NCBI GenBank assembly: GCA_005805305.1
Contig: SYMW01000044.1
Location: 1 to 47,408 of the forward strand
DNA: 47,408 nucleotides
Reading direction: 5' to 3'
Origin: Verrucomicrobiales bacterium
GTDB lineage: Bacteria; Verrucomicrobiota; Verrucomicrobiia; Limisphaerales; F1-80-MAGS106
In this document: piece by piece, positions 1 to 47,408 of the stretch
Position numbering within the stretch: position 1 is the first letter of the stretch
Layout of the letters: the number at the start of each line of letters is the position of its first letter
Position numbers and translations under genes: made by a program
Notes under the pieces: model-generated
Told to the model about the DNA's origin: nothing
Databases searched by the model: none
Seen by the model: the letters and a program-made list of their open reading frames with translations, nothing else

Positions 1-2
1 GA

Positions 3-2138
3 ACCCCAATGAATGGAGTGATTTCAATGACGAGCTTCTTGATGGAGACAGAGCTGACTCCGCATCAGGTCGAAATCGTGGACACCATCAGGACCAGTGG
101 CGACACACTGCTGACTTTGATCAACGACATTCTTGATTTTTCCAAAATCGAAGCCGGCAAGCTCGAGTTAGAGAACCAGCCCTTCAATGTGCGGCTATGC
201 GTGGAGGAAGCGTTGGATCTGCTGGCCTCGAAGGCGTCCGAGAAGGGGCTCGAGCTGGCCTATCATCTCCACGAGAGCGCGCCGTCGACGGTCGTCGGTG
301 ATGTGACCCGGTTGCGTCAGATTTTGGTCAACCTGATCAGCAACGGGATTAAGTTTACCACCACCGGCGAGGTGATCGTTCGGGCCGGGATGGTGGGGCC
401 CGACCTCCTCGATTCCGGCGGCGCCCCGCCCAAGGAGGAGAAGGAGACTATTCCCGGGCCGGGGGAAACGTGCTTCCTTCATTTCTCCGTCACGGACACT
501 GGAATGGGAATCGCGCCGGAAAAAGTTTCGAGGCTGTTCAAGTCATTCAGCCAGGTCGACGCCTCGGTCACCCGGCAATTTGGCGGGACCGGGCTTGGAC
601 TGGCGATCAGCAAGAACTTGGCCGCGCTCATGGGTGGGAAGATGTGGGTCGAGAGTTCTCCCGGGCAGGGATCCACCTTCCACTTCACCATCCGATGCCA
701 GGTCTCGCCCCCCGTTTCCGAACCCCCACTGGTGGAATTGAAGGAACGGCTGAAGGGGCTGCGGGTGTTGGTTGTTGACGACAACCCCACCAATCGCCGC
801 ATCCTCATCTTGCAGACGTCGAATTGGGGTATGAAACCCTCAGCGGCATCGAGCGGCAAGGAGGCTTTGGAGTGGCTCCGTGTTGGGGAGCCTTTCGATT
901 TGGCGATTCTTGACATGCAGATGCCCCACATGGATGGCGCCACTCTCGCGGGCGAAATCAGAAACCTCCGGTCGGCCTCCCAACTGCCGCTTGTGCTGCT
1001 CACCTCCATGGGCGTGAAGTCCGGCGCCCCGGAGATGTCAGTTTTTGCCGCCACATTGTCAAAACCCGTCAAGCACTCGGTGCTTCAGGAAGTCCTGCTG
1101 AAAACGGTCGACAAGTCCCGCCTGATTTCAAAACGAAGCGTTTCGACCTTAAAACTAGACTCGACTCTTGCCTCTCGAATCCCTTTGAGATTGCTCTTGG
1201 TGGACGACAACGCGATCAATCAGAAAGTGGCTCTCAGGTTGTTCCAGCAGATGGGGTATCAAGCGGATGTGGCGGGTAACGGCATCGAAGCTGTGGATGC
1301 CGTGCGCCGGAAGACGTATGATATCGTGTTCATGGACGTGCAAATGCCCGAAATGGATGGATTGGAGGCGACGCGGCAGATTCGCAATTGGGAGCGAGCC
1401 CGCCCCGCCACCCTCGGGGCTCCGCTGGTCATCGTGGCCATGACGGCCAACGCCATGCAAGGGGACCGGGAGAAATGCTTGCAGTCAGGAATGAACGACT
1501 ACCTACCCAAGCCCGTGCGGCCGGAAACTCTCCAGACGGCCATGGAACAGTGGGGTGGCAAGTTGCAGGCTCGCCGAAACGACCTCGCCACCCATTCCCA
1601 GCGGACCCCCTCTGCTTCCCCAGCCGCCAAACCCGCGCCGATTCCGGGCTCCATCCCGTCCGCAGGCCCCGGTGTTGCCGCCTCTGAAAGCAGCAATGCC
1701 CACCGGGTTCCTGCGCCTGCTTCCGTTCCGGTTGCGCCCCGCCCGAACACCTCACCACTGCCTGCCGGCGCGAAATTGCCAGTCGAAGGTCCTCCACCTG
1801 TTGACATGGAACGTCTTGCCGAGTTCACTTCTGGCGACAACGATAGCTTAACTGAATTGATCAGCCTTTATTTGGGTCAGACCACCGAGCAATTGGCGAA
1901 ACTGAGGTCCTGCATAGAAAATGGATCAACGGACGAGGTCAGAAAAGTGGCGCATAGCTGCGCGGGTTCGAGCGCCACTTGCGGGATGACCGCCATGGTC
2001 CCTTCCCTCCGGGAAATCGAACGAGTCGCCATGGGGGGGGCACTCGAAGGGGCGATGGATTTGTTGATCCAATCGGAATCCCAGTTCGAGCGGGTCAAGA
2101 CTTTCCTCGCTCAACAAGGATCGATGGCGGTTTCTTGA
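3..2138 (+). CDS. Hybrid sensor histidine kinase, 3' part (HisKA remnant-HATPase-REC-REC-Hpt)
   Basis: The gene runs in from before the window. The first in-frame codons read T-P-M-N-G, the tail of the H-box (usually HE-x-R-T-P-M-N-G), so the phospho-accepting His and any sensor region lie upstream and the ATG at 9 is internal. Counting from that Met: HisKA second helix to about residue 55; HATPase with N-box near 98-116 (RLRQILVNLISNGIKF), D163-x-G-x-G and G192-G-T-G-L-G-L; first receiver with D257/D258, D302 and K352; second receiver with D399/D400, D443 and K501; a Pro/Ala-rich linker about 525-597; and a C-terminal Hpt domain with candidate His649 in AHSCAGSSATCG. All receiver acidic triads are intact, so it can support a multi-step relay (family knowledge). 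No DNA-binding output domain is present. The double-receiver protein just downstream is a plausible partner. Confidence 0.93.
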   Translation, partial: TPMNGVISMTSFLMETELTPHQVEIVDTIRTSGDTLLTLINDILDFSKIEAGKLELENQPFNVRLCVEEALDLLASKASEKGLELAYHLHESAPSTVVGDVTRLRQILVNLISNGIKFTTTGEVIVRAGMVGPDLLDSGGAPPKEEKETIPGPGETCFLHFSVTDTGMGIAPEKVSRLFKSFSQVDASVTRQFGGTGLGLAISKNLAALMGGKMWVESSPGQGSTFHFTIRCQVSPPVSEPPLVELKERLKGLRVLVVDDNPTNRRILILQTSNWGMKPSAASSGKEALEWLRVGEPFDLAILDMQMPHMDGATLAGEIRNLRSASQLPLVLLTSMGVKSGAPEMSVFAATLSKPVKHSVLQEVLLKTVDKSRLISKRSVSTLKLDSTLASRIPLRLLLVDDNAINQKVALRLFQQMGYQADVAGNGIEAVDAVRRKTYDIVFMDVQMPEMDGLEATRQIRNWERARPATLGAPLVIVAMTANAMQGDREKCLQSGMNDYLPKPVRPETLQTAMEQWGGKLQARRNDLATHSQRTPSASPAAKPAPIPGSIPSAGPGVAASESSNAHRVPAPASVPVAPRPNTSPLPAGAKLPVEGPPPVDMERLAEFTSGDNDSLTELISLYLGQTTEQLAKLRSCIENGSTDEVRKVAHSCAGSSATCGMTAMVPSLREIERVAMGGALEGAMDLLIQSESQFERVKTFLAQQGSMAVS

Positions 2139-2211
2139 GACGCTCCATGCCATGACGCAGGGCCATTAAAGAATAATTAATCGTTATCCGAAGTTTGCTC
2201 ACGCCTATCCA

Positions 2212-3612
2212 ATGAAGGGATCCAAGAAAACAATTTTGATCGTGGACGACGACCCCCTCGTCGCCGGACTTTACAAAGGCAAACTCGAGTCGGCTGGCTA
2301 TAACGTCGAAATCGCGACCGATGGGCAAATGGGAATCTCGAAAATCCATGAGGTTCTGCCCGATGCCGTGTTACTGGATTTGATGCTCCCTGCCATCAGC
2401 GGAGTCGATGTGCTGCGCCAGATACGGGCGGAAAAAGCATTCAAGGAACTCCCAGTGGTCGTGTTTTCGAATGCCTTCGCAACGGTTCTCGTCGACGATG
2501 CGATGAGCGCCGGGGCGACGCGGGTCTTGAACAAAGCGGAGTCATCGCCTCTTCAAGTGCTCGTCTGTGTGAAAGAACTCATTTCACCTGGAACGACTCC
2601 CCCGGCTGCGGGACAGGGCAAACCATCGAAACAGGCGCCGGGCGGCGCCGCTTCTCTTTTCGCCAGGCCACCCCGGCCATCGTCCGCCGCGGCGGCTCCC
2701 GCGGCGGTGGTTCAGAATCCGCAGCCCCGCGGCCCCGCAGCCCCTGTCCGCCCAGCCGCGGCTCCACCGCCGCCCCCCACCGCCGCCTCCATCGCCCCCG
2801 CAAAAACCACGGCCTCGCCGAGCCAACCCGATCTCGGCGCCAAGTCCCAGAGCTCTGCGGCTGTCGTCGATCCCAAACTCCGAACCGAATTCTTCACTGA
2901 CGGCCCGGTGCGAATTGGCGCTCTGCGCAAGCAAGTCGGCAACCTCAGCAAAGAATCCACCGAGGAAGGCCGCCGCGAAGTGTTGCAGACACTTTTTCGC
3001 CAGATTTCCGAGCTGACAACCAGCGCCGGCCGGGTCCGGTTGAGCACGGTATCCCTGATTTGCTCCACCTTGGGCTCGTTCCTGACGGAGCTTGAGCTGA
3101 AGCCCAGCAACCTCAATGCCTCGACGCTTCGGACGATCGCGCAGACGGTTGATTTCCTGGCGGTGTTATTCGATAAAAAAGGCGGGGAATTGGCGGGGGA
3201 AGAGAAGCAGCCTTGCGCTCTTGTCGTGGACGATGAATCCATCTCGCGCCGCGCGGTCGTGTTCGCGCTGGCCAAGGCGAAGGTTTCCTGTGTGGATCTC
3301 TCCGACCCGATCGTCGCTCTTGAGAAAGCGAAGGCCACCAAATTTGATTTGATCTATTTGGATGTCGACATGCCGGTGATTAACGGGTTTGAACTGTGCA
3401 GCCGCATTCGCGCCGACATGCAGAATAAGACCACTCCCGTGGTGTTCATCACGGGGCTCAGCGATTTCGAGAGCCGCGCCAAATCGACCTTGAGCGGCGG
3501 CAATGATTTGATCGCCAAACCTTTCATGTTTGTTGAGCTTGCCGTGAAGTCGCTGACCTATATCACAAAAGGCAGGCTCGCTGTCAGTGCCGCCAGCAAT
3601 CGAAAGTCTTGA
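2212..3612 (+). CDS. Double-receiver response regulator (REC-linker-REC)
   Basis: 466 residues. An N-terminal receiver (about 5-122) has acidic residues D12-D14, phosphorylatable D56 and K108. Then comes a Pro/Ala-rich low-complexity linker (about 125-215), a helical segment (about 222-320) that I do not recognise, and a second receiver (about 334-455) with D340/D341, D384 and K436. There is no HTH, GGDEF or HD output domain, so the likely roles are phosphotransfer, a phosphate sink or protein-protein signalling. It begins 73 bases after the hybrid kinase on the same strand, with no terminator between, which suggests co-transcription. Which Hpt phosphorylates which receiver cannot be told from sequence. 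Confidence 0.9.
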   Translation: MKGSKKTILIVDDDPLVAGLYKGKLESAGYNVEIATDGQMGISKIHEVLPDAVLLDLMLPAISGVDVLRQIRAEKAFKELPVVVFSNAFATVLVDDAMSAGATRVLNKAESSPLQVLVCVKELISPGTTPPAAGQGKPSKQAPGGAASLFARPPRPSSAAAAPAAVVQNPQPRGPAAPVRPAAAPPPPPTAASIAPAKTTASPSQPDLGAKSQSSAAVVDPKLRTEFFTDGPVRIGALRKQVGNLSKESTEEGRREVLQTLFRQISELTTSAGRVRLSTVSLICSTLGSFLTELELKPSNLNASTLRTIAQTVDFLAVLFDKKGGELAGEEKQPCALVVDDESISRRAVVFALAKAKVSCVDLSDPIVALEKAKATKFDLIYLDVDMPVINGFELCSRIRADMQNKTTPVVFITGLSDFESRAKSTLSGGNDLIAKPFMFVELAVKSLTYITKGRLAVSAASNRKS

Positions 3613-3704
3613 AGTGACAAGATTCCGACCTGTTTCCTCGCCCCCATCGCCGGCCCCTGGCCGGGACTGTTGATCGGAATTCGAGCCGAGGAATCCTCTT
3701 TCTC

Positions 3705-4196
3705 ATGGAAACCCTCCACGCACCCTGGCGGATTCAGTACATTCTGGGCCCGAAAGAATCGCCTGGAGAGGTTTCCCTGTTCACCCGGATCGGTCAGTCC
3801 AGCGATGACATCGCTAATTTAGTCGTTGCCCGGGCGCGAACCTGTTTTGTCGTCATGAATCGCTATCCTTACAACGGAGGCCACCTCCTCGTGGCTCCGT
3901 ACAGGCAGACACCTGATTTGGACGGTTTGACGGACGAGGAATTGGCCGAGCTGTTCCGGCTTGTGAGGAATTGCCAGCAGGTGTTGCGTCGTGTCATGAA
4001 ACCAGATGGTTTCAACATCGGGATAAACATCGGCAAGGTCGCCGGGGCTGGCGTCGAGAACCACCTGCACGCGCACGTCGTGCCCCGCTGGAATGGGGAC
4101 ACGAACTTCATGCCGGTTGTTTCCGCCACGACCGTGCTGCCGGAAGCCCTTGAAGCATTGGGCGCGCGCCTCCGCGGCGCGTTCAACGAGTCCTGA
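3705..4196 (+). CDS. HIT family nucleotide hydrolase/phosphorylase
   Basis: 163 residues, the normal size for a single-domain HIT protein. The histidine triad is H120-L-H122-A-H124-V-V in NHLHAHVVPRW; the middle His is the nucleophile in this family. The N-terminal WRIQYI and the segment MNRYPYNGGHLLVAPYRQ match the branch annotated as diadenosine tetraphosphate phosphorylase-like or HIT hydrolase. It is a cytoplasmic enzyme expected to hydrolyse dinucleoside polyphosphates or nucleoside phosphoramidates; the exact substrate is not visible. A GAGG stands about 14 bases before the ATG. It is followed 7 bases later by phoH. Confidence 0.93.
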   Translation: METLHAPWRIQYILGPKESPGEVSLFTRIGQSSDDIANLVVARARTCFVVMNRYPYNGGHLLVAPYRQTPDLDGLTDEELAELFRLVRNCQQVLRRVMKPDGFNIGINIGKVAGAGVENHLHAHVVPRWNGDTNFMPVVSATTVLPEALEALGARLRGAFNES

Positions 4197-4203
4197 GGGG
4201 ATC

Positions 4204-5199
4204 ATGCGGCGAGTGAGAACCGATTCCCCATCCCAGCAGGCGATCGTCAAGGAGACGATGCACTTCGAGAGCGCCCGTTTCGCCCAGCAACTCTTTAACA
4301 ACGAGCCTCGAAACTTGCATGCGTTGCAGCGGGAGCTTGGAGTGGGCGCCACCGCTCGCGATGGTTGGATTTTGCTGGAGGGGCCCCCTGATTCAGTGGA
4401 GCACGTCAGGCAGATGTTTCTGGTTTTGAGCGATTCCCTGAAAGCGGGTGGCGCCGTCAGGAACCGGGACTTTTTGCAGGCGCTCGCAGTCCTCAAAGCC
4501 GACGGCGCTCCCGTTCTACAGAGCTTGTTCGCCACCCGGCTCCAAACCTCTCCCAAGAAGGGAGTCGTCACGCCAAAAACCGCCGGCCAGAAGGACTACA
4601 TTGAAGCCATCCGATCCAACGACGTGACGATGGGGATCGGGCCGGCCGGCACGGGAAAGACCTATCTCGCGATGGCCATGGCCGTGATGGCCTTGAAGGA
4701 GGAGAAGGTTTCACGAATCATCCTCACTCGCCCCGCGGTGGAAGCAGGCGAGGCGCTCGGGTTCTTGCCGGGAGATCTTTATGAGAAGATATCGCCGTAC
4801 CTCCGGCCGCTCCACGACGCGCTGTTAGATATGCTTCCGGCCGAGGAGATTCAGAAGCAGATGGAGCGCGGGAGTGTCGAAATCGCTCCGCTGGCCTACA
4901 TGCGCGGGCGGACCTTGAACAATGCTTTCATCGTTCTCGACGAAGCCCAGAATTCCACCGCGGAACAGATGTTCATGTTTCTCACCCGCTTGGGGCACGG
5001 ATCCAAGACCGTGGTCACCGGCGACCCCACGCAGATCGACCTCCCGGCGCACAAAAAATCGGGATTGCTCGAAGCGCGCGGCGCGCTCCGCAACGTGGAA
5101 GGGGTGGCTTTGGTTGAGTTCCAAAAGCGGGACGTGGTGCGGCACCCCCTCGTTCAGCGCATCATCCATGCCTACGAGACGCACCGTGCCAAAACGTGA
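4204..5199 (+). CDS. phoH: PhoH-like P-loop ATPase
   Basis: 331 residues from ATG 4204, chosen because GAGGGG precedes it and because the frame's earlier ATG at 4093 lies inside the HIT gene. The N-terminal part (about 15-80) resembles the small KH-like domain of PhoH proteins. Walker A is G146-PAGTGKT and Walker B is FIVLDEAQN at about 242-250, with the family motif RPAVEAGEALGFLPGD at about 176-191. PhoH-like ATPases are linked to RNA metabolism and are often found beside ybeY. Here the stop codon overlaps the GTG start of ybeY (GTGA, 5196-5199), so the two are translationally coupled. The HD-domain membrane protein often found between phoH and ybeY in other bacteria is absent. Confidence 0.96.
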   Translation: MRRVRTDSPSQQAIVKETMHFESARFAQQLFNNEPRNLHALQRELGVGATARDGWILLEGPPDSVEHVRQMFLVLSDSLKAGGAVRNRDFLQALAVLKADGAPVLQSLFATRLQTSPKKGVVTPKTAGQKDYIEAIRSNDVTMGIGPAGTGKTYLAMAMAVMALKEEKVSRIILTRPAVEAGEALGFLPGDLYEKISPYLRPLHDALLDMLPAEEIQKQMERGSVEIAPLAYMRGRTLNNAFIVLDEAQNSTAEQMFMFLTRLGHGSKTVVTGDPTQIDLPAHKKSGLLEARGALRNVEGVALVEFQKRDVVRHPLVQRIIHAYETHRAKT

Positions 5200-5783
5200 T
5201 TGAGTTCATCGTTCAGACCAGATTGAAGGGTTGGGAGATGGGGCCCGCGGCTTTCCGGCGCGCCGCGCGGCTGTTGGCCCCCGAGTGCCTCCCAGGGATG
5301 ACCGAAGGTGAAATCTCAATCTCCTTCCTTTCGGCGCTAAAAATGGCTCAAATCAACGAGTCCTATCTTGGCCACTCCGGGCCAACGGACGTGATTACCT
5401 TCGATTACTCGATTCCTTGCAGCGAACCAAACAGGCCAATTGCTAGCAGGGGAAACATTCCCGCCCCGGTGAGCCATTTCGTCGCCGGCGAGATTCTGAT
5501 TTGTCCTGAAGTAGCTGCCGCCCAAGGGTCTGCCTACGGCACGGGATGGAAGCTCGAAGTGCTTAGGTACTTGGCGCACGGGTTGTTGCATCTCGCGGGC
5601 CACGACGATCAAGAGCCATTGGCGCGGAGAGCCATGAAACTGGCCGAGGACGCGGCTGTGAAGCGGATAACCGCCGAGCTCAGCCCGGGTTGGGACGCGC
5701 CGGCGCGGGCTCGTCCGAAGGGGGGCAAACTTCAGATCCTCGGATCGTCTGCGGACGTTCCATTGAAGTATGAGCCCTCCTGA
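5196..5783 (+). CDS. ybeY: rRNA maturation endoribonuclease YbeY (variant metal site)
   Basis: 195 residues from GTG 5196. YbeY processes rRNA 3' ends and acts in ribosome quality control (family knowledge). Recognition rests on the ITFDY block after G-P-T-D-V (about 62-71) and the helix H128-G-L-L-H132-L-A-G-H136-D-D138. The usual motif is H-x3-H-x5-H; here the third position (138) is Asp and a His is found at 136, where E. coli has Tyr. This could be a shifted or altered zinc site. There is a C-terminal extension of roughly 50 residues after the motif, rich in charged and small residues. It is coupled to phoH by the GTGA overlap. Confidence 0.9.
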   Translation: MIEFIVQTRLKGWEMGPAAFRRAARLLAPECLPGMTEGEISISFLSALKMAQINESYLGHSGPTDVITFDYSIPCSEPNRPIASRGNIPAPVSHFVAGEILICPEVAAAQGSAYGTGWKLEVLRYLAHGLLHLAGHDDQEPLARRAMKLAEDAAVKRITAELSPGWDAPARARPKGGKLQILGSSADVPLKYEPS

Positions 5784-8700
5784 ATCCGGAACCTGCGCCT
5801 GGCCTTTGAAAGGGCGGGCCGTTCGATCCCCAACCCGCGCCCTTCGGCTTCGCGCGGGGAACAAAAACCGGATCGGGCAGGATTCGCTACTGGGAGCCTT
5901 TCAGGCATCGAGCGTGCCGCTTTTCTGTCTCGTAGGGACAGGACGGGTTCACCCGTTTTTGCTCGCGACAATTGTTGGATTCCTGGCCGCATTCCCAGCC
6001 ATGGCTCAACCTGCCGTTTCGAATCGAGCGGGCATCCGGTTCAATGTCGCGGCACAGGGCTCGACAGCTCCAGGCTTCAAGCTGATGGACCCCAGACAGA
6101 CGGGGTTGGTGTTCACGAATCTGCTCTCGGAAAAGGAAGGCGCGGCGAACAGAACACTCTACAATGGTTCAGGAGTAGCGACGGGTGACTTGGATGGCGA
6201 TGGGCTGCCCGATCTGGTTTTCGCCAAGATCCTCGGGGGGATCGAAATCTTTAGAAATCTTGGAGGCTGGCGTTTCAGCAACATCACTTTGCAAGCCGGG
6301 CTCGCAGGGATGACTGTGCCCTCTCGCGGGGTCGTCTTGGCTGACGTGGATGGTGACGGCGCTCTGGATCTGCTTGTGTCCACCAATGGCAAGGGGGTCC
6401 AGTGTTGGCGCAACAAAGGCGGGGGTGTGTTTGTGGACGCCACCGTTGAGTCCGCCACGGCGAGCCTTCACGGGAGCACGACCCTCGCGCTGGCCGATGT
6501 GGATGGGAACGGGAGCTTGGATCTCTACATTACCAACAATCGCGCCGATGACATTCGCGATCAGGGGCAAGTCCAGTTGCGAATGCTCGGAGGGAAATTG
6601 ATCGTCCCCAAGCCGCTCGAAAATCGGTTGGTGATTATCGACGGCCAGCCTCAGGAGTACGGCGAGCCAGACCGTCTTCTCCTCAACGATGGAGAGGGCC
6701 GATTCAAGGAAATCAGTTGGATGAGTGGAACATTCCTGGACGAATCCGGACGCCCGCTCGTCCGGCCGCCTCTGGACTGGGGGCTTTCCGCGGCGTTTAG
6801 AGACCTCAACGGGGACGGCGCTCCAGATCTGTATGTCTGCAACGACTTTTGGACCCCGGATCGGCTGTGGATGAACGACGGAGCCGGCAGGTTTCGTTTG
6901 GCGCCTGAGCTGAGCCTCCGTCACACGAGCGGCAGTTCGATGGGCGTGGACCTCGCGGATCTGAACGCCGATGGGTTGCCAGAAATATTCGTCGTGGACA
7001 TGCTCAGCCGGCTGCCGTCTTGGCGGAAGCGTCAGCTCGCCGCGCAGCCCGCCAGGGCCGATCCTCCTGGCCTGGTGGCGAACCGTCCGCAAATACTTCG
7101 CAACACGCTTTTTCAGGCGCGGGGCGACGGAACCTATGCGGAGATTGCGGAACGCGCGGGGCTCGCGGCCGCCGAGTGGGCCTGGCAGCCCGTGTTCTTG
7201 GATGTCGATTTGGATGGTCATCAGGACGTCCTCATCACAACAGGACACATGCACGACGTTCAAGATCGTGATGCCGAGGCCATCGTGCGATCCCGACAAC
7301 GGAGCTTCCAGGGGATCGCCGATCCTGAGGAACGGCGGCGTGCGTTTCATCGGGACTTATTGGAAAATATGCTGGTGTATCCAGCTCTCCGCACGCCGAT
7401 TCTCGCTTTCCGCAACCGTGGCGGCCTGAGTTTCGAGGATGTCACCTCGCTTTGGGGGACCGAAGCGCCAGGGGTTCATCATGGAATTGCCACCGCGGAC
7501 TTCGACGGCGACGGTGATCTCGATTTGGCGGTTAACAATCTGAATTCAGGGGCAGCCTTGTACCGCAACGAGGCGATCGCTCCTCGGGTTGCCGTCCGGC
7601 TTCGAGGATCAACGCCCAATACCCAGGCTATTGGAGCGATTGTCACGATCGAGGGTGGCGCCGCTCCAAAACAAACCCAGGAAGTTGTGAGCGGGGGGCG
7701 CTATTTGTCTGGATCCGATCCTCTGCTGGTCTATGCGGCAGGGAGATCGGACGCAACGATGACGCTCGAAGTCCGCTGGAGAACCGGACGCGTTCGGCGC
7801 ATCGAAGGAGTGCAAGCCAGCCGGCTTTACGAAATCCAGGAGGACTCGGTTCAGAAGGACCCCTTTCCGGGAGCGATTCCGGCGGGGGAAGTGAAGCCTT
7901 TGTTCGAGGATATCAGCCACTGGTTGAAGCACACACATCTGGAGACTTGGTTCGATGATTTCGCGCGGCAGCCTCTGCTGCCGAGACGGTTCAGCCAGCT
8001 CGGGCCTGGTGTCGCGTGGGCCGACCTGGATGGCGACGGTTGGGAGGACCTCATCATCGGGACGGGGGCGGGTGGGACCGTGGCCGCCTACAAGAACGAG
8101 CGGGGTGAAAGATTCACGAAATGGACCCAGGCGCCCTTCAGCCAGGGCCAGGCGCGTGACACCACTGGACTTGCCGCGTTTCCCGGAGCGGGAGGCCGCC
8201 CGATCTTGCTCACGGGCACTGCCAACTATGAAGACTCCGTCACGAATGCCGCGTGCGTGTTTGAGCTCGCCCTTGACGCCATGGCTCCGCGGCCCTTCGT
8301 TCGGGATCTCCCCTCGAGTGTCGGCCCATTGGCGCTCGCTGATATGGACGCCGATGGAGATCTCGACTTGTTCATCGGAGCACGAGTCACCAGAGGGCGA
8401 TGGCCTGAGGCGAAGGGCTCTCTCGTCCTGCGTCGGGATGGAGATGCTTGGAGAGCAGATGAAGTGAATACTAAAGTCTTGGACGGCATAGGGTCCGTCT
8501 GCGGCGCTGTGTGGACGGATCTGAACAGAGATGGCTTTCCGGATCTGGTGGTCGCCGGTGAGTGGTCGCCGCTCCGCATTTTTCGCAATGAGAAGGGCCT
8601 CTTAGTCCCTTGGGATTGGCGGATCCGTTCTTCGGACAAGCCGGGAGCTCCTGTGCTGCTTTCAACTCTCACTGGCCTGTGGAATTCAGTGGCCGCGGGA

Positions 8701-9669
8701 GATTTCGACGGCGACGGGCAAATGGATTTAATCGCGGGCAATTGGGGTGAGAACTCAGCATGGCGCGCCTCATTGGAGCAACCGCTGACGCTGTTGGCTG
8801 GCAGTTGGCGTGGCTTAGAGTCGCTGGCGTTGATTGAGACCGAGTTCGATCCCGTGCGCCAGGCTCTAACGCCCTCGCGACCGCTTCCGGATCTCGTGAG
8901 CGAACTCCCCTTTTTAGCGGGCAAATTCGCGACGCACCACGCATATGCCGAAGCGACTCTTTCAGAGGTGTTGGGACCCGCGGAGGGGGAGGTGAATCGA
9001 TACTCTGCCACGACGTTGAAGTCGACTTTGTTTCTGAATCGTGGCGGTGAATTTGTGGTTCGAGAACTCCCGGCAGAGGCTCAAAATTCTCCTGTTTTCG
9101 GGATGACCGTCGCGGATTTTGACGGGAACGGCGCCGAGGATGTCTTTCTGGCGCAAAATTTTTTCGCCGTTCGTCCAGGCGATGCGCGTTTGGATGCCGG
9201 ACAAGGGTTGCTCTTGCTTGGCGATGGTCGTGGAAAGCTTCACCCGGCGTCCGGTGATTTTTCGGGACTAAGAATCCATGGCGAACAACGCGGCGCAGCG
9301 ACCGCTGACATCGATCACGACGGGCGCCCGGATTTGGTGGTGGCTCAGAACGGTTCGGCCACGCGCCTGTTCCGGAATCAGAGCGCCTCCGTGGGCATCC
9401 GCCTAAAGCTTCGTGGCACGCCCGGCAATCCGGATGGGGTGGGGGCCGTTGTGCGTCTCGGAAGAAGGGGACATTTTGGTCCCGCGCGGGAGATTCATGC
9501 AGGCGCCGGCTATTGGTCGCAAGACGCCGTCGTGAGCATTCTCAGCCGACAGGCGCTGACCAACGGTGGGGATCTCATCGTGGAGGTTCGATGGCCGGGA
9601 GGCAAATTGACATCGCACACGATCCCCGAAAACGCTCGCGAGCATGCGATTTCCCAAAACGTTCCATAA
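5770..9669 (+). CDS. Giant secreted FG-GAP/VCBS protein with two ASPIC/UnbV domains
   Basis: 1299 residues. Many FG-GAP/VCBS repeats carry acidic calcium-type loops (DLDGDGLPD, DVDGDGALD, DADGDLD), as in integrin-alpha-like propellers. The chain has two similar halves: repeats then an ASPIC/UnbV domain at about 603-690, and again repeats then a second UnbV at about 1208-1290. A hydrophobic export signal lies near residues 55-78 and ends at AMAQP. The start is uncertain: ATG 5770 overlaps ybeY by 14 bases and gives a long basic leader, while an in-frame GTG at 5914 would place the signal closer to the N terminus. A 7-bp GC stem (5834-5858) lies between these starts. Paralogous to the genes at 26532-30251 and 38854-42333. 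Binding target unknown. Confidence 0.92.
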   Translation: MSPPESGTCAWPLKGRAVRSPTRALRLRAGNKNRIGQDSLLGAFQASSVPLFCLVGTGRVHPFLLATIVGFLAAFPAMAQPAVSNRAGIRFNVAAQGSTAPGFKLMDPRQTGLVFTNLLSEKEGAANRTLYNGSGVATGDLDGDGLPDLVFAKILGGIEIFRNLGGWRFSNITLQAGLAGMTVPSRGVVLADVDGDGALDLLVSTNGKGVQCWRNKGGGVFVDATVESATASLHGSTTLALADVDGNGSLDLYITNNRADDIRDQGQVQLRMLGGKLIVPKPLENRLVIIDGQPQEYGEPDRLLLNDGEGRFKEISWMSGTFLDESGRPLVRPPLDWGLSAAFRDLNGDGAPDLYVCNDFWTPDRLWMNDGAGRFRLAPELSLRHTSGSSMGVDLADLNADGLPEIFVVDMLSRLPSWRKRQLAAQPARADPPGLVANRPQILRNTLFQARGDGTYAEIAERAGLAAAEWAWQPVFLDVDLDGHQDVLITTGHMHDVQDRDAEAIVRSRQRSFQGIADPEERRRAFHRDLLENMLVYPALRTPILAFRNRGGLSFEDVTSLWGTEAPGVHHGIATADFDGDGDLDLAVNNLNSGAALYRNEAIAPRVAVRLRGSTPNTQAIGAIVTIEGGAAPKQTQEVVSGGRYLSGSDPLLVYAAGRSDATMTLEVRWRTGRVRRIEGVQASRLYEIQEDSVQKDPFPGAIPAGEVKPLFEDISHWLKHTHLETWFDDFARQPLLPRRFSQLGPGVAWADLDGDGWEDLIIGTGAGGTVAAYKNERGERFTKWTQAPFSQGQARDTTGLAAFPGAGGRPILLTGTANYEDSVTNAACVFELALDAMAPRPFVRDLPSSVGPLALADMDADGDLDLFIGARVTRGRWPEAKGSLVLRRDGDAWRADEVNTKVLDGIGSVCGAVWTDLNRDGFPDLVVAGEWSPLRIFRNEKGLLVPWDWRIRSSDKPGAPVLLSTLTGLWNSVAAGDFDGDGQMDLIAGNWGENSAWRASLEQPLTLLAGSWRGLESLALIETEFDPVRQALTPSRPLPDLVSELPFLAGKFATHHAYAEATLSEVLGPAEGEVNRYSATTLKSTLFLNRGGEFVVRELPAEAQNSPVFGMTVADFDGNGAEDVFLAQNFFAVRPGDARLDAGQGLLLLGDGRGKLHPASGDFSGLRIHGEQRGAATADIDHDGRPDLVVAQNGSATRLFRNQSASVGIRLKLRGTPGNPDGVGAVVRLGRRGHFGPAREIHAGAGYWSQDAVVSILSRQALTNGGDLIVEVRWPGGKLTSHTIPENAREHAISQNVP
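5834..5858. other. Short GC hairpin near the FG-GAP gene start
   Basis: CCCGCGC (5834-5840) can pair with GCGCGGG (5852-5858) across an 11-base loop. There is no T-run. It lies just after the ybeY stop and before the in-frame GTG at 5914, so this stretch may be non-coding rather than the N terminus of the 1299-residue protein. Confidence 0.35.
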
Positions 9670-9815
9670 GGCCGACCCGGTTATTATTAATATAAACCTA
9701 GCCAAAGATATTTGAAATTTTAACCACGGATTTCACGGATTTCACAGGCGGACACGGGTGGGAAAAAAGAATTCTCTGGTTCCACCCCTATCCGTGACAC
9801 TACCTGCGGAAGTGT

Positions 9816-9933
9816 CACAGAGAGCACAGAGGCGGCAAGACCGGCTTGCTGATTAATTTCAACGTCCAACGGCTCAGTGACGGCATCCAGCGGTTCAAAC
9901 TCTGAACTCTCTGTGAACTCTGTGCTCTCTGTG
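9816..9933. repeat. 16-bp inverted repeat within 9-bp-period microrepeats
   Basis: The arms 9816-9831 and 9918-9933 are perfect inverse copies separated by 86 bases. Both arms consist of heptamers (CACAGAG or its complement CTCTGTG) plus two variable bases, giving a period of nine. It could form a cruciform or RNA hairpin, or be two opposed blocks of the same microrepeat family. Confidence 0.7.
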
Positions 9934-10055
9934 GTGAAGCCGAGACGAGTTCGAACAATCGAGTCGAACGACCCGCCTCTGAGCCTCGCCGTTTTGCTGC
10001 GGGCTGGGGGAGTTCGAAAGTTTATTCGGACCAATTGGCGGAACTGACAGCGGCG

Positions 10056-10145
10056 GTGGGTCACTCGTACCGTTATGCATGAAGACACAGGCAGACTTGA
10101 GTTTGGAGTCCCACGAGCCCTTTCGGGGCAGGTGTAGTGACCCAC
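10056..10145. repeat. 90-bp segment bounded by 10-bp inverted repeats
   Basis: GTGGGTCACT at 10056-10065 and AGTGACCCAC at 10136-10145 are perfect inverse copies. The interior has no gene that I recognise. The right arm ends 18 bases before the displaced LamG fragment. It may be a miniature element or chance; no target-site duplication is evident. Confidence 0.45.
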
Positions 10146-10163
10146 ACAAAGTTATAGGGAGGC

Positions 10164-10444
10164 CAAAATGATGCCATGCCTCATCGTTGACCGGGCCGCC
10201 TGCAGGGCCTTCACCGGTGCCACCGGCGTGGCCAAGGCCCGTTTCTCCACCACGGCGGTGGACGCGCCAGTTGCTGCCTTCCCATTGTGCGATCAACGCC
10301 TGCCAGGATTTGTCAAAGGTACCCACCTTGAACCAGCCCGCGACCGACATGCTCCCACCCTCAAAGGAGAGATCGCCGGGTTCGCCGCCGGACACTTCAA
10401 TGAACTGATCGATACCGTCGAGGGACAGGGCCTTGCCGAAGCTC
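10164..10444 (-). pseudogene. Displaced LamG-domain fragment (copy of 15939-16219)
   Basis: This 281-base stretch aligns without gaps to 15939-16219, inside the LamG domain of the minus-strand exoprotein gene at 13546-16482. A hand count gives about 16 mismatches (about 94% identity). Read on the minus strand it still encodes GGEPGDLSFEGGSMSVAGWF and GPVNDEAWHH, then loses homology at 10164. It has no signal peptide and no domain completion. The right-hand breakpoint is 3 bases after the stop codon of the small membrane protein gene. It is best read as a fragment copied or left behind by recombination, not a gene. Confidence 0.88.
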
Positions 10445-10446
10445 TT

Positions 10447-10911
10447 TCAGCCGAGATTTTGCGCGGTGATGAACACCGCAATGAAAAGTGCCACCGCGCC
10501 AACCGGAACCAAAAACACCCCCACCCCAGGATCACCGCCGTATGTTACTAAGCCCCCGAGGAAGAAGCCGCCGGGCAAGAGCACGCTCGCCGCTTTCAAA
10601 CTGGCCGAAGCGAGCCTCCTGGACGAATCACGCCAGCCGGTGATGTGTGGCAGGGTGACGGCAAACGCCACATGTACCAAGGCGAGCAGCGTTCCGTGCG
10701 CGTGTGCCAGTGTCCACATCAGCCGGCGCGTTCCGCTGGAAACACCCAGGTAAAGTCCCGCTTTCATCCCGTGCAAAATCTCCAGGCCGATCCCCAAGCT
10801 GAGGAACACGAGCAGGGACCACCAGCCAAACTGCAAATGCCGTCGAGAAAGCTGGGAATTATCAGGTGGCACCGGAGCGCGTGGCGTGGGCGGGTTGGTC
10901 TTGGTTTTCAT
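10447..10911 (-). CDS. Small integral membrane protein beside the octahaem cytochrome
   Basis: 154 residues with about four hydrophobic spans: about 29-50 (WWSLLVFLSLGIGLEIL), 67-86, 100-122 and 128-150. His residues lie in the second region (LAHAHGTLLALVHVAF) and could bind haem or metal, but this is inference. I do not recognise the family. The start ATG follows the cytochrome stop by one base (TAAGATG on the minus strand), so the two are almost certainly one transcript and translationally coupled. It may serve as a membrane partner for the cytochrome. The stop lies only 3 bases from the breakpoint of the LamG fragment, so C-terminal truncation is possible. Confidence 0.75.
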   Translation of the reverse strand: MKTKTNPPTPRAPVPPDNSQLSRRHLQFGWWSLLVFLSLGIGLEILHGMKAGLYLGVSSGTRRLMWTLAHAHGTLLALVHVAFAVTLPHITGWRDSSRRLASASLKAASVLLPGGFFLGGLVTYGGDPGVGVFLVPVGAVALFIAVFITAQNLG

Positions 10912-10912
10912 C

Positions 10913-12850
10913 TTATTCCTGCAAGTCCATGGAAATGTTGTTTCGTTCTTTCAACAAGCGATCGAGTGCGTCGCGATTCAGCTTGCCTTCCGCATCGAGC
11001 AAAATCTGGGCGCGGGTTTGTCCGCCGCGAGTGTTTTGGCGGCTTTGCCAGAGTTGCAAAAGGTTCGTCTTCGCCGCCAGCCAATCCGCCTCTGGCCCCA
11101 CGAAGTCGTAGTTCAGTGTTTGGAATTCGCCCGCCAGGGACTTCAACGAACGGTGGGCGATGTAGCGGACAGACGAATACGAATCGGTCATTAACTCCGC
11201 GAGGAACGGTGTGAGCCAGTCTTTGCCGGATGCTGTTTGCGCCGGTTCCCAGCCCATCGCCCAGGCGATCAACGCCCGTTGCCCCGCCTCGCCTTTGGCC
11301 AAATCCAGCACGGCGGCGGAGGTGGCTCGCTGTTCTTCGCTCAACTTGGCTGCGGGCTGGCCGTACCACTGGGTCAGGTGTCTTGCGGTCCATTCCAAGG
11401 TTTGATCAAGATGGCAAAGGTTGCACGCGTTTTGCCGCCCGGTCTTGAGCGTGGAAGACACGGTCGGGCTATCGATCTGATGGCTGCGAATGGTTTTGAG
11501 CAAACCGTAAGTCGTGTGTGGCATGTGGCAATTGTAGCAAAGGCTGCCGCTCGAACCCGCGGCGTGCCGCGTGTGCTGAGTTAATTTGTCGCCGATGGAC
11601 GTATGGCACTGCAGGCACGCCTGGTTTCCCTCCCTGCCAAGCGCGATCTGGTCATCGCGGTCGATGCTTTTGTGCATGGAATGACAGGACAAACAGGACA
11701 GCTCTCCGCGCTGGTGGCAGGGAGATTCGATCAAGCCATTGTACTCTCGGCCAGACACTCGGACCATGCCGTCCGGCCAGTAGCGATCACGGAGAAACTC
11801 CGGACTTTGTTTGAGCGGCTGGGTGAGCCACGGCTGTTCGTTCAAACGGGTCGGGCGCACGACGGGCTCGGTTTGGGCCAGCTCCTGGCCAGGGCGGTAG
11901 CGGAATCCATTTTCAAGATAATCCTCGCGGTTCGGAATCCACTTGATGCTGTGGCACTGGCCGCAGATTTGGGAGGAGGCCTTGCTCGGCAGTTTGGCGG
12001 GATTGACCATGTGGGGGTCGGGCTCGACGGAGAAGTGGCGCGCGTAACGGTTGAGGAAATTCTGGTTCGCGCGGATGTGGTCCTCGCTGGGGCCGTGACA
12101 TGCCTCGCAGGCGATGCCCAACTCACCGGAGCGTGTTTCAAATTGCATTTGCTGCTGGTTGGGGAGCGGCTGGCCGCCGGTCGCGTGGCAATTGATACAA
12201 TTCAGATTCCAGGTTTGTTTTGACGGCGGGATTGCCGGGTCGCGCAGAAAAGTGTTGTGAAACGGCACCCATCGCTGGTCGGCGTTGAGCCAGGCGAAGG
12301 GAAAAAGAAGCTGGCCGTTGCCCCGCGCGCTCGGCACCCAATATGCCTGCATGTGATGCGAGCCGGTGAGCAAACCGAGTCGTCGCTGAACCCGCGGCGC
12401 AGGCTGGATCGCTCCGCGCGGCGGCTCCCATTCCGGGTCTTCCAGGTCGGCCCAAAATTCCCCGCCACGTCGTTCGAGGAAATAAGTTTTCCCCAGCAAC
12501 TCCAGCTTCACGTTGTCAAAATTCCCCAGGACGGTGTTTGGCGCGGCCACTTGGGTCATCGTGCGGTGATACGTCTGATGCCATGAATCATATTGGCTCG
12601 GATGGCACGATCGGCAGTTGTCGGAGGAAACGTATCCATCGGGTCGGTTTTGCTGAGGGACGGTTGCGAGAAACCGCGCGTCGGATTCCGCGCGGCGGGT
12701 CAAATGCCGTTCCCAGAGGAATCCTCCGCCCAGGGTCAAAACCACCACCACCAGGCCCGCCTGCCAAGCCCGGCCCCGCAGGCCGCTCCTCAAAAAAAAC
12801 CACGCTCCGGCGGCCAGCAAGCTCGCGAAGAACAGCCATTCAAAACTCAT
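10913..12850 (-). CDS. Membrane-anchored octahaem cytochrome c
   Basis: 645 residues from ATG 12850 (GGAG about 10 bases upstream); an earlier frame start at 12895 would only add a leader. Two N-terminal hydrophobic segments (about 5-21 and 31-46) are followed by an exported part with eight CxxCH haem sites: 79 CRSCH, 218 CINCH, 248 CEACH, 296 CGQCH, 386 CLSCH, 412 CLQCH, 438 CYNCH and 476 CNLCH. The first, in SDNCRSCHPSQYDSW, resembles the cytochrome c554-like fold. The last 165 residues lack haem sites and look helical and HEAT-like (SVRYIAHRSLKSLAGEF). The likely role is electron transfer on the outer face of the inner membrane. Donor, acceptor and any catalytic activity are unknown. Confidence 0.92.
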   Translation of the reverse strand: MSFEWLFFASLLAAGAWFFLRSGLRGRAWQAGLVVVVLTLGGGFLWERHLTRRAESDARFLATVPQQNRPDGYVSSDNCRSCHPSQYDSWHQTYHRTMTQVAAPNTVLGNFDNVKLELLGKTYFLERRGGEFWADLEDPEWEPPRGAIQPAPRVQRRLGLLTGSHHMQAYWVPSARGNGQLLFPFAWLNADQRWVPFHNTFLRDPAIPPSKQTWNLNCINCHATGGQPLPNQQQMQFETRSGELGIACEACHGPSEDHIRANQNFLNRYARHFSVEPDPHMVNPAKLPSKASSQICGQCHSIKWIPNREDYLENGFRYRPGQELAQTEPVVRPTRLNEQPWLTQPLKQSPEFLRDRYWPDGMVRVSGREYNGLIESPCHQRGELSCLSCHSMHKSIDRDDQIALGREGNQACLQCHTSIGDKLTQHTRHAAGSSGSLCYNCHMPHTTYGLLKTIRSHQIDSPTVSSTLKTGRQNACNLCHLDQTLEWTARHLTQWYGQPAAKLSEEQRATSAAVLDLAKGEAGQRALIAWAMGWEPAQTASGKDWLTPFLAELMTDSYSSVRYIAHRSLKSLAGEFQTLNYDFVGPEADWLAAKTNLLQLWQSRQNTRGGQTRAQILLDAEGKLNRDALDRLLKERNNISMDLQE

Positions 12851-13477
12851 ATGCGTCTCGCTCCGCCAGCCAGCACGACATCCGATCGGTCTCAAGGTGA
12901 AAGGCTGTCATGTTTCCAGCGGGTCAAGAGTTAAGAAAAGCCCAACGGTCAGGCAAGGAAATTGCCCCCAGATCAATGAAAGCGCGGTTTCATTACGTCT
13001 GAGAATCTGCTGATATTCCGAGAGGCCGGCTAAAAACCGTTTGCTTCGCTTCGAGAGTCTCGCTGACAAAACCGAACTTTTGACATTGGCAGCGCACTGA
13101 TCAGCGCGGAAAAGGCCTCTGTCGCCAGCGACATCGCCGAGGCGCTCGGCGGTTTTAATGATAGATTTTACTGATACAAAGCTCTTCCTAAATGACTGAC
13201 TGGTAGGATTTTGCTTTTTCATGGGCAGACCCGACCATAGGCGTCCGAGCTTTTGAGACAAAATAAAAAGAGTTCTGGAATCAGCCTCCCCAACTTCGGC
13301 GGTCGCCGAAGCTGAACAGTGACAATAAAACCAGGGGACAGGCGACTGATCCGTCGGCGCAAGACACGTTGCATCGATGTGCAATCGATCAATAGTCCTC
13401 CATACCCAGGCCAAGGCGCTTTGCTACGGGTTTATCGGGCATGGGTATGGTTTCCAATCTTGCTGGCAATGGTTGTG
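12851..13477. other. Gene-free stretch between cytochrome and exoprotein genes
   Basis: About 630 bases. A 168-codon minus-strand frame (12908-13414) is open but shows no recognisable domain, no signal peptide and no ribosome site. I see no clear repeat. It should hold the promoter for the minus-strand cytochrome gene near its 12.85-kb end. The other end is the terminator of the exoprotein gene. Confidence 0.55.
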
Positions 13478-13511
13478 AAAAAAAAAGGGCCGGACAGTGA
13501 CGTCCGGCCCT
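13478..13511 (-). terminator. Intrinsic terminator of the LamG/PA14 exoprotein gene
   Basis: AGGGCCGGAC (13486-13495) pairs perfectly with GTCCGGCCCT (13502-13511) around a 6-base loop. On the minus strand the stem is followed by nine T residues (plus-strand A-run 13478-13486). It lies 34 bases after the stop codon of the gene at 13546-16482, the position and form expected of a Rho-independent terminator. Confidence 0.92.
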
Positions 13512-13545
13512 ATGCCTGCCAATATGAGTCCGTTAGTCCTATAGA

Positions 13546-16482
13546 CTACGGCTTGCCTCTAAAGAACTTCGCTGCACCTGCAGCATCAACGTCGTCTCCG
13601 CTCTTGATGTTGGTGTCGGTATACGGACCTTCGACCTTGTCAGCGCTTTGAATAACGCCAGCACCCGTGAAGCTGATCTTGACTTTGCCTACACCGCTTG
13701 CAGCGGCTTTAAGACCTGTAATAGCACCACCACCAGCCGGCAGTGTCTGTGCCTCGTCCCGGCTGCGGAACGCTTTGATCGCTCCGGCCGTGGCGCTGTT
13801 GATGAGGACCCGCACTCCAGCGTTGACCGTAAACCACTCCGCGTTTGCTCCACCGCCGCCTTCGTACCAGATCATCCGCATCGGGTAAACTCCCGCGACT
13901 GGAACAAGGAAGCTGAAGATGGTGTCCGCGGCACCGCGGCCGCCGCTGAAGATACCGAGGGGACGGACAGTAGCGTCTGCCTTTGTCACGGGCTTGACGT
14001 TGAACCCGTCATCGCTGTTGACACCCATCGTGATAACACCTGCCGGCAGATCCAAGTAGGTGAGCACCTCCTGCGAGAAGTTGTCGGTGCCTCCAGAGAT
14101 TCCAGGAATCGGTTGGTCTTCAAAACCATTGCCAGCATTGAAGCGACCAACCGCGTTCGGTGCGTCTTGGTTGAAGTTGATGACGCCTTCGTGATGGAAG
14201 AAGCCACCATTCGGGCCAGCGTCAGCGACGTTCGGGTCTCCCATATTGTCAAGCAACTGTTGTTCAGCCGCCCTATCGGAGTTTTCTCGACCGGTCTCCC
14301 TCTGCACTGTCCGGATGCGGAAGCCTGCGTCCTTGCCTGAGCCAGGCTTCGTTCCAATCGCGGTGGATAATGTGATGTAGTCGGCGACCTCGAATGACCA
14401 TTCAAGTGCCTTGGGGTTGCCGCCTGGATCAGGATACGTGAGTTTGACGGTATGAGCTGATTTCGGAGGGAGCACAGCGCCAGGCGTGTAGGTGATTGTC
14501 GCCGTCGTCCCATCTTTAACGACGGTCGGTTTCACCGAGGCGCCGTCAAACATCAAGGAAACGTTTTCAGCCGTCCAAGGAGTTTTGCCGTCGGTATGAA
14601 CAACCGTGATCACGGGGAGCGGACCGGCAGTTTTGGATTTTGCCGCCGGGCTTATAGTTCCGAATTTGCCATCAGGATCCAACGGCAGGTCGACCGCAGC
14701 GGAGAGGAATTTACCTGGGATCGGAACGAGCGATGCTGCTGGCGTTGCATCCCCATCCTTACGCCAAGCAACCCGACCGTAGTCGCCGCCGCCGCCTTCT
14801 TTATAGGCGAGACGAATGAAATAGCTCCTGTTGGCTACGAGCGCAATCGGATCGGAAGTTTTCGTGACACCCGGCTCGGCGAAATTTCCGCAGCACCCAG
14901 TTTCTTCGGCGATTTGCACCAGATTGGCTTCCTTGTCGTCGGTGCTCAACCAAAGACGCGAGGAATCGTCGCTATGGATGAAAAACGTGTAATTGCCACT
15001 TTCGGTGGGCTTGACGAGCCCTTCTATGGTGGCGCCATAATTATCCTTCGCGTCAGTGGGGAACGCATCGCGGCTCGTGAAGGAGAACAAAGGAAGCACC
15101 TGATTCGGTGTCTTCGAGATGTACCGCGGGTGATCCAGGAGGGTATCAATTGGATTGGCCCCATTCAGAGAACCGGCCACATCTTCAGGGAACATTTTCA
15201 AGTCGACGGCCCACCAGGCGAAGCGGAGCATGCCCGTTCGGCCCGTGAGGTATGAATAAACGGTCACTTTGGTTCCGGCAGCAACCTCGTTCTTGGAGGT
15301 GTCTTTGACGCCCGCGAAGGTCACCGTGTAGGCAGTGGCGCCGGGCGTCTGATCGGCCGTGGTCAGCGTCGCCACCTTTTTAGCGTAGGTGACACCGGTG
15401 ACCGCGAGGGCCGGGGAGATCCCATAATTCGCCGCGGCAGTCGCCGTTGCGGGATCCAGTTCTTCCGAGAAGGTGATGGCGATCGTCTTGAGGTTGCTGC
15501 CTGTGACGGCTGACACGATGGTCGGCTTGGTCACGTCCACTGGATCGGTGCCGGCCTTGTATTCATCCAGATTTGTCGCGCCGTCTTTGTCGAAGTCTAG
15601 CGCCGCGTCAGCCTTGTCGTTGGGATTGAATCCGTATTGTTTTTCAAAGTCATCGGGCATTCCGTCGCTGTCCGCATCGGCGAGTACCACCCCTAGCGCC
15701 TCGGAGAGCGGTCTGGACCTCAATATCTTGATTTCGTCTTCTGTGATGACGCGTTTCCAGATGGCGATGTCGTCCAGCAGACCGTTCCAGGAACGGTTTC
15801 CGGTATCGGGATTGTCGCCGATTTTCACCCTCTTACCATTGTTGGCCAGGTTGGCTGGGTTTGCGTTTTCGGTATAGACCTCGCCGTCGATATACAGCCG
15901 GGTGCCGAAGTTGGCAGCATCTTTATCACTGATGGCGACAAAATGATGCCATGCCTCATCGTTGACCGGGCCGCCTGCCGGGCCTTCTCCTGTGCCACCG
16001 GCGTGAGCAAAGCCTGATTCTCCACCACGGCGGTGGACGCGCCAGTTGCTGCCTTCCCCTTGGGCGATCAACGCCTGCCAGGATTTGTCAAAGGTGCCCA
16101 CTTTGAACCAGCCCGCGACCGACATGCTCCCACCCTCAAAGGAAAGATCACCAGGTTCGCCGCCGGACACTTCAATGAACTGATCGATACCGTCGAGCGA
16201 CAGGGCCTTGCCGAAGCTCGGGAGGTGGCTGTTGACAAAGGTGCTGGTTGTATCCGTTCCTTGCTGGGTGCCGTCGAATTTCACCGCACCCCCGGCAGTA
16301 TCCTTCAGATCGCCGTTAAAGTTCCAGTAAGCTACCAGATCATTTTTCAGCGACTGGGCGTGAAGGCTGGCACCGACCAAGAGTGGCACCATCGCTACGC
16401 AAACTCGTAGCCCCTTGGCCCACACCTTTCTTTGCGTACTTATAAACTCTAATGTCTGAACTTGACGCTTGTTGGTTTTCAT
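13546..16482 (-). CDS. Secreted modular LamG/PA14 exoprotein
   Basis: 978 residues. Signal peptide about 22-43, ending SLHAQS. Then a LamG/concanavalin-like domain (about 45-258), a calcium-binding linker DADSDGMPDDFEKQYG...DFDKDGATNLDEY (about 268-313), an SbsA-type Ig-like domain (about 319-408), a PA14 domain (about 415-595) with D505-D506 and C530-C531, another Ig-like domain (about 610-705), a second PA14-like region with NSDDG (about 715-905), and a C-terminal module (about 915-978). PA14 domains of yeast adhesins bind glycans through an Asp-Asp calcium motif (family knowledge), so surface or glycan binding is plausible. Apart from one Cys in the signal peptide, the CC pair is the only cysteine. 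No catalytic domain was seen. Part of its LamG domain is duplicated at 10164-10444. Confidence 0.92.
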   Translation of the reverse strand: MKTNKRQVQTLEFISTQRKVWAKGLRVCVAMVPLLVGASLHAQSLKNDLVAYWNFNGDLKDTAGGAVKFDGTQQGTDTTSTFVNSHLPSFGKALSLDGIDQFIEVSGGEPGDLSFEGGSMSVAGWFKVGTFDKSWQALIAQGEGSNWRVHRRGGESGFAHAGGTGEGPAGGPVNDEAWHHFVAISDKDAANFGTRLYIDGEVYTENANPANLANNGKRVKIGDNPDTGNRSWNGLLDDIAIWKRVITEDEIKILRSRPLSEALGVVLADADSDGMPDDFEKQYGFNPNDKADAALDFDKDGATNLDEYKAGTDPVDVTKPTIVSAVTGSNLKTIAITFSEELDPATATAAANYGISPALAVTGVTYAKKVATLTTADQTPGATAYTVTFAGVKDTSKNEVAAGTKVTVYSYLTGRTGMLRFAWWAVDLKMFPEDVAGSLNGANPIDTLLDHPRYISKTPNQVLPLFSFTSRDAFPTDAKDNYGATIEGLVKPTESGNYTFFIHSDDSSRLWLSTDDKEANLVQIAEETGCCGNFAEPGVTKTSDPIALVANRSYFIRLAYKEGGGGDYGRVAWRKDGDATPAASLVPIPGKFLSAAVDLPLDPDGKFGTISPAAKSKTAGPLPVITVVHTDGKTPWTAENVSLMFDGASVKPTVVKDGTTATITYTPGAVLPPKSAHTVKLTYPDPGGNPKALEWSFEVADYITLSTAIGTKPGSGKDAGFRIRTVQRETGRENSDRAAEQQLLDNMGDPNVADAGPNGGFFHHEGVINFNQDAPNAVGRFNAGNGFEDQPIPGISGGTDNFSQEVLTYLDLPAGVITMGVNSDDGFNVKPVTKADATVRPLGIFSGGRGAADTIFSFLVPVAGVYPMRMIWYEGGGGANAEWFTVNAGVRVLINSATAGAIKAFRSRDEAQTLPAGGGAITGLKAAASGVGKVKISFTGAGVIQSADKVEGPYTDTNIKSGDDVDAAGAAKFFRGKP

Positions 16483-16626
16483 TTGATTTTTTTATCCCCA
16501 ATCGAAGACGCTAAGGTCGAGGTCGCCGCACCAATGACGACAAGCTGGTAATCTTCAACGGTGGCAAGTTTTTAATATGGGGCTCGGTTCGGATCAAGCA
16601 GAAAGTCTTGTTTCAATGGCTGCAGG

Positions 16627-16746
16627 GTGCATCTCGAAGTTGTTGGTAAAAAGCATGCCGGCTCCGGAGCGCTGACTTGCAATCCGCAGCGGGTGGATTC
16701 GGCGCGGGGAAGGCCCGCGGCCTGAACCAACAACTTCGAGATGCAC
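16627..16746. repeat. Perfect 20-bp inverted repeat with 80-base spacer
   Basis: The arm 16627-16646 (GTGCATCTCGAAGTTGTTGG) is the exact inverse of 16727-16746. The GC-rich spacer has no gene. The arms are too far apart for a simple terminator. A miniature mobile element or a regulatory cruciform is possible. The dispersed element at 16750 starts 3 bases later. Confidence 0.8.
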
Positions 16747-16749
16747 GGA

Positions 16750-16886
16750 TTTGCAAAAGCCTGGATGAGAAAGGCTTGACGAGGAGCGAGGCCTATGCTT
16801 TATGGGTCTGATGAGTGATTCGGAAAGACTTCATCGCCAGGATCTTGCGAAGATTCAACTGAGGCAACTGCCGTTTTAAGGTTGAC
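16750..16886. repeat. Dispersed palindromic element, copy A (left arm missing)
   Basis: It aligns without gaps to 32009-32145 with about 83% identity by hand count. Conserved blocks include GCCTGGATGAGAAAGGCTTG, ATTCGGAAAG, CAGGATCTTGCGAAGATTC and AACTGCCGTTTTA. The right arm (16865-16878) is present. The left arm seen in copy B is absent, replaced by the 20-bp inverted repeat. Confidence 0.8.
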
Positions 16887-16961
16887 CCAATTTCCTCACG
16901 GATTCTACTTTGGCCGGATGATCGCCACTTCGTGATTTCTCAGAAAAGAAAGACCGGTTCA

Positions 16962-18407
16962 ATGACTGACTCCGGTATTGGTCGGCTGGACACCTCGGGA
17001 CGTTTCTGCGCATTGAGGCGTCTGCTTGCCGTTCCGTCGGTCGTGGCGCTGGCAGCGACGGCTGGCATGGGTTGTGGGCCACAAACTGAACCCGCCCAGG
17101 CGCGAGCTCCGGTGGCGCCGGGTTCTAGTGTGGCCGCCGCAGCCGTTCCCGCTGCGCCGCATGTGGCGGCGCCAAAACCCCCAGCGCAGCCGCCCCAGGT
17201 CGAAGCAGAGCAATTGAAAAAGGGCGCTATAGCGATCGCCGAGCGGGTGGCGGCGGCTTACCCGGACGATGCCCTTTCTTACGCACTTTTAGGGTCGGCC
17301 TATTTCAATACCGGACAGACGGAGGCCGCCATCCAGCACCTCAAACGCTGTCTTGGGCTCAATCCGAATCAACTTGAGGCCTACGAAATCCTGGCCCGCG
17401 TGGCCTATGAAAAGGGGGAGCCGGAGGAAACGGTACGGTTGAGCGGGGAGGTGCTGAAGCGCGGGGCGGCGACGCCTGACGTTTTGAATCGTTTGGGAAG
17501 GGCTCTGATGGACTTGGGGCGGACGGAAGATTCGGTTCGCACGCTCCGACAGGCGACCCAGCTACGGCAGGCCGTCAGCGAAAGTTTTTATCTCTTGGGC
17601 CAGGCGCAGATGCAGGGGGGCGCTCCGGCTGAGGCCAAGGCAAGTTTTCAACAGGCGATTGCGCGGTCGCCGGAGCATACCCAGGCATTTTTCGGCCTCT
17701 ACACCGCCTGCCAAAAGCTGGGTCAGGCGGATGAGGCTGCGCGCTATCGGGAGCAATTTGCGAGACTGGAGGCGGTAAATCGGAAGGAACTCACGGACCG
17801 GAATGCGGACGAGGAAACACTGACCGGCCTCCCCATGGTTCGCGAAACCGTGGCACGCACCTTCTTCGGGGCCGGGCAGATCTATGGCAGTCATGAGGCG
17901 CTTGAAGAGGCGAGCGAGAATCTCAGGCGGGCCGCGGTTCTGGACGCGGGAAACCCGGCCTATCGGGCCGCCCTGGAGTCGCTGTATGTCCAGCGGAAGA
18001 TTCCCGCGGCTGGGCTCAAGGCGTTCCAGCAGTTGATAGTGCAACAACCCGGAAATCCGCTGAACTCCCTGTACCTAGGGCGGTTTCACGCCCGCCTTGA
18101 AGACTTTGAAGCGGCGGAGAGGGCTTATAACCATGTGCGAACCTTCGCGCCTGATCAGGTGGTGGGACATCTGGCACTGGCGGAACTCTACATGCGGATG
18201 AACCGGAAGACTGCCGAGGCCCCTGGGTTGCTTCGTCGGGTTCTGCAACTAGAGCCCAGCGGTCAAAACTTTTATCTTCTGGCGATGGCTTATATGAAAA
18301 TTAAGAACCGCACAGAGGCTTTGGAGGCCGTGCAACAGGCCCTGGCCCGGAATCCCGGCAACCAGCGGTACGAACAGCTCCGTCAACAGATCCAGGCCCA
18401 GCCCTAG
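16962..18407 (+). CDS. Exported TPR protein
   Basis: 481 residues from ATG 16962, preferred over the in-frame GTG at 16932 because of the purine-rich AAGAAAGA before it. A hydrophobic segment (about 21-37) ends in GMGC38, a weak lipoprotein box (Gly rather than Leu/Ala at -3). A Pro/Ala-rich spacer (to about 80) is followed by TPR helices almost to the end, for example ALLGSAYFNTGQTEAAIQHL and LLGQAQMQGGAPAEAKASFQ. It is probably an envelope scaffold. It is separated by one base from the next FG-GAP/UnbV gene, and TPR proteins beside FG-GAP/UnbV proteins are common in Planctomycetes and Verrucomicrobia, so a shared complex is a reasonable inference. Confidence 0.87.
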   Translation: MTDSGIGRLDTSGRFCALRRLLAVPSVVALAATAGMGCGPQTEPAQARAPVAPGSSVAAAAVPAAPHVAAPKPPAQPPQVEAEQLKKGAIAIAERVAAAYPDDALSYALLGSAYFNTGQTEAAIQHLKRCLGLNPNQLEAYEILARVAYEKGEPEETVRLSGEVLKRGAATPDVLNRLGRALMDLGRTEDSVRTLRQATQLRQAVSESFYLLGQAQMQGGAPAEAKASFQQAIARSPEHTQAFFGLYTACQKLGQADEAARYREQFARLEAVNRKELTDRNADEETLTGLPMVRETVARTFFGAGQIYGSHEALEEASENLRRAAVLDAGNPAYRAALESLYVQRKIPAAGLKAFQQLIVQQPGNPLNSLYLGRFHARLEDFEAAERAYNHVRTFAPDQVVGHLALAELYMRMNRKTAEAPGLLRRVLQLEPSGQNFYLLAMAYMKIKNRTEALEAVQQALARNPGNQRYEQLRQQIQAQP

Positions 18408-18408
18408 C

Positions 18409-20277
18409 ATGAGACCGAGGCACTCAAAGCGGCGGCCTTGGCGGTGGATGACGCTGCTCTCGGATCGGCCGCTCTCTCATTGGGTGAACTGTTTTGGCGC
18501 TGAGAACTCTCATTCGGGCGGTTCATTTTCGCGTGGTTCGCGTGGTTCGCGGTTCATCCCAACCGCGGTTTCTAGGTTCACTCCGATCTCGCTCCTTGTC
18601 TTGCTGCTCGCGGCCCCATTTCTCCTCCCGCCCGTCTGGAGTGCGGTGTCTCCAAAAAATTCAATCCAACTGACCGATGTCACTGGACGGTCCGGAATCA
18701 GTTTCATCCACACGGATGGAAGTTCCGGCCGGCGCTACATTGTCGAGACTGTGGCGTCCGGCCTGGCGACGTTTGATTTCGACGGCGACGGGTTAATCGA
18801 CATCCTGTTTCTCAATGGCGCGCCCCTCCCGGGTTCGCCCACCAATAGTCCGCCGGCGCGAAATGCCCTTTATCGCAACGAGGGAAACTGGAAATTCAAG
18901 GACGTGACCGAAGCGGCGGGACTGGCCGATCACGAATATCACCTGGGAGTGTGCGTGGGTGACTATGACAACGACGGCCATCCCGATGTTTACTTGAACA
19001 ACTTTGGGCGAAACATCCTTTACCGAAATACTGGACGCGGGACCTTTACCGATGTGACGCGGGAGGCCGGCGTGGAGGTGACCGATCATGTTGGTGCCGG
19101 GGCCTGTTTTTTGGATATGGACGGGGACGGGGACCTGGACTTGTTTGCAGCCAATTATGTCGAATTCACGTTTGAGAATCACAAGACTTCGATCATGAAC
19201 GGCTTTCCAGCCTACGTGGGACCCCTTCAATATCCAGCCACTTCCAACCGGCTGTTCCGAAACGACGGAAAGGGAAAATTTACGGACGTGAGCCTCAGTT
19301 CGGGCATCGCTGCCCAACGCGGCTCCGGCATGGGTGTGATTGCGGCGGATCTAGACAACGACGGAGACACCGATATCGTGCTGGCCAACGATCTTCGACC
19401 CAATTTCGTCTGGCTGAACGATGGCACCGGGAAATTCAAAGAAGTCGGCGCGCTGCTCGGGCTGGCCTACGACTCCTCTGGAAATGTCCAGGGTAACATG
19501 GGTGTGGAGTGCGCCGACTGGAACCATGACGGATGGCTTGATTTCTATATCACCACCTATCAACGGCAGTTTTCAACGCTTTACCAGAACAACAAAGGGC
19601 TATATTTTGATGACGCCACGCGGGTAACCGGAGCCGGGACGGGCACCTATCCGCATGTAACCTGGGGCACGGGCATCATCGATCTGGATAACGACGCGCA
19701 TCGGGATTTGTTTATTGCCTGCGGTCATCTGATCGACACCGTGGATGAATTTGATGATACGACGAGTTATCACGCGCGGAATATTGTGCTCCGAAACACG
19801 GGAGGGGGAAGGTTTGAGAATGTCTCAGCCCAGTGTGGCGACGGCCTGTTGCCCAAGCTGAGCAGCCGCGGCGCTGCCTTTGACGATCTCGACAACGACG
19901 GTGACGTGGATGTGGTCGTGCTGAATTCGCGGCGCGAACCGACTTTGCTCAGAAACGACTCCAGCCGGACCAACCATTGGGTGCAATTTCGCCTCCAGGG
20001 CGTCAAAACCAATCGGGACGGCGTGGGCGCGCGAGTGACCGTGGTGTCGGGCGATCTTACCCAGATCGGTGAAGTTCACAGCGGACGCAGCTACCAGAGC
20101 GATTTCGGTAAATGCCTGCATTTCGGTTTGGGTCCACGTGTGAAGATCGACGAAGTCCGAGTGAAGTGGATCGGTGGCGGCGTGGATGTCGTGCGCAACA
20201 TCGGTGTGGACCATCGATGGACCCTTGTGGAAGGTCGCGGCGCGGTGTCGTCGGCGGAGCAGATCAAGGCGCCATGA
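18409..20277 (+). CDS. Secreted FG-GAP/UnbV (CRTAC1-like) protein, first tandem copy
   Basis: 622 residues. The leader is long and basic, then a hydrophobic export segment (about 63-80, ISLLVLLLAAPFLLPPVW). FG-GAP repeats with DFDGDGLIDI, DYDNDGHPDV, DMDGDGDLDL, DLDNDGDTDI and DLDNDGDVDV loops fill about 90-520. A C-terminal ASPIC/UnbV domain spans about 523-605 (GVGARVTVVSGD, HSGRSYQSDFG). The leader is partly encoded by a 9-bp-period microrepeat (18528-18552), so the true start may be downstream. The start lies one base after the TPR stop, and the stop overlaps the next gene as ATGA. It is the tandem paralog of the next gene. Role unknown; calcium-dependent binding is family inference. Confidence 0.92.
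   Translation: MRPRHSKRRPWRWMTLLSDRPLSHWVNCFGAENSHSGGSFSRGSRGSRFIPTAVSRFTPISLLVLLLAAPFLLPPVWSAVSPKNSIQLTDVTGRSGISFIHTDGSSGRRYIVETVASGLATFDFDGDGLIDILFLNGAPLPGSPTNSPPARNALYRNEGNWKFKDVTEAAGLADHEYHLGVCVGDYDNDGHPDVYLNNFGRNILYRNTGRGTFTDVTREAGVEVTDHVGAGACFLDMDGDGDLDLFAANYVEFTFENHKTSIMNGFPAYVGPLQYPATSNRLFRNDGKGKFTDVSLSSGIAAQRGSGMGVIAADLDNDGDTDIVLANDLRPNFVWLNDGTGKFKEVGALLGLAYDSSGNVQGNMGVECADWNHDGWLDFYITTYQRQFSTLYQNNKGLYFDDATRVTGAGTGTYPHVTWGTGIIDLDNDAHRDLFIACGHLIDTVDEFDDTTSYHARNIVLRNTGGGRFENVSAQCGDGLLPKLSSRGAAFDDLDNDGDVDVVVLNSRREPTLLRNDSSRTNHWVQFRLQGVKTNRDGVGARVTVVSGDLTQIGEVHSGRSYQSDFGKCLHFGLGPRVKIDEVRVKWIGGGVDVVRNIGVDHRWTLVEGRGAVSSAEQIKAP
18528..18552. repeat. 9-bp tandem microrepeat inside a leader sequence
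   Basis: Two exact units TTCGCGTGG followed by TTCGCGG. It resembles the intergenic units at 9728-9745 in period and form. Being nine bases long, the units keep the reading frame and add Arg/Gly/Ser residues upstream of the signal peptide of the FG-GAP protein. Confidence 0.7.
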
Positions 20278-21998
20278 ACCCGGGATTTCTGCTTAGGGTC
20301 CGTGCAAAAATAACTTCCGGTTTTGGCGGGTGTCGGGGACTGCTGTCGTTTAACGTTCTTACTGCCTGTTTGCTAGGGGCTGTCGCCGGAGTTTTGCCGC
20401 AGGCGGCGGACGTCGCTTCACCAATTCAGTTCAAGGATGTGACTCAAGAATCAGGGATCCAATTTGTTCATACCGACGGCAGCTCAGGACGCCGCTATAT
20501 TGTGGAGAACGTGGCCAGCGGCCTGGCGACGTTCGATTTTGATGGCGACGGGAAGGTTGATATTTTGTTTTTGAACGGAGCGCCGTTGCCGGGAGTTGGA
20601 GCAGTCACACCGGCCCCGCGAAACGCGCTGTATCGAAACGAAGGAGGTTGGAAATTTTCCGACGTAACGGCGACGGCCGGACTGACGAACTCCGGTTACC
20701 ATCTCGGGGTTTGCGTCGGTGACTATGACAACGATGGCGATTTGGATGTTTATCTCAACAATTTTGGGCCCAACTACTTGTACCGGAACAATGGAAACGG
20801 AACTTTCACGGATGTGACGGCAGCAGCGGGGGTGGGGGTGGGGGATCATGTCGGGGCGGGCGCCTGTTTTCTGGATATCGATGCCGATGGCGATCTGGAC
20901 CTGTTTGTTGCAAACTACGTCAATTTCACCCTGGCCAAGAACCAATCCCGAGTGGTCAACGGCCACCCTGCCTACGTGGGGCCAATGGTCTATGGACCGG
21001 CTGCATCAGTTCTCTTCCGAAACAACGGAAACGGGACGTTTACGGACATTAGTCGTGAATCGGGTATCGCGGCCCATGCGGGGACCGGCATGGGAGTGGT
21101 GTGTGCGGACTACGATAGAGATGGAGATACGGACATCATCGTCGGCAATGACGCGATGGCGAATTTCGTTTGGAACAATGATGGTACTGGGCATTTCAAG
21201 GAGGTTGGTCTTTTTTCCGGGCTGGCCTATGACGCCCAGGGCATTGGACAGGGGACGATGGGCGTAGAATGCGGGGACTTCGACAATGACGGGCAGCTTG
21301 ATTTCCACATGACGTCGTATCAGAAGCAGTGGGCAATTCTCTATCGTGGGGTGGGACGGGGGATGTTTGATGACGTGACCCATACTTCCGGTGCCGGTGC
21401 CGGGACCTATAACCAGGTGGAGTGGGGCAACGGACTTTGTGACTTCGACAACGACGGGGATCGCGATCTTTTTATCGCTTGCGGTCATCTTCAGGACAAT
21501 ATCAAGCTTTGGGATGACACGGCGAGTTTTGAAGCTCGCAACATTTTGCTGGAGAACACCGGAAAGGGGAGGTTTGCCGACGTTTCAGCCCGCGCTGGAG
21601 ATGGGATGAATGTCAAGCTGAGCAGCCGCGGGGCGGCGTTTGATGATTTGGATAACGATGGGGACCTGGACGCCGTGGTCCTCAACTCACGACGCGAACC
21701 CACGCTGCTGCGGAATGACAGTCCTGGAAAAAATCACTGGATTCGCATTCAGCCGCGGGGCTCGCGGAGCAATCGGGATGGGATTGGTGCGCACATCAAG
21801 GTCGCAGCGGGTGATTTGAAGATGGTCGCTGAAGTGCATAGCGGGCGTGGGTACCAAAGCCACTTCGGGATGGTGCCTCATTTTGGCTTGGGCCAGCGGA
21901 CGCTGGTAGATCGAATCGAGGTTCACTGGGTCGGTGGCAGAACAAATATTTTGGAGAATGTGGGTGTGGATCGGGTGGTTCCGATACTGGAGAGGTAG
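20274..21998 (+). CDS. Secreted FG-GAP/UnbV (CRTAC1-like) protein, second tandem copy
   Basis: 574 residues from ATG 20274, which overlaps the previous stop (ATGA) and puts a normal signal peptide at the N terminus (hydrophobic about 24-45); the frame is open further upstream only because it lies over the first copy. Acidic FG-GAP loops and shared blocks such as DGSSGRRYIVE, LATFDFDGDG and LSSRGAAFDDLDNDGD match the first copy along the whole length. An ASPIC/UnbV domain spans about 488-570 with HSGRGYQSHFG. With the TPR gene these form a three-gene coupled operon. The tandem copies probably arose by duplication and may form hetero-oligomers (inference). Confidence 0.93.
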   Translation: MNPGFLLRVRAKITSGFGGCRGLLSFNVLTACLLGAVAGVLPQAADVASPIQFKDVTQESGIQFVHTDGSSGRRYIVENVASGLATFDFDGDGKVDILFLNGAPLPGVGAVTPAPRNALYRNEGGWKFSDVTATAGLTNSGYHLGVCVGDYDNDGDLDVYLNNFGPNYLYRNNGNGTFTDVTAAAGVGVGDHVGAGACFLDIDADGDLDLFVANYVNFTLAKNQSRVVNGHPAYVGPMVYGPAASVLFRNNGNGTFTDISRESGIAAHAGTGMGVVCADYDRDGDTDIIVGNDAMANFVWNNDGTGHFKEVGLFSGLAYDAQGIGQGTMGVECGDFDNDGQLDFHMTSYQKQWAILYRGVGRGMFDDVTHTSGAGAGTYNQVEWGNGLCDFDNDGDRDLFIACGHLQDNIKLWDDTASFEARNILLENTGKGRFADVSARAGDGMNVKLSSRGAAFDDLDNDGDLDAVVLNSRREPTLLRNDSPGKNHWIRIQPRGSRSNRDGIGAHIKVAAGDLKMVAEVHSGRGYQSHFGMVPHFGLGQRTLVDRIEVHWVGGRTNILENVGVDRVVPILER

Positions 21999-22289
21999 GC
22001 GCCGGACAAATCGTGGTGACTCAGCGCTTCCGACGCCGGTGGGTATGCCCCGAGGTTTTATCCTTCAAACCGCAGTGGCTCCAGTTCGATCTTCTTCCGA
22101 GGCCATTTCGAGGTTCGAGAGGGCTCTCAGCCTCTTAATTGAAAGTCCCCAGAGTGAGGTTTTCCTTGGCTTATACCTGTCTTCAACTGAAAACAGCACA
22201 GAACCTTCGGATTGAACGCGTGAATCGATCTTGACCCTTTCAATGAAGCTCATTAGAACTGTTACCACCCTGTCAAAACATCAGATATT
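21999..22289. other. Intergenic region before the discoidin-repeat gene
   Basis: About 290 bases with no gene. It contains the promoter-like sequence at 22231-22259. No terminator with a T-run was found after the FG-GAP gene. Confidence 0.6.
22231..22259 (+). promoter_or_regulatory. Possible sigma-70-type promoter
   Basis: TTGACC (22231-22236) and TAGAAC (22254-22259) are separated by 17 bases, 31 bases before the ATG of the discoidin-repeat gene. They match 5/6 and 4/6 of the E. coli consensus. The promoter rules of this organism are not known, so this is only suggestive. Confidence 0.35.
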
Positions 22290-25200
22290 ATGAGTAAACC
22301 CAAACTTCTACTGGGAAGGCTCTGCCTTCTCTCAGCAGCTTTGCTTTCCGCTTTGGCCGCTCAGGCGCAGAGTGATGTGACACAACCTGGCGATCCAATC
22401 ATCGCCTCGTCATCAAACAGCCCTGGTTCTGAGGGCGTCGCGAATGCCATTGATGGCAAACCCACAAAGTATTTGAATTTCGACACGCGAACCGGGGGGA
22501 AACCCTCTGGTTTCGTGGTCTCCCCCTCCATCGGGGTCACCGTCGTCACTGGCATCACTCTCCAATCAGCCAACGACGCAATCGAGCGCGACCCCAAAAT
22601 AGTCACCCTCGAAGGTTCCAATGACGATACGGTCACCGCCTTCAGTGCGGGCAATTGGGAAGCCATCACGACGTTGAGCGACATCCCAGCTTATACGTCT
22701 CGGTTTCAAACCCAGGCGTTCTCTTTCGACAACACGAAGCCCTTCCGGCACTACAGGGTCACCGTGCTCGAGACTCAAACAGTCAACGGGTGCTGCTTCC
22801 AAATCGCCGAAGTGGAACTGTTGGGGACCTTGCTTCCTCAAGACGTGACCCAACCCGGTGATCCGATCGTTGCTTCTTCCACAAACAGCCCTGGATCCGA
22901 AGGCGTGGCAAACGCCATCGACGGCAAACCCACCAAATACCTCAATTTCGACACGCGAACCGGCGGCAAACCTTCAGGATTCCTGGTCACTCCTGGAATC
23001 GGAGTCACACGAGTCACGGGCCTCTCCTTGCAATCCGCGAACGACGCGATCGAGCGTGATCCCAAGATCGTCATGCTTGAAGGCTCCAACGACGCAACTG
23101 CCGCTAACTTCGGCGCGGGCAATTGGGAGATGATTGCGAAACTCGACAACATCCCCGCCTTCACCGCCCGGTTTCAAACGAAATACTTTTCGTTTCCCAA
23201 CACCAAACTCTACAGGCACTACCGGTTCACCGTGCTGGAGACCCAAACCGTCAACGGATGCTGCTTCCAAATCGCCGAAGTCGAGATTCTCGGAAACGCG
23301 TTGCCGGCTGACGTGACCCAACCCGGAGATGCGGTGATCGCCTCCTCGTCCAACAGCCCCGGTTCTGAAGGCGTGGCCAATGTCATTGATAACAAACCCA
23401 CGAAATATCTCAATTTCGACACCCGGACCGGTGGCAAGCCTTCCGGTTTGGTTGTCACTCCTTCTGTAGGCCGCACTCTCGTGACCGCGATCACGATGCA
23501 ATCCGCCAACGACGCCGTCGAGCGTGATCCCAAGATCATCATGCTTGAAGGATCCAACGACAACACCATCTCCGCCTTCGATGCTGGCAATTGGGAGTTG
23601 ATTGTGAAACTCGACAACATCCCGGCTTACACCGCACGCTTCCAGCCCCAATCTTTCGGGTTCGATAACTGCAAAGCCTACAAGCACTACCGCTGGACCG
23701 TTCTGGAGACCCAGACTGTCAACGGTTGTTGTTTCCAACTCGCTGAACTCGAACTGCACGGCACGGGCGCTCAAGACGTGACGCAGCCGGGCGATCCTGT
23801 CATCGCCTCCTCGACGAACAGCCCCGGCTCCGAAGGCGTCGCCAACGCGATCGACGGCAAGCCCACAAAGTATCTTAACTTCGACACTCGGACAAACGGC
23901 AAGCCTTCCGGATTTGTGGTTTCTCCTTCTGTCGGTGCGACCACGATTATTGGCATCACGCTGCAATCCGCCAACGACGCCCCCGAACGAGATCCAAAGA
24001 TCGTCCGCGTCGAAGGATCCAATGACAGCGCCGTCACCGCATTTAACGCTGGGAACTGGACGGAGATTGCGAAACTAGACAACATTCCTGCTTACACGGC
24101 CCGGTTTCAAACGCAGGAGTTCTACTTCTGCAACACCAAACCCTACAGGCATTATCGTGTCACGGTTGTCGAAACCCAAACGGTCAATGGGTGCTGCTTC
24201 CAGATCGCCGAAGTGGAGTTGATTGCGGCGGTCACCAGCGCGCCAGATTTCGCGCGTTTCACTTCGCAGCCGGTGGACACATTGGTTCTGGAAAACCAAG
24301 CGGCCACGTTTTTCGCGGGACTCAACGGACCATGGCCCGTGCAATGGTACAAGAACGGTCAAGTTATCCCTGGCGCGGTGAAAACTTCGTTCACCACCGA
24401 AGCCGTCACTCCGGTCAATGCGACCAATATTTACAACTGCCAGATTGTCGGCCGTGAAACGAGTTCTCCAGCCAAAGCGGTGCTCTTCGCGCCAACAAGC
24501 CAGCCGACCAGCGTGGCTGTGAGCTTCATCGGCAGCGGCGCCAACGGAGCACCGACTTCCGTGAGGCCCGATGACATTATCGGCATCCAACCGCAAGCAT
24601 ACTGGAACAACGCCTCCGGGGGGAGCGCTGCCTTGCCAGATCTCGGCGCCGATCCTCTGGTTCCGTTCGTCGATAGTTTGAACAAGGAAACTGCGGTCAC
24701 CTTCGAATGGATCACTTCGGGCACTTGGGGCGCGGGCACCGGCGATTCCACCGGAACGCAACGCATGTTGAACGGACTCACCCTCGACGGTCTCGGAGGT
24801 GAACCCGCAACCTACACCTTCTCGAATGTGCCGGCGGGGACTCATGCCGTGATTGCCTACGTAGTGAGCCCACCTCTCCAATTCCAGAACGTGGCTTACA
24901 AAATCAGTGGCGCCACCGACCAGACCTACTACATCCGCGCCATGAATTCGGATGAATACAACGCCGCGCCTGGTTTCTACCGCGGGTCCAGCACTGATCC
25001 CGCAAATCCAACCATCGCCAGCTACGTGCGTTTCGACAACGTTCGCCCGAGCGCCGCGGGAACGATTACATTGTTCGTCGATATGACCACGCCTGGATTT
25101 GATCGCGGAACTGGTGTGAACGGCATTCAATTGGTTTTGAACGCCACGGCACCCCCGCCGCTTCCTGTGATCACGGTGCATCCTCAGCCGACAGTCGCAC

Positions 25201-26372
25201 CAGAGGCCGGCACGGCGAGGCTTACGGTCACCGCCACGGGTGACAATCTCACCTATCAATGGCGCAAGGATGGCCGCAGCTTGCCGAACGGCGGCAACGT
25301 CAGCGGGGCCACAACCGCGACTCTCTCCATCACTGGATTCAGCGCGGCCGACCAAGGGATCTACAGCGTTGCCGTGTTTAACGCAGGTGGCAGCACAATC
25401 AGCAAGAACGCCGCCGCGAGACTCTCGAAATTCCAAATTGGGGAGTCGCTCGCGGGTTACTGGAAATTCGACGAGGCTACGGGCAACACTGCCGCTAACG
25501 CGGTTTCCGGAGGCAAAGTCGGCACCGTAAACGGCACCGCGACCAGGGCATCCGGAAGGATCGCCAATGGCTTCACGTTTGATGGAGCCACCTACATCAT
25601 GGTGGATGATTACGCCAAAGCCACTCGGCAGATCGCCGCTTCGGCTTGGGTGAACTTAACACCAGGCTTGGCCGCCGATGTCACCATCATCCGCAACGGG
25701 TTGGGTGAAATCGTGCGTCAGTCCGCCAACGTCGGCCAGTTCGAACTCGGGATTGTGGCGGATGCCAACGACGGCCTCATGAAGCCCATGGCCGCTATCC
25801 GGGCCGGTCCTAACGTGGTCCGGATCACAGGCGCCGCCGCCTTCCCCACCGGTCCTTGGCATCACCTGGCATTCAGCGCCGACGGCGCCCAGTTGCGCCT
25901 TTATGTGGACGGAAAGGAAGTCGCTTCCAGCGACTATCTCGATGTCATCCCGGCGCCCAGCGTTCCGTGGTTGTCGATCGGAGCACGCTTGAATTACACG
26001 GATCCGGCGGATCCAGCCAGTGGTCTGGCTCCGGACTCAACTTCGCCTAACTTCATGGTGGGCGGAGTGGATGATCTCGCCTTGTGGAACCGGGGACTGT
26101 CCGCGACTGAAGTCGGCCTGATCTATTCCGAAGGCCTGAAAGGCACGATGTTGTCCTCCGTGGTGGTGCCGAAAGTGGTCGTCGATGAGCCTTCCACGTT
26201 CACCGGCATTGCCGTGAGCGGCGGAAACATTGTCATCACTTGGAAGGGCAGCGCCGCCGTTCAGTCGGCAACTTCAGTGACCGGACCTTACACGGACGTC
26301 GCGGGCGCCACAGGTGGTACGCTCACTGCGCCCATTACGGCCGAGCCGAAGTTCTATCGTTTCAAACCTTGA
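22290..26372 (+). CDS. Secreted exoprotein with four tandem discoidin-like repeats, Ig and LamG
   Basis: 1360 residues. Signal peptide ends at LAAQAQS (about 28). Four near-identical discoidin (F5/8 C)-like repeats of 155-156 residues begin DVTQPGD at about 29, 185, 341 and 496; each carries GVANAIDGKPTKYLNF (copy 3: NVIDNKPTKYLNF) and ends NGCCFQ(I/L)AE. Then an Ig-like domain (about 651-737), a beta-rich region I do not recognise (about 739-951), another Ig-like domain (about 957-1047), LamG (about 1054-1280) and the C-terminal module (about 1289-1360) shared with two other exoproteins here. Discoidin and LamG folds bind sugars or surfaces, so multivalent glycan or cell-wall binding is inferred; no catalytic domain is seen. 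It is a single-gene unit with its own terminator. Confidence 0.92.
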   Translation: MSKPKLLLGRLCLLSAALLSALAAQAQSDVTQPGDPIIASSSNSPGSEGVANAIDGKPTKYLNFDTRTGGKPSGFVVSPSIGVTVVTGITLQSANDAIERDPKIVTLEGSNDDTVTAFSAGNWEAITTLSDIPAYTSRFQTQAFSFDNTKPFRHYRVTVLETQTVNGCCFQIAEVELLGTLLPQDVTQPGDPIVASSTNSPGSEGVANAIDGKPTKYLNFDTRTGGKPSGFLVTPGIGVTRVTGLSLQSANDAIERDPKIVMLEGSNDATAANFGAGNWEMIAKLDNIPAFTARFQTKYFSFPNTKLYRHYRFTVLETQTVNGCCFQIAEVEILGNALPADVTQPGDAVIASSSNSPGSEGVANVIDNKPTKYLNFDTRTGGKPSGLVVTPSVGRTLVTAITMQSANDAVERDPKIIMLEGSNDNTISAFDAGNWELIVKLDNIPAYTARFQPQSFGFDNCKAYKHYRWTVLETQTVNGCCFQLAELELHGTGAQDVTQPGDPVIASSTNSPGSEGVANAIDGKPTKYLNFDTRTNGKPSGFVVSPSVGATTIIGITLQSANDAPERDPKIVRVEGSNDSAVTAFNAGNWTEIAKLDNIPAYTARFQTQEFYFCNTKPYRHYRVTVVETQTVNGCCFQIAEVELIAAVTSAPDFARFTSQPVDTLVLENQAATFFAGLNGPWPVQWYKNGQVIPGAVKTSFTTEAVTPVNATNIYNCQIVGRETSSPAKAVLFAPTSQPTSVAVSFIGSGANGAPTSVRPDDIIGIQPQAYWNNASGGSAALPDLGADPLVPFVDSLNKETAVTFEWITSGTWGAGTGDSTGTQRMLNGLTLDGLGGEPATYTFSNVPAGTHAVIAYVVSPPLQFQNVAYKISGATDQTYYIRAMNSDEYNAAPGFYRGSSTDPANPTIASYVRFDNVRPSAAGTITLFVDMTTPGFDRGTGVNGIQLVLNATAPPPLPVITVHPQPTVAPEAGTARLTVTATGDNLTYQWRKDGRSLPNGGNVSGATTATLSITGFSAADQGIYSVAVFNAGGSTISKNAAARLSKFQIGESLAGYWKFDEATGNTAANAVSGGKVGTVNGTATRASGRIANGFTFDGATYIMVDDYAKATRQIAASAWVNLTPGLAADVTIIRNGLGEIVRQSANVGQFELGIVADANDGLMKPMAAIRAGPNVVRITGAAAFPTGPWHHLAFSADGAQLRLYVDGKEVASSDYLDVIPAPSVPWLSIGARLNYTDPADPASGLAPDSTSPNFMVGGVDDLALWNRGLSATEVGLIYSEGLKGTMLSSVVVPKVVVDEPSTFTGIAVSGGNIVITWKGSAAVQSATSVTGPYTDVAGATGGTLTAPITAEPKFYRFKP
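22374..24230 (+). repeat. Four in-gene tandem repeats of about 468 bp
   Basis: Units start at 22374, 22842, 23310 and 23775, so spacings are 468, 468 and 465 bases. They encode the discoidin-like domains. Long identical stretches at DNA level suggest recent expansion or gene conversion. Confidence 0.92.
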
Positions 26373-26404
26373 TCTGAGGAGTTCTCAGAGTTGGTTTCAT
26401 TCAC

Positions 26405-26438
26405 GGAGGCCGGGGTTATTCCCCGGCCTCCTTTTTTT
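26405..26438 (+). terminator. Intrinsic terminator after the discoidin-repeat gene
   Basis: GGAGGCCGGGG (26405-26415) pairs perfectly with CCCCGGCCTCC (26421-26431) around TTATT, followed by seven T residues (26432-26438). It lies 33 bases after the stop. Confidence 0.93.
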
Positions 26439-26531
26439 GTGGAGGTGCCCGGATGCACCGATGGAGCTCCCCGTTCTCAAACCAATGGATTGCCAAATGA
26501 GATCACGGTGCAATGATGCGCCCGACTCGGC

Positions 26532-29500
26532 ATGCGATCGATTCTAAAAGCTTTATCCAGTTCCGCGCCAGTTCTCCGGCCGCCGGGCCTTTGCAGTTTG
26601 TCAATTCTTTTGGGAACTGCCTTCGTGATCTTGGCTGTTACCGGTCACGGTTTGGATTGGATTCAAACGGAAGGCCACCGTTTGGCTCCTTTAAGCGTCC
26701 GTGCCTCTTCGGGTCCCGGCTTCACACCGGTGCCCGCATCTCGCATCGGCATCCTGTTCACAAACACCCTCACGCAAGCCCGCGCCGCCCAGTTTCAGAA
26801 CCTGATGAACGGGTCGGGGGTGTGCGCGGGGGATGTGAATGGCGACGGCAACACGGATCTGTACCTTTGCAATCGGCAGGGTGCCAACGGACTTTTTCTG
26901 GGTTCCGGGGGAGGTGTCTTTACGAACGCTACGGTGCTGGAAACCACCGCGTGCACCAATCAAACCTCGAGCGGAGCACTCTTCGCGGATGTGGATGGCG
27001 ATCGCGATTTGGACCTGGTGGTCAATTCTTTCGATGGCCCGAACTCGCTTTTCTTAAATGATGGTCTGGGTCGGTTCTCTGGAACCGGAGCGGCGTCGGG
27101 ACTCACCACGCAGCAAGGAGCCACCTCGATGGCCATGGGAGATTTGGATGGGGACGGCGATTTGGATCTCTACATGTGTCATTTTGGAACCCTCTCGCTC
27201 CTAAGGGATGGCGCTGATATATCGATTCGAACCGTTCAAGGAAGACCAACGGTGACCGGGCGTTATGCCAATCGACTCAAAATCGTGGATGGGATGATGG
27301 AGGAGTACGGAGAGCCCGACATCGTTTTTCTCAACGAGGGCGGTGGGCGTTTCAAAAGGGCGGATTGGAGCAATCTCTTCTTTGACGAGGGCGGCAAACC
27401 TTCAGCAGTGCTCCGGGATTTCGGCCTCGCCGTTCAAATTCGTGACATCAATGGAGACGGCCTGCCGGACATCTACGTTTGCAACGATTTCCAAACTCCT
27501 GACCGGATGTGGCTCAACCAAGGGGGTGGAAAGTTTCGGTCCGTTGAGCAGACCGCCATGCGCAACATGAGTTATGCTTCGATGGGAGTCGATTTCGCGG
27601 ATCTCAACCGCGATGGATTGGATGATTTCATCACAGTGGAAATGTTGAGCCGCGATCATTCCCGTCATCTCCGCCAATCCAGCGCCCGCAAGGGTGTCCG
27701 AAGAATTCCGGGGGCTTCGTTGGAGCGCGAGGAATCCATGCGCAATAATCTTTTTATGAATCGAGGGGACGGCTCCTACACCGAGGTGGCACTGATGGCG
27801 GGAGTCGCCGCATCGGGTTGGTCCTGGACTCCTATCTTCCTGGATGTGGATCTGGACGGATATGAGGATCTTCTGATCTCGAACGGGCATTTGCACGATG
27901 TCAATGATCAGGATGTCGCGGAAAATGCCCGGCTTCAATCCGGCTCCGTGCCTTCTGCAACCAAGTCGAAACTCGACCAGTATCCGCCCCTCACTCCTCC
28001 CAAATACGCCTTTAGAAACCGTGGGGACGGCACGTTCGAGGAGGTCGGTTCAGCCTGGAACTTCAATTCTCAACAAATGGGTCACGGCATGGCGCTGGCG
28101 GATCTTGATAACGACGGCGATCTGGACGTCATCCTGAATGTCTTGAACGGGGAGCCCTTGATTTATCGCAATGAAAGCCCCGCTCCACGAATCGCCGTGA
28201 GGCTCAAGGGGCGTGCGCCCAACACCCGGGGTGTGGGCGCCAAGATTATCGTGTCGGGAGGTCTCGTGACACAAACACAGGAAATGCTCAGCGGGGGACG
28301 CTATCTCTCGGGCGATGACCCGATCCGCACTTTCGCGGCTTGGAGCCTGACGAATCGCTTGGCTATTGAGGTGCGATGGCCGGGAGGAGGGATCAGCACT
28401 ATCAGGGACGCGGCGCCGAATTATCTCTATGAAATCGAGCAACCTCCGGCAAACGCCTCGCCGTCTCCACTGGCCGCAAAGTCCATAGCCACTAGAAAAT
28501 CCGGAACAAAGCCTTGGTTTGTCGATGTCAGCGACAGACTCAACCACCGGCACATTGAGGAGGCGTTCGATGATTTCGCGATGCAACCCTTGTTGCCTTA
28601 CAAACAGAGCCAAACTGGACCGGGCCTCGCCTGGGTGGATGTCTCCGGCGATGGACGCGATGATTTGGTGGTTGGCACAGGTCGTCGCGGTGTGCTCGCG
28701 GTGTTCGAAAACCGCCCTGATGGAACGTTCCGGCAATCGTCATCGCAAAGCCTCCCCAACGAGATTGCCGAAGAGGATATCACGGGTCTAGCGGTTTGGT
28801 CTTTTGCCTCCGTCAAGACGCTGCTGTTGGCAGGAATGGCCCGCTACGAAAGCACTTATCCCAAGGGTGATCTAAAGTGGTTTTCTTCGGGAAATGGCGG
28901 CGGGTTGATGCCACGCCCCTTCGACTTGACCGCTCCCGGCACGGGCTCGGGATCGCTGGCCATCGGGGAAATCGATGGGTCCGGGAGTCCGCGGCTGTTT
29001 GTTGCCGGCGGAGTGATGCCGGGACGTTATCCGGAGCACTATCCAAACCGGATCTACAAGCTCGATCCGAGCGGAGTGATCATTGACGAATCCGCGACTC
29101 GCGCCGTGGCCTCCGCAAAGTTGGTTCGAGGGGCACTGTGGACAAACCTGGCCGGGGACAGGTTCCCGGAACTTCTCCTCGCGGAAGAATGGGGCCCGAT
29201 CCGGCTCTTCTTGAATCACGCGGGTCGATTGGTGGAAGCAACAGGGAATTTCGGCCTCGAAGATAAGCACGGCCTCTGGACCGGCCTGGCGGCTGGGGAT
29301 TTCGACGGGGATGGAAGGATGGATTTCGTCGCGGCGAACTGGGGTCTGAACACAATGTACCAGGCCTGGCCGTCGTCGGTCCACGAGTTGCTTTATGGAG
29401 CGCTTGCCGGAAACGAAACGGTTCAAATTATTGAAGGAGTGCGGTTTCAGGAGAACGGGGAGCTGTTTCCGTGGCGGAACTTAGCCACGGTGGCTGGCGG

Positions 29501-30251
29501 TTTTCCAGGGCTCCGCGACGATCCAAAATCGTTGACGCACGCGGCGTACTCGAGGACGAACGTCGCGGATCTCCTCGATCCTTGGAGGAGTCGGTTGGGT
29601 CGCGTGCGGGCGACCTGGTTCGCTTCCACCGTTTTTCTGAATCGGGGTGATCGTTTCGAGGCGCGTCCGCTGCCCGCCGAGGCTCAGCAAGCGCCGGTTT
29701 TCGGTCTCGCGATCGCCGATGCCGATCTGGATGGTATTGAGGATATTTTTTTGGCTCAAAATCTTTTTGCGATTCGTCCGGATGAAGCTCGAATGGACGC
29801 GGGTCGAGGGCTTTGGTTGAAAGGACTGCCCGGCGCGAAGTTTGTGGCGGTTCCAGGCCAGGAGAGCGGGATCAAAATCCAAGGCGAGTCTAGAGGCTGC
29901 GCCCTGAGCGATTTTGACGCCGACGGGCGTGTGGACCTCGTGGTTTCCCAGAACGGGGCTGAGACACGTCTGTTCAAGAATCAGACCCAGAACGCCGGCC
30001 TCCGGGTCAGACTCTCCGGCCCGGAGAACAATAGACTGGGTTACGGCGCGGTGCTCCGGATCGGAAAGAATGCCGCCTGGGGCCCGGCGCGTGAAATCCA
30101 TTCGGGCTCGGGCTGGCTTTCCCAAAACAGCGCTACGCAAATCTTCAAACAACCTCCACCTGGATCGAGAATCCAAGTTCATTGGCCAGGAGGCAGAGTG
30201 GTCGAAGCGCCAATCCCAGAAGACAAAACCGAGATTATCGTCTCCTGGTAG
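26532..30251 (+). CDS. Giant secreted FG-GAP/VCBS protein with two ASPIC/UnbV domains, second paralog
   Basis: 1239 residues with an N-terminal signal (hydrophobic about 22-38). The double-half layout matches 5770-9669: FG-GAP repeats (DVNGDGNTDL, DVDGDRDLDL, DLDGDGDLDL), UnbV at about 551-638, then a link DVSDRLNHRHIEEAFDDFAM, a second propeller and a C-terminal UnbV at about 1155-1235 (GYGAVLRIGK, HSGSGWLSQ). Shared markers with the other two giants include EYGEPD or LGEPD, YVCNDFQTPDR and a DWSW- or GWSW-type motif. It is an exported protein whose ligand is unknown; proteins of this kind also occur in Bacteroidetes. The next start is one base after its stop, so it is coupled to the cytochrome c/FG-GAP fusion. 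Confidence 0.93.
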   Translation: MRSILKALSSSAPVLRPPGLCSLSILLGTAFVILAVTGHGLDWIQTEGHRLAPLSVRASSGPGFTPVPASRIGILFTNTLTQARAAQFQNLMNGSGVCAGDVNGDGNTDLYLCNRQGANGLFLGSGGGVFTNATVLETTACTNQTSSGALFADVDGDRDLDLVVNSFDGPNSLFLNDGLGRFSGTGAASGLTTQQGATSMAMGDLDGDGDLDLYMCHFGTLSLLRDGADISIRTVQGRPTVTGRYANRLKIVDGMMEEYGEPDIVFLNEGGGRFKRADWSNLFFDEGGKPSAVLRDFGLAVQIRDINGDGLPDIYVCNDFQTPDRMWLNQGGGKFRSVEQTAMRNMSYASMGVDFADLNRDGLDDFITVEMLSRDHSRHLRQSSARKGVRRIPGASLEREESMRNNLFMNRGDGSYTEVALMAGVAASGWSWTPIFLDVDLDGYEDLLISNGHLHDVNDQDVAENARLQSGSVPSATKSKLDQYPPLTPPKYAFRNRGDGTFEEVGSAWNFNSQQMGHGMALADLDNDGDLDVILNVLNGEPLIYRNESPAPRIAVRLKGRAPNTRGVGAKIIVSGGLVTQTQEMLSGGRYLSGDDPIRTFAAWSLTNRLAIEVRWPGGGISTIRDAAPNYLYEIEQPPANASPSPLAAKSIATRKSGTKPWFVDVSDRLNHRHIEEAFDDFAMQPLLPYKQSQTGPGLAWVDVSGDGRDDLVVGTGRRGVLAVFENRPDGTFRQSSSQSLPNEIAEEDITGLAVWSFASVKTLLLAGMARYESTYPKGDLKWFSSGNGGGLMPRPFDLTAPGTGSGSLAIGEIDGSGSPRLFVAGGVMPGRYPEHYPNRIYKLDPSGVIIDESATRAVASAKLVRGALWTNLAGDRFPELLLAEEWGPIRLFLNHAGRLVEATGNFGLEDKHGLWTGLAAGDFDGDGRMDFVAANWGLNTMYQAWPSSVHELLYGALAGNETVQIIEGVRFQENGELFPWRNLATVAGGFPGLRDDPKSLTHAAYSRTNVADLLDPWRSRLGRVRATWFASTVFLNRGDRFEARPLPAEAQQAPVFGLAIADADLDGIEDIFLAQNLFAIRPDEARMDAGRGLWLKGLPGAKFVAVPGQESGIKIQGESRGCALSDFDADGRVDLVVSQNGAETRLFKNQTQNAGLRVRLSGPENNRLGYGAVLRIGKNAAWGPAREIHSGSGWLSQNSATQIFKQPPPGSRIQVHWPGGRVVEAPIPEDKTEIIVSW

Positions 30252-30252
30252 G

Positions 30253-31977
30253 ATGGGAGGTCAGTTGTTTTTTCTCTTGTCCCGCATACGGTTCAAGGTC
30301 ATACGAAAGTCACCCATGTTTCGAAGTTTTCAGGCGGTCCACGAAGCGCTGTTAGCCTCATTCCGGAGAACTGGGGCAGTTGTGGAGGTTGATATCGTCC
30401 GCCTGGATCACAGATTTGCTAGGAAGTCGGGGATCCTCGTCCTTTTGATGGGGATCATCTGGTTCCGGAATGTCCCGGCCTATGCCGCGGATCAGCCTTC
30501 CTCATCGCCCACGACCTCCGCGGCAATCGTGCGGGGGCGGCAATTGGCCAAGACATTCTGCATTCGATGCCATCTTTTTCCGGAGCCCTCAGCCATCGTC
30601 CGCTCGACTTGGCATGACGAGATCCTGCCCCGCATGAAGTACCGCCTGGGCTTTTCCACGCCTCAACTGGAGCAGAGTGCCAATATTAAACTCCTACGAG
30701 CCAACAATCGACTCCCCACTTCGCCGGTCATCACTGAGGAACAATGGGTCGATCTTGTGACCTATTTCCTCAGCGAAGCGCCCACGGAACCACCACCACA
30801 GGATGTTTCCGTCCCAATTGATGTCGGAGTTCCAGATTTTCGCCTTTCTCCAGCGCAGTATCGATCCGAATCGCCTTCGGTCACTTCGATCAAAATCCAC
30901 TCTAAAGGAGGGGCCTTGGTGGCGGAAGACGACACTAAATCCATCGCCTGGCTTGGAACCCGAGGCCAATTGATCGGACGCCTCGTCACCAGCAATTCGA
31001 TCAGCGCCTTTCGCCCCACCCAAGATGGGTTGCTGGTTGCCATGTTGGGCAGTTTTTTGCCTTCCGATGATGCGCGAGGCGGTGTCGTTCAATTGAGGAA
31101 TCCGTCTTCTTGGGAGTTTGGTCCTCCCATCCTGTCGGGTCTGCCCCGGACCACCGACATCAACGCCGCTGATCTGAACGGAGATGGCAGGACTGACTGG
31201 GTGGTGAGCTGCTTCGGAAATAATCTGGGCCGCTTGTTCTGGTTGGAGAATCGAGCGGACGGCGCCCGCGTGGAGCACGAGTTGTTCGGGCTGCCTGGGG
31301 TGTTGCGCACAGAGATCGCCGATTTCAACGGTGATGGATATTTGGATATTGTGGCTTTGGTGGCGCAGGAGACGGAGTCGATGTTCCTTTTCGTGGGCAA
31401 CGGCAAAGGAACCTTCACGCGAAAGACCTTGTTTCAGCGCCCGCCTTACTGGGGGCACAGTTATTTTGAGTTGATCGATCTTAATCGCGATGGGCGCCCG
31501 GATTTCTTGGTGACCAACGGAGACAACGGTGAGTTTTCATCCCACTCAAAGCGGTTCCACGGGGTGCGAATCTACGTTTCCCAGCCTGGTGGCGATTGGA
31601 TTGAGAAGGTTTTCATTCCCATGTATGGCGCGTTTAAAGCGGTCGGGCGTGACTTCGATCGGGACGGAGATCTGGATATCGCGGCGGTTTCCTATTTCCC
31701 CGACTATCAACGCGCGCCCCGCGGCTCTTTTTTGTTCCTGCGAAACGATGGACCAGGGTTCAAAGCCTTCACTTTTGCCGAGAGCGCGCTCGGCCGATGG
31801 CTGACGTTGGATGCCGGCGATGTGGATGGGGACGGCGATGACGATATCTTGTTGGGCTCCTACATCAAAGGCCCAACCGCGGTCCCCGAAGTTCTGATGA
31901 AAGCGTGGCTCCAAGCGAGGCAGCCGCTGGCGTGGCTTGAGAATCGTGCCACGCTGGCCGGCCCGCCTGGCAAATGA
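30253..31977 (+). CDS. Exported monohaem cytochrome c-FG-GAP fusion
   Basis: 574 residues from ATG 30253, one base after the previous stop; a later ATG at 30316 is possible, and the frame further upstream lies over the previous gene. A hydrophobic export segment (about 58-71, SGILVLLMGIIWF) ends near AYAAD. Then C103-I-R-C-H107 in a cytochrome c-like segment (about 92-180), with Met in LPRMKYRLGFS as a possible axial ligand. FG-GAP repeats follow (DLNGDGRTDW, DFNGDGYLDI, DLNRDGRPDF, DFDRDGDLDI, DVDGDGDDDI). No UnbV domain is present. The fusion suggests a redox site held on a propeller platform. Coupling to the giant paralog suggests that they work together. Confidence 0.88.
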   Translation: MGGQLFFLLSRIRFKVIRKSPMFRSFQAVHEALLASFRRTGAVVEVDIVRLDHRFARKSGILVLLMGIIWFRNVPAYAADQPSSSPTTSAAIVRGRQLAKTFCIRCHLFPEPSAIVRSTWHDEILPRMKYRLGFSTPQLEQSANIKLLRANNRLPTSPVITEEQWVDLVTYFLSEAPTEPPPQDVSVPIDVGVPDFRLSPAQYRSESPSVTSIKIHSKGGALVAEDDTKSIAWLGTRGQLIGRLVTSNSISAFRPTQDGLLVAMLGSFLPSDDARGGVVQLRNPSSWEFGPPILSGLPRTTDINAADLNGDGRTDWVVSCFGNNLGRLFWLENRADGARVEHELFGLPGVLRTEIADFNGDGYLDIVALVAQETESMFLFVGNGKGTFTRKTLFQRPPYWGHSYFELIDLNRDGRPDFLVTNGDNGEFSSHSKRFHGVRIYVSQPGGDWIEKVFIPMYGAFKAVGRDFDRDGDLDIAAVSYFPDYQRAPRGSFLFLRNDGPGFKAFTFAESALGRWLTLDAGDVDGDGDDDILLGSYIKGPTAVPEVLMKAWLQARQPLAWLENRATLAGPPGK

Positions 31978-32165
31978 GTCTTAAGACGGCAGTTAAACCT
32001 TTTGAAGATTTGCACAAGCCTGGATGAGAAAGGCTTGACGAAGAGGGAGGCATATCCCTTGTGGATCTGGCGAGTAATTCGGAAAGTTTTTATCGTCAGG
32101 ATCTTGCGAAGATTCGCCATGGGTAACTGCCGTTTTAGGGATGACTGATCATCCGTGGCGCGGTC
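31978..32165. repeat. Dispersed palindromic element, copy B (complete)
   Basis: It lies between two convergent genes. TAAGACGGCAGTTA (31982-31995) and the inverse of TAACTGCCGTTTTA (32124-32137) match in 13 of 14 positions. Inner blocks also pair partly, so the whole 156-base span could fold into one long hairpin. The segment 32009-32145 aligns to copy A at 16750-16886. No coding sequence. It might act as a bidirectional terminator or be a miniature transposable or REP-like element. Confidence 0.82.
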
Positions 32166-34514
32166 TCACCGGTTCTCCTCTTTCTCCAAATAGGTCCGCA
32201 CCTGTTGCAGATAGGACCTTGCCAACGCATTCGTCGGCTGCAGCTTCAATGCCTCTTCGAACTCGGCCATGGCTTCGCGCAATCGCGACTGTTTGGTCAA
32301 GGCGACTCCCCAATCCGTTCGGACCACCGCGGAGTTCGGCACCTGCTGGATCACGCGGTGAAACTCGGCTTCCGATTCATTTGTCCGACCGGCGCGGCTT
32401 AGCTCGATTGCCAGGCGATGGCGGAGAGCCGCGTTGTTGGTGTCACGACGCGACGCTTCAGCGTAGGCCGTGGAGGATTCGTTGTAGGATTTCTGGTCGG
32501 ACAGAAATTCACCCAAACGCATCAGTGGCGTGGTGGCCATGGGATGTTCCTCGGCCGCTTGCTTGAAGTCAGCGATCGCTTCTGCAAAACGTCCCATCCC
32601 GATGAGCGCAACTCCGCGATTGACCCTGGCTTGAAGATTGCGCGGGGAGAGATTTAGCGCGCGCTCGAGGGCCAGCACCGCCGCGGAAAAGTTTTTCAAT
32701 TCTCCCAGCACATATCCGAGTCCGATGCTCGCTTCAACAAAGTCGGGCCGGATCCTTAGCGCTTGCTCGTAGGCTCGTTGAGCGCCCAATCTGTCGCCCG
32801 CACCCGCCAAAGATTCGCCGAGCTGATACCACCCGACCACATGCCCGGGCGCTTTTTCCACCACCTGCCGCCATTCCACGCTCGCTTCCGGCAAACGGCG
32901 TGCCGTTTGGAGCAATCGGGCAAGTTGCTCGCGCAAATTCCAGTCGGCTGGGTGTCGATCGACCAAGGATCGAACCTTGGCGGCGTAACCATTAAGATTT
33001 TCGTGCCGCGCCGTGCGATTCGCTTCGGCAATGCGATCGTCGAGGAAACGGCTGCGCAACTCGGCGTTGCTCTGGTGTGAAAATGGAGGGCGCTCACAAA
33101 GCATTCGGGTTTGCGTCCACAAGCGCGACTCGGCGAATGGAGTCCAACCGAGTCTTGCCAAGCAGGCTTGCTCACCGAGCAAGTTGGTCGAACCGCTTTC
33201 GCCAAGCCACGAGACGATTTGTTCCGCAAAAAGCCGTGCCAGGCGGTAGTTTCCCTGTGGCCGTAGATGGACATGCTCCAGGAACAAATCCATCCCTGGA
33301 GGACGCTTGGGATCCAATCCCTTCAGTTCTCGATCCGCATCCACCAGGCGGACTGAGTCTGGGCGGTTCGATTGCGCCACAGATCGCGTGATCTGGTTAA
33401 TGCCAGAATCGGCTCGAAAGCGGAGTGTGTCCAGGTCGCGGGCTGTTTCTAGGTCGGCTCGACCCGCAGTGATTTGATCCGCATTCAGTCGCGCCAAGCC
33501 GAGGCGAAAGGCGGTTTCGGCGTCCTTGGGCCAAATCGAAAAAGCGTTCGTCCATGCCCCTATCGCCTCGGCCCAGGCACCCCGTTCATCCGCCTCGCGC
33601 GCGATGGTGGCCGCCGACAGCCACCTGGAATGGAGAGGCGTGTTTGTGCTCAGGGCGCTCTCGGAACTGAACGGAGCGCAGTCGACCAAGTTCACCGCCA
33701 TGGTGCCGAGGAGCACTTTTGCCCCCGAACCGACTCCGAAATTGACCGTATCGTGGAGATTCGCGCGGAAATTTTCCCGCATCACGTTTAGCCGAGGATC
33801 TTCCGCTTTCACTTGCCGGTTCAGAAAATGCTCCAATCCGATCCATCGTTGAGTCATGGCGAAGCCTTCCGAACTTTCCGATTTCCTCTTCGCAATCCAT
33901 TGTCCTATCGCTGTGGTGCGCACCCAAAGTCCCATTCGGATAGCACTCAAACCAGGGGGAGAGCCGGACACGACGGAGCTGGGTCCAAAAGGGCCGACAA
34001 CTTCATTGTTGCCGGCGTAGATGACCCAGAAGTCAGAGTTCAAACGGCGCGAACCCTTGGCGGCTTCGCGTATCGCGTAGGAATTCAGCGCCGTGATGGC
34101 GGTGTTGATGATTTCGATCGATCTCCCGGGAAACCGATGCTCCAAAATAGCCTCCAAACACCGGCTCATTCCAAAAGCTGGTTCGGGGTCGCCCAAGGCG
34201 GCGGATTCTCCGAAAACGACTACCCGCAACGTCTCTCGGGAGGGGCGCTCTGTGATCCGAATCGACCGCGGCATCCGGGCCAAGGTTTCACCGACAAATC
34301 GATCCGCGAAGCGTGTGTTCGGCGTTAATTCGCCTGTGTGGGTCGTGGGAACCCAAAATTCTGTGGATGTATGCACCCCATTGATCCGCAACATCCATTC
34401 GATCGCTCCGACCAGGCACAGAGGCATCGAAAAGGCGATGGCACGAAACCAGAAGCGCCGTCGCGCGCTTTGAATCTTGGGGACGGAGTGGGGCGTTCTA
34501 GGTTGCCGAGACAC
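32166..34514 (-). CDS. Membrane-anchored SGNH-hydrolase-like/TPR protein
   Basis: 782 residues. One N-terminal hydrophobic segment (about 23-42) acts as anchor or signal. An SGNH-like domain follows with block I as F-G-E-S104, block II near NTAITALNSY (137-146), block III Y-A-G-N169-N170-E and block V E413-H-V-H416-L. A helical insertion (about 300-365) interrupts the domain. At least seven TPR units fill about 510-778 (PDFVEASIGLGYVLGEL and similar). In SGNH enzymes Ser and the block V His are catalytic; the usual block V Asp is Glu here, and the usual GDS is GES, so activity is likely but not proven. The substrate could be an ester or O-acetyl group on an envelope polymer (inference). It is convergent with the cytochrome/FG-GAP gene. 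Confidence 0.87.
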   Translation of the reverse strand: MSRQPRTPHSVPKIQSARRRFWFRAIAFSMPLCLVGAIEWMLRINGVHTSTEFWVPTTHTGELTPNTRFADRFVGETLARMPRSIRITERPSRETLRVVVFGESAALGDPEPAFGMSRCLEAILEHRFPGRSIEIINTAITALNSYAIREAAKGSRRLNSDFWVIYAGNNEVVGPFGPSSVVSGSPPGLSAIRMGLWVRTTAIGQWIAKRKSESSEGFAMTQRWIGLEHFLNRQVKAEDPRLNVMRENFRANLHDTVNFGVGSGAKVLLGTMAVNLVDCAPFSSESALSTNTPLHSRWLSAATIAREADERGAWAEAIGAWTNAFSIWPKDAETAFRLGLARLNADQITAGRADLETARDLDTLRFRADSGINQITRSVAQSNRPDSVRLVDADRELKGLDPKRPPGMDLFLEHVHLRPQGNYRLARLFAEQIVSWLGESGSTNLLGEQACLARLGWTPFAESRLWTQTRMLCERPPFSHQSNAELRSRFLDDRIAEANRTARHENLNGYAAKVRSLVDRHPADWNLREQLARLLQTARRLPEASVEWRQVVEKAPGHVVGWYQLGESLAGAGDRLGAQRAYEQALRIRPDFVEASIGLGYVLGELKNFSAAVLALERALNLSPRNLQARVNRGVALIGMGRFAEAIADFKQAAEEHPMATTPLMRLGEFLSDQKSYNESSTAYAEASRRDTNNAALRHRLAIELSRAGRTNESEAEFHRVIQQVPNSAVVRTDWGVALTKQSRLREAMAEFEEALKLQPTNALARSYLQQVRTYLEKEENR

Positions 34515-34733
34515 CGGGCAGTTTTATCGTGATGCAAACTTGGCCGCAAGTTCCCACTAAGGGGCACTCGCCGATCCTCGGAACCGGATTACGGCGCCAC
34601 CAGCACTATTGCCCCCATTTTTCTTGCATAACATCGGCTGAGTCTTTAAAAAAACCCGCTAACCCCGTTGCGACGCCTGTTATATTATCTTGCCTGAATG
34701 TCGAGGCAGGCAGCGCGTCTCAACAAAAAAAAT

Positions 34734-37700
34734 ATGAAACAACCAGTAAATCAGCAACAGCAGGGCTTAATGCCCTCGCCACGGCTTATTGGAGCAGCCG
34801 TGTCACTCGTTGCGCTCCTCGGATCGCTGCAAATTCAGGGTGGATCTTTCACCTATAATTTCAGCACTGATCCGTCGCAGGGCGCAAATCCAGTAACAAT
34901 TGGTGGAAATAACCCCGATTATTATGTTGACGCGGGCGGTAATCCTGGAGGGTTCCTCGCTATTACCTACCCGATCGGAAGCCAAAAGACCACTGTAGTG
35001 TTTCCGAACACGGACCCCGGAAAAATTGTCACAGGCTTTGAGTTGTCTTGCGATCTCCGCGTCGGCAATCCCACCGGGGCTCGAGCGGCGGATGGATTCA
35101 GCATCAGTTTTGCCCGCGACGGCGATCCAATCCTTGACGATGCCAACTCCGACGCGTTCGGCGGCAATTGCTGCGCTGAAACCGGAACGAAGACCGGCAT
35201 TGCCATTTCGTTTGACACTTGGTCTGGCAACACGTTCCCGAACGATCCTAATGATAAGACCGACATTGAAGGTTTTATCATTCGCGTCGATGACGTCACG
35301 GTCCGGAAAGTTTCCTTGCCGACTCGGAATGGCTTGGCGGACGACAACACCAGCTTGCAAACCGGCCCACGTGCCGCGGATTACTGGACCGCTGGTGGTG
35401 ATCCGAAGGACCCCGGTTCATGGGCGGGTCTCGCGTGGAAGCCATTCAGCGTGAAACTCACTCCGGATGGCAAATTGACCGTTAAATGGAAAGATCGAAC
35501 CATTTTGGATAATTTTCAGACGAGCTACTTTCCGTCGTCTGGGCGTTTGGTGCTCTCGGGTCGAACGGGTGGCGCGAATGAACACACACATGTGGATAAC
35601 CTCGTCCTCACCACCACGGCGGCTGATGTCACAGGTATCCCCGGACCCGTCAGCAACCTGGCGGCGCCTGAAAAGGGCTCCCGCCGTATCAAACTGACGT
35701 GGACCGCCGCAACCGTTCCTGGTGATCCTGTCGCCCGGATTGCCTATGAAGTCGAACGAAACGGTGTCGTGATCGCGCCTTTGGTCACCGGGACTTCCTA
35801 CGAAGATCGCGGTGCTGCTCCAGGCACGTCTTATACATACAAAGTTCGCGGCAAAAACATCGCGGGCAAGGCGGGTCCGGATGCAACCGTGACCGCCGCA
35901 ACGGTGCAGGATGTTGCCGGCACTGGCTTCCTCAAGGCCGAACAATGGACAGGAATTGGGGGTACGGGGATCGACGGGGGCATCAGCGATGCTCATTTCT
36001 CGGATCCGCCGGATCGCGTGCGCTTTGTGAACGGTCTCAGCTTCGGGGAAACCTCGGGCTTCGGCGATACTTGGGGAGATAACCACATCGTCAAGATCTC
36101 TGGTGTGTTCAAAGCTCCTGAGTCTGGTAATTTCCGTTTCTTCATTCGTTCGGATGACGGCGGGAACTTCTATTTCAACACGGCGGGAGAGGCTGTTCCT
36201 GATGTGACGTCGGCTACTCCGGTTGCCATCGAAACTGGCTGTTGCACTGGGTTCCTGGAACCTCCCGACGAGCAGGTCTCTGAGCCGATCGCGCTTGTGG
36301 AGGGTCGTTCCTACGGCTTCGCGCTCCTCGTCAAAGAAGGCGGCGGCGGCGATTGGGGCCAAGTGGCCATCCGCAAAGAGGGTGATCCCACCCCTGCTTC
36401 GGCTCTGACTCCGCTCCGTGGCGGTGTGTTGACCGGGCAGGTCGATGGTGTCGGGGCGACCGTCACCATAACGACACCTCCCGCGGCACAAACTGTAGTG
36501 GCGAATTCGCCAGTGACATTTACCGCTGTCGCAACCGGTAGTTCGCCTTACGGCGGGGATTACGGCAACGCCGTCGTCTACCAATGGTACATCGGTGGGA
36601 AAGCCATTCTGGGCGCGACGGGTGCTTCTTACACTCGAACGGTCACTCCCATCGAGTGGAATGGATTGGACGTCACCGTGGGCGCTGGCGTGGCCGGTGC
36701 TTGGGCAACCAGTGCCCCAGCCAAGCTGACTGTTAACGTTGACACCGTCCCTCCGACCGTAAAGCGAGTGAACGGCTCAGATACATTTAATTCCGTGACG
36801 GTGATATTCAGCGAACCAGTGACTGATTCAGCATTGACGGTCGCCAACTACACCATCACAGGGTTGACTCTCAGTGCTCCTGCCAGGGTCAATGAACGCA
36901 CTGTTCGCTTTACCACAAGCGCGCAGGCGATTAACACGGTCTATCCGGTCCGGATCACGGGTGTGCGTGACAACGCCAACCTGGCGGTCGACTTCACGGG
37001 AACCTTCACGAGTTTCCAACTCGTGTCGGGCGCTGTGTTCTTCGGTATGTGGACTGGCGAAACCGGCGGATTCAACACCTGGGTGGATGTCCCGGTATCG
37101 GCGAAACCGCCGTCGTCGGTTGCGACCAAGACCAGTTTCTGGAGCCAAATCGGAAACACGGCGACGGAAAACTACTTCGGACAGCTCAAGGCTATCTTCA
37201 CGCCCGCTACTTCGGGCAACTATGTGTTCTTCATGTCCGCGGATGACCACTCCGAGCTCTACCTGAGCACGGACGAGAATCCCGCCAACAAGAAGCGGAT
37301 CGCGGAGGAACCGGCATGGGGTGGTGAACGCGGCTGGCAAGGGGGCGCCGATGGAACGGCCAGCAACGGTGGTACGCGTGGCGCGCTTGGTGAAAAGTCG
37401 AATCGTTCCGATGAATACGCAAATACGGAATGGTCCACTGGCGCTGGTGGAAATATCAGCTTGGTCGCCGGCAAGAAATACTACTTGGAACTGCTCTACA
37501 AAGAGGGCGGCGGCGGCGATCATGGTGCTGCGACATTCCTTATCAAGACAGGTGCGACCGCGCCAGCGACTCCCGCGGACGGGACAGCCAGCGCGCTCAC
37601 CGGCAATCTCGTGGCTTGGTACATTGACCCAGGCCTCCAACCTCCGACGGTCGCGACGGCCCCCACGGGCGTGTCGTATGCGTCTGGAGAAACAATCAGC

Positions 37701-38753
37701 TTCAGCGTGGTGGCTAATTCCGCTCTCCCAGCGACCTACCAATGGTATCAGAACAAGAAAGCCATTGCGGGCGCCACCAGCGCAACTCTGACGATACCGA
37801 ATGCGGGAGCGGCGAACGTGGGCGATTATTACGTCCGTGTGACCAACGAAAATGGCTCGTTTGAAACGTCTGATAATGACGCGCGAGCCACCATGACGGG
37901 CGCGTTCGTGATCGAAGCTGAGGACTACAACTTCGGGAGCGGCCAGACTGTGGCCGCCGCGAGTGTGTCGCCTTTGGTCTCCGATCTGTATAAAGGTAAA
38001 GATGGCGTGTATGACGTCGATTTCCATGGAATCGAATCAACCGCTGATTCTGGCGCGAACGGCAACAGTTATCGGAACGGTTGGGTTGATGCGGGCAGTG
38101 TGCAAGCGGCCGCTCCCAACGGGAACATCGACGTCATCATCGATAATGGCGGCGGCGGGCCCGGCGAGCAGAATCGCAAACGCCCAGACTTCGTGTTGAC
38201 CAACAACTACAAGATCGGTTGGGGCAATCAAGGCGACTGGTATAACTATACCCGCGACTTCCCGCCCGGCAATTACAGCGCGGTGATTGGGTACTCCCGC
38301 GATGGACGCACCGCGGACGCTTATGGCGTCGCGCTGGAACTTGTTACCGGGGACCGAACGAAACCAGGTCAGGTTGCAACTTTGGTTGGCGAGGCAACCT
38401 TAAGTGGCACTGGCGGTTGGAGTTCTGATGACCGCGTGCCGCTGCTCGCTCCAGGTTCCCAGAATGTGGCTTCGTTTGCGCTCGGCGCCAACACCACTGT
38501 TCGTTTGCGCATCGCCAAGGGTGATCCCGACCTGGACTACTTGTTGTTCTACAGGGCGGGCGCGGGTGCTCCGCAGTTTAGCTCAATCGTGCTCAACGCG
38601 AATGGGAGCATCACACTCACTTGGACAGGTGGCGGTCGATTGCAATCGACCGGCGCCCTCGGCACCACCTGGACTGATGTGCCAGGCGCCGCGAGTCCGT
38701 TCACGTTCACACCAACTGCAAGGCAGTTGTTCGGACGTCTAGTCGCGCCATAA
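34734..38753 (+). CDS. Secreted lectin/FN3/PA14/CBM exoprotein
   Basis: 1339 residues from ATG 34734 (the earlier frame start at 34698 adds 12 residues). Signal peptide about 17-40. Domains in order: L-type-lectin-like beta sandwich (about 40-298), FN3 (about 303-391), PA14 (about 398-566), Ig-like (about 573-668), SbsA-type Ig (about 670-758), second PA14 (about 765-963), Ig-like (about 968-1054), CBM6-like region beginning VIEAEDYNFG (about 1056-1276) and the C-terminal module (about 1280-1339). PA14 markers are RSDDGG and SADDHS. Paired cysteines are C146-C147 and C503-C504; one further Cys is near position 104. Several glycan-binding folds and no catalytic domain suggest an adhesin or polysaccharide-binding surface protein. 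A terminator follows. Confidence 0.9.
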   Translation: MKQPVNQQQQGLMPSPRLIGAAVSLVALLGSLQIQGGSFTYNFSTDPSQGANPVTIGGNNPDYYVDAGGNPGGFLAITYPIGSQKTTVVFPNTDPGKIVTGFELSCDLRVGNPTGARAADGFSISFARDGDPILDDANSDAFGGNCCAETGTKTGIAISFDTWSGNTFPNDPNDKTDIEGFIIRVDDVTVRKVSLPTRNGLADDNTSLQTGPRAADYWTAGGDPKDPGSWAGLAWKPFSVKLTPDGKLTVKWKDRTILDNFQTSYFPSSGRLVLSGRTGGANEHTHVDNLVLTTTAADVTGIPGPVSNLAAPEKGSRRIKLTWTAATVPGDPVARIAYEVERNGVVIAPLVTGTSYEDRGAAPGTSYTYKVRGKNIAGKAGPDATVTAATVQDVAGTGFLKAEQWTGIGGTGIDGGISDAHFSDPPDRVRFVNGLSFGETSGFGDTWGDNHIVKISGVFKAPESGNFRFFIRSDDGGNFYFNTAGEAVPDVTSATPVAIETGCCTGFLEPPDEQVSEPIALVEGRSYGFALLVKEGGGGDWGQVAIRKEGDPTPASALTPLRGGVLTGQVDGVGATVTITTPPAAQTVVANSPVTFTAVATGSSPYGGDYGNAVVYQWYIGGKAILGATGASYTRTVTPIEWNGLDVTVGAGVAGAWATSAPAKLTVNVDTVPPTVKRVNGSDTFNSVTVIFSEPVTDSALTVANYTITGLTLSAPARVNERTVRFTTSAQAINTVYPVRITGVRDNANLAVDFTGTFTSFQLVSGAVFFGMWTGETGGFNTWVDVPVSAKPPSSVATKTSFWSQIGNTATENYFGQLKAIFTPATSGNYVFFMSADDHSELYLSTDENPANKKRIAEEPAWGGERGWQGGADGTASNGGTRGALGEKSNRSDEYANTEWSTGAGGNISLVAGKKYYLELLYKEGGGGDHGAATFLIKTGATAPATPADGTASALTGNLVAWYIDPGLQPPTVATAPTGVSYASGETISFSVVANSALPATYQWYQNKKAIAGATSATLTIPNAGAANVGDYYVRVTNENGSFETSDNDARATMTGAFVIEAEDYNFGSGQTVAAASVSPLVSDLYKGKDGVYDVDFHGIESTADSGANGNSYRNGWVDAGSVQAAAPNGNIDVIIDNGGGGPGEQNRKRPDFVLTNNYKIGWGNQGDWYNYTRDFPPGNYSAVIGYSRDGRTADAYGVALELVTGDRTKPGQVATLVGEATLSGTGGWSSDDRVPLLAPGSQNVASFALGANTTVRLRIAKGDPDLDYLLFYRAGAGAPQFSSIVLNANGSITLTWTGGGRLQSTGALGTTWTDVPGAASPFTFTPTARQLFGRLVAP

Positions 38754-38775
38754 TCGCGGCTCTTGAACCCTTCAG

Positions 38776-38807
38776 ACGGGGCTGGATTTATTCCAGCCCC
38801 GTTTTTT
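38776..38807 (+). terminator. Intrinsic terminator after the lectin/PA14 gene
   Basis: ACGGGGCTGGA (38776-38786) pairs perfectly with TCCAGCCCCGT (38792-38802) around TTTAT, followed by a T-run to 38807. It begins 23 bases after the stop codon. Confidence 0.93.
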
Positions 38808-38853
38808 GTTTTTGGATTTCACTCGGAGACGCTAGCCTCGAATCCCTCGGCAC

Positions 38854-41800
38854 GTGAAACCGCTCTGCCCACGGAGATCGTCCCAATCCACAATCCCGTT
38901 CCAACGGCCCATCTGGACTATTTTCATGTTCCTAGTGGCGTGGTCAGGCGCTGGCTTGGTTGCGGCATCAAAGATTGAAGCCCTCCAAACCTCCGCGTCG
39001 ATGACTGCGCGTAGCGGATTCGCAAGAGTTTCCAGCGAAGTTTCAGGAGTTACTTTTTCCCACGTCATTCCCGACGCCCGTTCTCTCACCAACCAAATGC
39101 TGTTGGACGGCGCCGGCGTGGCCCTGGCCGACGTAGATGCCGATGGTTTGGTGGATATCTTTTTCGGAGGCAGCAACGGGCAAAGCCAGCTCTGGAAGAA
39201 CCTAGGTAATTGGAAATTCCGAGACGTGACTGCAGCGGCCTTTCCCACGCGGACGACAGCTCTCTCAGGTGACATCACCGGTGTGGCTTTTGCCGATTTC
39301 AACGGGGATGGAAAGCCGGACTTGGTCATCAATTCGCATGCCCATGGAATCCGCGTCCTCCTCAATGAAGGTCCCGGCGTTTTCCACCGGCTTGAGTTCC
39401 CACAGTCACGCGCGAGGGGCGGGCACTCGCTGGCCATCGCGGATGTAGATGGAGATGGGTGGTTGGATATCTACGTTTGCAACTACAGGGAACGCGCGCT
39501 CATGGACATGCCGAGCGCCCGGGCCACGTTTAAATCGATCAATGGAGTTCAAATGGTCGCGACCTTGGATGGACGACCCACGAGCGATCTCGATCTCACG
39601 AACCGTTTCGTCGTCGCACCCGGAGGGAGATTGGACGAATTGGGGGAGCCTGACGTGCTTTACCAGAATCTGCGCGGCACGAACTTCACCGTAGTCGGCT
39701 GGATTCAAGGTGGATTTCTCGATGAGGATGGAAAATCTCTCGCTGAACCACCCAGGGATTGGGGCCTGGCGGCCCAGTTCTGCGATGTCAACGAGGATGG
39801 TCGTCCGGACCTGTATGTCTGCAACGATTTTCAAACTCCCGACCGGTTTTGGTTGAACGAAAGCACGCCCGGCGCGATTCGTTTTCGACTTGTCCCTCGC
39901 GCGGCTTTGCGTCACACGAGCCTGTTCTCCATGGGCGTGGACTTTGGGGACATCAATCGAGATTCAATATGGGACTTTGTAGTGCTCGACATGTTGAGCC
40001 CGGACCATGTTCGCCGACTGACGACTATGGAGGGGGCCTCCACGGCCGACAACGAACCGGAGGCTGCACACTCTCGGCCTCAATCCGATGCAAACACGTT
40101 GTTTATCGGCCGTGTTGATGGATCCTTCGCGGAGGTCGCCAACATCGCCGGCGTCATGGCGACGGATTGGTCCTGGACGCCGGCCTTTATGGATGTGGAT
40201 CTAGATGGGTGGCCAGATCTCCTGGTGACTGCCGGGCAGCATCGAGGTTCGCGAGACCTTGATCAGGCTGAATCGTTGAAGGCTTTTCGCCGCGCTGGAC
40301 TGAGGACGGACGCCCAGATTCTTCGCGAGCGACAGAAGTTCCCTCCCCACCATTCCTCTTTGAAAGCGTTTCGAAATCGGCCCTCAGCGTATTCCGGCGG
40401 CATCCCAAGGTTTGAGGATGTCAGTGCCGCATGGGGCTTCGATTATCTGGGAGTCAGTCATGGGATGGCATTCGGCGATCTGGACGGCGATGGCGATCTG
40501 GATGTCGTGATCAATCATCTTCAAACTCCTGCGGGTCTTTATCGGAACGAGTCATCGGCGCCAAGGGTTGCCGTGAGATTGAAAGCACGAGGTTCCAGTG
40601 CCAGCGCCGCTGGAGCCCGGATGAGGTTCTATTGGATGGGGGACTCGTCGGCGGATCCCCTGCCACAGACAGCGCAAGTCATCATCGGCGGCAGGTATCT
40701 TTCCTCGGATGATTCAAGCAAGACCTTCGCGTGCCCTGGATTGGGTCGAGGAACCCTCGAAATTCGATGGCCGCACGGGCAGATTTCAATAGAAACTAAT
40801 CTTTTGGCGAACCATCGCTACGAGATTGAAGAGCCTGCCGGGTCGTCCAGTACTTCCAACGCATCAATCTTTCCCAGGGCGTCGAGGAGGAGGTTGCACT
40901 TCGAATCGAAGGCAATGAGTCTTCCTGTTGATCGATCTCCGAATGCCGGCTTTGAGATCCAGCCATCGTTGCCCAGAAGGTTGACGACTCACTCGCCGAG
41001 CTTCGCCGCCCGCGTGACTGAAGCTGAAAATTCGCGGCTTTGGATTGGAGCCTCGGATCAACCCATTCGCCAGGTCCAGATCGCATCCGACAGTGTCGGA
41101 AAGCCAAGAACTTTGGGAGCCGCCCGTTCGACGCTGGGCCTCGTGAAATGGGGCGGCTCTTTAATTGCCGCATCGAGAAGCGGCACGAACTCGACGCTTA
41201 GTTGGATCGACGAAGAAAATGGTTCGGAACGGTTGCTCTCCACGTTCGCCGGTTCGGTGACTTGCTTGGCGGTCAGCAGTTCGGCGCCAGCCATTGGAGC
41301 TTATCTTTTCGTCGGCGCGGGGGCGACGCCTGGGGACTATCCACGGAGTCGGAATAGTCAGCTTTTGGAGTGGGACGGCACTGGATTGCGTTTGGCTTTG
41401 ACCACCAATTTGGGACTGGTCACCGGGGCCGTGTTTGCCGGTCTTGATTCCACGCCTGGAGTCGAACTCGTGACGGTCAGCGAGTGGGGAACGCCTCGAA
41501 TTTTGCGCTGCGGTGGTCAGGGGATCCAGGAGTGGGATCCTTCGGTTGTGTTTGGGAAATCAGCGGCTGTGCCTTTGAGCTCCCTGACTGGATGGTGGCG
41601 AAGCATCGCGGCAGCGGACTTGGACCGCGATGAGCGCACGGATCTTGTGCTCGGCAACTGGGGATTCAATTCAAGCTATGCGCTGTACACGGGCTTTCCT
41701 TCCGGTGGGGACGGTTCGGTGAGACCTTTGCGCTTGTACCACGCAATTTTCGTTGCTGGAGCTCGAACTTGCTTTGAAGCCTATACGTCGGATGATCAGC

Positions 41801-42333
41801 GCATCCTGCCGATCCACGGCCTGGCCCGTGTGTCGCGCCATCTTCCTTGGATTGGAGGGCAGTTTCCGACTCATCGCGAATACGCCAGCGCCAGTGTTGA
41901 TCAGATCCTTGGTGAGAGACGGAGCATGATGGGCATGCTGGAGTGCCGATGGCTGACCTCTCTGGTTCTGTTGAATCGTGGGGATTATTTTGAGGCGCGT
42001 CCACTTCCGGATCTGGCCCAACTAGGCCCAATAAATTCACTTCAACCAGCGGATTTCGATGGAGACGGAAGGATGGATCTTTATGCCGCCCAGGGATTCT
42101 TTGGTCATGGGCATGGAAGTATGCGTGAAGATGCCGGGGAGGGCTGTTTTCTCTTGGGGCGGGGCGACGGCAACTTTGACAGCGTTTCAACCGCGGAGGC
42201 CAATTTTCGAGTGTTGGGGGAGCAGCAATCCACTTTCACTGGAGATTTGGATGGGGATCAACGTTCCGATCTCGTGATTGGAGAGTATGGAGGTGCTGTC
42301 ACGATCCTGCTAAACCGTTCGACACGGCAATGA
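38854..42333 (+). CDS. Giant secreted FG-GAP/VCBS protein, third paralog, without the terminal UnbV
   Basis: 1159 residues from GTG 38854, chosen because it gives a basic leader before the hydrophobic signal (about 20-37, IWTIFMFLVAWSGAGLVAA); an ATG at 38926 would start inside it. FG-GAP loops include DVDADGLVDI, DFNGDGKPDL, DVDGDGWLDI, DLDGDGDLDV, DFDGDGRMDL. The first UnbV domain spans about 569-661. The second half keeps the repeats but the protein stops at ILLNRSTRQ, where the other two giants continue with about 85 more residues of UnbV. The bases after the stop show no remnant. It begins 47 bases after the terminator, with no clear promoter seen. Function unknown, as for its paralogs. 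Confidence 0.92.
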   Translation: MKPLCPRRSSQSTIPFQRPIWTIFMFLVAWSGAGLVAASKIEALQTSASMTARSGFARVSSEVSGVTFSHVIPDARSLTNQMLLDGAGVALADVDADGLVDIFFGGSNGQSQLWKNLGNWKFRDVTAAAFPTRTTALSGDITGVAFADFNGDGKPDLVINSHAHGIRVLLNEGPGVFHRLEFPQSRARGGHSLAIADVDGDGWLDIYVCNYRERALMDMPSARATFKSINGVQMVATLDGRPTSDLDLTNRFVVAPGGRLDELGEPDVLYQNLRGTNFTVVGWIQGGFLDEDGKSLAEPPRDWGLAAQFCDVNEDGRPDLYVCNDFQTPDRFWLNESTPGAIRFRLVPRAALRHTSLFSMGVDFGDINRDSIWDFVVLDMLSPDHVRRLTTMEGASTADNEPEAAHSRPQSDANTLFIGRVDGSFAEVANIAGVMATDWSWTPAFMDVDLDGWPDLLVTAGQHRGSRDLDQAESLKAFRRAGLRTDAQILRERQKFPPHHSSLKAFRNRPSAYSGGIPRFEDVSAAWGFDYLGVSHGMAFGDLDGDGDLDVVINHLQTPAGLYRNESSAPRVAVRLKARGSSASAAGARMRFYWMGDSSADPLPQTAQVIIGGRYLSSDDSSKTFACPGLGRGTLEIRWPHGQISIETNLLANHRYEIEEPAGSSSTSNASIFPRASRRRLHFESKAMSLPVDRSPNAGFEIQPSLPRRLTTHSPSFAARVTEAENSRLWIGASDQPIRQVQIASDSVGKPRTLGAARSTLGLVKWGGSLIAASRSGTNSTLSWIDEENGSERLLSTFAGSVTCLAVSSSAPAIGAYLFVGAGATPGDYPRSRNSQLLEWDGTGLRLALTTNLGLVTGAVFAGLDSTPGVELVTVSEWGTPRILRCGGQGIQEWDPSVVFGKSAAVPLSSLTGWWRSIAAADLDRDERTDLVLGNWGFNSSYALYTGFPSGGDGSVRPLRLYHAIFVAGARTCFEAYTSDDQRILPIHGLARVSRHLPWIGGQFPTHREYASASVDQILGERRSMMGMLECRWLTSLVLLNRGDYFEARPLPDLAQLGPINSLQPADFDGDGRMDLYAAQGFFGHGHGSMREDAGEGCFLLGRGDGNFDSVSTAEANFRVLGEQQSTFTGDLDGDQRSDLVIGEYGGAVTILLNRSTRQ

Positions 42334-42402
42334 AGAGGCGCCACCTCCGGGGCGGTTGCGCATTCCATGATCCTCCTTCCAAAGGTTCAACCGCCGTTTC
42401 AA

Positions 42403-43368
42403 CTAACTTCCGATGCCGTTCACGACATTTCGAAGTTTTCCAGAGAGGAACCCGGTGACATTCCCAATGGCGGTGTTCAGAAGTCTTGCCCTAGCAGCTT
42501 TGGTGGCCCAGGCAATATGTGGCGTAATCAAGCAGTTGCGGGTTTGAAATAGAGGGTGCGCGTCCGAGGGAGGTTCCACCGACAAGACATCGAGCGCCGC
42601 GCCGCCAAGGCGGTTTGATTGCAACGCTTCTCCCAAGGCGGCTTCATCAATCAAGGGTCCGCGGCTCGTGTTGATCAGCAATGCCGAAGGCTTCATCAGA
42701 GCTAACCGATCCCGATTGATCAGCGCCCGCGTCTGCTCCGTCAAAGGGCAGTGCAAGCTCACGACATCGCTTCGCCCCAGCAGATCGTCGAGCGAAACCA
42801 GTGTGACGTACGGGGGCGCCAAATTGGGCGCCCTTGGAGTCGAAACCAGGACATTCATTCCGAAGGCGGACGCCAGGCGCGCGACGGCTTGGCCAATCCT
42901 TCCGAACCCGATGATGCCGCAGGACAACCCCGCGAGTTCGATGAGTGGGAACTCGGTGTAGGAGAAATCGGGGCAACGGCTCCACTTCCCTTTGGAGACG
43001 GTCCAGGCATGGTGGCCGACGCGATTGGTCAATTCCAGCATCAGGGCCATCGTCATTTGGGCGACCGATTCCGTGCCATAGGCTGGGACATTGCAAACAG
43101 GAATCCCTTTCTCCGCCGCCGCCATCGTGTCGATGTTGTTGTAGCCCGTCGCGAGAACTCCAATGTATCGGAGGGCGGGCAGCGCCGCGAGATGCTCCCG
43201 GGTGATGAGGGTTTTATTGCTCAGGACCAGGTCGGCCTCTGAGCACCGGGCCACGACTTCAGACGGGGAAGTTCTTTCGTGGATCTCGCATGGCACAAGT
43301 GTCTCCAGCGGCGTCCAGGAAAGATCGCCGGGATTGAGTGTGTGGGCGTCCAGGACAACAAGTCGCAT
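42403..43368 (-). CDS. D-2-hydroxyacid dehydrogenase (glycerate dehydrogenase-like)
   Basis: 321 residues from ATG 43368, preceded by GGAG 8 bases upstream; the earlier GTG-type frame start would overlap the aldolase. NAD-binding GFGRIG at 154-159; catalytic R236 (NTSRG), E265 (SVEPP) and H284 (ITPH) are all present. The sequence resembles hydroxypyruvate reductase/glycerate dehydrogenase, so reduction of a short 2-keto acid with NADH or NADPH is expected. It is the last gene of a three-gene minus-strand group with an HpcH/HpaI aldolase and a second dehydrogenase. Substrate choice cannot be read from the sequence. Confidence 0.93.
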   Translation of the reverse strand: MRLVVLDAHTLNPGDLSWTPLETLVPCEIHERTSPSEVVARCSEADLVLSNKTLITREHLAALPALRYIGVLATGYNNIDTMAAAEKGIPVCNVPAYGTESVAQMTMALMLELTNRVGHHAWTVSKGKWSRCPDFSYTEFPLIELAGLSCGIIGFGRIGQAVARLASAFGMNVLVSTPRAPNLAPPYVTLVSLDDLLGRSDVVSLHCPLTEQTRALINRDRLALMKPSALLINTSRGPLIDEAALGEALQSNRLGGAALDVLSVEPPSDAHPLFQTRNCLITPHIAWATKAARARLLNTAIGNVTGFLSGKLRNVVNGIGS

Positions 43369-43411
43369 GCAAAGCTCCGGAGATTGGGTCTGGGTCGCCT
43401 CCTCGACCTGG

Positions 43412-44206
43412 TTAATAACGGGCGACAACGCGGTCGGAGCCCAAACCCAATGAGTTCAAGCTCTCTTTTGCTTTTGTCAGCAAAAAACCGACCTCACTCG
43501 TGATGGCGACGAATTGAAAACCTTGATCAATGCGGCGGCGGGCCGCGGGCGCGTCAGCGACATGGATGCCGGGGGCCACGCCGTGCTTCCGTGCCGCTTT
43601 GAGGACTCGGTCGAGCGCTTCCGTGAATTCGGAGTCCGGGCTTTCGAACACTGGCGCCATGCCCATCGATTTGGTGAGATCATTCGGCCCGATGAAGACA
43701 GCATCGATGCCCGGCACACTGCAGATGTCATCGATGTTTCGGATCGCGTCCACATGTTCGATCATCAGGACAATCAAGATCTGGTCATTGGCATTGGCAT
43801 AATAAGCCGGGGGGTCGGCGTCAAAATTGGCGGCATGCACGGTCCCGCCCACGGAACGATTCCCGATAGGATGATACTTGGCGGCACGAACGACGGCTTC
43901 GGCTTCGGCGCGAGAATTCACCATGGGCACAACGATCCCCCAAGCTCCGGTATCGAGAACGCGCTTGATGTTTTCGCCCGTGTTCCAAGGCACTCGCACG
44001 AGCGGGACAGTGCCACCGGCGGCAATGAGGGCAAAATTTGTGGCGGCGTGCTCAAAAGTGACGGGCGTATGTTCCATCTCCACCGTGAGCCAATCAAAAC
44101 CTACACGAGCCATGAGGCGCGCCGACATTGGATCCGACAGGGTGAGCCAAGTTCCGACACTGGGCTCACCGCGTTTTAGTTTCTCTTTGACTGTGTTCGA
44201 TTTCAT
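43412..44206 (-). CDS. HpcH/HpaI-family 2-keto-3-deoxy acid aldolase
   Basis: 264 residues, a normal length. The class II aldolase features are present: H46 (EMEHTP), R71 (VRVPW), metal ligands E150 (MIEHVD) and D176 (IGPNDL), and the loop YHPIGNRSVGG, where many members have Arg-Gly instead of Arg-Ser. Family members cleave 2-keto-3-deoxy acids such as 2-keto-3-deoxy-L-rhamnonate or 4-hydroxy-2-oxoheptanedioate to pyruvate and an aldehyde, with a divalent metal. The start codon overlaps the upstream dehydrogenase stop (ATGA), so they are coupled. Together with the flanking dehydrogenases a sugar-acid breakdown route is likely (inference). Confidence 0.93.
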   Translation of the reverse strand: MKSNTVKEKLKRGEPSVGTWLTLSDPMSARLMARVGFDWLTVEMEHTPVTFEHAATNFALIAAGGTVPLVRVPWNTGENIKRVLDTGAWGIVVPMVNSRAEAEAVVRAAKYHPIGNRSVGGTVHAANFDADPPAYYANANDQILIVLMIEHVDAIRNIDDICSVPGIDAVFIGPNDLTKSMGMAPVFESPDSEFTEALDRVLKAARKHGVAPGIHVADAPAARRRIDQGFQFVAITSEVGFLLTKAKESLNSLGLGSDRVVARY

Positions 44207-45204
44207 GACAGGGGAGCGCGGAGGGAGGGATGTTCGAATACCGCATGGTTGACCACGAACCTTGGCCGTTTGCCGCGCATCAAGTCTAGGATAGCCTGAG
44301 CGGCAACGGTGCTCACCTCCAATCCGGTCTCTCGGGTGAACGACGCTTGGTGTGGTGTCAGAAGCAGGTTTGGAGCTGAGGCCAATGGCGAATCCGCTGG
44401 GAGCGGTTCCGTCTGGTACGTGTCCACCGCGGCGCCCGCGATGAGGCCCGATCGAAGCGTTTCGGCGAGGGCTGTTTCATTCACGAGAGCGCCTCGGGCC
44501 GCATTGATAAAATAAGCGGTGCGTTTCATTTTTCCTAGTTGCTCGGCGCCGATCATGCCTTTGTTTTCTGGGGTGACCGCCGCGTGTAGACTTACGAAGT
44601 CGCTCCGCTGGAGCAGTTCGTCCAGGGTGAGGAATTCGATCCCAAGAGCCCTTGCCTGAGGTTGGGGTGCGACATCAAATGCAATGAGTTTCATGCCAAA
44701 GCCCAGAGCTCGCCGGGCCACCGCCTGGCCTATGCGGCCGCATCCCACGAGGCCCAGGGTTTTTCCATGCACGTTGCCGCCCCAAAGAGGGCTCCAAATC
44801 CCTCTCTTCATATCCGCGTGCGCCTCATGAATCCGGCGGGCGATTCCAAGCATCATGGCAAACGTGAGATCTGCGACCGTTTCGTCGAGCAGCCCAGGGG
44901 TGTAGGCGATCACCACTCCGGAGCGAGTCGCGGCCTCGATATCGATGGCGTCGTAGCCTACGCCCCAACGGGACACGATCTTCAGACTGGCCGCTTTCGG
45001 GGATTGAAAAACTTCGGCTGTGTAACGATCGCTGGTTGCCAGAACCGCATCGTGATTTTCCAGCAACTCCTCCAGTTCTTTGCCTCCCCGCGCGACGTAG
45101 GTCTTGGGAAAAGTGAGCAGGCAGCCGTGAGCCGTCATAAGATCGAGGGCGGATTGCCCCACCTCTACCATTGCCCTTGCCGTGATTAGAACGCGCCATG
45201 ACAT
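44203..45204 (-). CDS. D-2-hydroxyacid dehydrogenase (phosphoglycerate dehydrogenase-like)
   Basis: 333 residues. NAD-binding GCGRIG at 154-159; catalytic R237 (NAARG), E266 (QTEP) and H285 (LTPH). There is no C-terminal ACT domain, so it is not a long SerA. It is closer in length and motifs to catabolic members of the PGDH-like group. It is the first gene of the aldolase group and overlaps it by 4 bases. Differences from the other dehydrogenase in this group (NAARG against NTSRG, QASF against IAWA after the catalytic His) suggest distinct substrates. Confidence 0.93.
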   Translation of the reverse strand: MSWRVLITARAMVEVGQSALDLMTAHGCLLTFPKTYVARGGKELEELLENHDAVLATSDRYTAEVFQSPKAASLKIVSRWGVGYDAIDIEAATRSGVVIAYTPGLLDETVADLTFAMMLGIARRIHEAHADMKRGIWSPLWGGNVHGKTLGLVGCGRIGQAVARRALGFGMKLIAFDVAPQPQARALGIEFLTLDELLQRSDFVSLHAAVTPENKGMIGAEQLGKMKRTAYFINAARGALVNETALAETLRSGLIAGAAVDTYQTEPLPADSPLASAPNLLLTPHQASFTRETGLEVSTVAAQAILDLMRGKRPRFVVNHAVFEHPSLRAPLS

Positions 45205-45358
45205 GGCAGGGATTGTAGCGGCGCCGGCAGTTTGGGCAAGCAGGGACGTTCATTCGCAGCGTTTCCGCATGGTGGGATGGTTTTTGGCACATTTTGGGCA
45301 ATGCCAAAGCCAGCGTGAACTCCCACCCGTCCGCCATTCGCGAATGGGTGTTTGCAGA

Positions 45359-45634
45359 TCAGAAAAACTGGCTCAGAAGGATGAGCACCATGACGAGAGC
45401 GATGAGGGCGACCAGCAAGCGCTTGATTTTCGAAGGAGAACCCTTCGGTTCGCCTCCCTGTTCAAATTCCCTTTTGACAAAATCGTCGTAATCAAAGGAT
45501 TCATCCGGGATTTCGAGCCCGTCTGTTTCCGCGGATTCAGACCATCCAGTCTTTTCACACGCGCCGCATTCTGGACACGCGCGAGCATTTCGTGGGACGT
45601 CGGCGCCGCAGTTTGGACACGTTTCCGGCGTCAC
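45359..45634 (-). CDS. Zinc-ribbon tail-anchored membrane protein
   Basis: 91 residues from GTG 45634. An N-terminal zinc ribbon has CPNC (6-9) and CPEC (20-23), a central acidic stretch (about 33-60) follows, and a C-terminal hydrophobic helix (about 72-91, LLVALIALVMVLILLSQFF) ends the protein. This fits a tail-anchored cytoplasmic protein. The role is unknown. It begins 3 bases after the acetyltransferase stop and is probably in the same operon. Confidence 0.83.
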   Translation of the reverse strand: MTPETCPNCGADVPRNARACPECGACEKTGWSESAETDGLEIPDESFDYDDFVKREFEQGGEPKGSPSKIKRLLVALIALVMVLILLSQFF

Positions 45635-45637
45635 AAA

Positions 45638-46219
45638 TCATCCCATTCCGGCGTATTCCTCATCCGTCACCAACTCGAAGCCCATGAGCACGTAGTCGTG
45701 CGAGATGGCTTGCATGTCCTTCACGTAGTCGGCGAGGAAAAGCAATTTGTTGAATCCCAAGAGGCTGAAGACCTTGATAGCGCGTTCCTGCTCGGTGATG
45801 AACTCCGCCTCCAACCTTTCGAGGCCGAAATCTCTCGCCGTCTCGATCAATTCCGCGACCAACGTGCGGGCGATGCCGCGCGCTCGAAAATGGGGATGAA
45901 CAATGACGCTGATGCGGCCGATGTGCCTTTTCCAGCCACCGAGTTGCTGATGCAGAGTGGCGACTCCCATTATTTGGTTTGAAGTGGTGGCAAGCAACGG
46001 AAGGTTCCTCCCGTAGTCGATGTTTTGACACCAATCACGGATCACTTTGAGTTCCGTGACGCGATGTTTGATGAACATTCGCTCCGTCTGAGGCGCGGCG
46101 AGAAAGAATTCATGAAAAGCGGTTTCGTCGGTGGGTCTGAGGGGGCGTATCTGGTAGCTCAGGCCCGTTTTGAGAGACACGGTTCTAGGGTACTTTTCGA
46201 GCAATACTTCTGGCAGCAT
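45638..46219 (-). CDS. GNAT-family acetyltransferase
   Basis: 193 residues from ATG 46219, placed just before LLEKYPRTVSL; a GTG at 46249 would add ten residues. The acetyl-CoA loop is RARGIA in VHPHFRARGIARTLV, with preceding strand RISVIV. The N-terminal IRPLRPTDE is typical of GNAT proteins. It transfers an acetyl group to an unknown amine. The last part, HDYVLMGFEL, is the C-terminal strand. It is coupled to the zinc-ribbon gene. Confidence 0.88.
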   Translation of the reverse strand: MLPEVLLEKYPRTVSLKTGLSYQIRPLRPTDETAFHEFFLAAPQTERMFIKHRVTELKVIRDWCQNIDYGRNLPLLATTSNQIMGVATLHQQLGGWKRHIGRISVIVHPHFRARGIARTLVAELIETARDFGLERLEAEFITEQERAIKVFSLLGFNKLLFLADYVKDMQAISHDYVLMGFELVTDEEYAGMG

Positions 46220-46266
46220 AAAATGTAATCGGAACGTGCCGGGTGCCACGGGAGCCCCCGGCGATA

Positions 46267-47043
46267 TTATCGGGCTTTGGGCTGGGCGAGGTTTCCCACA
46301 ACGCTTCGCTTGGAGTTTTCAAGGCGCATCACTACCGCCAGGGGATCGATGCTCCACGCGCCTGCGAGACGCCCAACTTTTTCGGAGTTCAGCACAAGCG
46401 ATTCCTTTTGTTCCGACGAGAGGGATTCTTCCTTTTCGCCGTAAGGGAAAAAGGTCATGCCCAGCTGTCTTTCTGCCGACGTCGGGCGTCCCTGGTTCCA
46501 AAGAGTGTGTCCTGCCCAGGCATACGCTCGAACCACGCTTCCCTCTTGAGCGACCGCCCAGGCGTGGTGCGAGAGCGCTGGGTGTATTGAAAAAAGTTGA
46601 ACCGTTCCCAGGTCTTTGCTCAGCCGCTGAAGCCAATGGAAGCAGACGTCGATATCGTTCTCCGGAGAAGGCAACCCTCCGCCCGTGACAAGAATCCAAC
46701 CGTCAACCGGGGCGGAAACAAGCAAATCGCGATCTTGAACTTGAGACAAGCCTTCCTGCCAGGTGCATGGCTTCAAGTTATGCAAGCCGAGGGCCGATTG
46801 GACCACCAAAGAATTGGCGCTTTTGATGGCCAGCCATCGAGACGGGATCTGAGTGGACGAGAGATCCCTGGAGAGGGCATCTGGCGCTGCCGGTTCTGGC
46901 TCCGGTTTGTGGAGCTTCCTATGACGGAGCACCAAGGCGACGCACAGCCCCCCAAATGCAGCGACCAATGCAAGACAAAGCAGCAGCCCAGCGACTAACG
47001 GTCCGACGCTGTTGTAGGGAAACTCTTTGAAGCTTTCCGACAT
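46267..47043 (-). CDS. Unrecognised single-pass membrane protein
   Basis: 258 residues from ATG 47043 (a TTG at 47064 in the same frame is also possible). One hydrophobic segment (about 13-39, VGPLVAGLLLCLALVAAFGGLCVALVL), then RHRK, a short Pro/Ala/Glu linker and a soluble domain of about 190 residues. I do not recognise the domain. It contains VDGWILVTGGGLP and a conserved-looking WSIDP near the C terminus. It begins the minus-strand group leading to the GNAT and zinc-ribbon genes. Confidence 0.75.
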   Translation of the reverse strand: MSESFKEFPYNSVGPLVAGLLLCLALVAAFGGLCVALVLRHRKLHKPEPEPAAPDALSRDLSSTQIPSRWLAIKSANSLVVQSALGLHNLKPCTWQEGLSQVQDRDLLVSAPVDGWILVTGGGLPSPENDIDVCFHWLQRLSKDLGTVQLFSIHPALSHHAWAVAQEGSVVRAYAWAGHTLWNQGRPTSAERQLGMTFFPYGEKEESLSSEQKESLVLNSEKVGRLAGAWSIDPLAVVMRLENSKRSVVGNLAQPKAR

Positions 47044-47408
47044 CACTTCGAAACACCTTATCAAAACGGATGGGGCAATTCAACAAGCATGGCGCAATTA
47101 GTTTGTCGCCGAATTTAAGTTTATGGGGGCCGTCTTCCTTTGGGGCGAGCCTCGGTCTCGATCGCGAGCACCGCGTGGCCTGAGGCGAGGAGCCGTGAGC
47201 ACGCAATACTCGGTCGGGCCGCGGCGCCGCGCCGCCTTGCCTTTTAGCTGAATTGTCACGCCTAAGCCAGGGCGGTTCTGGACTGACGCGTAAGTAAGTG
47301 ATGGTGAGCGATTTAAAGGCGATGGTGGACAAGCAGTTTAAAATTTGTTTCTGTAGAGTGCATGCGAAAGAAGACATTTCGAAGCACCGATCCGATCGAA
47401 GGGAAGTA
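47044..47408. other. Upstream region with a GC-rich stretch, window end
   Basis: No convincing gene. A GC-rich run around 47140-47245 includes GCGGCGCCGCGCCGCC and CTCGATCGCGAG. The minus-strand frame crossing it (46919-47377) has no domain or signal. This is probably an intergenic or repeat-like segment that also contains the promoter of the minus-strand group. Confidence 0.5.

Follow-up and report, generated by a model that had tools for sequence, protein, structure and literature searches.

A displaced slice of a LamG exoprotein gene in a convergent gap of a Verrucomicrobiales genome

How does an internal piece of a secreted-protein gene come to lie between two other genes of the same contig, and does it serve any purpose there? 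The window analysed here is a whole contig (C2, 47,408 nucleotides) of a Verrucomicrobiales draft genome, which comprises 4.56 Mb in 319 contigs and is about 82% complete.

The fragment and its intact counterpart

Positions 10164-10444 (minus strand) align with positions 15939-16219 (minus strand) in 265 of 281 bases (94.3%; BLASTN E value 1.4e-122). Exact alignment thereby bears out the 94% identity, free of gaps and in the same orientation, that the original prediction had claimed. The sharp edges of the block hold as well: outside it similarity is at background level, with 27 of 120 matching bases upstream and 37 of 120 downstream. The longest identical run between the two copies measures 44 bases. 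A search of the draft genome found the block only in these two copies (query 10044-10564; all 31 of 31 candidates scored).

The matching block spans approximately codons 89-181 of the 978 codons of an intact exoprotein gene (13546-16482, minus strand; 2937 bp), in which Pfam finds Laminin_G_3 (PF13385), Big_5 and PA14. The displaced fragment is an internal slice of the LamG part; the remainder of the domain is missing, and the slice has no start, no signal peptide and no stop of its own. With homology to only a part of the intact gene (281 of 2937 bp, with sharp ends) it would fall among the truncated pseudogenes, which it also resembles in being a partial, startless copy of a gene whose intact form lies elsewhere and in lying in a convergent gap among repeats. 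Bacterial intergenic DNA carries gene fragments and truncated pseudogenes, and the fragment looks like ordinary pseudogene debris of this sort with a modest evolutionary twist. Unlike a copy that was dead at duplication, its donor is suggested by the substitution pattern to have been a separately evolving functional version.

The LamG frame of the fragment is open throughout, contains no internal stop, continues the reading frame of the adjacent membrane-protein gene beyond its TGA and stays open past the fragment down to position 9895. This speaks for the idea that the fragment is used: it might encode a translated tail made when ribosomes read through the TGA, lengthen the 3' end of the operon transcript, or serve as a store for gene conversion. 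We consider any such use very improbable. Agreement of the frames has a one-in-three chance, and the ORF 9895-10395 reaches 20.0 bits for Laminin_G_3, below the curated cut-off of 27.6 bits, compared with 81.6 bits for the intact gene. Two of the replacements in the fragment fall on invariant positions, the C-termini of relatives of the membrane protein vary in length, the block is found at none of their 19 loci (all described below), and a search of the window against Rfam gave nothing at gathering scores. That the second copy might seed gene conversion of the intact LamG gene, as had been proposed, is speculation, with identical runs of 44 bases at most and no converted tract seen. Annotators should be warned against calling a LamG gene at 9895-10395.

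Three further types of paired or repeated sequence were considered and rejected. Silent cassettes for gene conversion come as several donor copies, with mosaic tracts in the expressed gene; here one partial copy was found, and no mosaic tract was seen by eye. In diversity-generating retroelements the differences are confined to adenines of the template copy, while the changes observed here affect all four bases in either copy and fall mostly on third codon positions. Against a mobile element (insertion sequence or MITE), no target duplication, no matching ends and no further copies were found, and one of the two block copies lies inside a gene. No inverted repeat joins the ends of the fragment; an imperfect 15-nt pair is located within it (10226-10240/10428-10442).

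The convergent gap and its repeats

The fragment lies inside a gap of 777 bp. On one side is the gene of an FG-GAP/ASPIC-UnbV protein (5770-9669, plus strand; Pfam), on the other a small membrane-protein gene (10447-10911, minus strand; 154 aa, no Pfam match), upstream of which a multihaem cytochrome-like gene is found (10913-12895, minus strand; ORF list and Pfam). The FG-GAP/ASPIC-UnbV gene is convergent with both. As had been predicted, the fragment adjoins the stop of the membrane-protein gene, but two bases lie between them rather than three (stop codon 10449-10447, end of the match 10444); the figure of three comes from subtracting the coordinates. Compared with 19 relatives (19 loci taken from 24 places found in other genomes), the C-terminus of the membrane protein looks native, with tail lengths that vary among the relatives. 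As the protein ends much like its relatives, the fragment apparently did not truncate it.

Outside the fragment the gap is made largely of dispersed repeats. Positions 9718-9799 hold a repeat common to the same-genus genomes G001 and G002 (73-82%). The stretch 9836-9956 is 91% alike to a place on contig C323 of G002, and stretches overlapping it recur on four more G002 contigs at 81-92% and on a fifth at 73%. At 9949-10078 follows a repeat of about 120-130 bp that occurs at three other places of the genome itself (C191, C57 and C116) at 83-85%. The 85 bases that lead up to the fragment (10079-10163) gave no match elsewhere in searches of this genome and of the genus. The patch of small palindromes that had been noted at this end is weak: a perfect 10-bp inverted repeat is present (10056-10065/10136-10145), but the region 9994-10170 folds no better than shuffled sequences (z -0.52; 65 of 200 shuffles equalled or surpassed it). 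The fragment resembles the dispersed short repeats of the genome, such as 9949-10078 and 16748-16886, in being short and intergenic, with copies roughly 80-95% alike. It differs from them in having one partner, which is protein-coding.

Several other repeats were observed in the window. The repeat at 16748-16886 (about 135 bp) has a second window copy at 32007-32145 (83% alike) and accounts for 42 of 45 own-genome matches listed for 3700-22200, mostly 84-90% alike; its count is a lower bound (at least 42; best 40 of 430 candidates), as own-genome searches with long queries scored the best 40 candidates, and it has no Rfam match at gathering scores. A repeat of about 40 bases (20291-20330) has many copies in the genome, mostly 90-100% alike. 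Just 3' of the intact exoprotein gene, 13205-13312 is 88% alike to C119:10042-10149 and may be one more dispersed repeat. Several internal repeats, about 73% alike at the DNA level, occur in a gene with an F5/8-type C match (22374-24218); four can be made out by eye in its translation. Positions 18466-18581 match C275:27214-27329 in 111 of 116 bases. A second displaced gene piece was considered here and rejected; we judge it a probable dispersed repeat, because it lies 5' of the probable signal peptide of ORF 18409, whose true start is probably further downstream, and because it abuts another repeat at C275. Finally, the last 141 bases of the window (47268-47408) are identical to the last 141 of contig C3 on the same strand, which looks like an assembler word overlap, with both contigs entering the same sequence.

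Substitutions between the two copies

The 16 differences between the copies comprise 12 synonymous changes at third positions and four codons with a residue change. Twelve synonymous third-position changes out of 16 exceed the expectation of one third (P 0.0008), and codon counting gives a dS of 0.215, a dN of 0.019 and a dN/dS of 0.09. If the fragment had decayed neutrally since the split, with arms of equal length, about 23 replacements would be predicted on its arm, whereas the total found is four (Poisson P 1e-6). When three sequences are fitted to a codon model with equal arms, the lnL is -597.7 for a fragment dead ever since the split and -592.2 for one with free omega (2 x delta lnL 10.9). 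Both the replacement counts and the codon model thus reject a copy that has been dead since the split on arms of equal length. The four replacements against some 23 expected indicate that the donor was probably still functional during its divergence from the resident gene.

With unequal arms, a fragment that was dead throughout can be accommodated: on an arm of 0.04 for the fragment and 0.54 for the gene, the lnL is -590.9 versus -590.8 for the best fit. This model places nearly all synonymous change on the resident gene. It needs unequal rates, however, because both copies reside in one genome, and for this reason we favour a donor that was evolving as a functional gene up to the release of the slice. 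The pattern suggests that somewhere, be it in this lineage or another, there was a second functional version. Codon-level comparison can thus help to part a copy that died at duplication from a slice of a separately evolving gene, even at 281 bp.

The nearest relative, G287, has 78.6% of its bases in common with the gene and 79.7% with the fragment; its base is kept by the fragment at seven sites, by the gene at four and by neither at five. Judged against this nearest outgroup, four changes fall on the side of the fragment with the gene unchanged, one of them synonymous and three replacements. Pooled over 34 homologous segments, the gene's base was matched 216 times, the fragment's 155 times and another base 169 times. 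Since this pooled count favours the gene and the outgroup is near synonymous saturation, single polarity assignments are weak. Two replacements in the fragment (codons 142 and 159) occur at bases that are invariant in all 34 segments (29 loci), so that the fragment now looks unconstrained, as expected of a recently released sequence, but the dN/dS of 0.09 over all differences is low.

Where the slice may have come from

We favour, with moderate confidence, the interpretation that the 281 bp are a dead slice from the LamG part of a diverged exoprotein gene version, which would have been placed here by non-homologous (illegitimate) recombination and would now be functionless. According to this scenario, a version of the gene diverged while still functional. 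The source of the slice could be either a related strain, whose allele was acquired by DNA uptake, or a paralogue that has been lost or is missing from the assembly. The slice would then have entered the non-coding convergent gap as one insertion by illegitimate recombination and now lie unused. The recent recombination that had been suggested from the sequence is therefore supported as far as a fairly recent displaced fragment is concerned (no gaps, no stop, four residue changes), while its mechanism is only favoured.

The junctions show no target duplication: no shared bases abut the ends, and no 5-mer is shared within 15 bases of them. The motif GGGAGG is common to the site just before the fragment and the site just after the block in the gene, but chance alone gives a 6-base match in 2.6% of draws of two random 15-mers from the window, and with five comparisons made we do not use it as evidence. 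Short-patch double illegitimate recombination is the name given to one such mechanism; none of the papers listed in our literature search contains this name in full, while one on natural transformation (PMC5312590) has its abbreviation once. The genome encodes a ComEC-type competence protein. It allows DNA uptake without showing it, and as 10 of 14 control genomes also gave a ComEC match, its presence says little. No Ku homologue was found in the draft, and the control search found Ku in 1 of 14 genomes. The Ku and ComEC results do not decide the mechanism. For E. coli, illegitimate recombination was judged the likely origin of most short variable segments (PMC2884548). Like the segments described there, the fragment is short, with no target duplication found and no mobile element recognised. 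That study compares strains, whereas for our fragment an empty-site strain is not at hand.

The main rival to an insertion is decay in place: a full second exoprotein gene may once have stood in the gap beside the membrane-protein gene, with deletions from both sides leaving 281 bp. This agrees with the second functional version that the substitution pattern suggests. Such neighbourhoods do occur, as contig C37 of the same genome carries a distant exoprotein homologue near an FG-GAP/ASPIC gene. In addition, L040, a locus from another genome among the 19 with the membrane protein, matches bases 799-935 of the exoprotein gene at 69%, outside the LamG block. But a remnant needs at least two deletions, one of which ended within two bases of the stop of an intact neighbour. 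Searches of the gap found no other piece of the exoprotein gene, and DNA resembling the LamG block was found at 0 of the 19 membrane-protein loci at E values up to 1e-6. Loss of a second exoprotein gene at this site, as had been predicted, is thus possible, but only this slice is listed in the gap and no near-identical second copy was found in the genus; we regard it as an unlikely, though serious, alternative.

An insertion of a diverged slice raises the question of its donor, and none was found in searches of the genus, the order or species genomes. The comparison with related genomes that had been recommended did not reveal a full-length second exoprotein: the three genomes of the genus (drafts, 62-93% complete) yielded no near-identical copy, the best others being at most 61% alike, and the homologue in G001 matches the exoprotein only from codon 261 on. 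Among 320 genomes of the order (best 8 candidates per genome), the best LamG relative has 78% protein identity and comes from a different family. When 84,980 species genomes were scanned by pattern, an alignment query yielded 46 loci, with 77% protein identity at best, probably the same locus as the best one in the order; an earlier scan with the whole exoprotein had given 17 pattern matches and no confirmed relative. Most of the 46 loci are titled Verrucomicrobia or relatives (two drafts Akkermansia), a few Planctomycetes or Phycisphaerae. Second LamG matches are present in 12 of the 46, at 25-60% protein identity and some of them partial. Self-repeats of at least 80 bases and 85% identity occur in L182 and L201 only, where they adjoin or overlap each other outside the LamG matches. 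Plasmid records gave no match to 9670-10460, and none of the 20 stretches in viral records that matched the LamG pattern was confirmed as a relative.

Of five related stretches that were read for gene order, L104 and L108 resemble the window in that the cytochrome precedes the membrane protein, L105 and L106 have the reverse order, and L107 shows the membrane protein only. An FG-GAP/ASPIC relative is found only in L106, and there on the other side. As L104 and L108 did not show this neighbour, a comparable empty gap is not at hand.

The fragment could also be an artefact, namely a chimera of assembly or library in which reads from the allele of a co-occurring strain were wrongly joined into the contig. 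The draft is fragmented and incomplete, a divergence of 6% is possible for a strain variant, and 281 bp appears close to the length of a short-read fragment. However, a chimera needs two clean wrong joins, which makes it less likely. Moreover, the assembler may have used words of 141 bases, as the one overlap with C3 hints, whereas identical runs between the copies do not exceed 44 bases, and two replacements at invariant positions are unexpected of a live allele. We therefore consider a chimera quite improbable.

By itself, the fragment matters little. The slice might be the fossil of an allele replacement through transfer between lineages, in which the exoprotein gene gave way to a diverged allele and a part of either one, the old or the incoming, became trapped nearby. 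We put this forward as a rather unlikely possibility, although a mobile exoprotein gene would fit a best match of 78% outside the family, same-genus matches of at most 61% and a G001 homologue that starts to match at codon 261. If it is true, the fragment would record an allele replacement in a secreted LamG protein.

Follow-up and report, generated by a model that had tools for sequence, protein, structure and literature searches.

A widespread family of cytochrome c–FG-GAP propeller fusions represented in a verrucomicrobial contig

The haem-propeller gene and its surroundings

The window analysed here is a stretch of 47,408 nucleotides of contig SYMW01000044.1 from a Verrucomicrobiales bacterium. 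It contains an open reading frame of 574 codons whose product, hereafter the haem-propeller, combines a CIRCH haem-attachment motif (residues 103–107, numbered from the ATG at 30253) with five DxDxDG motifs (Table 1). A single chain with an export signal, one CxxCH and FG-GAP repeats is what a preliminary description of this DNA had proposed, and this was borne out, the repeats including five FG-GAP calcium loops. The gene is preceded on the same strand by a gene for a large FG-GAP/ASPIC protein (the giant) and is followed on the opposite strand by a gene for a TPR protein, which matches a homologue at positions 3441–6086 of locus L113 (E 3.5e-124).

Several other genes of the window are worth recording in their own right. 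The frames at 22290–26372 and 34698–38753 (plus strand), which flank the region, encode large proteins of the secreted type, in which LamG/F5-8/Ig and PA14/fn3/Ig domains were identified, and similar PA14/Ig proteins are encoded upstream of the homologues L004, L062, L041 and L114. Four more FG-GAP + UnbV_ASPIC proteins are encoded on the plus strand (5770–9669, 18409–20277, 20112–21998 and 38854–42333, the last with weak matches); the pair at 18409–21998 has overlapping frames and is immediately preceded by a TPR gene (16932–18407). The minus strand carries a gene for a likely octahaem cytochrome (10913–12895), a 660-residue protein in which CxxCH occurs eight times and which has cytochrome c554/c3/c552-type matches, as well as an ordinary metabolic cluster in which an HpcH/HpaI aldolase lies between two D-2-hydroxyacid dehydrogenases (42403–45204). 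No match pointing to a phage or plasmid origin was found.

The start codon of the haem-propeller gene deserves attention, because the preliminary description had the gene begin one base after the stop of the giant. This holds for ATG 30253, which is separated from that stop by a single base (30252). In all five nearest homologues examined, an in-frame stop lies 46–70 codons ahead of CxxCH, so that an N-terminus of 102 residues is impossible in these proteins. By comparison with relatives, the best-fitting start is GTG 30382, located 59 residues ahead of CxxCH, which yields a standard-looking signal peptide of ~37 residues (with the cleavage site placed by eye) and a gap of 130 bases after the giant. 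Judging from these upstream stops, the ATG start is probably wrong and GTG 30382 suits the relatives better. Since the start codon is doubtful, so is translational coupling to the giant across one base.

Table 1. Coordinates of the haem-propeller gene, its predicted features and its two neighbours in the window.
Feature	Position	Strand	Basis or remark
Giant neighbour, FG-GAP_3 + UnbV_ASPIC	26532..30251	+	1239 aa; Pfam
ORF of the preliminary description	30253..31977	+	574 aa from ATG; stop-free translation
More likely coding sequence	30382..31977	+	531 aa, GTG start
Predicted signal peptide, residues 44–80, ending ...HRFARKSGILVLLMGIIWFRNVPAYA and followed by AD	30382..30492	+	Sequence; signal peptide or lipobox in the corresponding position of homologues
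Predicted haem (cytochrome c) domain, residues 81–183, five helices	30493..30801	+	AF2, profile matches, Foldseek
CIRCH haem-attachment motif (C103, C106, H107)	30559..30573	+	Conserved in 61/61
W120, invariant haem-domain Trp	30610..30612	+	61/61
M128, sole conserved sixth-ligand candidate, within helix 2	30634..30636	+	58/61; model helix 37–51
Seven-bladed FG-GAP/VCBS propeller, residues 189–564	30817..31944	+	Pfam PF13517 1e-27; 29 model strands; Foldseek
R299 (DA loop), putative site residue	31147..31149	+	61/61 with haem domain, 13/13 without
Calcium loop 1, DLNGDGRTD (AB loop, blade 3)	31171..31197	+	Model and alignment
Calcium loop 2, DFNGDGYLD (AB loop, blade 4)	31321..31347	+	Model and alignment
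Q372...E375 (BC loop, blade 4), putative site	31366..31377	+	58/61 and 60/61; haem-less 13/13
Calcium loop 3, DLNRDGRPD (AB loop, blade 5)	31477..31503	+	Model and alignment
D424...K433...H436 (BC loop, blade 5), putative site	31522..31560	+	H436 61/61 and 13/13; K433 58/61, R in 12/13 haem-less
Calcium loop 4, DFDRDGDLD (AB loop, blade 6)	31651..31677	+	Model and alignment
W516, conserved only in haem-bearing members	31798..31800	+	58/61; haem-less L 11/13, Q 2/13
Calcium loop 5, DVDGDGDDD (AB loop, blade 7)	31819..31845	+	Model and alignment
TPR protein next to the haem-propeller gene	32166..34514	-	Homologue beside haem-propeller, near giant in G054

The haem domain and the propeller

A lone CxxCH is weak evidence for a cytochrome, as chance alone should give ~2.5 coding-degenerate matches in the window, and none of the Pfam cytochrome families scored above its cut-off on the haem-propeller protein; both points would favour an ordinary FG-GAP protein in which the motif is fortuitous and no haem is bound. 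Conservation across the family argues otherwise. A scan of GTDB genomes yielded 80 loci, 40 of which were aligned with the query, and C103, C106, H107 and W120 proved invariant, with M128 present in 40 of the 41 sequences. In a set of 61 sequences, comprising these 40 loci, the query and 20 loci from the same order, CxxCH and W120 were retained throughout and M128 in all but three. AlphaFold (AF2) modelled the mature full chain as one defined domain arrangement (pLDDT 92.2, pTM 0.92) and the haem domain alone with a pLDDT of 91.2. The preliminary description had asked whether the CxxCH is close to a folded cytochrome domain, and the motif lies inside this confident cytochrome-like helical model. 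Because of the complete conservation of C103, C106 and H107, the near-complete conservation of M128 and the confidently predicted helical domain, CIRCH is more than a chance occurrence. The genome also contains PF01578 twice, with one copy beside a ResB match, a maturation system indicating that c-type cytochromes can be made. A fortuitous CxxCH is consequently exceedingly improbable.

In the modelled haem domain, a long helix runs up to CxxCH and is followed by one carrying W120 and M128, by two short helices and by a final helix with aromatics. The class I-like N-terminal helix running into CxxCH (model residues 7–23) and the aromatic-bearing C-terminal helix (82–95; W165 and Y/F171) are both present, and these elements are shared with Rhodothermus marinus cytochrome c (3cp5/6cuk) and the diheme cytochrome DHC (3u99), which were matched in profile comparisons (E 2e-4 to 8e-4; 2e-4 for the R. 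marinus protein and 4e-4 for DHC), as was cytochrome c6. The best Foldseek match of the haem domain was 3cp5, with a probability of 0.97 but a weak E of 0.07.

The sixth haem ligand of class I cytochromes is usually a Met located in a loop ahead of the C-terminal helix. The haem-propeller differs in this respect, as neither Met nor His is conserved in the corresponding loop of the 61 sequences. The axial Met that the preliminary description had sought in a predicted structure is thus missing from its usual place, but a conserved candidate exists in helix 2, namely M128, 21 residues after H107. In some class I relatives, the sixth ligand is inside a helix, and that of the first haem of DHC is H51, 17 residues ahead of the C-terminal helix signature (PMC2909971). 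In the profile alignment, the DHC helix W...HFG falls on W120...M128...G133, with M128 five residues before the conserved Gly, and we infer that the His of this DHC helix is H51.

The empty loop could alternatively signify an effectively five-coordinate haem that functions as a gas or peroxide sensor or scavenger, not as an electron carrier. This reading is in line with the remote relationship between the domain and DHC, given that SHP, the partner of DHC, gives up its sixth ligand upon reduction and binds O2 (PMC2909971). Such a function appears decidedly improbable, considering how widely M128 is retained at its fixed distance from the conserved Gly and that its helix matches a DHC helix with a His near the corresponding Gly, which fits a six-coordinate haem. 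On the six-coordinate reading, which we favour, haem would be attached at C103 and C106, with H107 as the fifth ligand and M128 probably as the sixth.

Downstream of the haem domain, the protein matches FG-GAP_3 (PF13517) with 96.9 bits against a curated cut-off of 26.9 and FG-GAP with an E of 5e-16, and the strands of the model make up about seven four-stranded blades. Whole-chain Foldseek comparison matched CRTAC1 (9etn), aldos-2-ulose dehydratase (4a7k; second, E 2e-10) and integrin alpha. The CRTAC1 propeller likewise has seven blades and DxDxDG loops (fold E 2e-12, profile E 2e-10), but it is not joined to a haem domain and is 15% identical to the haem-propeller; furthermore, the UnbV_ASPIC domain (PF07593) of the CRTAC1/ASPIC family is absent from the haem-propeller, whereas it is present in the giant. 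Aldos-2-ulose dehydratase, a catalytic propeller placed in the same VCBS family (PMC8023676), has 879 residues with additional domains and no haem, in contrast to the 494 mature residues of the haem-propeller, which comprise the haem domain and one propeller. We regard it as well supported that the protein is exported and joins a monohaem c-type cytochrome to a seven-bladed FG-GAP propeller of the integrin/CRTAC1 type.

Cytochrome c–propeller fusions are a known kind of protein, of which the family described here is a variant. Cytochrome cd1 nitrite reductase and the quinohaemoprotein (PQQ) dehydrogenases also combine a cytochrome c domain with a β-propeller, and their c domains were among the weak fold matches of the haem domain (1nir, 6tsi, 6rtd and 1yiq). 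Their propellers, however, belong to other families and carry haem d1 or PQQ, and the haem-propeller gave no match to a haem d1 or PQQ propeller in Pfam, NCBIfam, the profile search or the 50 best fold matches. The propeller could not be assigned to a known enzyme family, and neither a known cofactor nor a metal site was recognised in it.

The loops of the propeller are unequally conserved. With the calcium motifs excluded, mean conservation is 0.51 for BC and 0.54 for DA loops versus 0.28 for AB and 0.31 for CD loops, and all 16 loop positions with conservation above 0.85, including R299, Q372, E375, D424, K433 and H436, are on the BC/DA face. Propeller topology and the secondary structure of the model, from which the faces were assigned, place these six residues on the face opposite to the predicted calcium loops. 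The view of the protein as a redox centre held on a calcium-binding scaffold accordingly captures the fusion of a cytochrome domain to a calcium-loop propeller but is incomplete, because the best-conserved non-calcium residues sit on the other face.

Family distribution, haem-less relatives and neighbouring giants

Members of the family were found in Verrucomicrobiota, Bacteroidota (including Maribacter, Zobellia, Dyadobacter, Cyclobacterium and Neolewinella), Gemmatimonadota, Planctomycetota and Gammaproteobacteria. Within the order to which the window belongs, 20 of 58 genomes encode haem-propellers, in one to five copies each, and the protein from the window pairs in the tree with L003, and next with L004 and L062, within a verrucomicrobial clade. 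This is a real and widespread family of cytochrome c–FG-GAP propellers, apparently undescribed as far as searched: NCBIfam holds no model for it, and no paper describing a cytochrome c–FG-GAP/VCBS fusion was found in the openly accessible journal literature searched.

An apparent Rosetta-stone fusion in L047 (a 1279-aa frame) was discarded: the upstream part of the frame seems to be a GC-rich artefact, which leaves an ordinary haem-propeller as the real protein. No conserved operon partner emerged in Bacteroidota, the commonest family accounting for 4 of 112 sampled neighbours. In one same-order genome, a planctomycete-type PSCyt1/PSCyt2/PSD1 cytochrome directly adjoins the haem-propeller (L117:1039–3978, minus strand). 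The sampled genomes also contain a 6548-aa single open frame with at least nine UnbV_ASPIC domains (G047:C179:1590–19046) and, in a planctomycete, a 1816-aa frame combining FG-GAP propellers with a PPDK_N (ATP-grasp) domain (L055:5512–10959).

Relatives of the same propeller without a haem domain (L134–L145) occur in other orders of the phylum, most of them with a lipobox-like N-terminus. R299, Q372, E375, D424 and H436 are each conserved in all 13 haem-less propellers, so the conserved site is a property of the propeller, and a role of H436 as a haem ligand is unlikely, since the haem-less forms keep it. K433 and W516, by contrast, appear from the alignment to go with the haem domain; this difference could reflect ancestry, not function, if the haem-bearing and haem-less forms are separate clades. 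A TPR gene is found near downstream of the haem-less propellers in 8 of 9 loci tested, and about half of the 13 loci have ASPIC/FG-GAP giants within the region retrieved. We also considered a split form, with a separate cytochrome beside a haem-less propeller; no adjacent gene encodes a CxxCH, and one such gene lies two genes off in L139.

That haem-less versions exist is one reason to consider a ligand- or glycan-binding, adhesin-like propeller that performs no chemistry and holds a monohaem cytochrome in place at the outer membrane or cell surface, where the haem would only relay electrons among other cytochromes or deliver them to an external acceptor. VCBS/FG-GAP propellers mostly bind, integrins and lectins being examples, in keeping with the fold matches; a lipobox-like Cys precedes the haem domain in many of the Bacteroidota proteins, and large PA14/Ig/LamG secreted proteins recur nearby. 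The invariant R, Q, E, D and H on one face nevertheless seem stricter than would be expected of most binding faces, and we consider such a scaffold possible, if somewhat unlikely.

The preliminary description also coupled the haem-propeller to the giant, and a recurrent association with FG-GAP/ASPIC giants was confirmed. Using P0002 as the probe, we found giants adjoining the haem-propeller on the same strand at 9 of 22 same-order loci (L114, L118, L120, L123, L124, L128, L130, L005 (= G001) and G005:C155), compared with ~1.4% expected by chance from 20–40 ASPIC genes per genome (rough binomial 7e-12, a value that ignores kinship and the clustering of giants). At these loci the haem-propeller always comes first and is followed by one to three giants. 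The order is reversed in the window, where the giant comes first, and an orthologue of this giant in a same-genus genome (74% identity over 753 aa) is located two genes downstream of a haem-propeller, which indicates a genuine association that has undergone rearrangement. The giant is upstream of the haem-propeller gene in Maribacter and Zobellia (L017, L021 and L025), and most Bacteroidota loci have no giant neighbour. None of L003, L004 and L062, which are the closest homologues, has a giant beside it, and genome G052 encodes three haem-propellers and no PF07593 (ASPIC) gene. Giant-adjacent members do not form a single clade either, as the adjacency label has to change some 12 times across the tree. 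The giant often accompanies the haem-propeller but is optional, not an obligate partner, and a necessary partnership is not supported.

Direct electron exchange between the haem and the neighbouring giant had also been suggested. In its favour are the recurrent adjacency in the same order and in Maribacter/Zobellia and the CRTAC1-type genes found beside haem proteins in hydrazine-synthase-like clusters of other bacteria (PMC12758564), although those haem proteins differ from the one described here. A link to hydrazine synthase itself was rejected, with no HZS_alpha domain in the genome of the window. Because the giants contain neither CxxCH nor another recognisable redox cofactor motif, their sequences lend no support to electron transfer in either direction, and the doubtful start codon, the giant-free loci of the nearest homologues, the composition of G052 and the repeated changes on the tree further weigh against it. 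Electron exchange with the giant is therefore improbable.

Proposed function

The best explanation of the locus as a whole, to which we assign a rough probability of 0.45, is a cytochrome-propeller in which the face opposite to the calcium loops handles a substrate, the haem relays electrons and the giant is accessory. Calcium bound in the AB loops would stiffen one face of the propeller, and the opposite face, with R299, Q372, E375, D424, K433 and H436, would bind or transform a small extracytoplasmic substrate. With this site the haem domain would exchange electrons, or it would carry electrons for the site, and it would pass them on to other periplasmic or surface carriers. W516, which is almost restricted to haem-bearing forms, may lie at the contact between the haem domain and the propeller. 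The ASPIC giant would be an accessory or alternative module of the same surface assembly. Because the haem-less relatives keep the putative site, it need not be redox-active. In oxidoreductases with an acquired cytochrome domain, the latter generally links the active site to a partner by electron transfer (PMC6472588), and a cytochrome serving as an add-on relay in the haem-propeller fits this general role.

A more specific version, which we consider unlikely, is a new cytochrome-linked oxidoreductase, in which the invariant R/Q/E/D/H face, with a metal or an unknown cofactor, would be the active site, and electrons would travel via W516 to a class I haem with its Met in a helix. If true, it would make an integrin-like calcium propeller an extracytoplasmic substrate-oxidising or -reducing enzyme.

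Verrucomicrobiota, Bacteroidota and Planctomycetota encode many FG-GAP/VCBS proteins, most of which are annotated with no function. With the family described here, integrin-like propellers join the folds known to be coupled to cytochrome c, and a branch in which both the haem motif and a polar face are invariant provides a testable handle on the function of FG-GAP/VCBS propellers.
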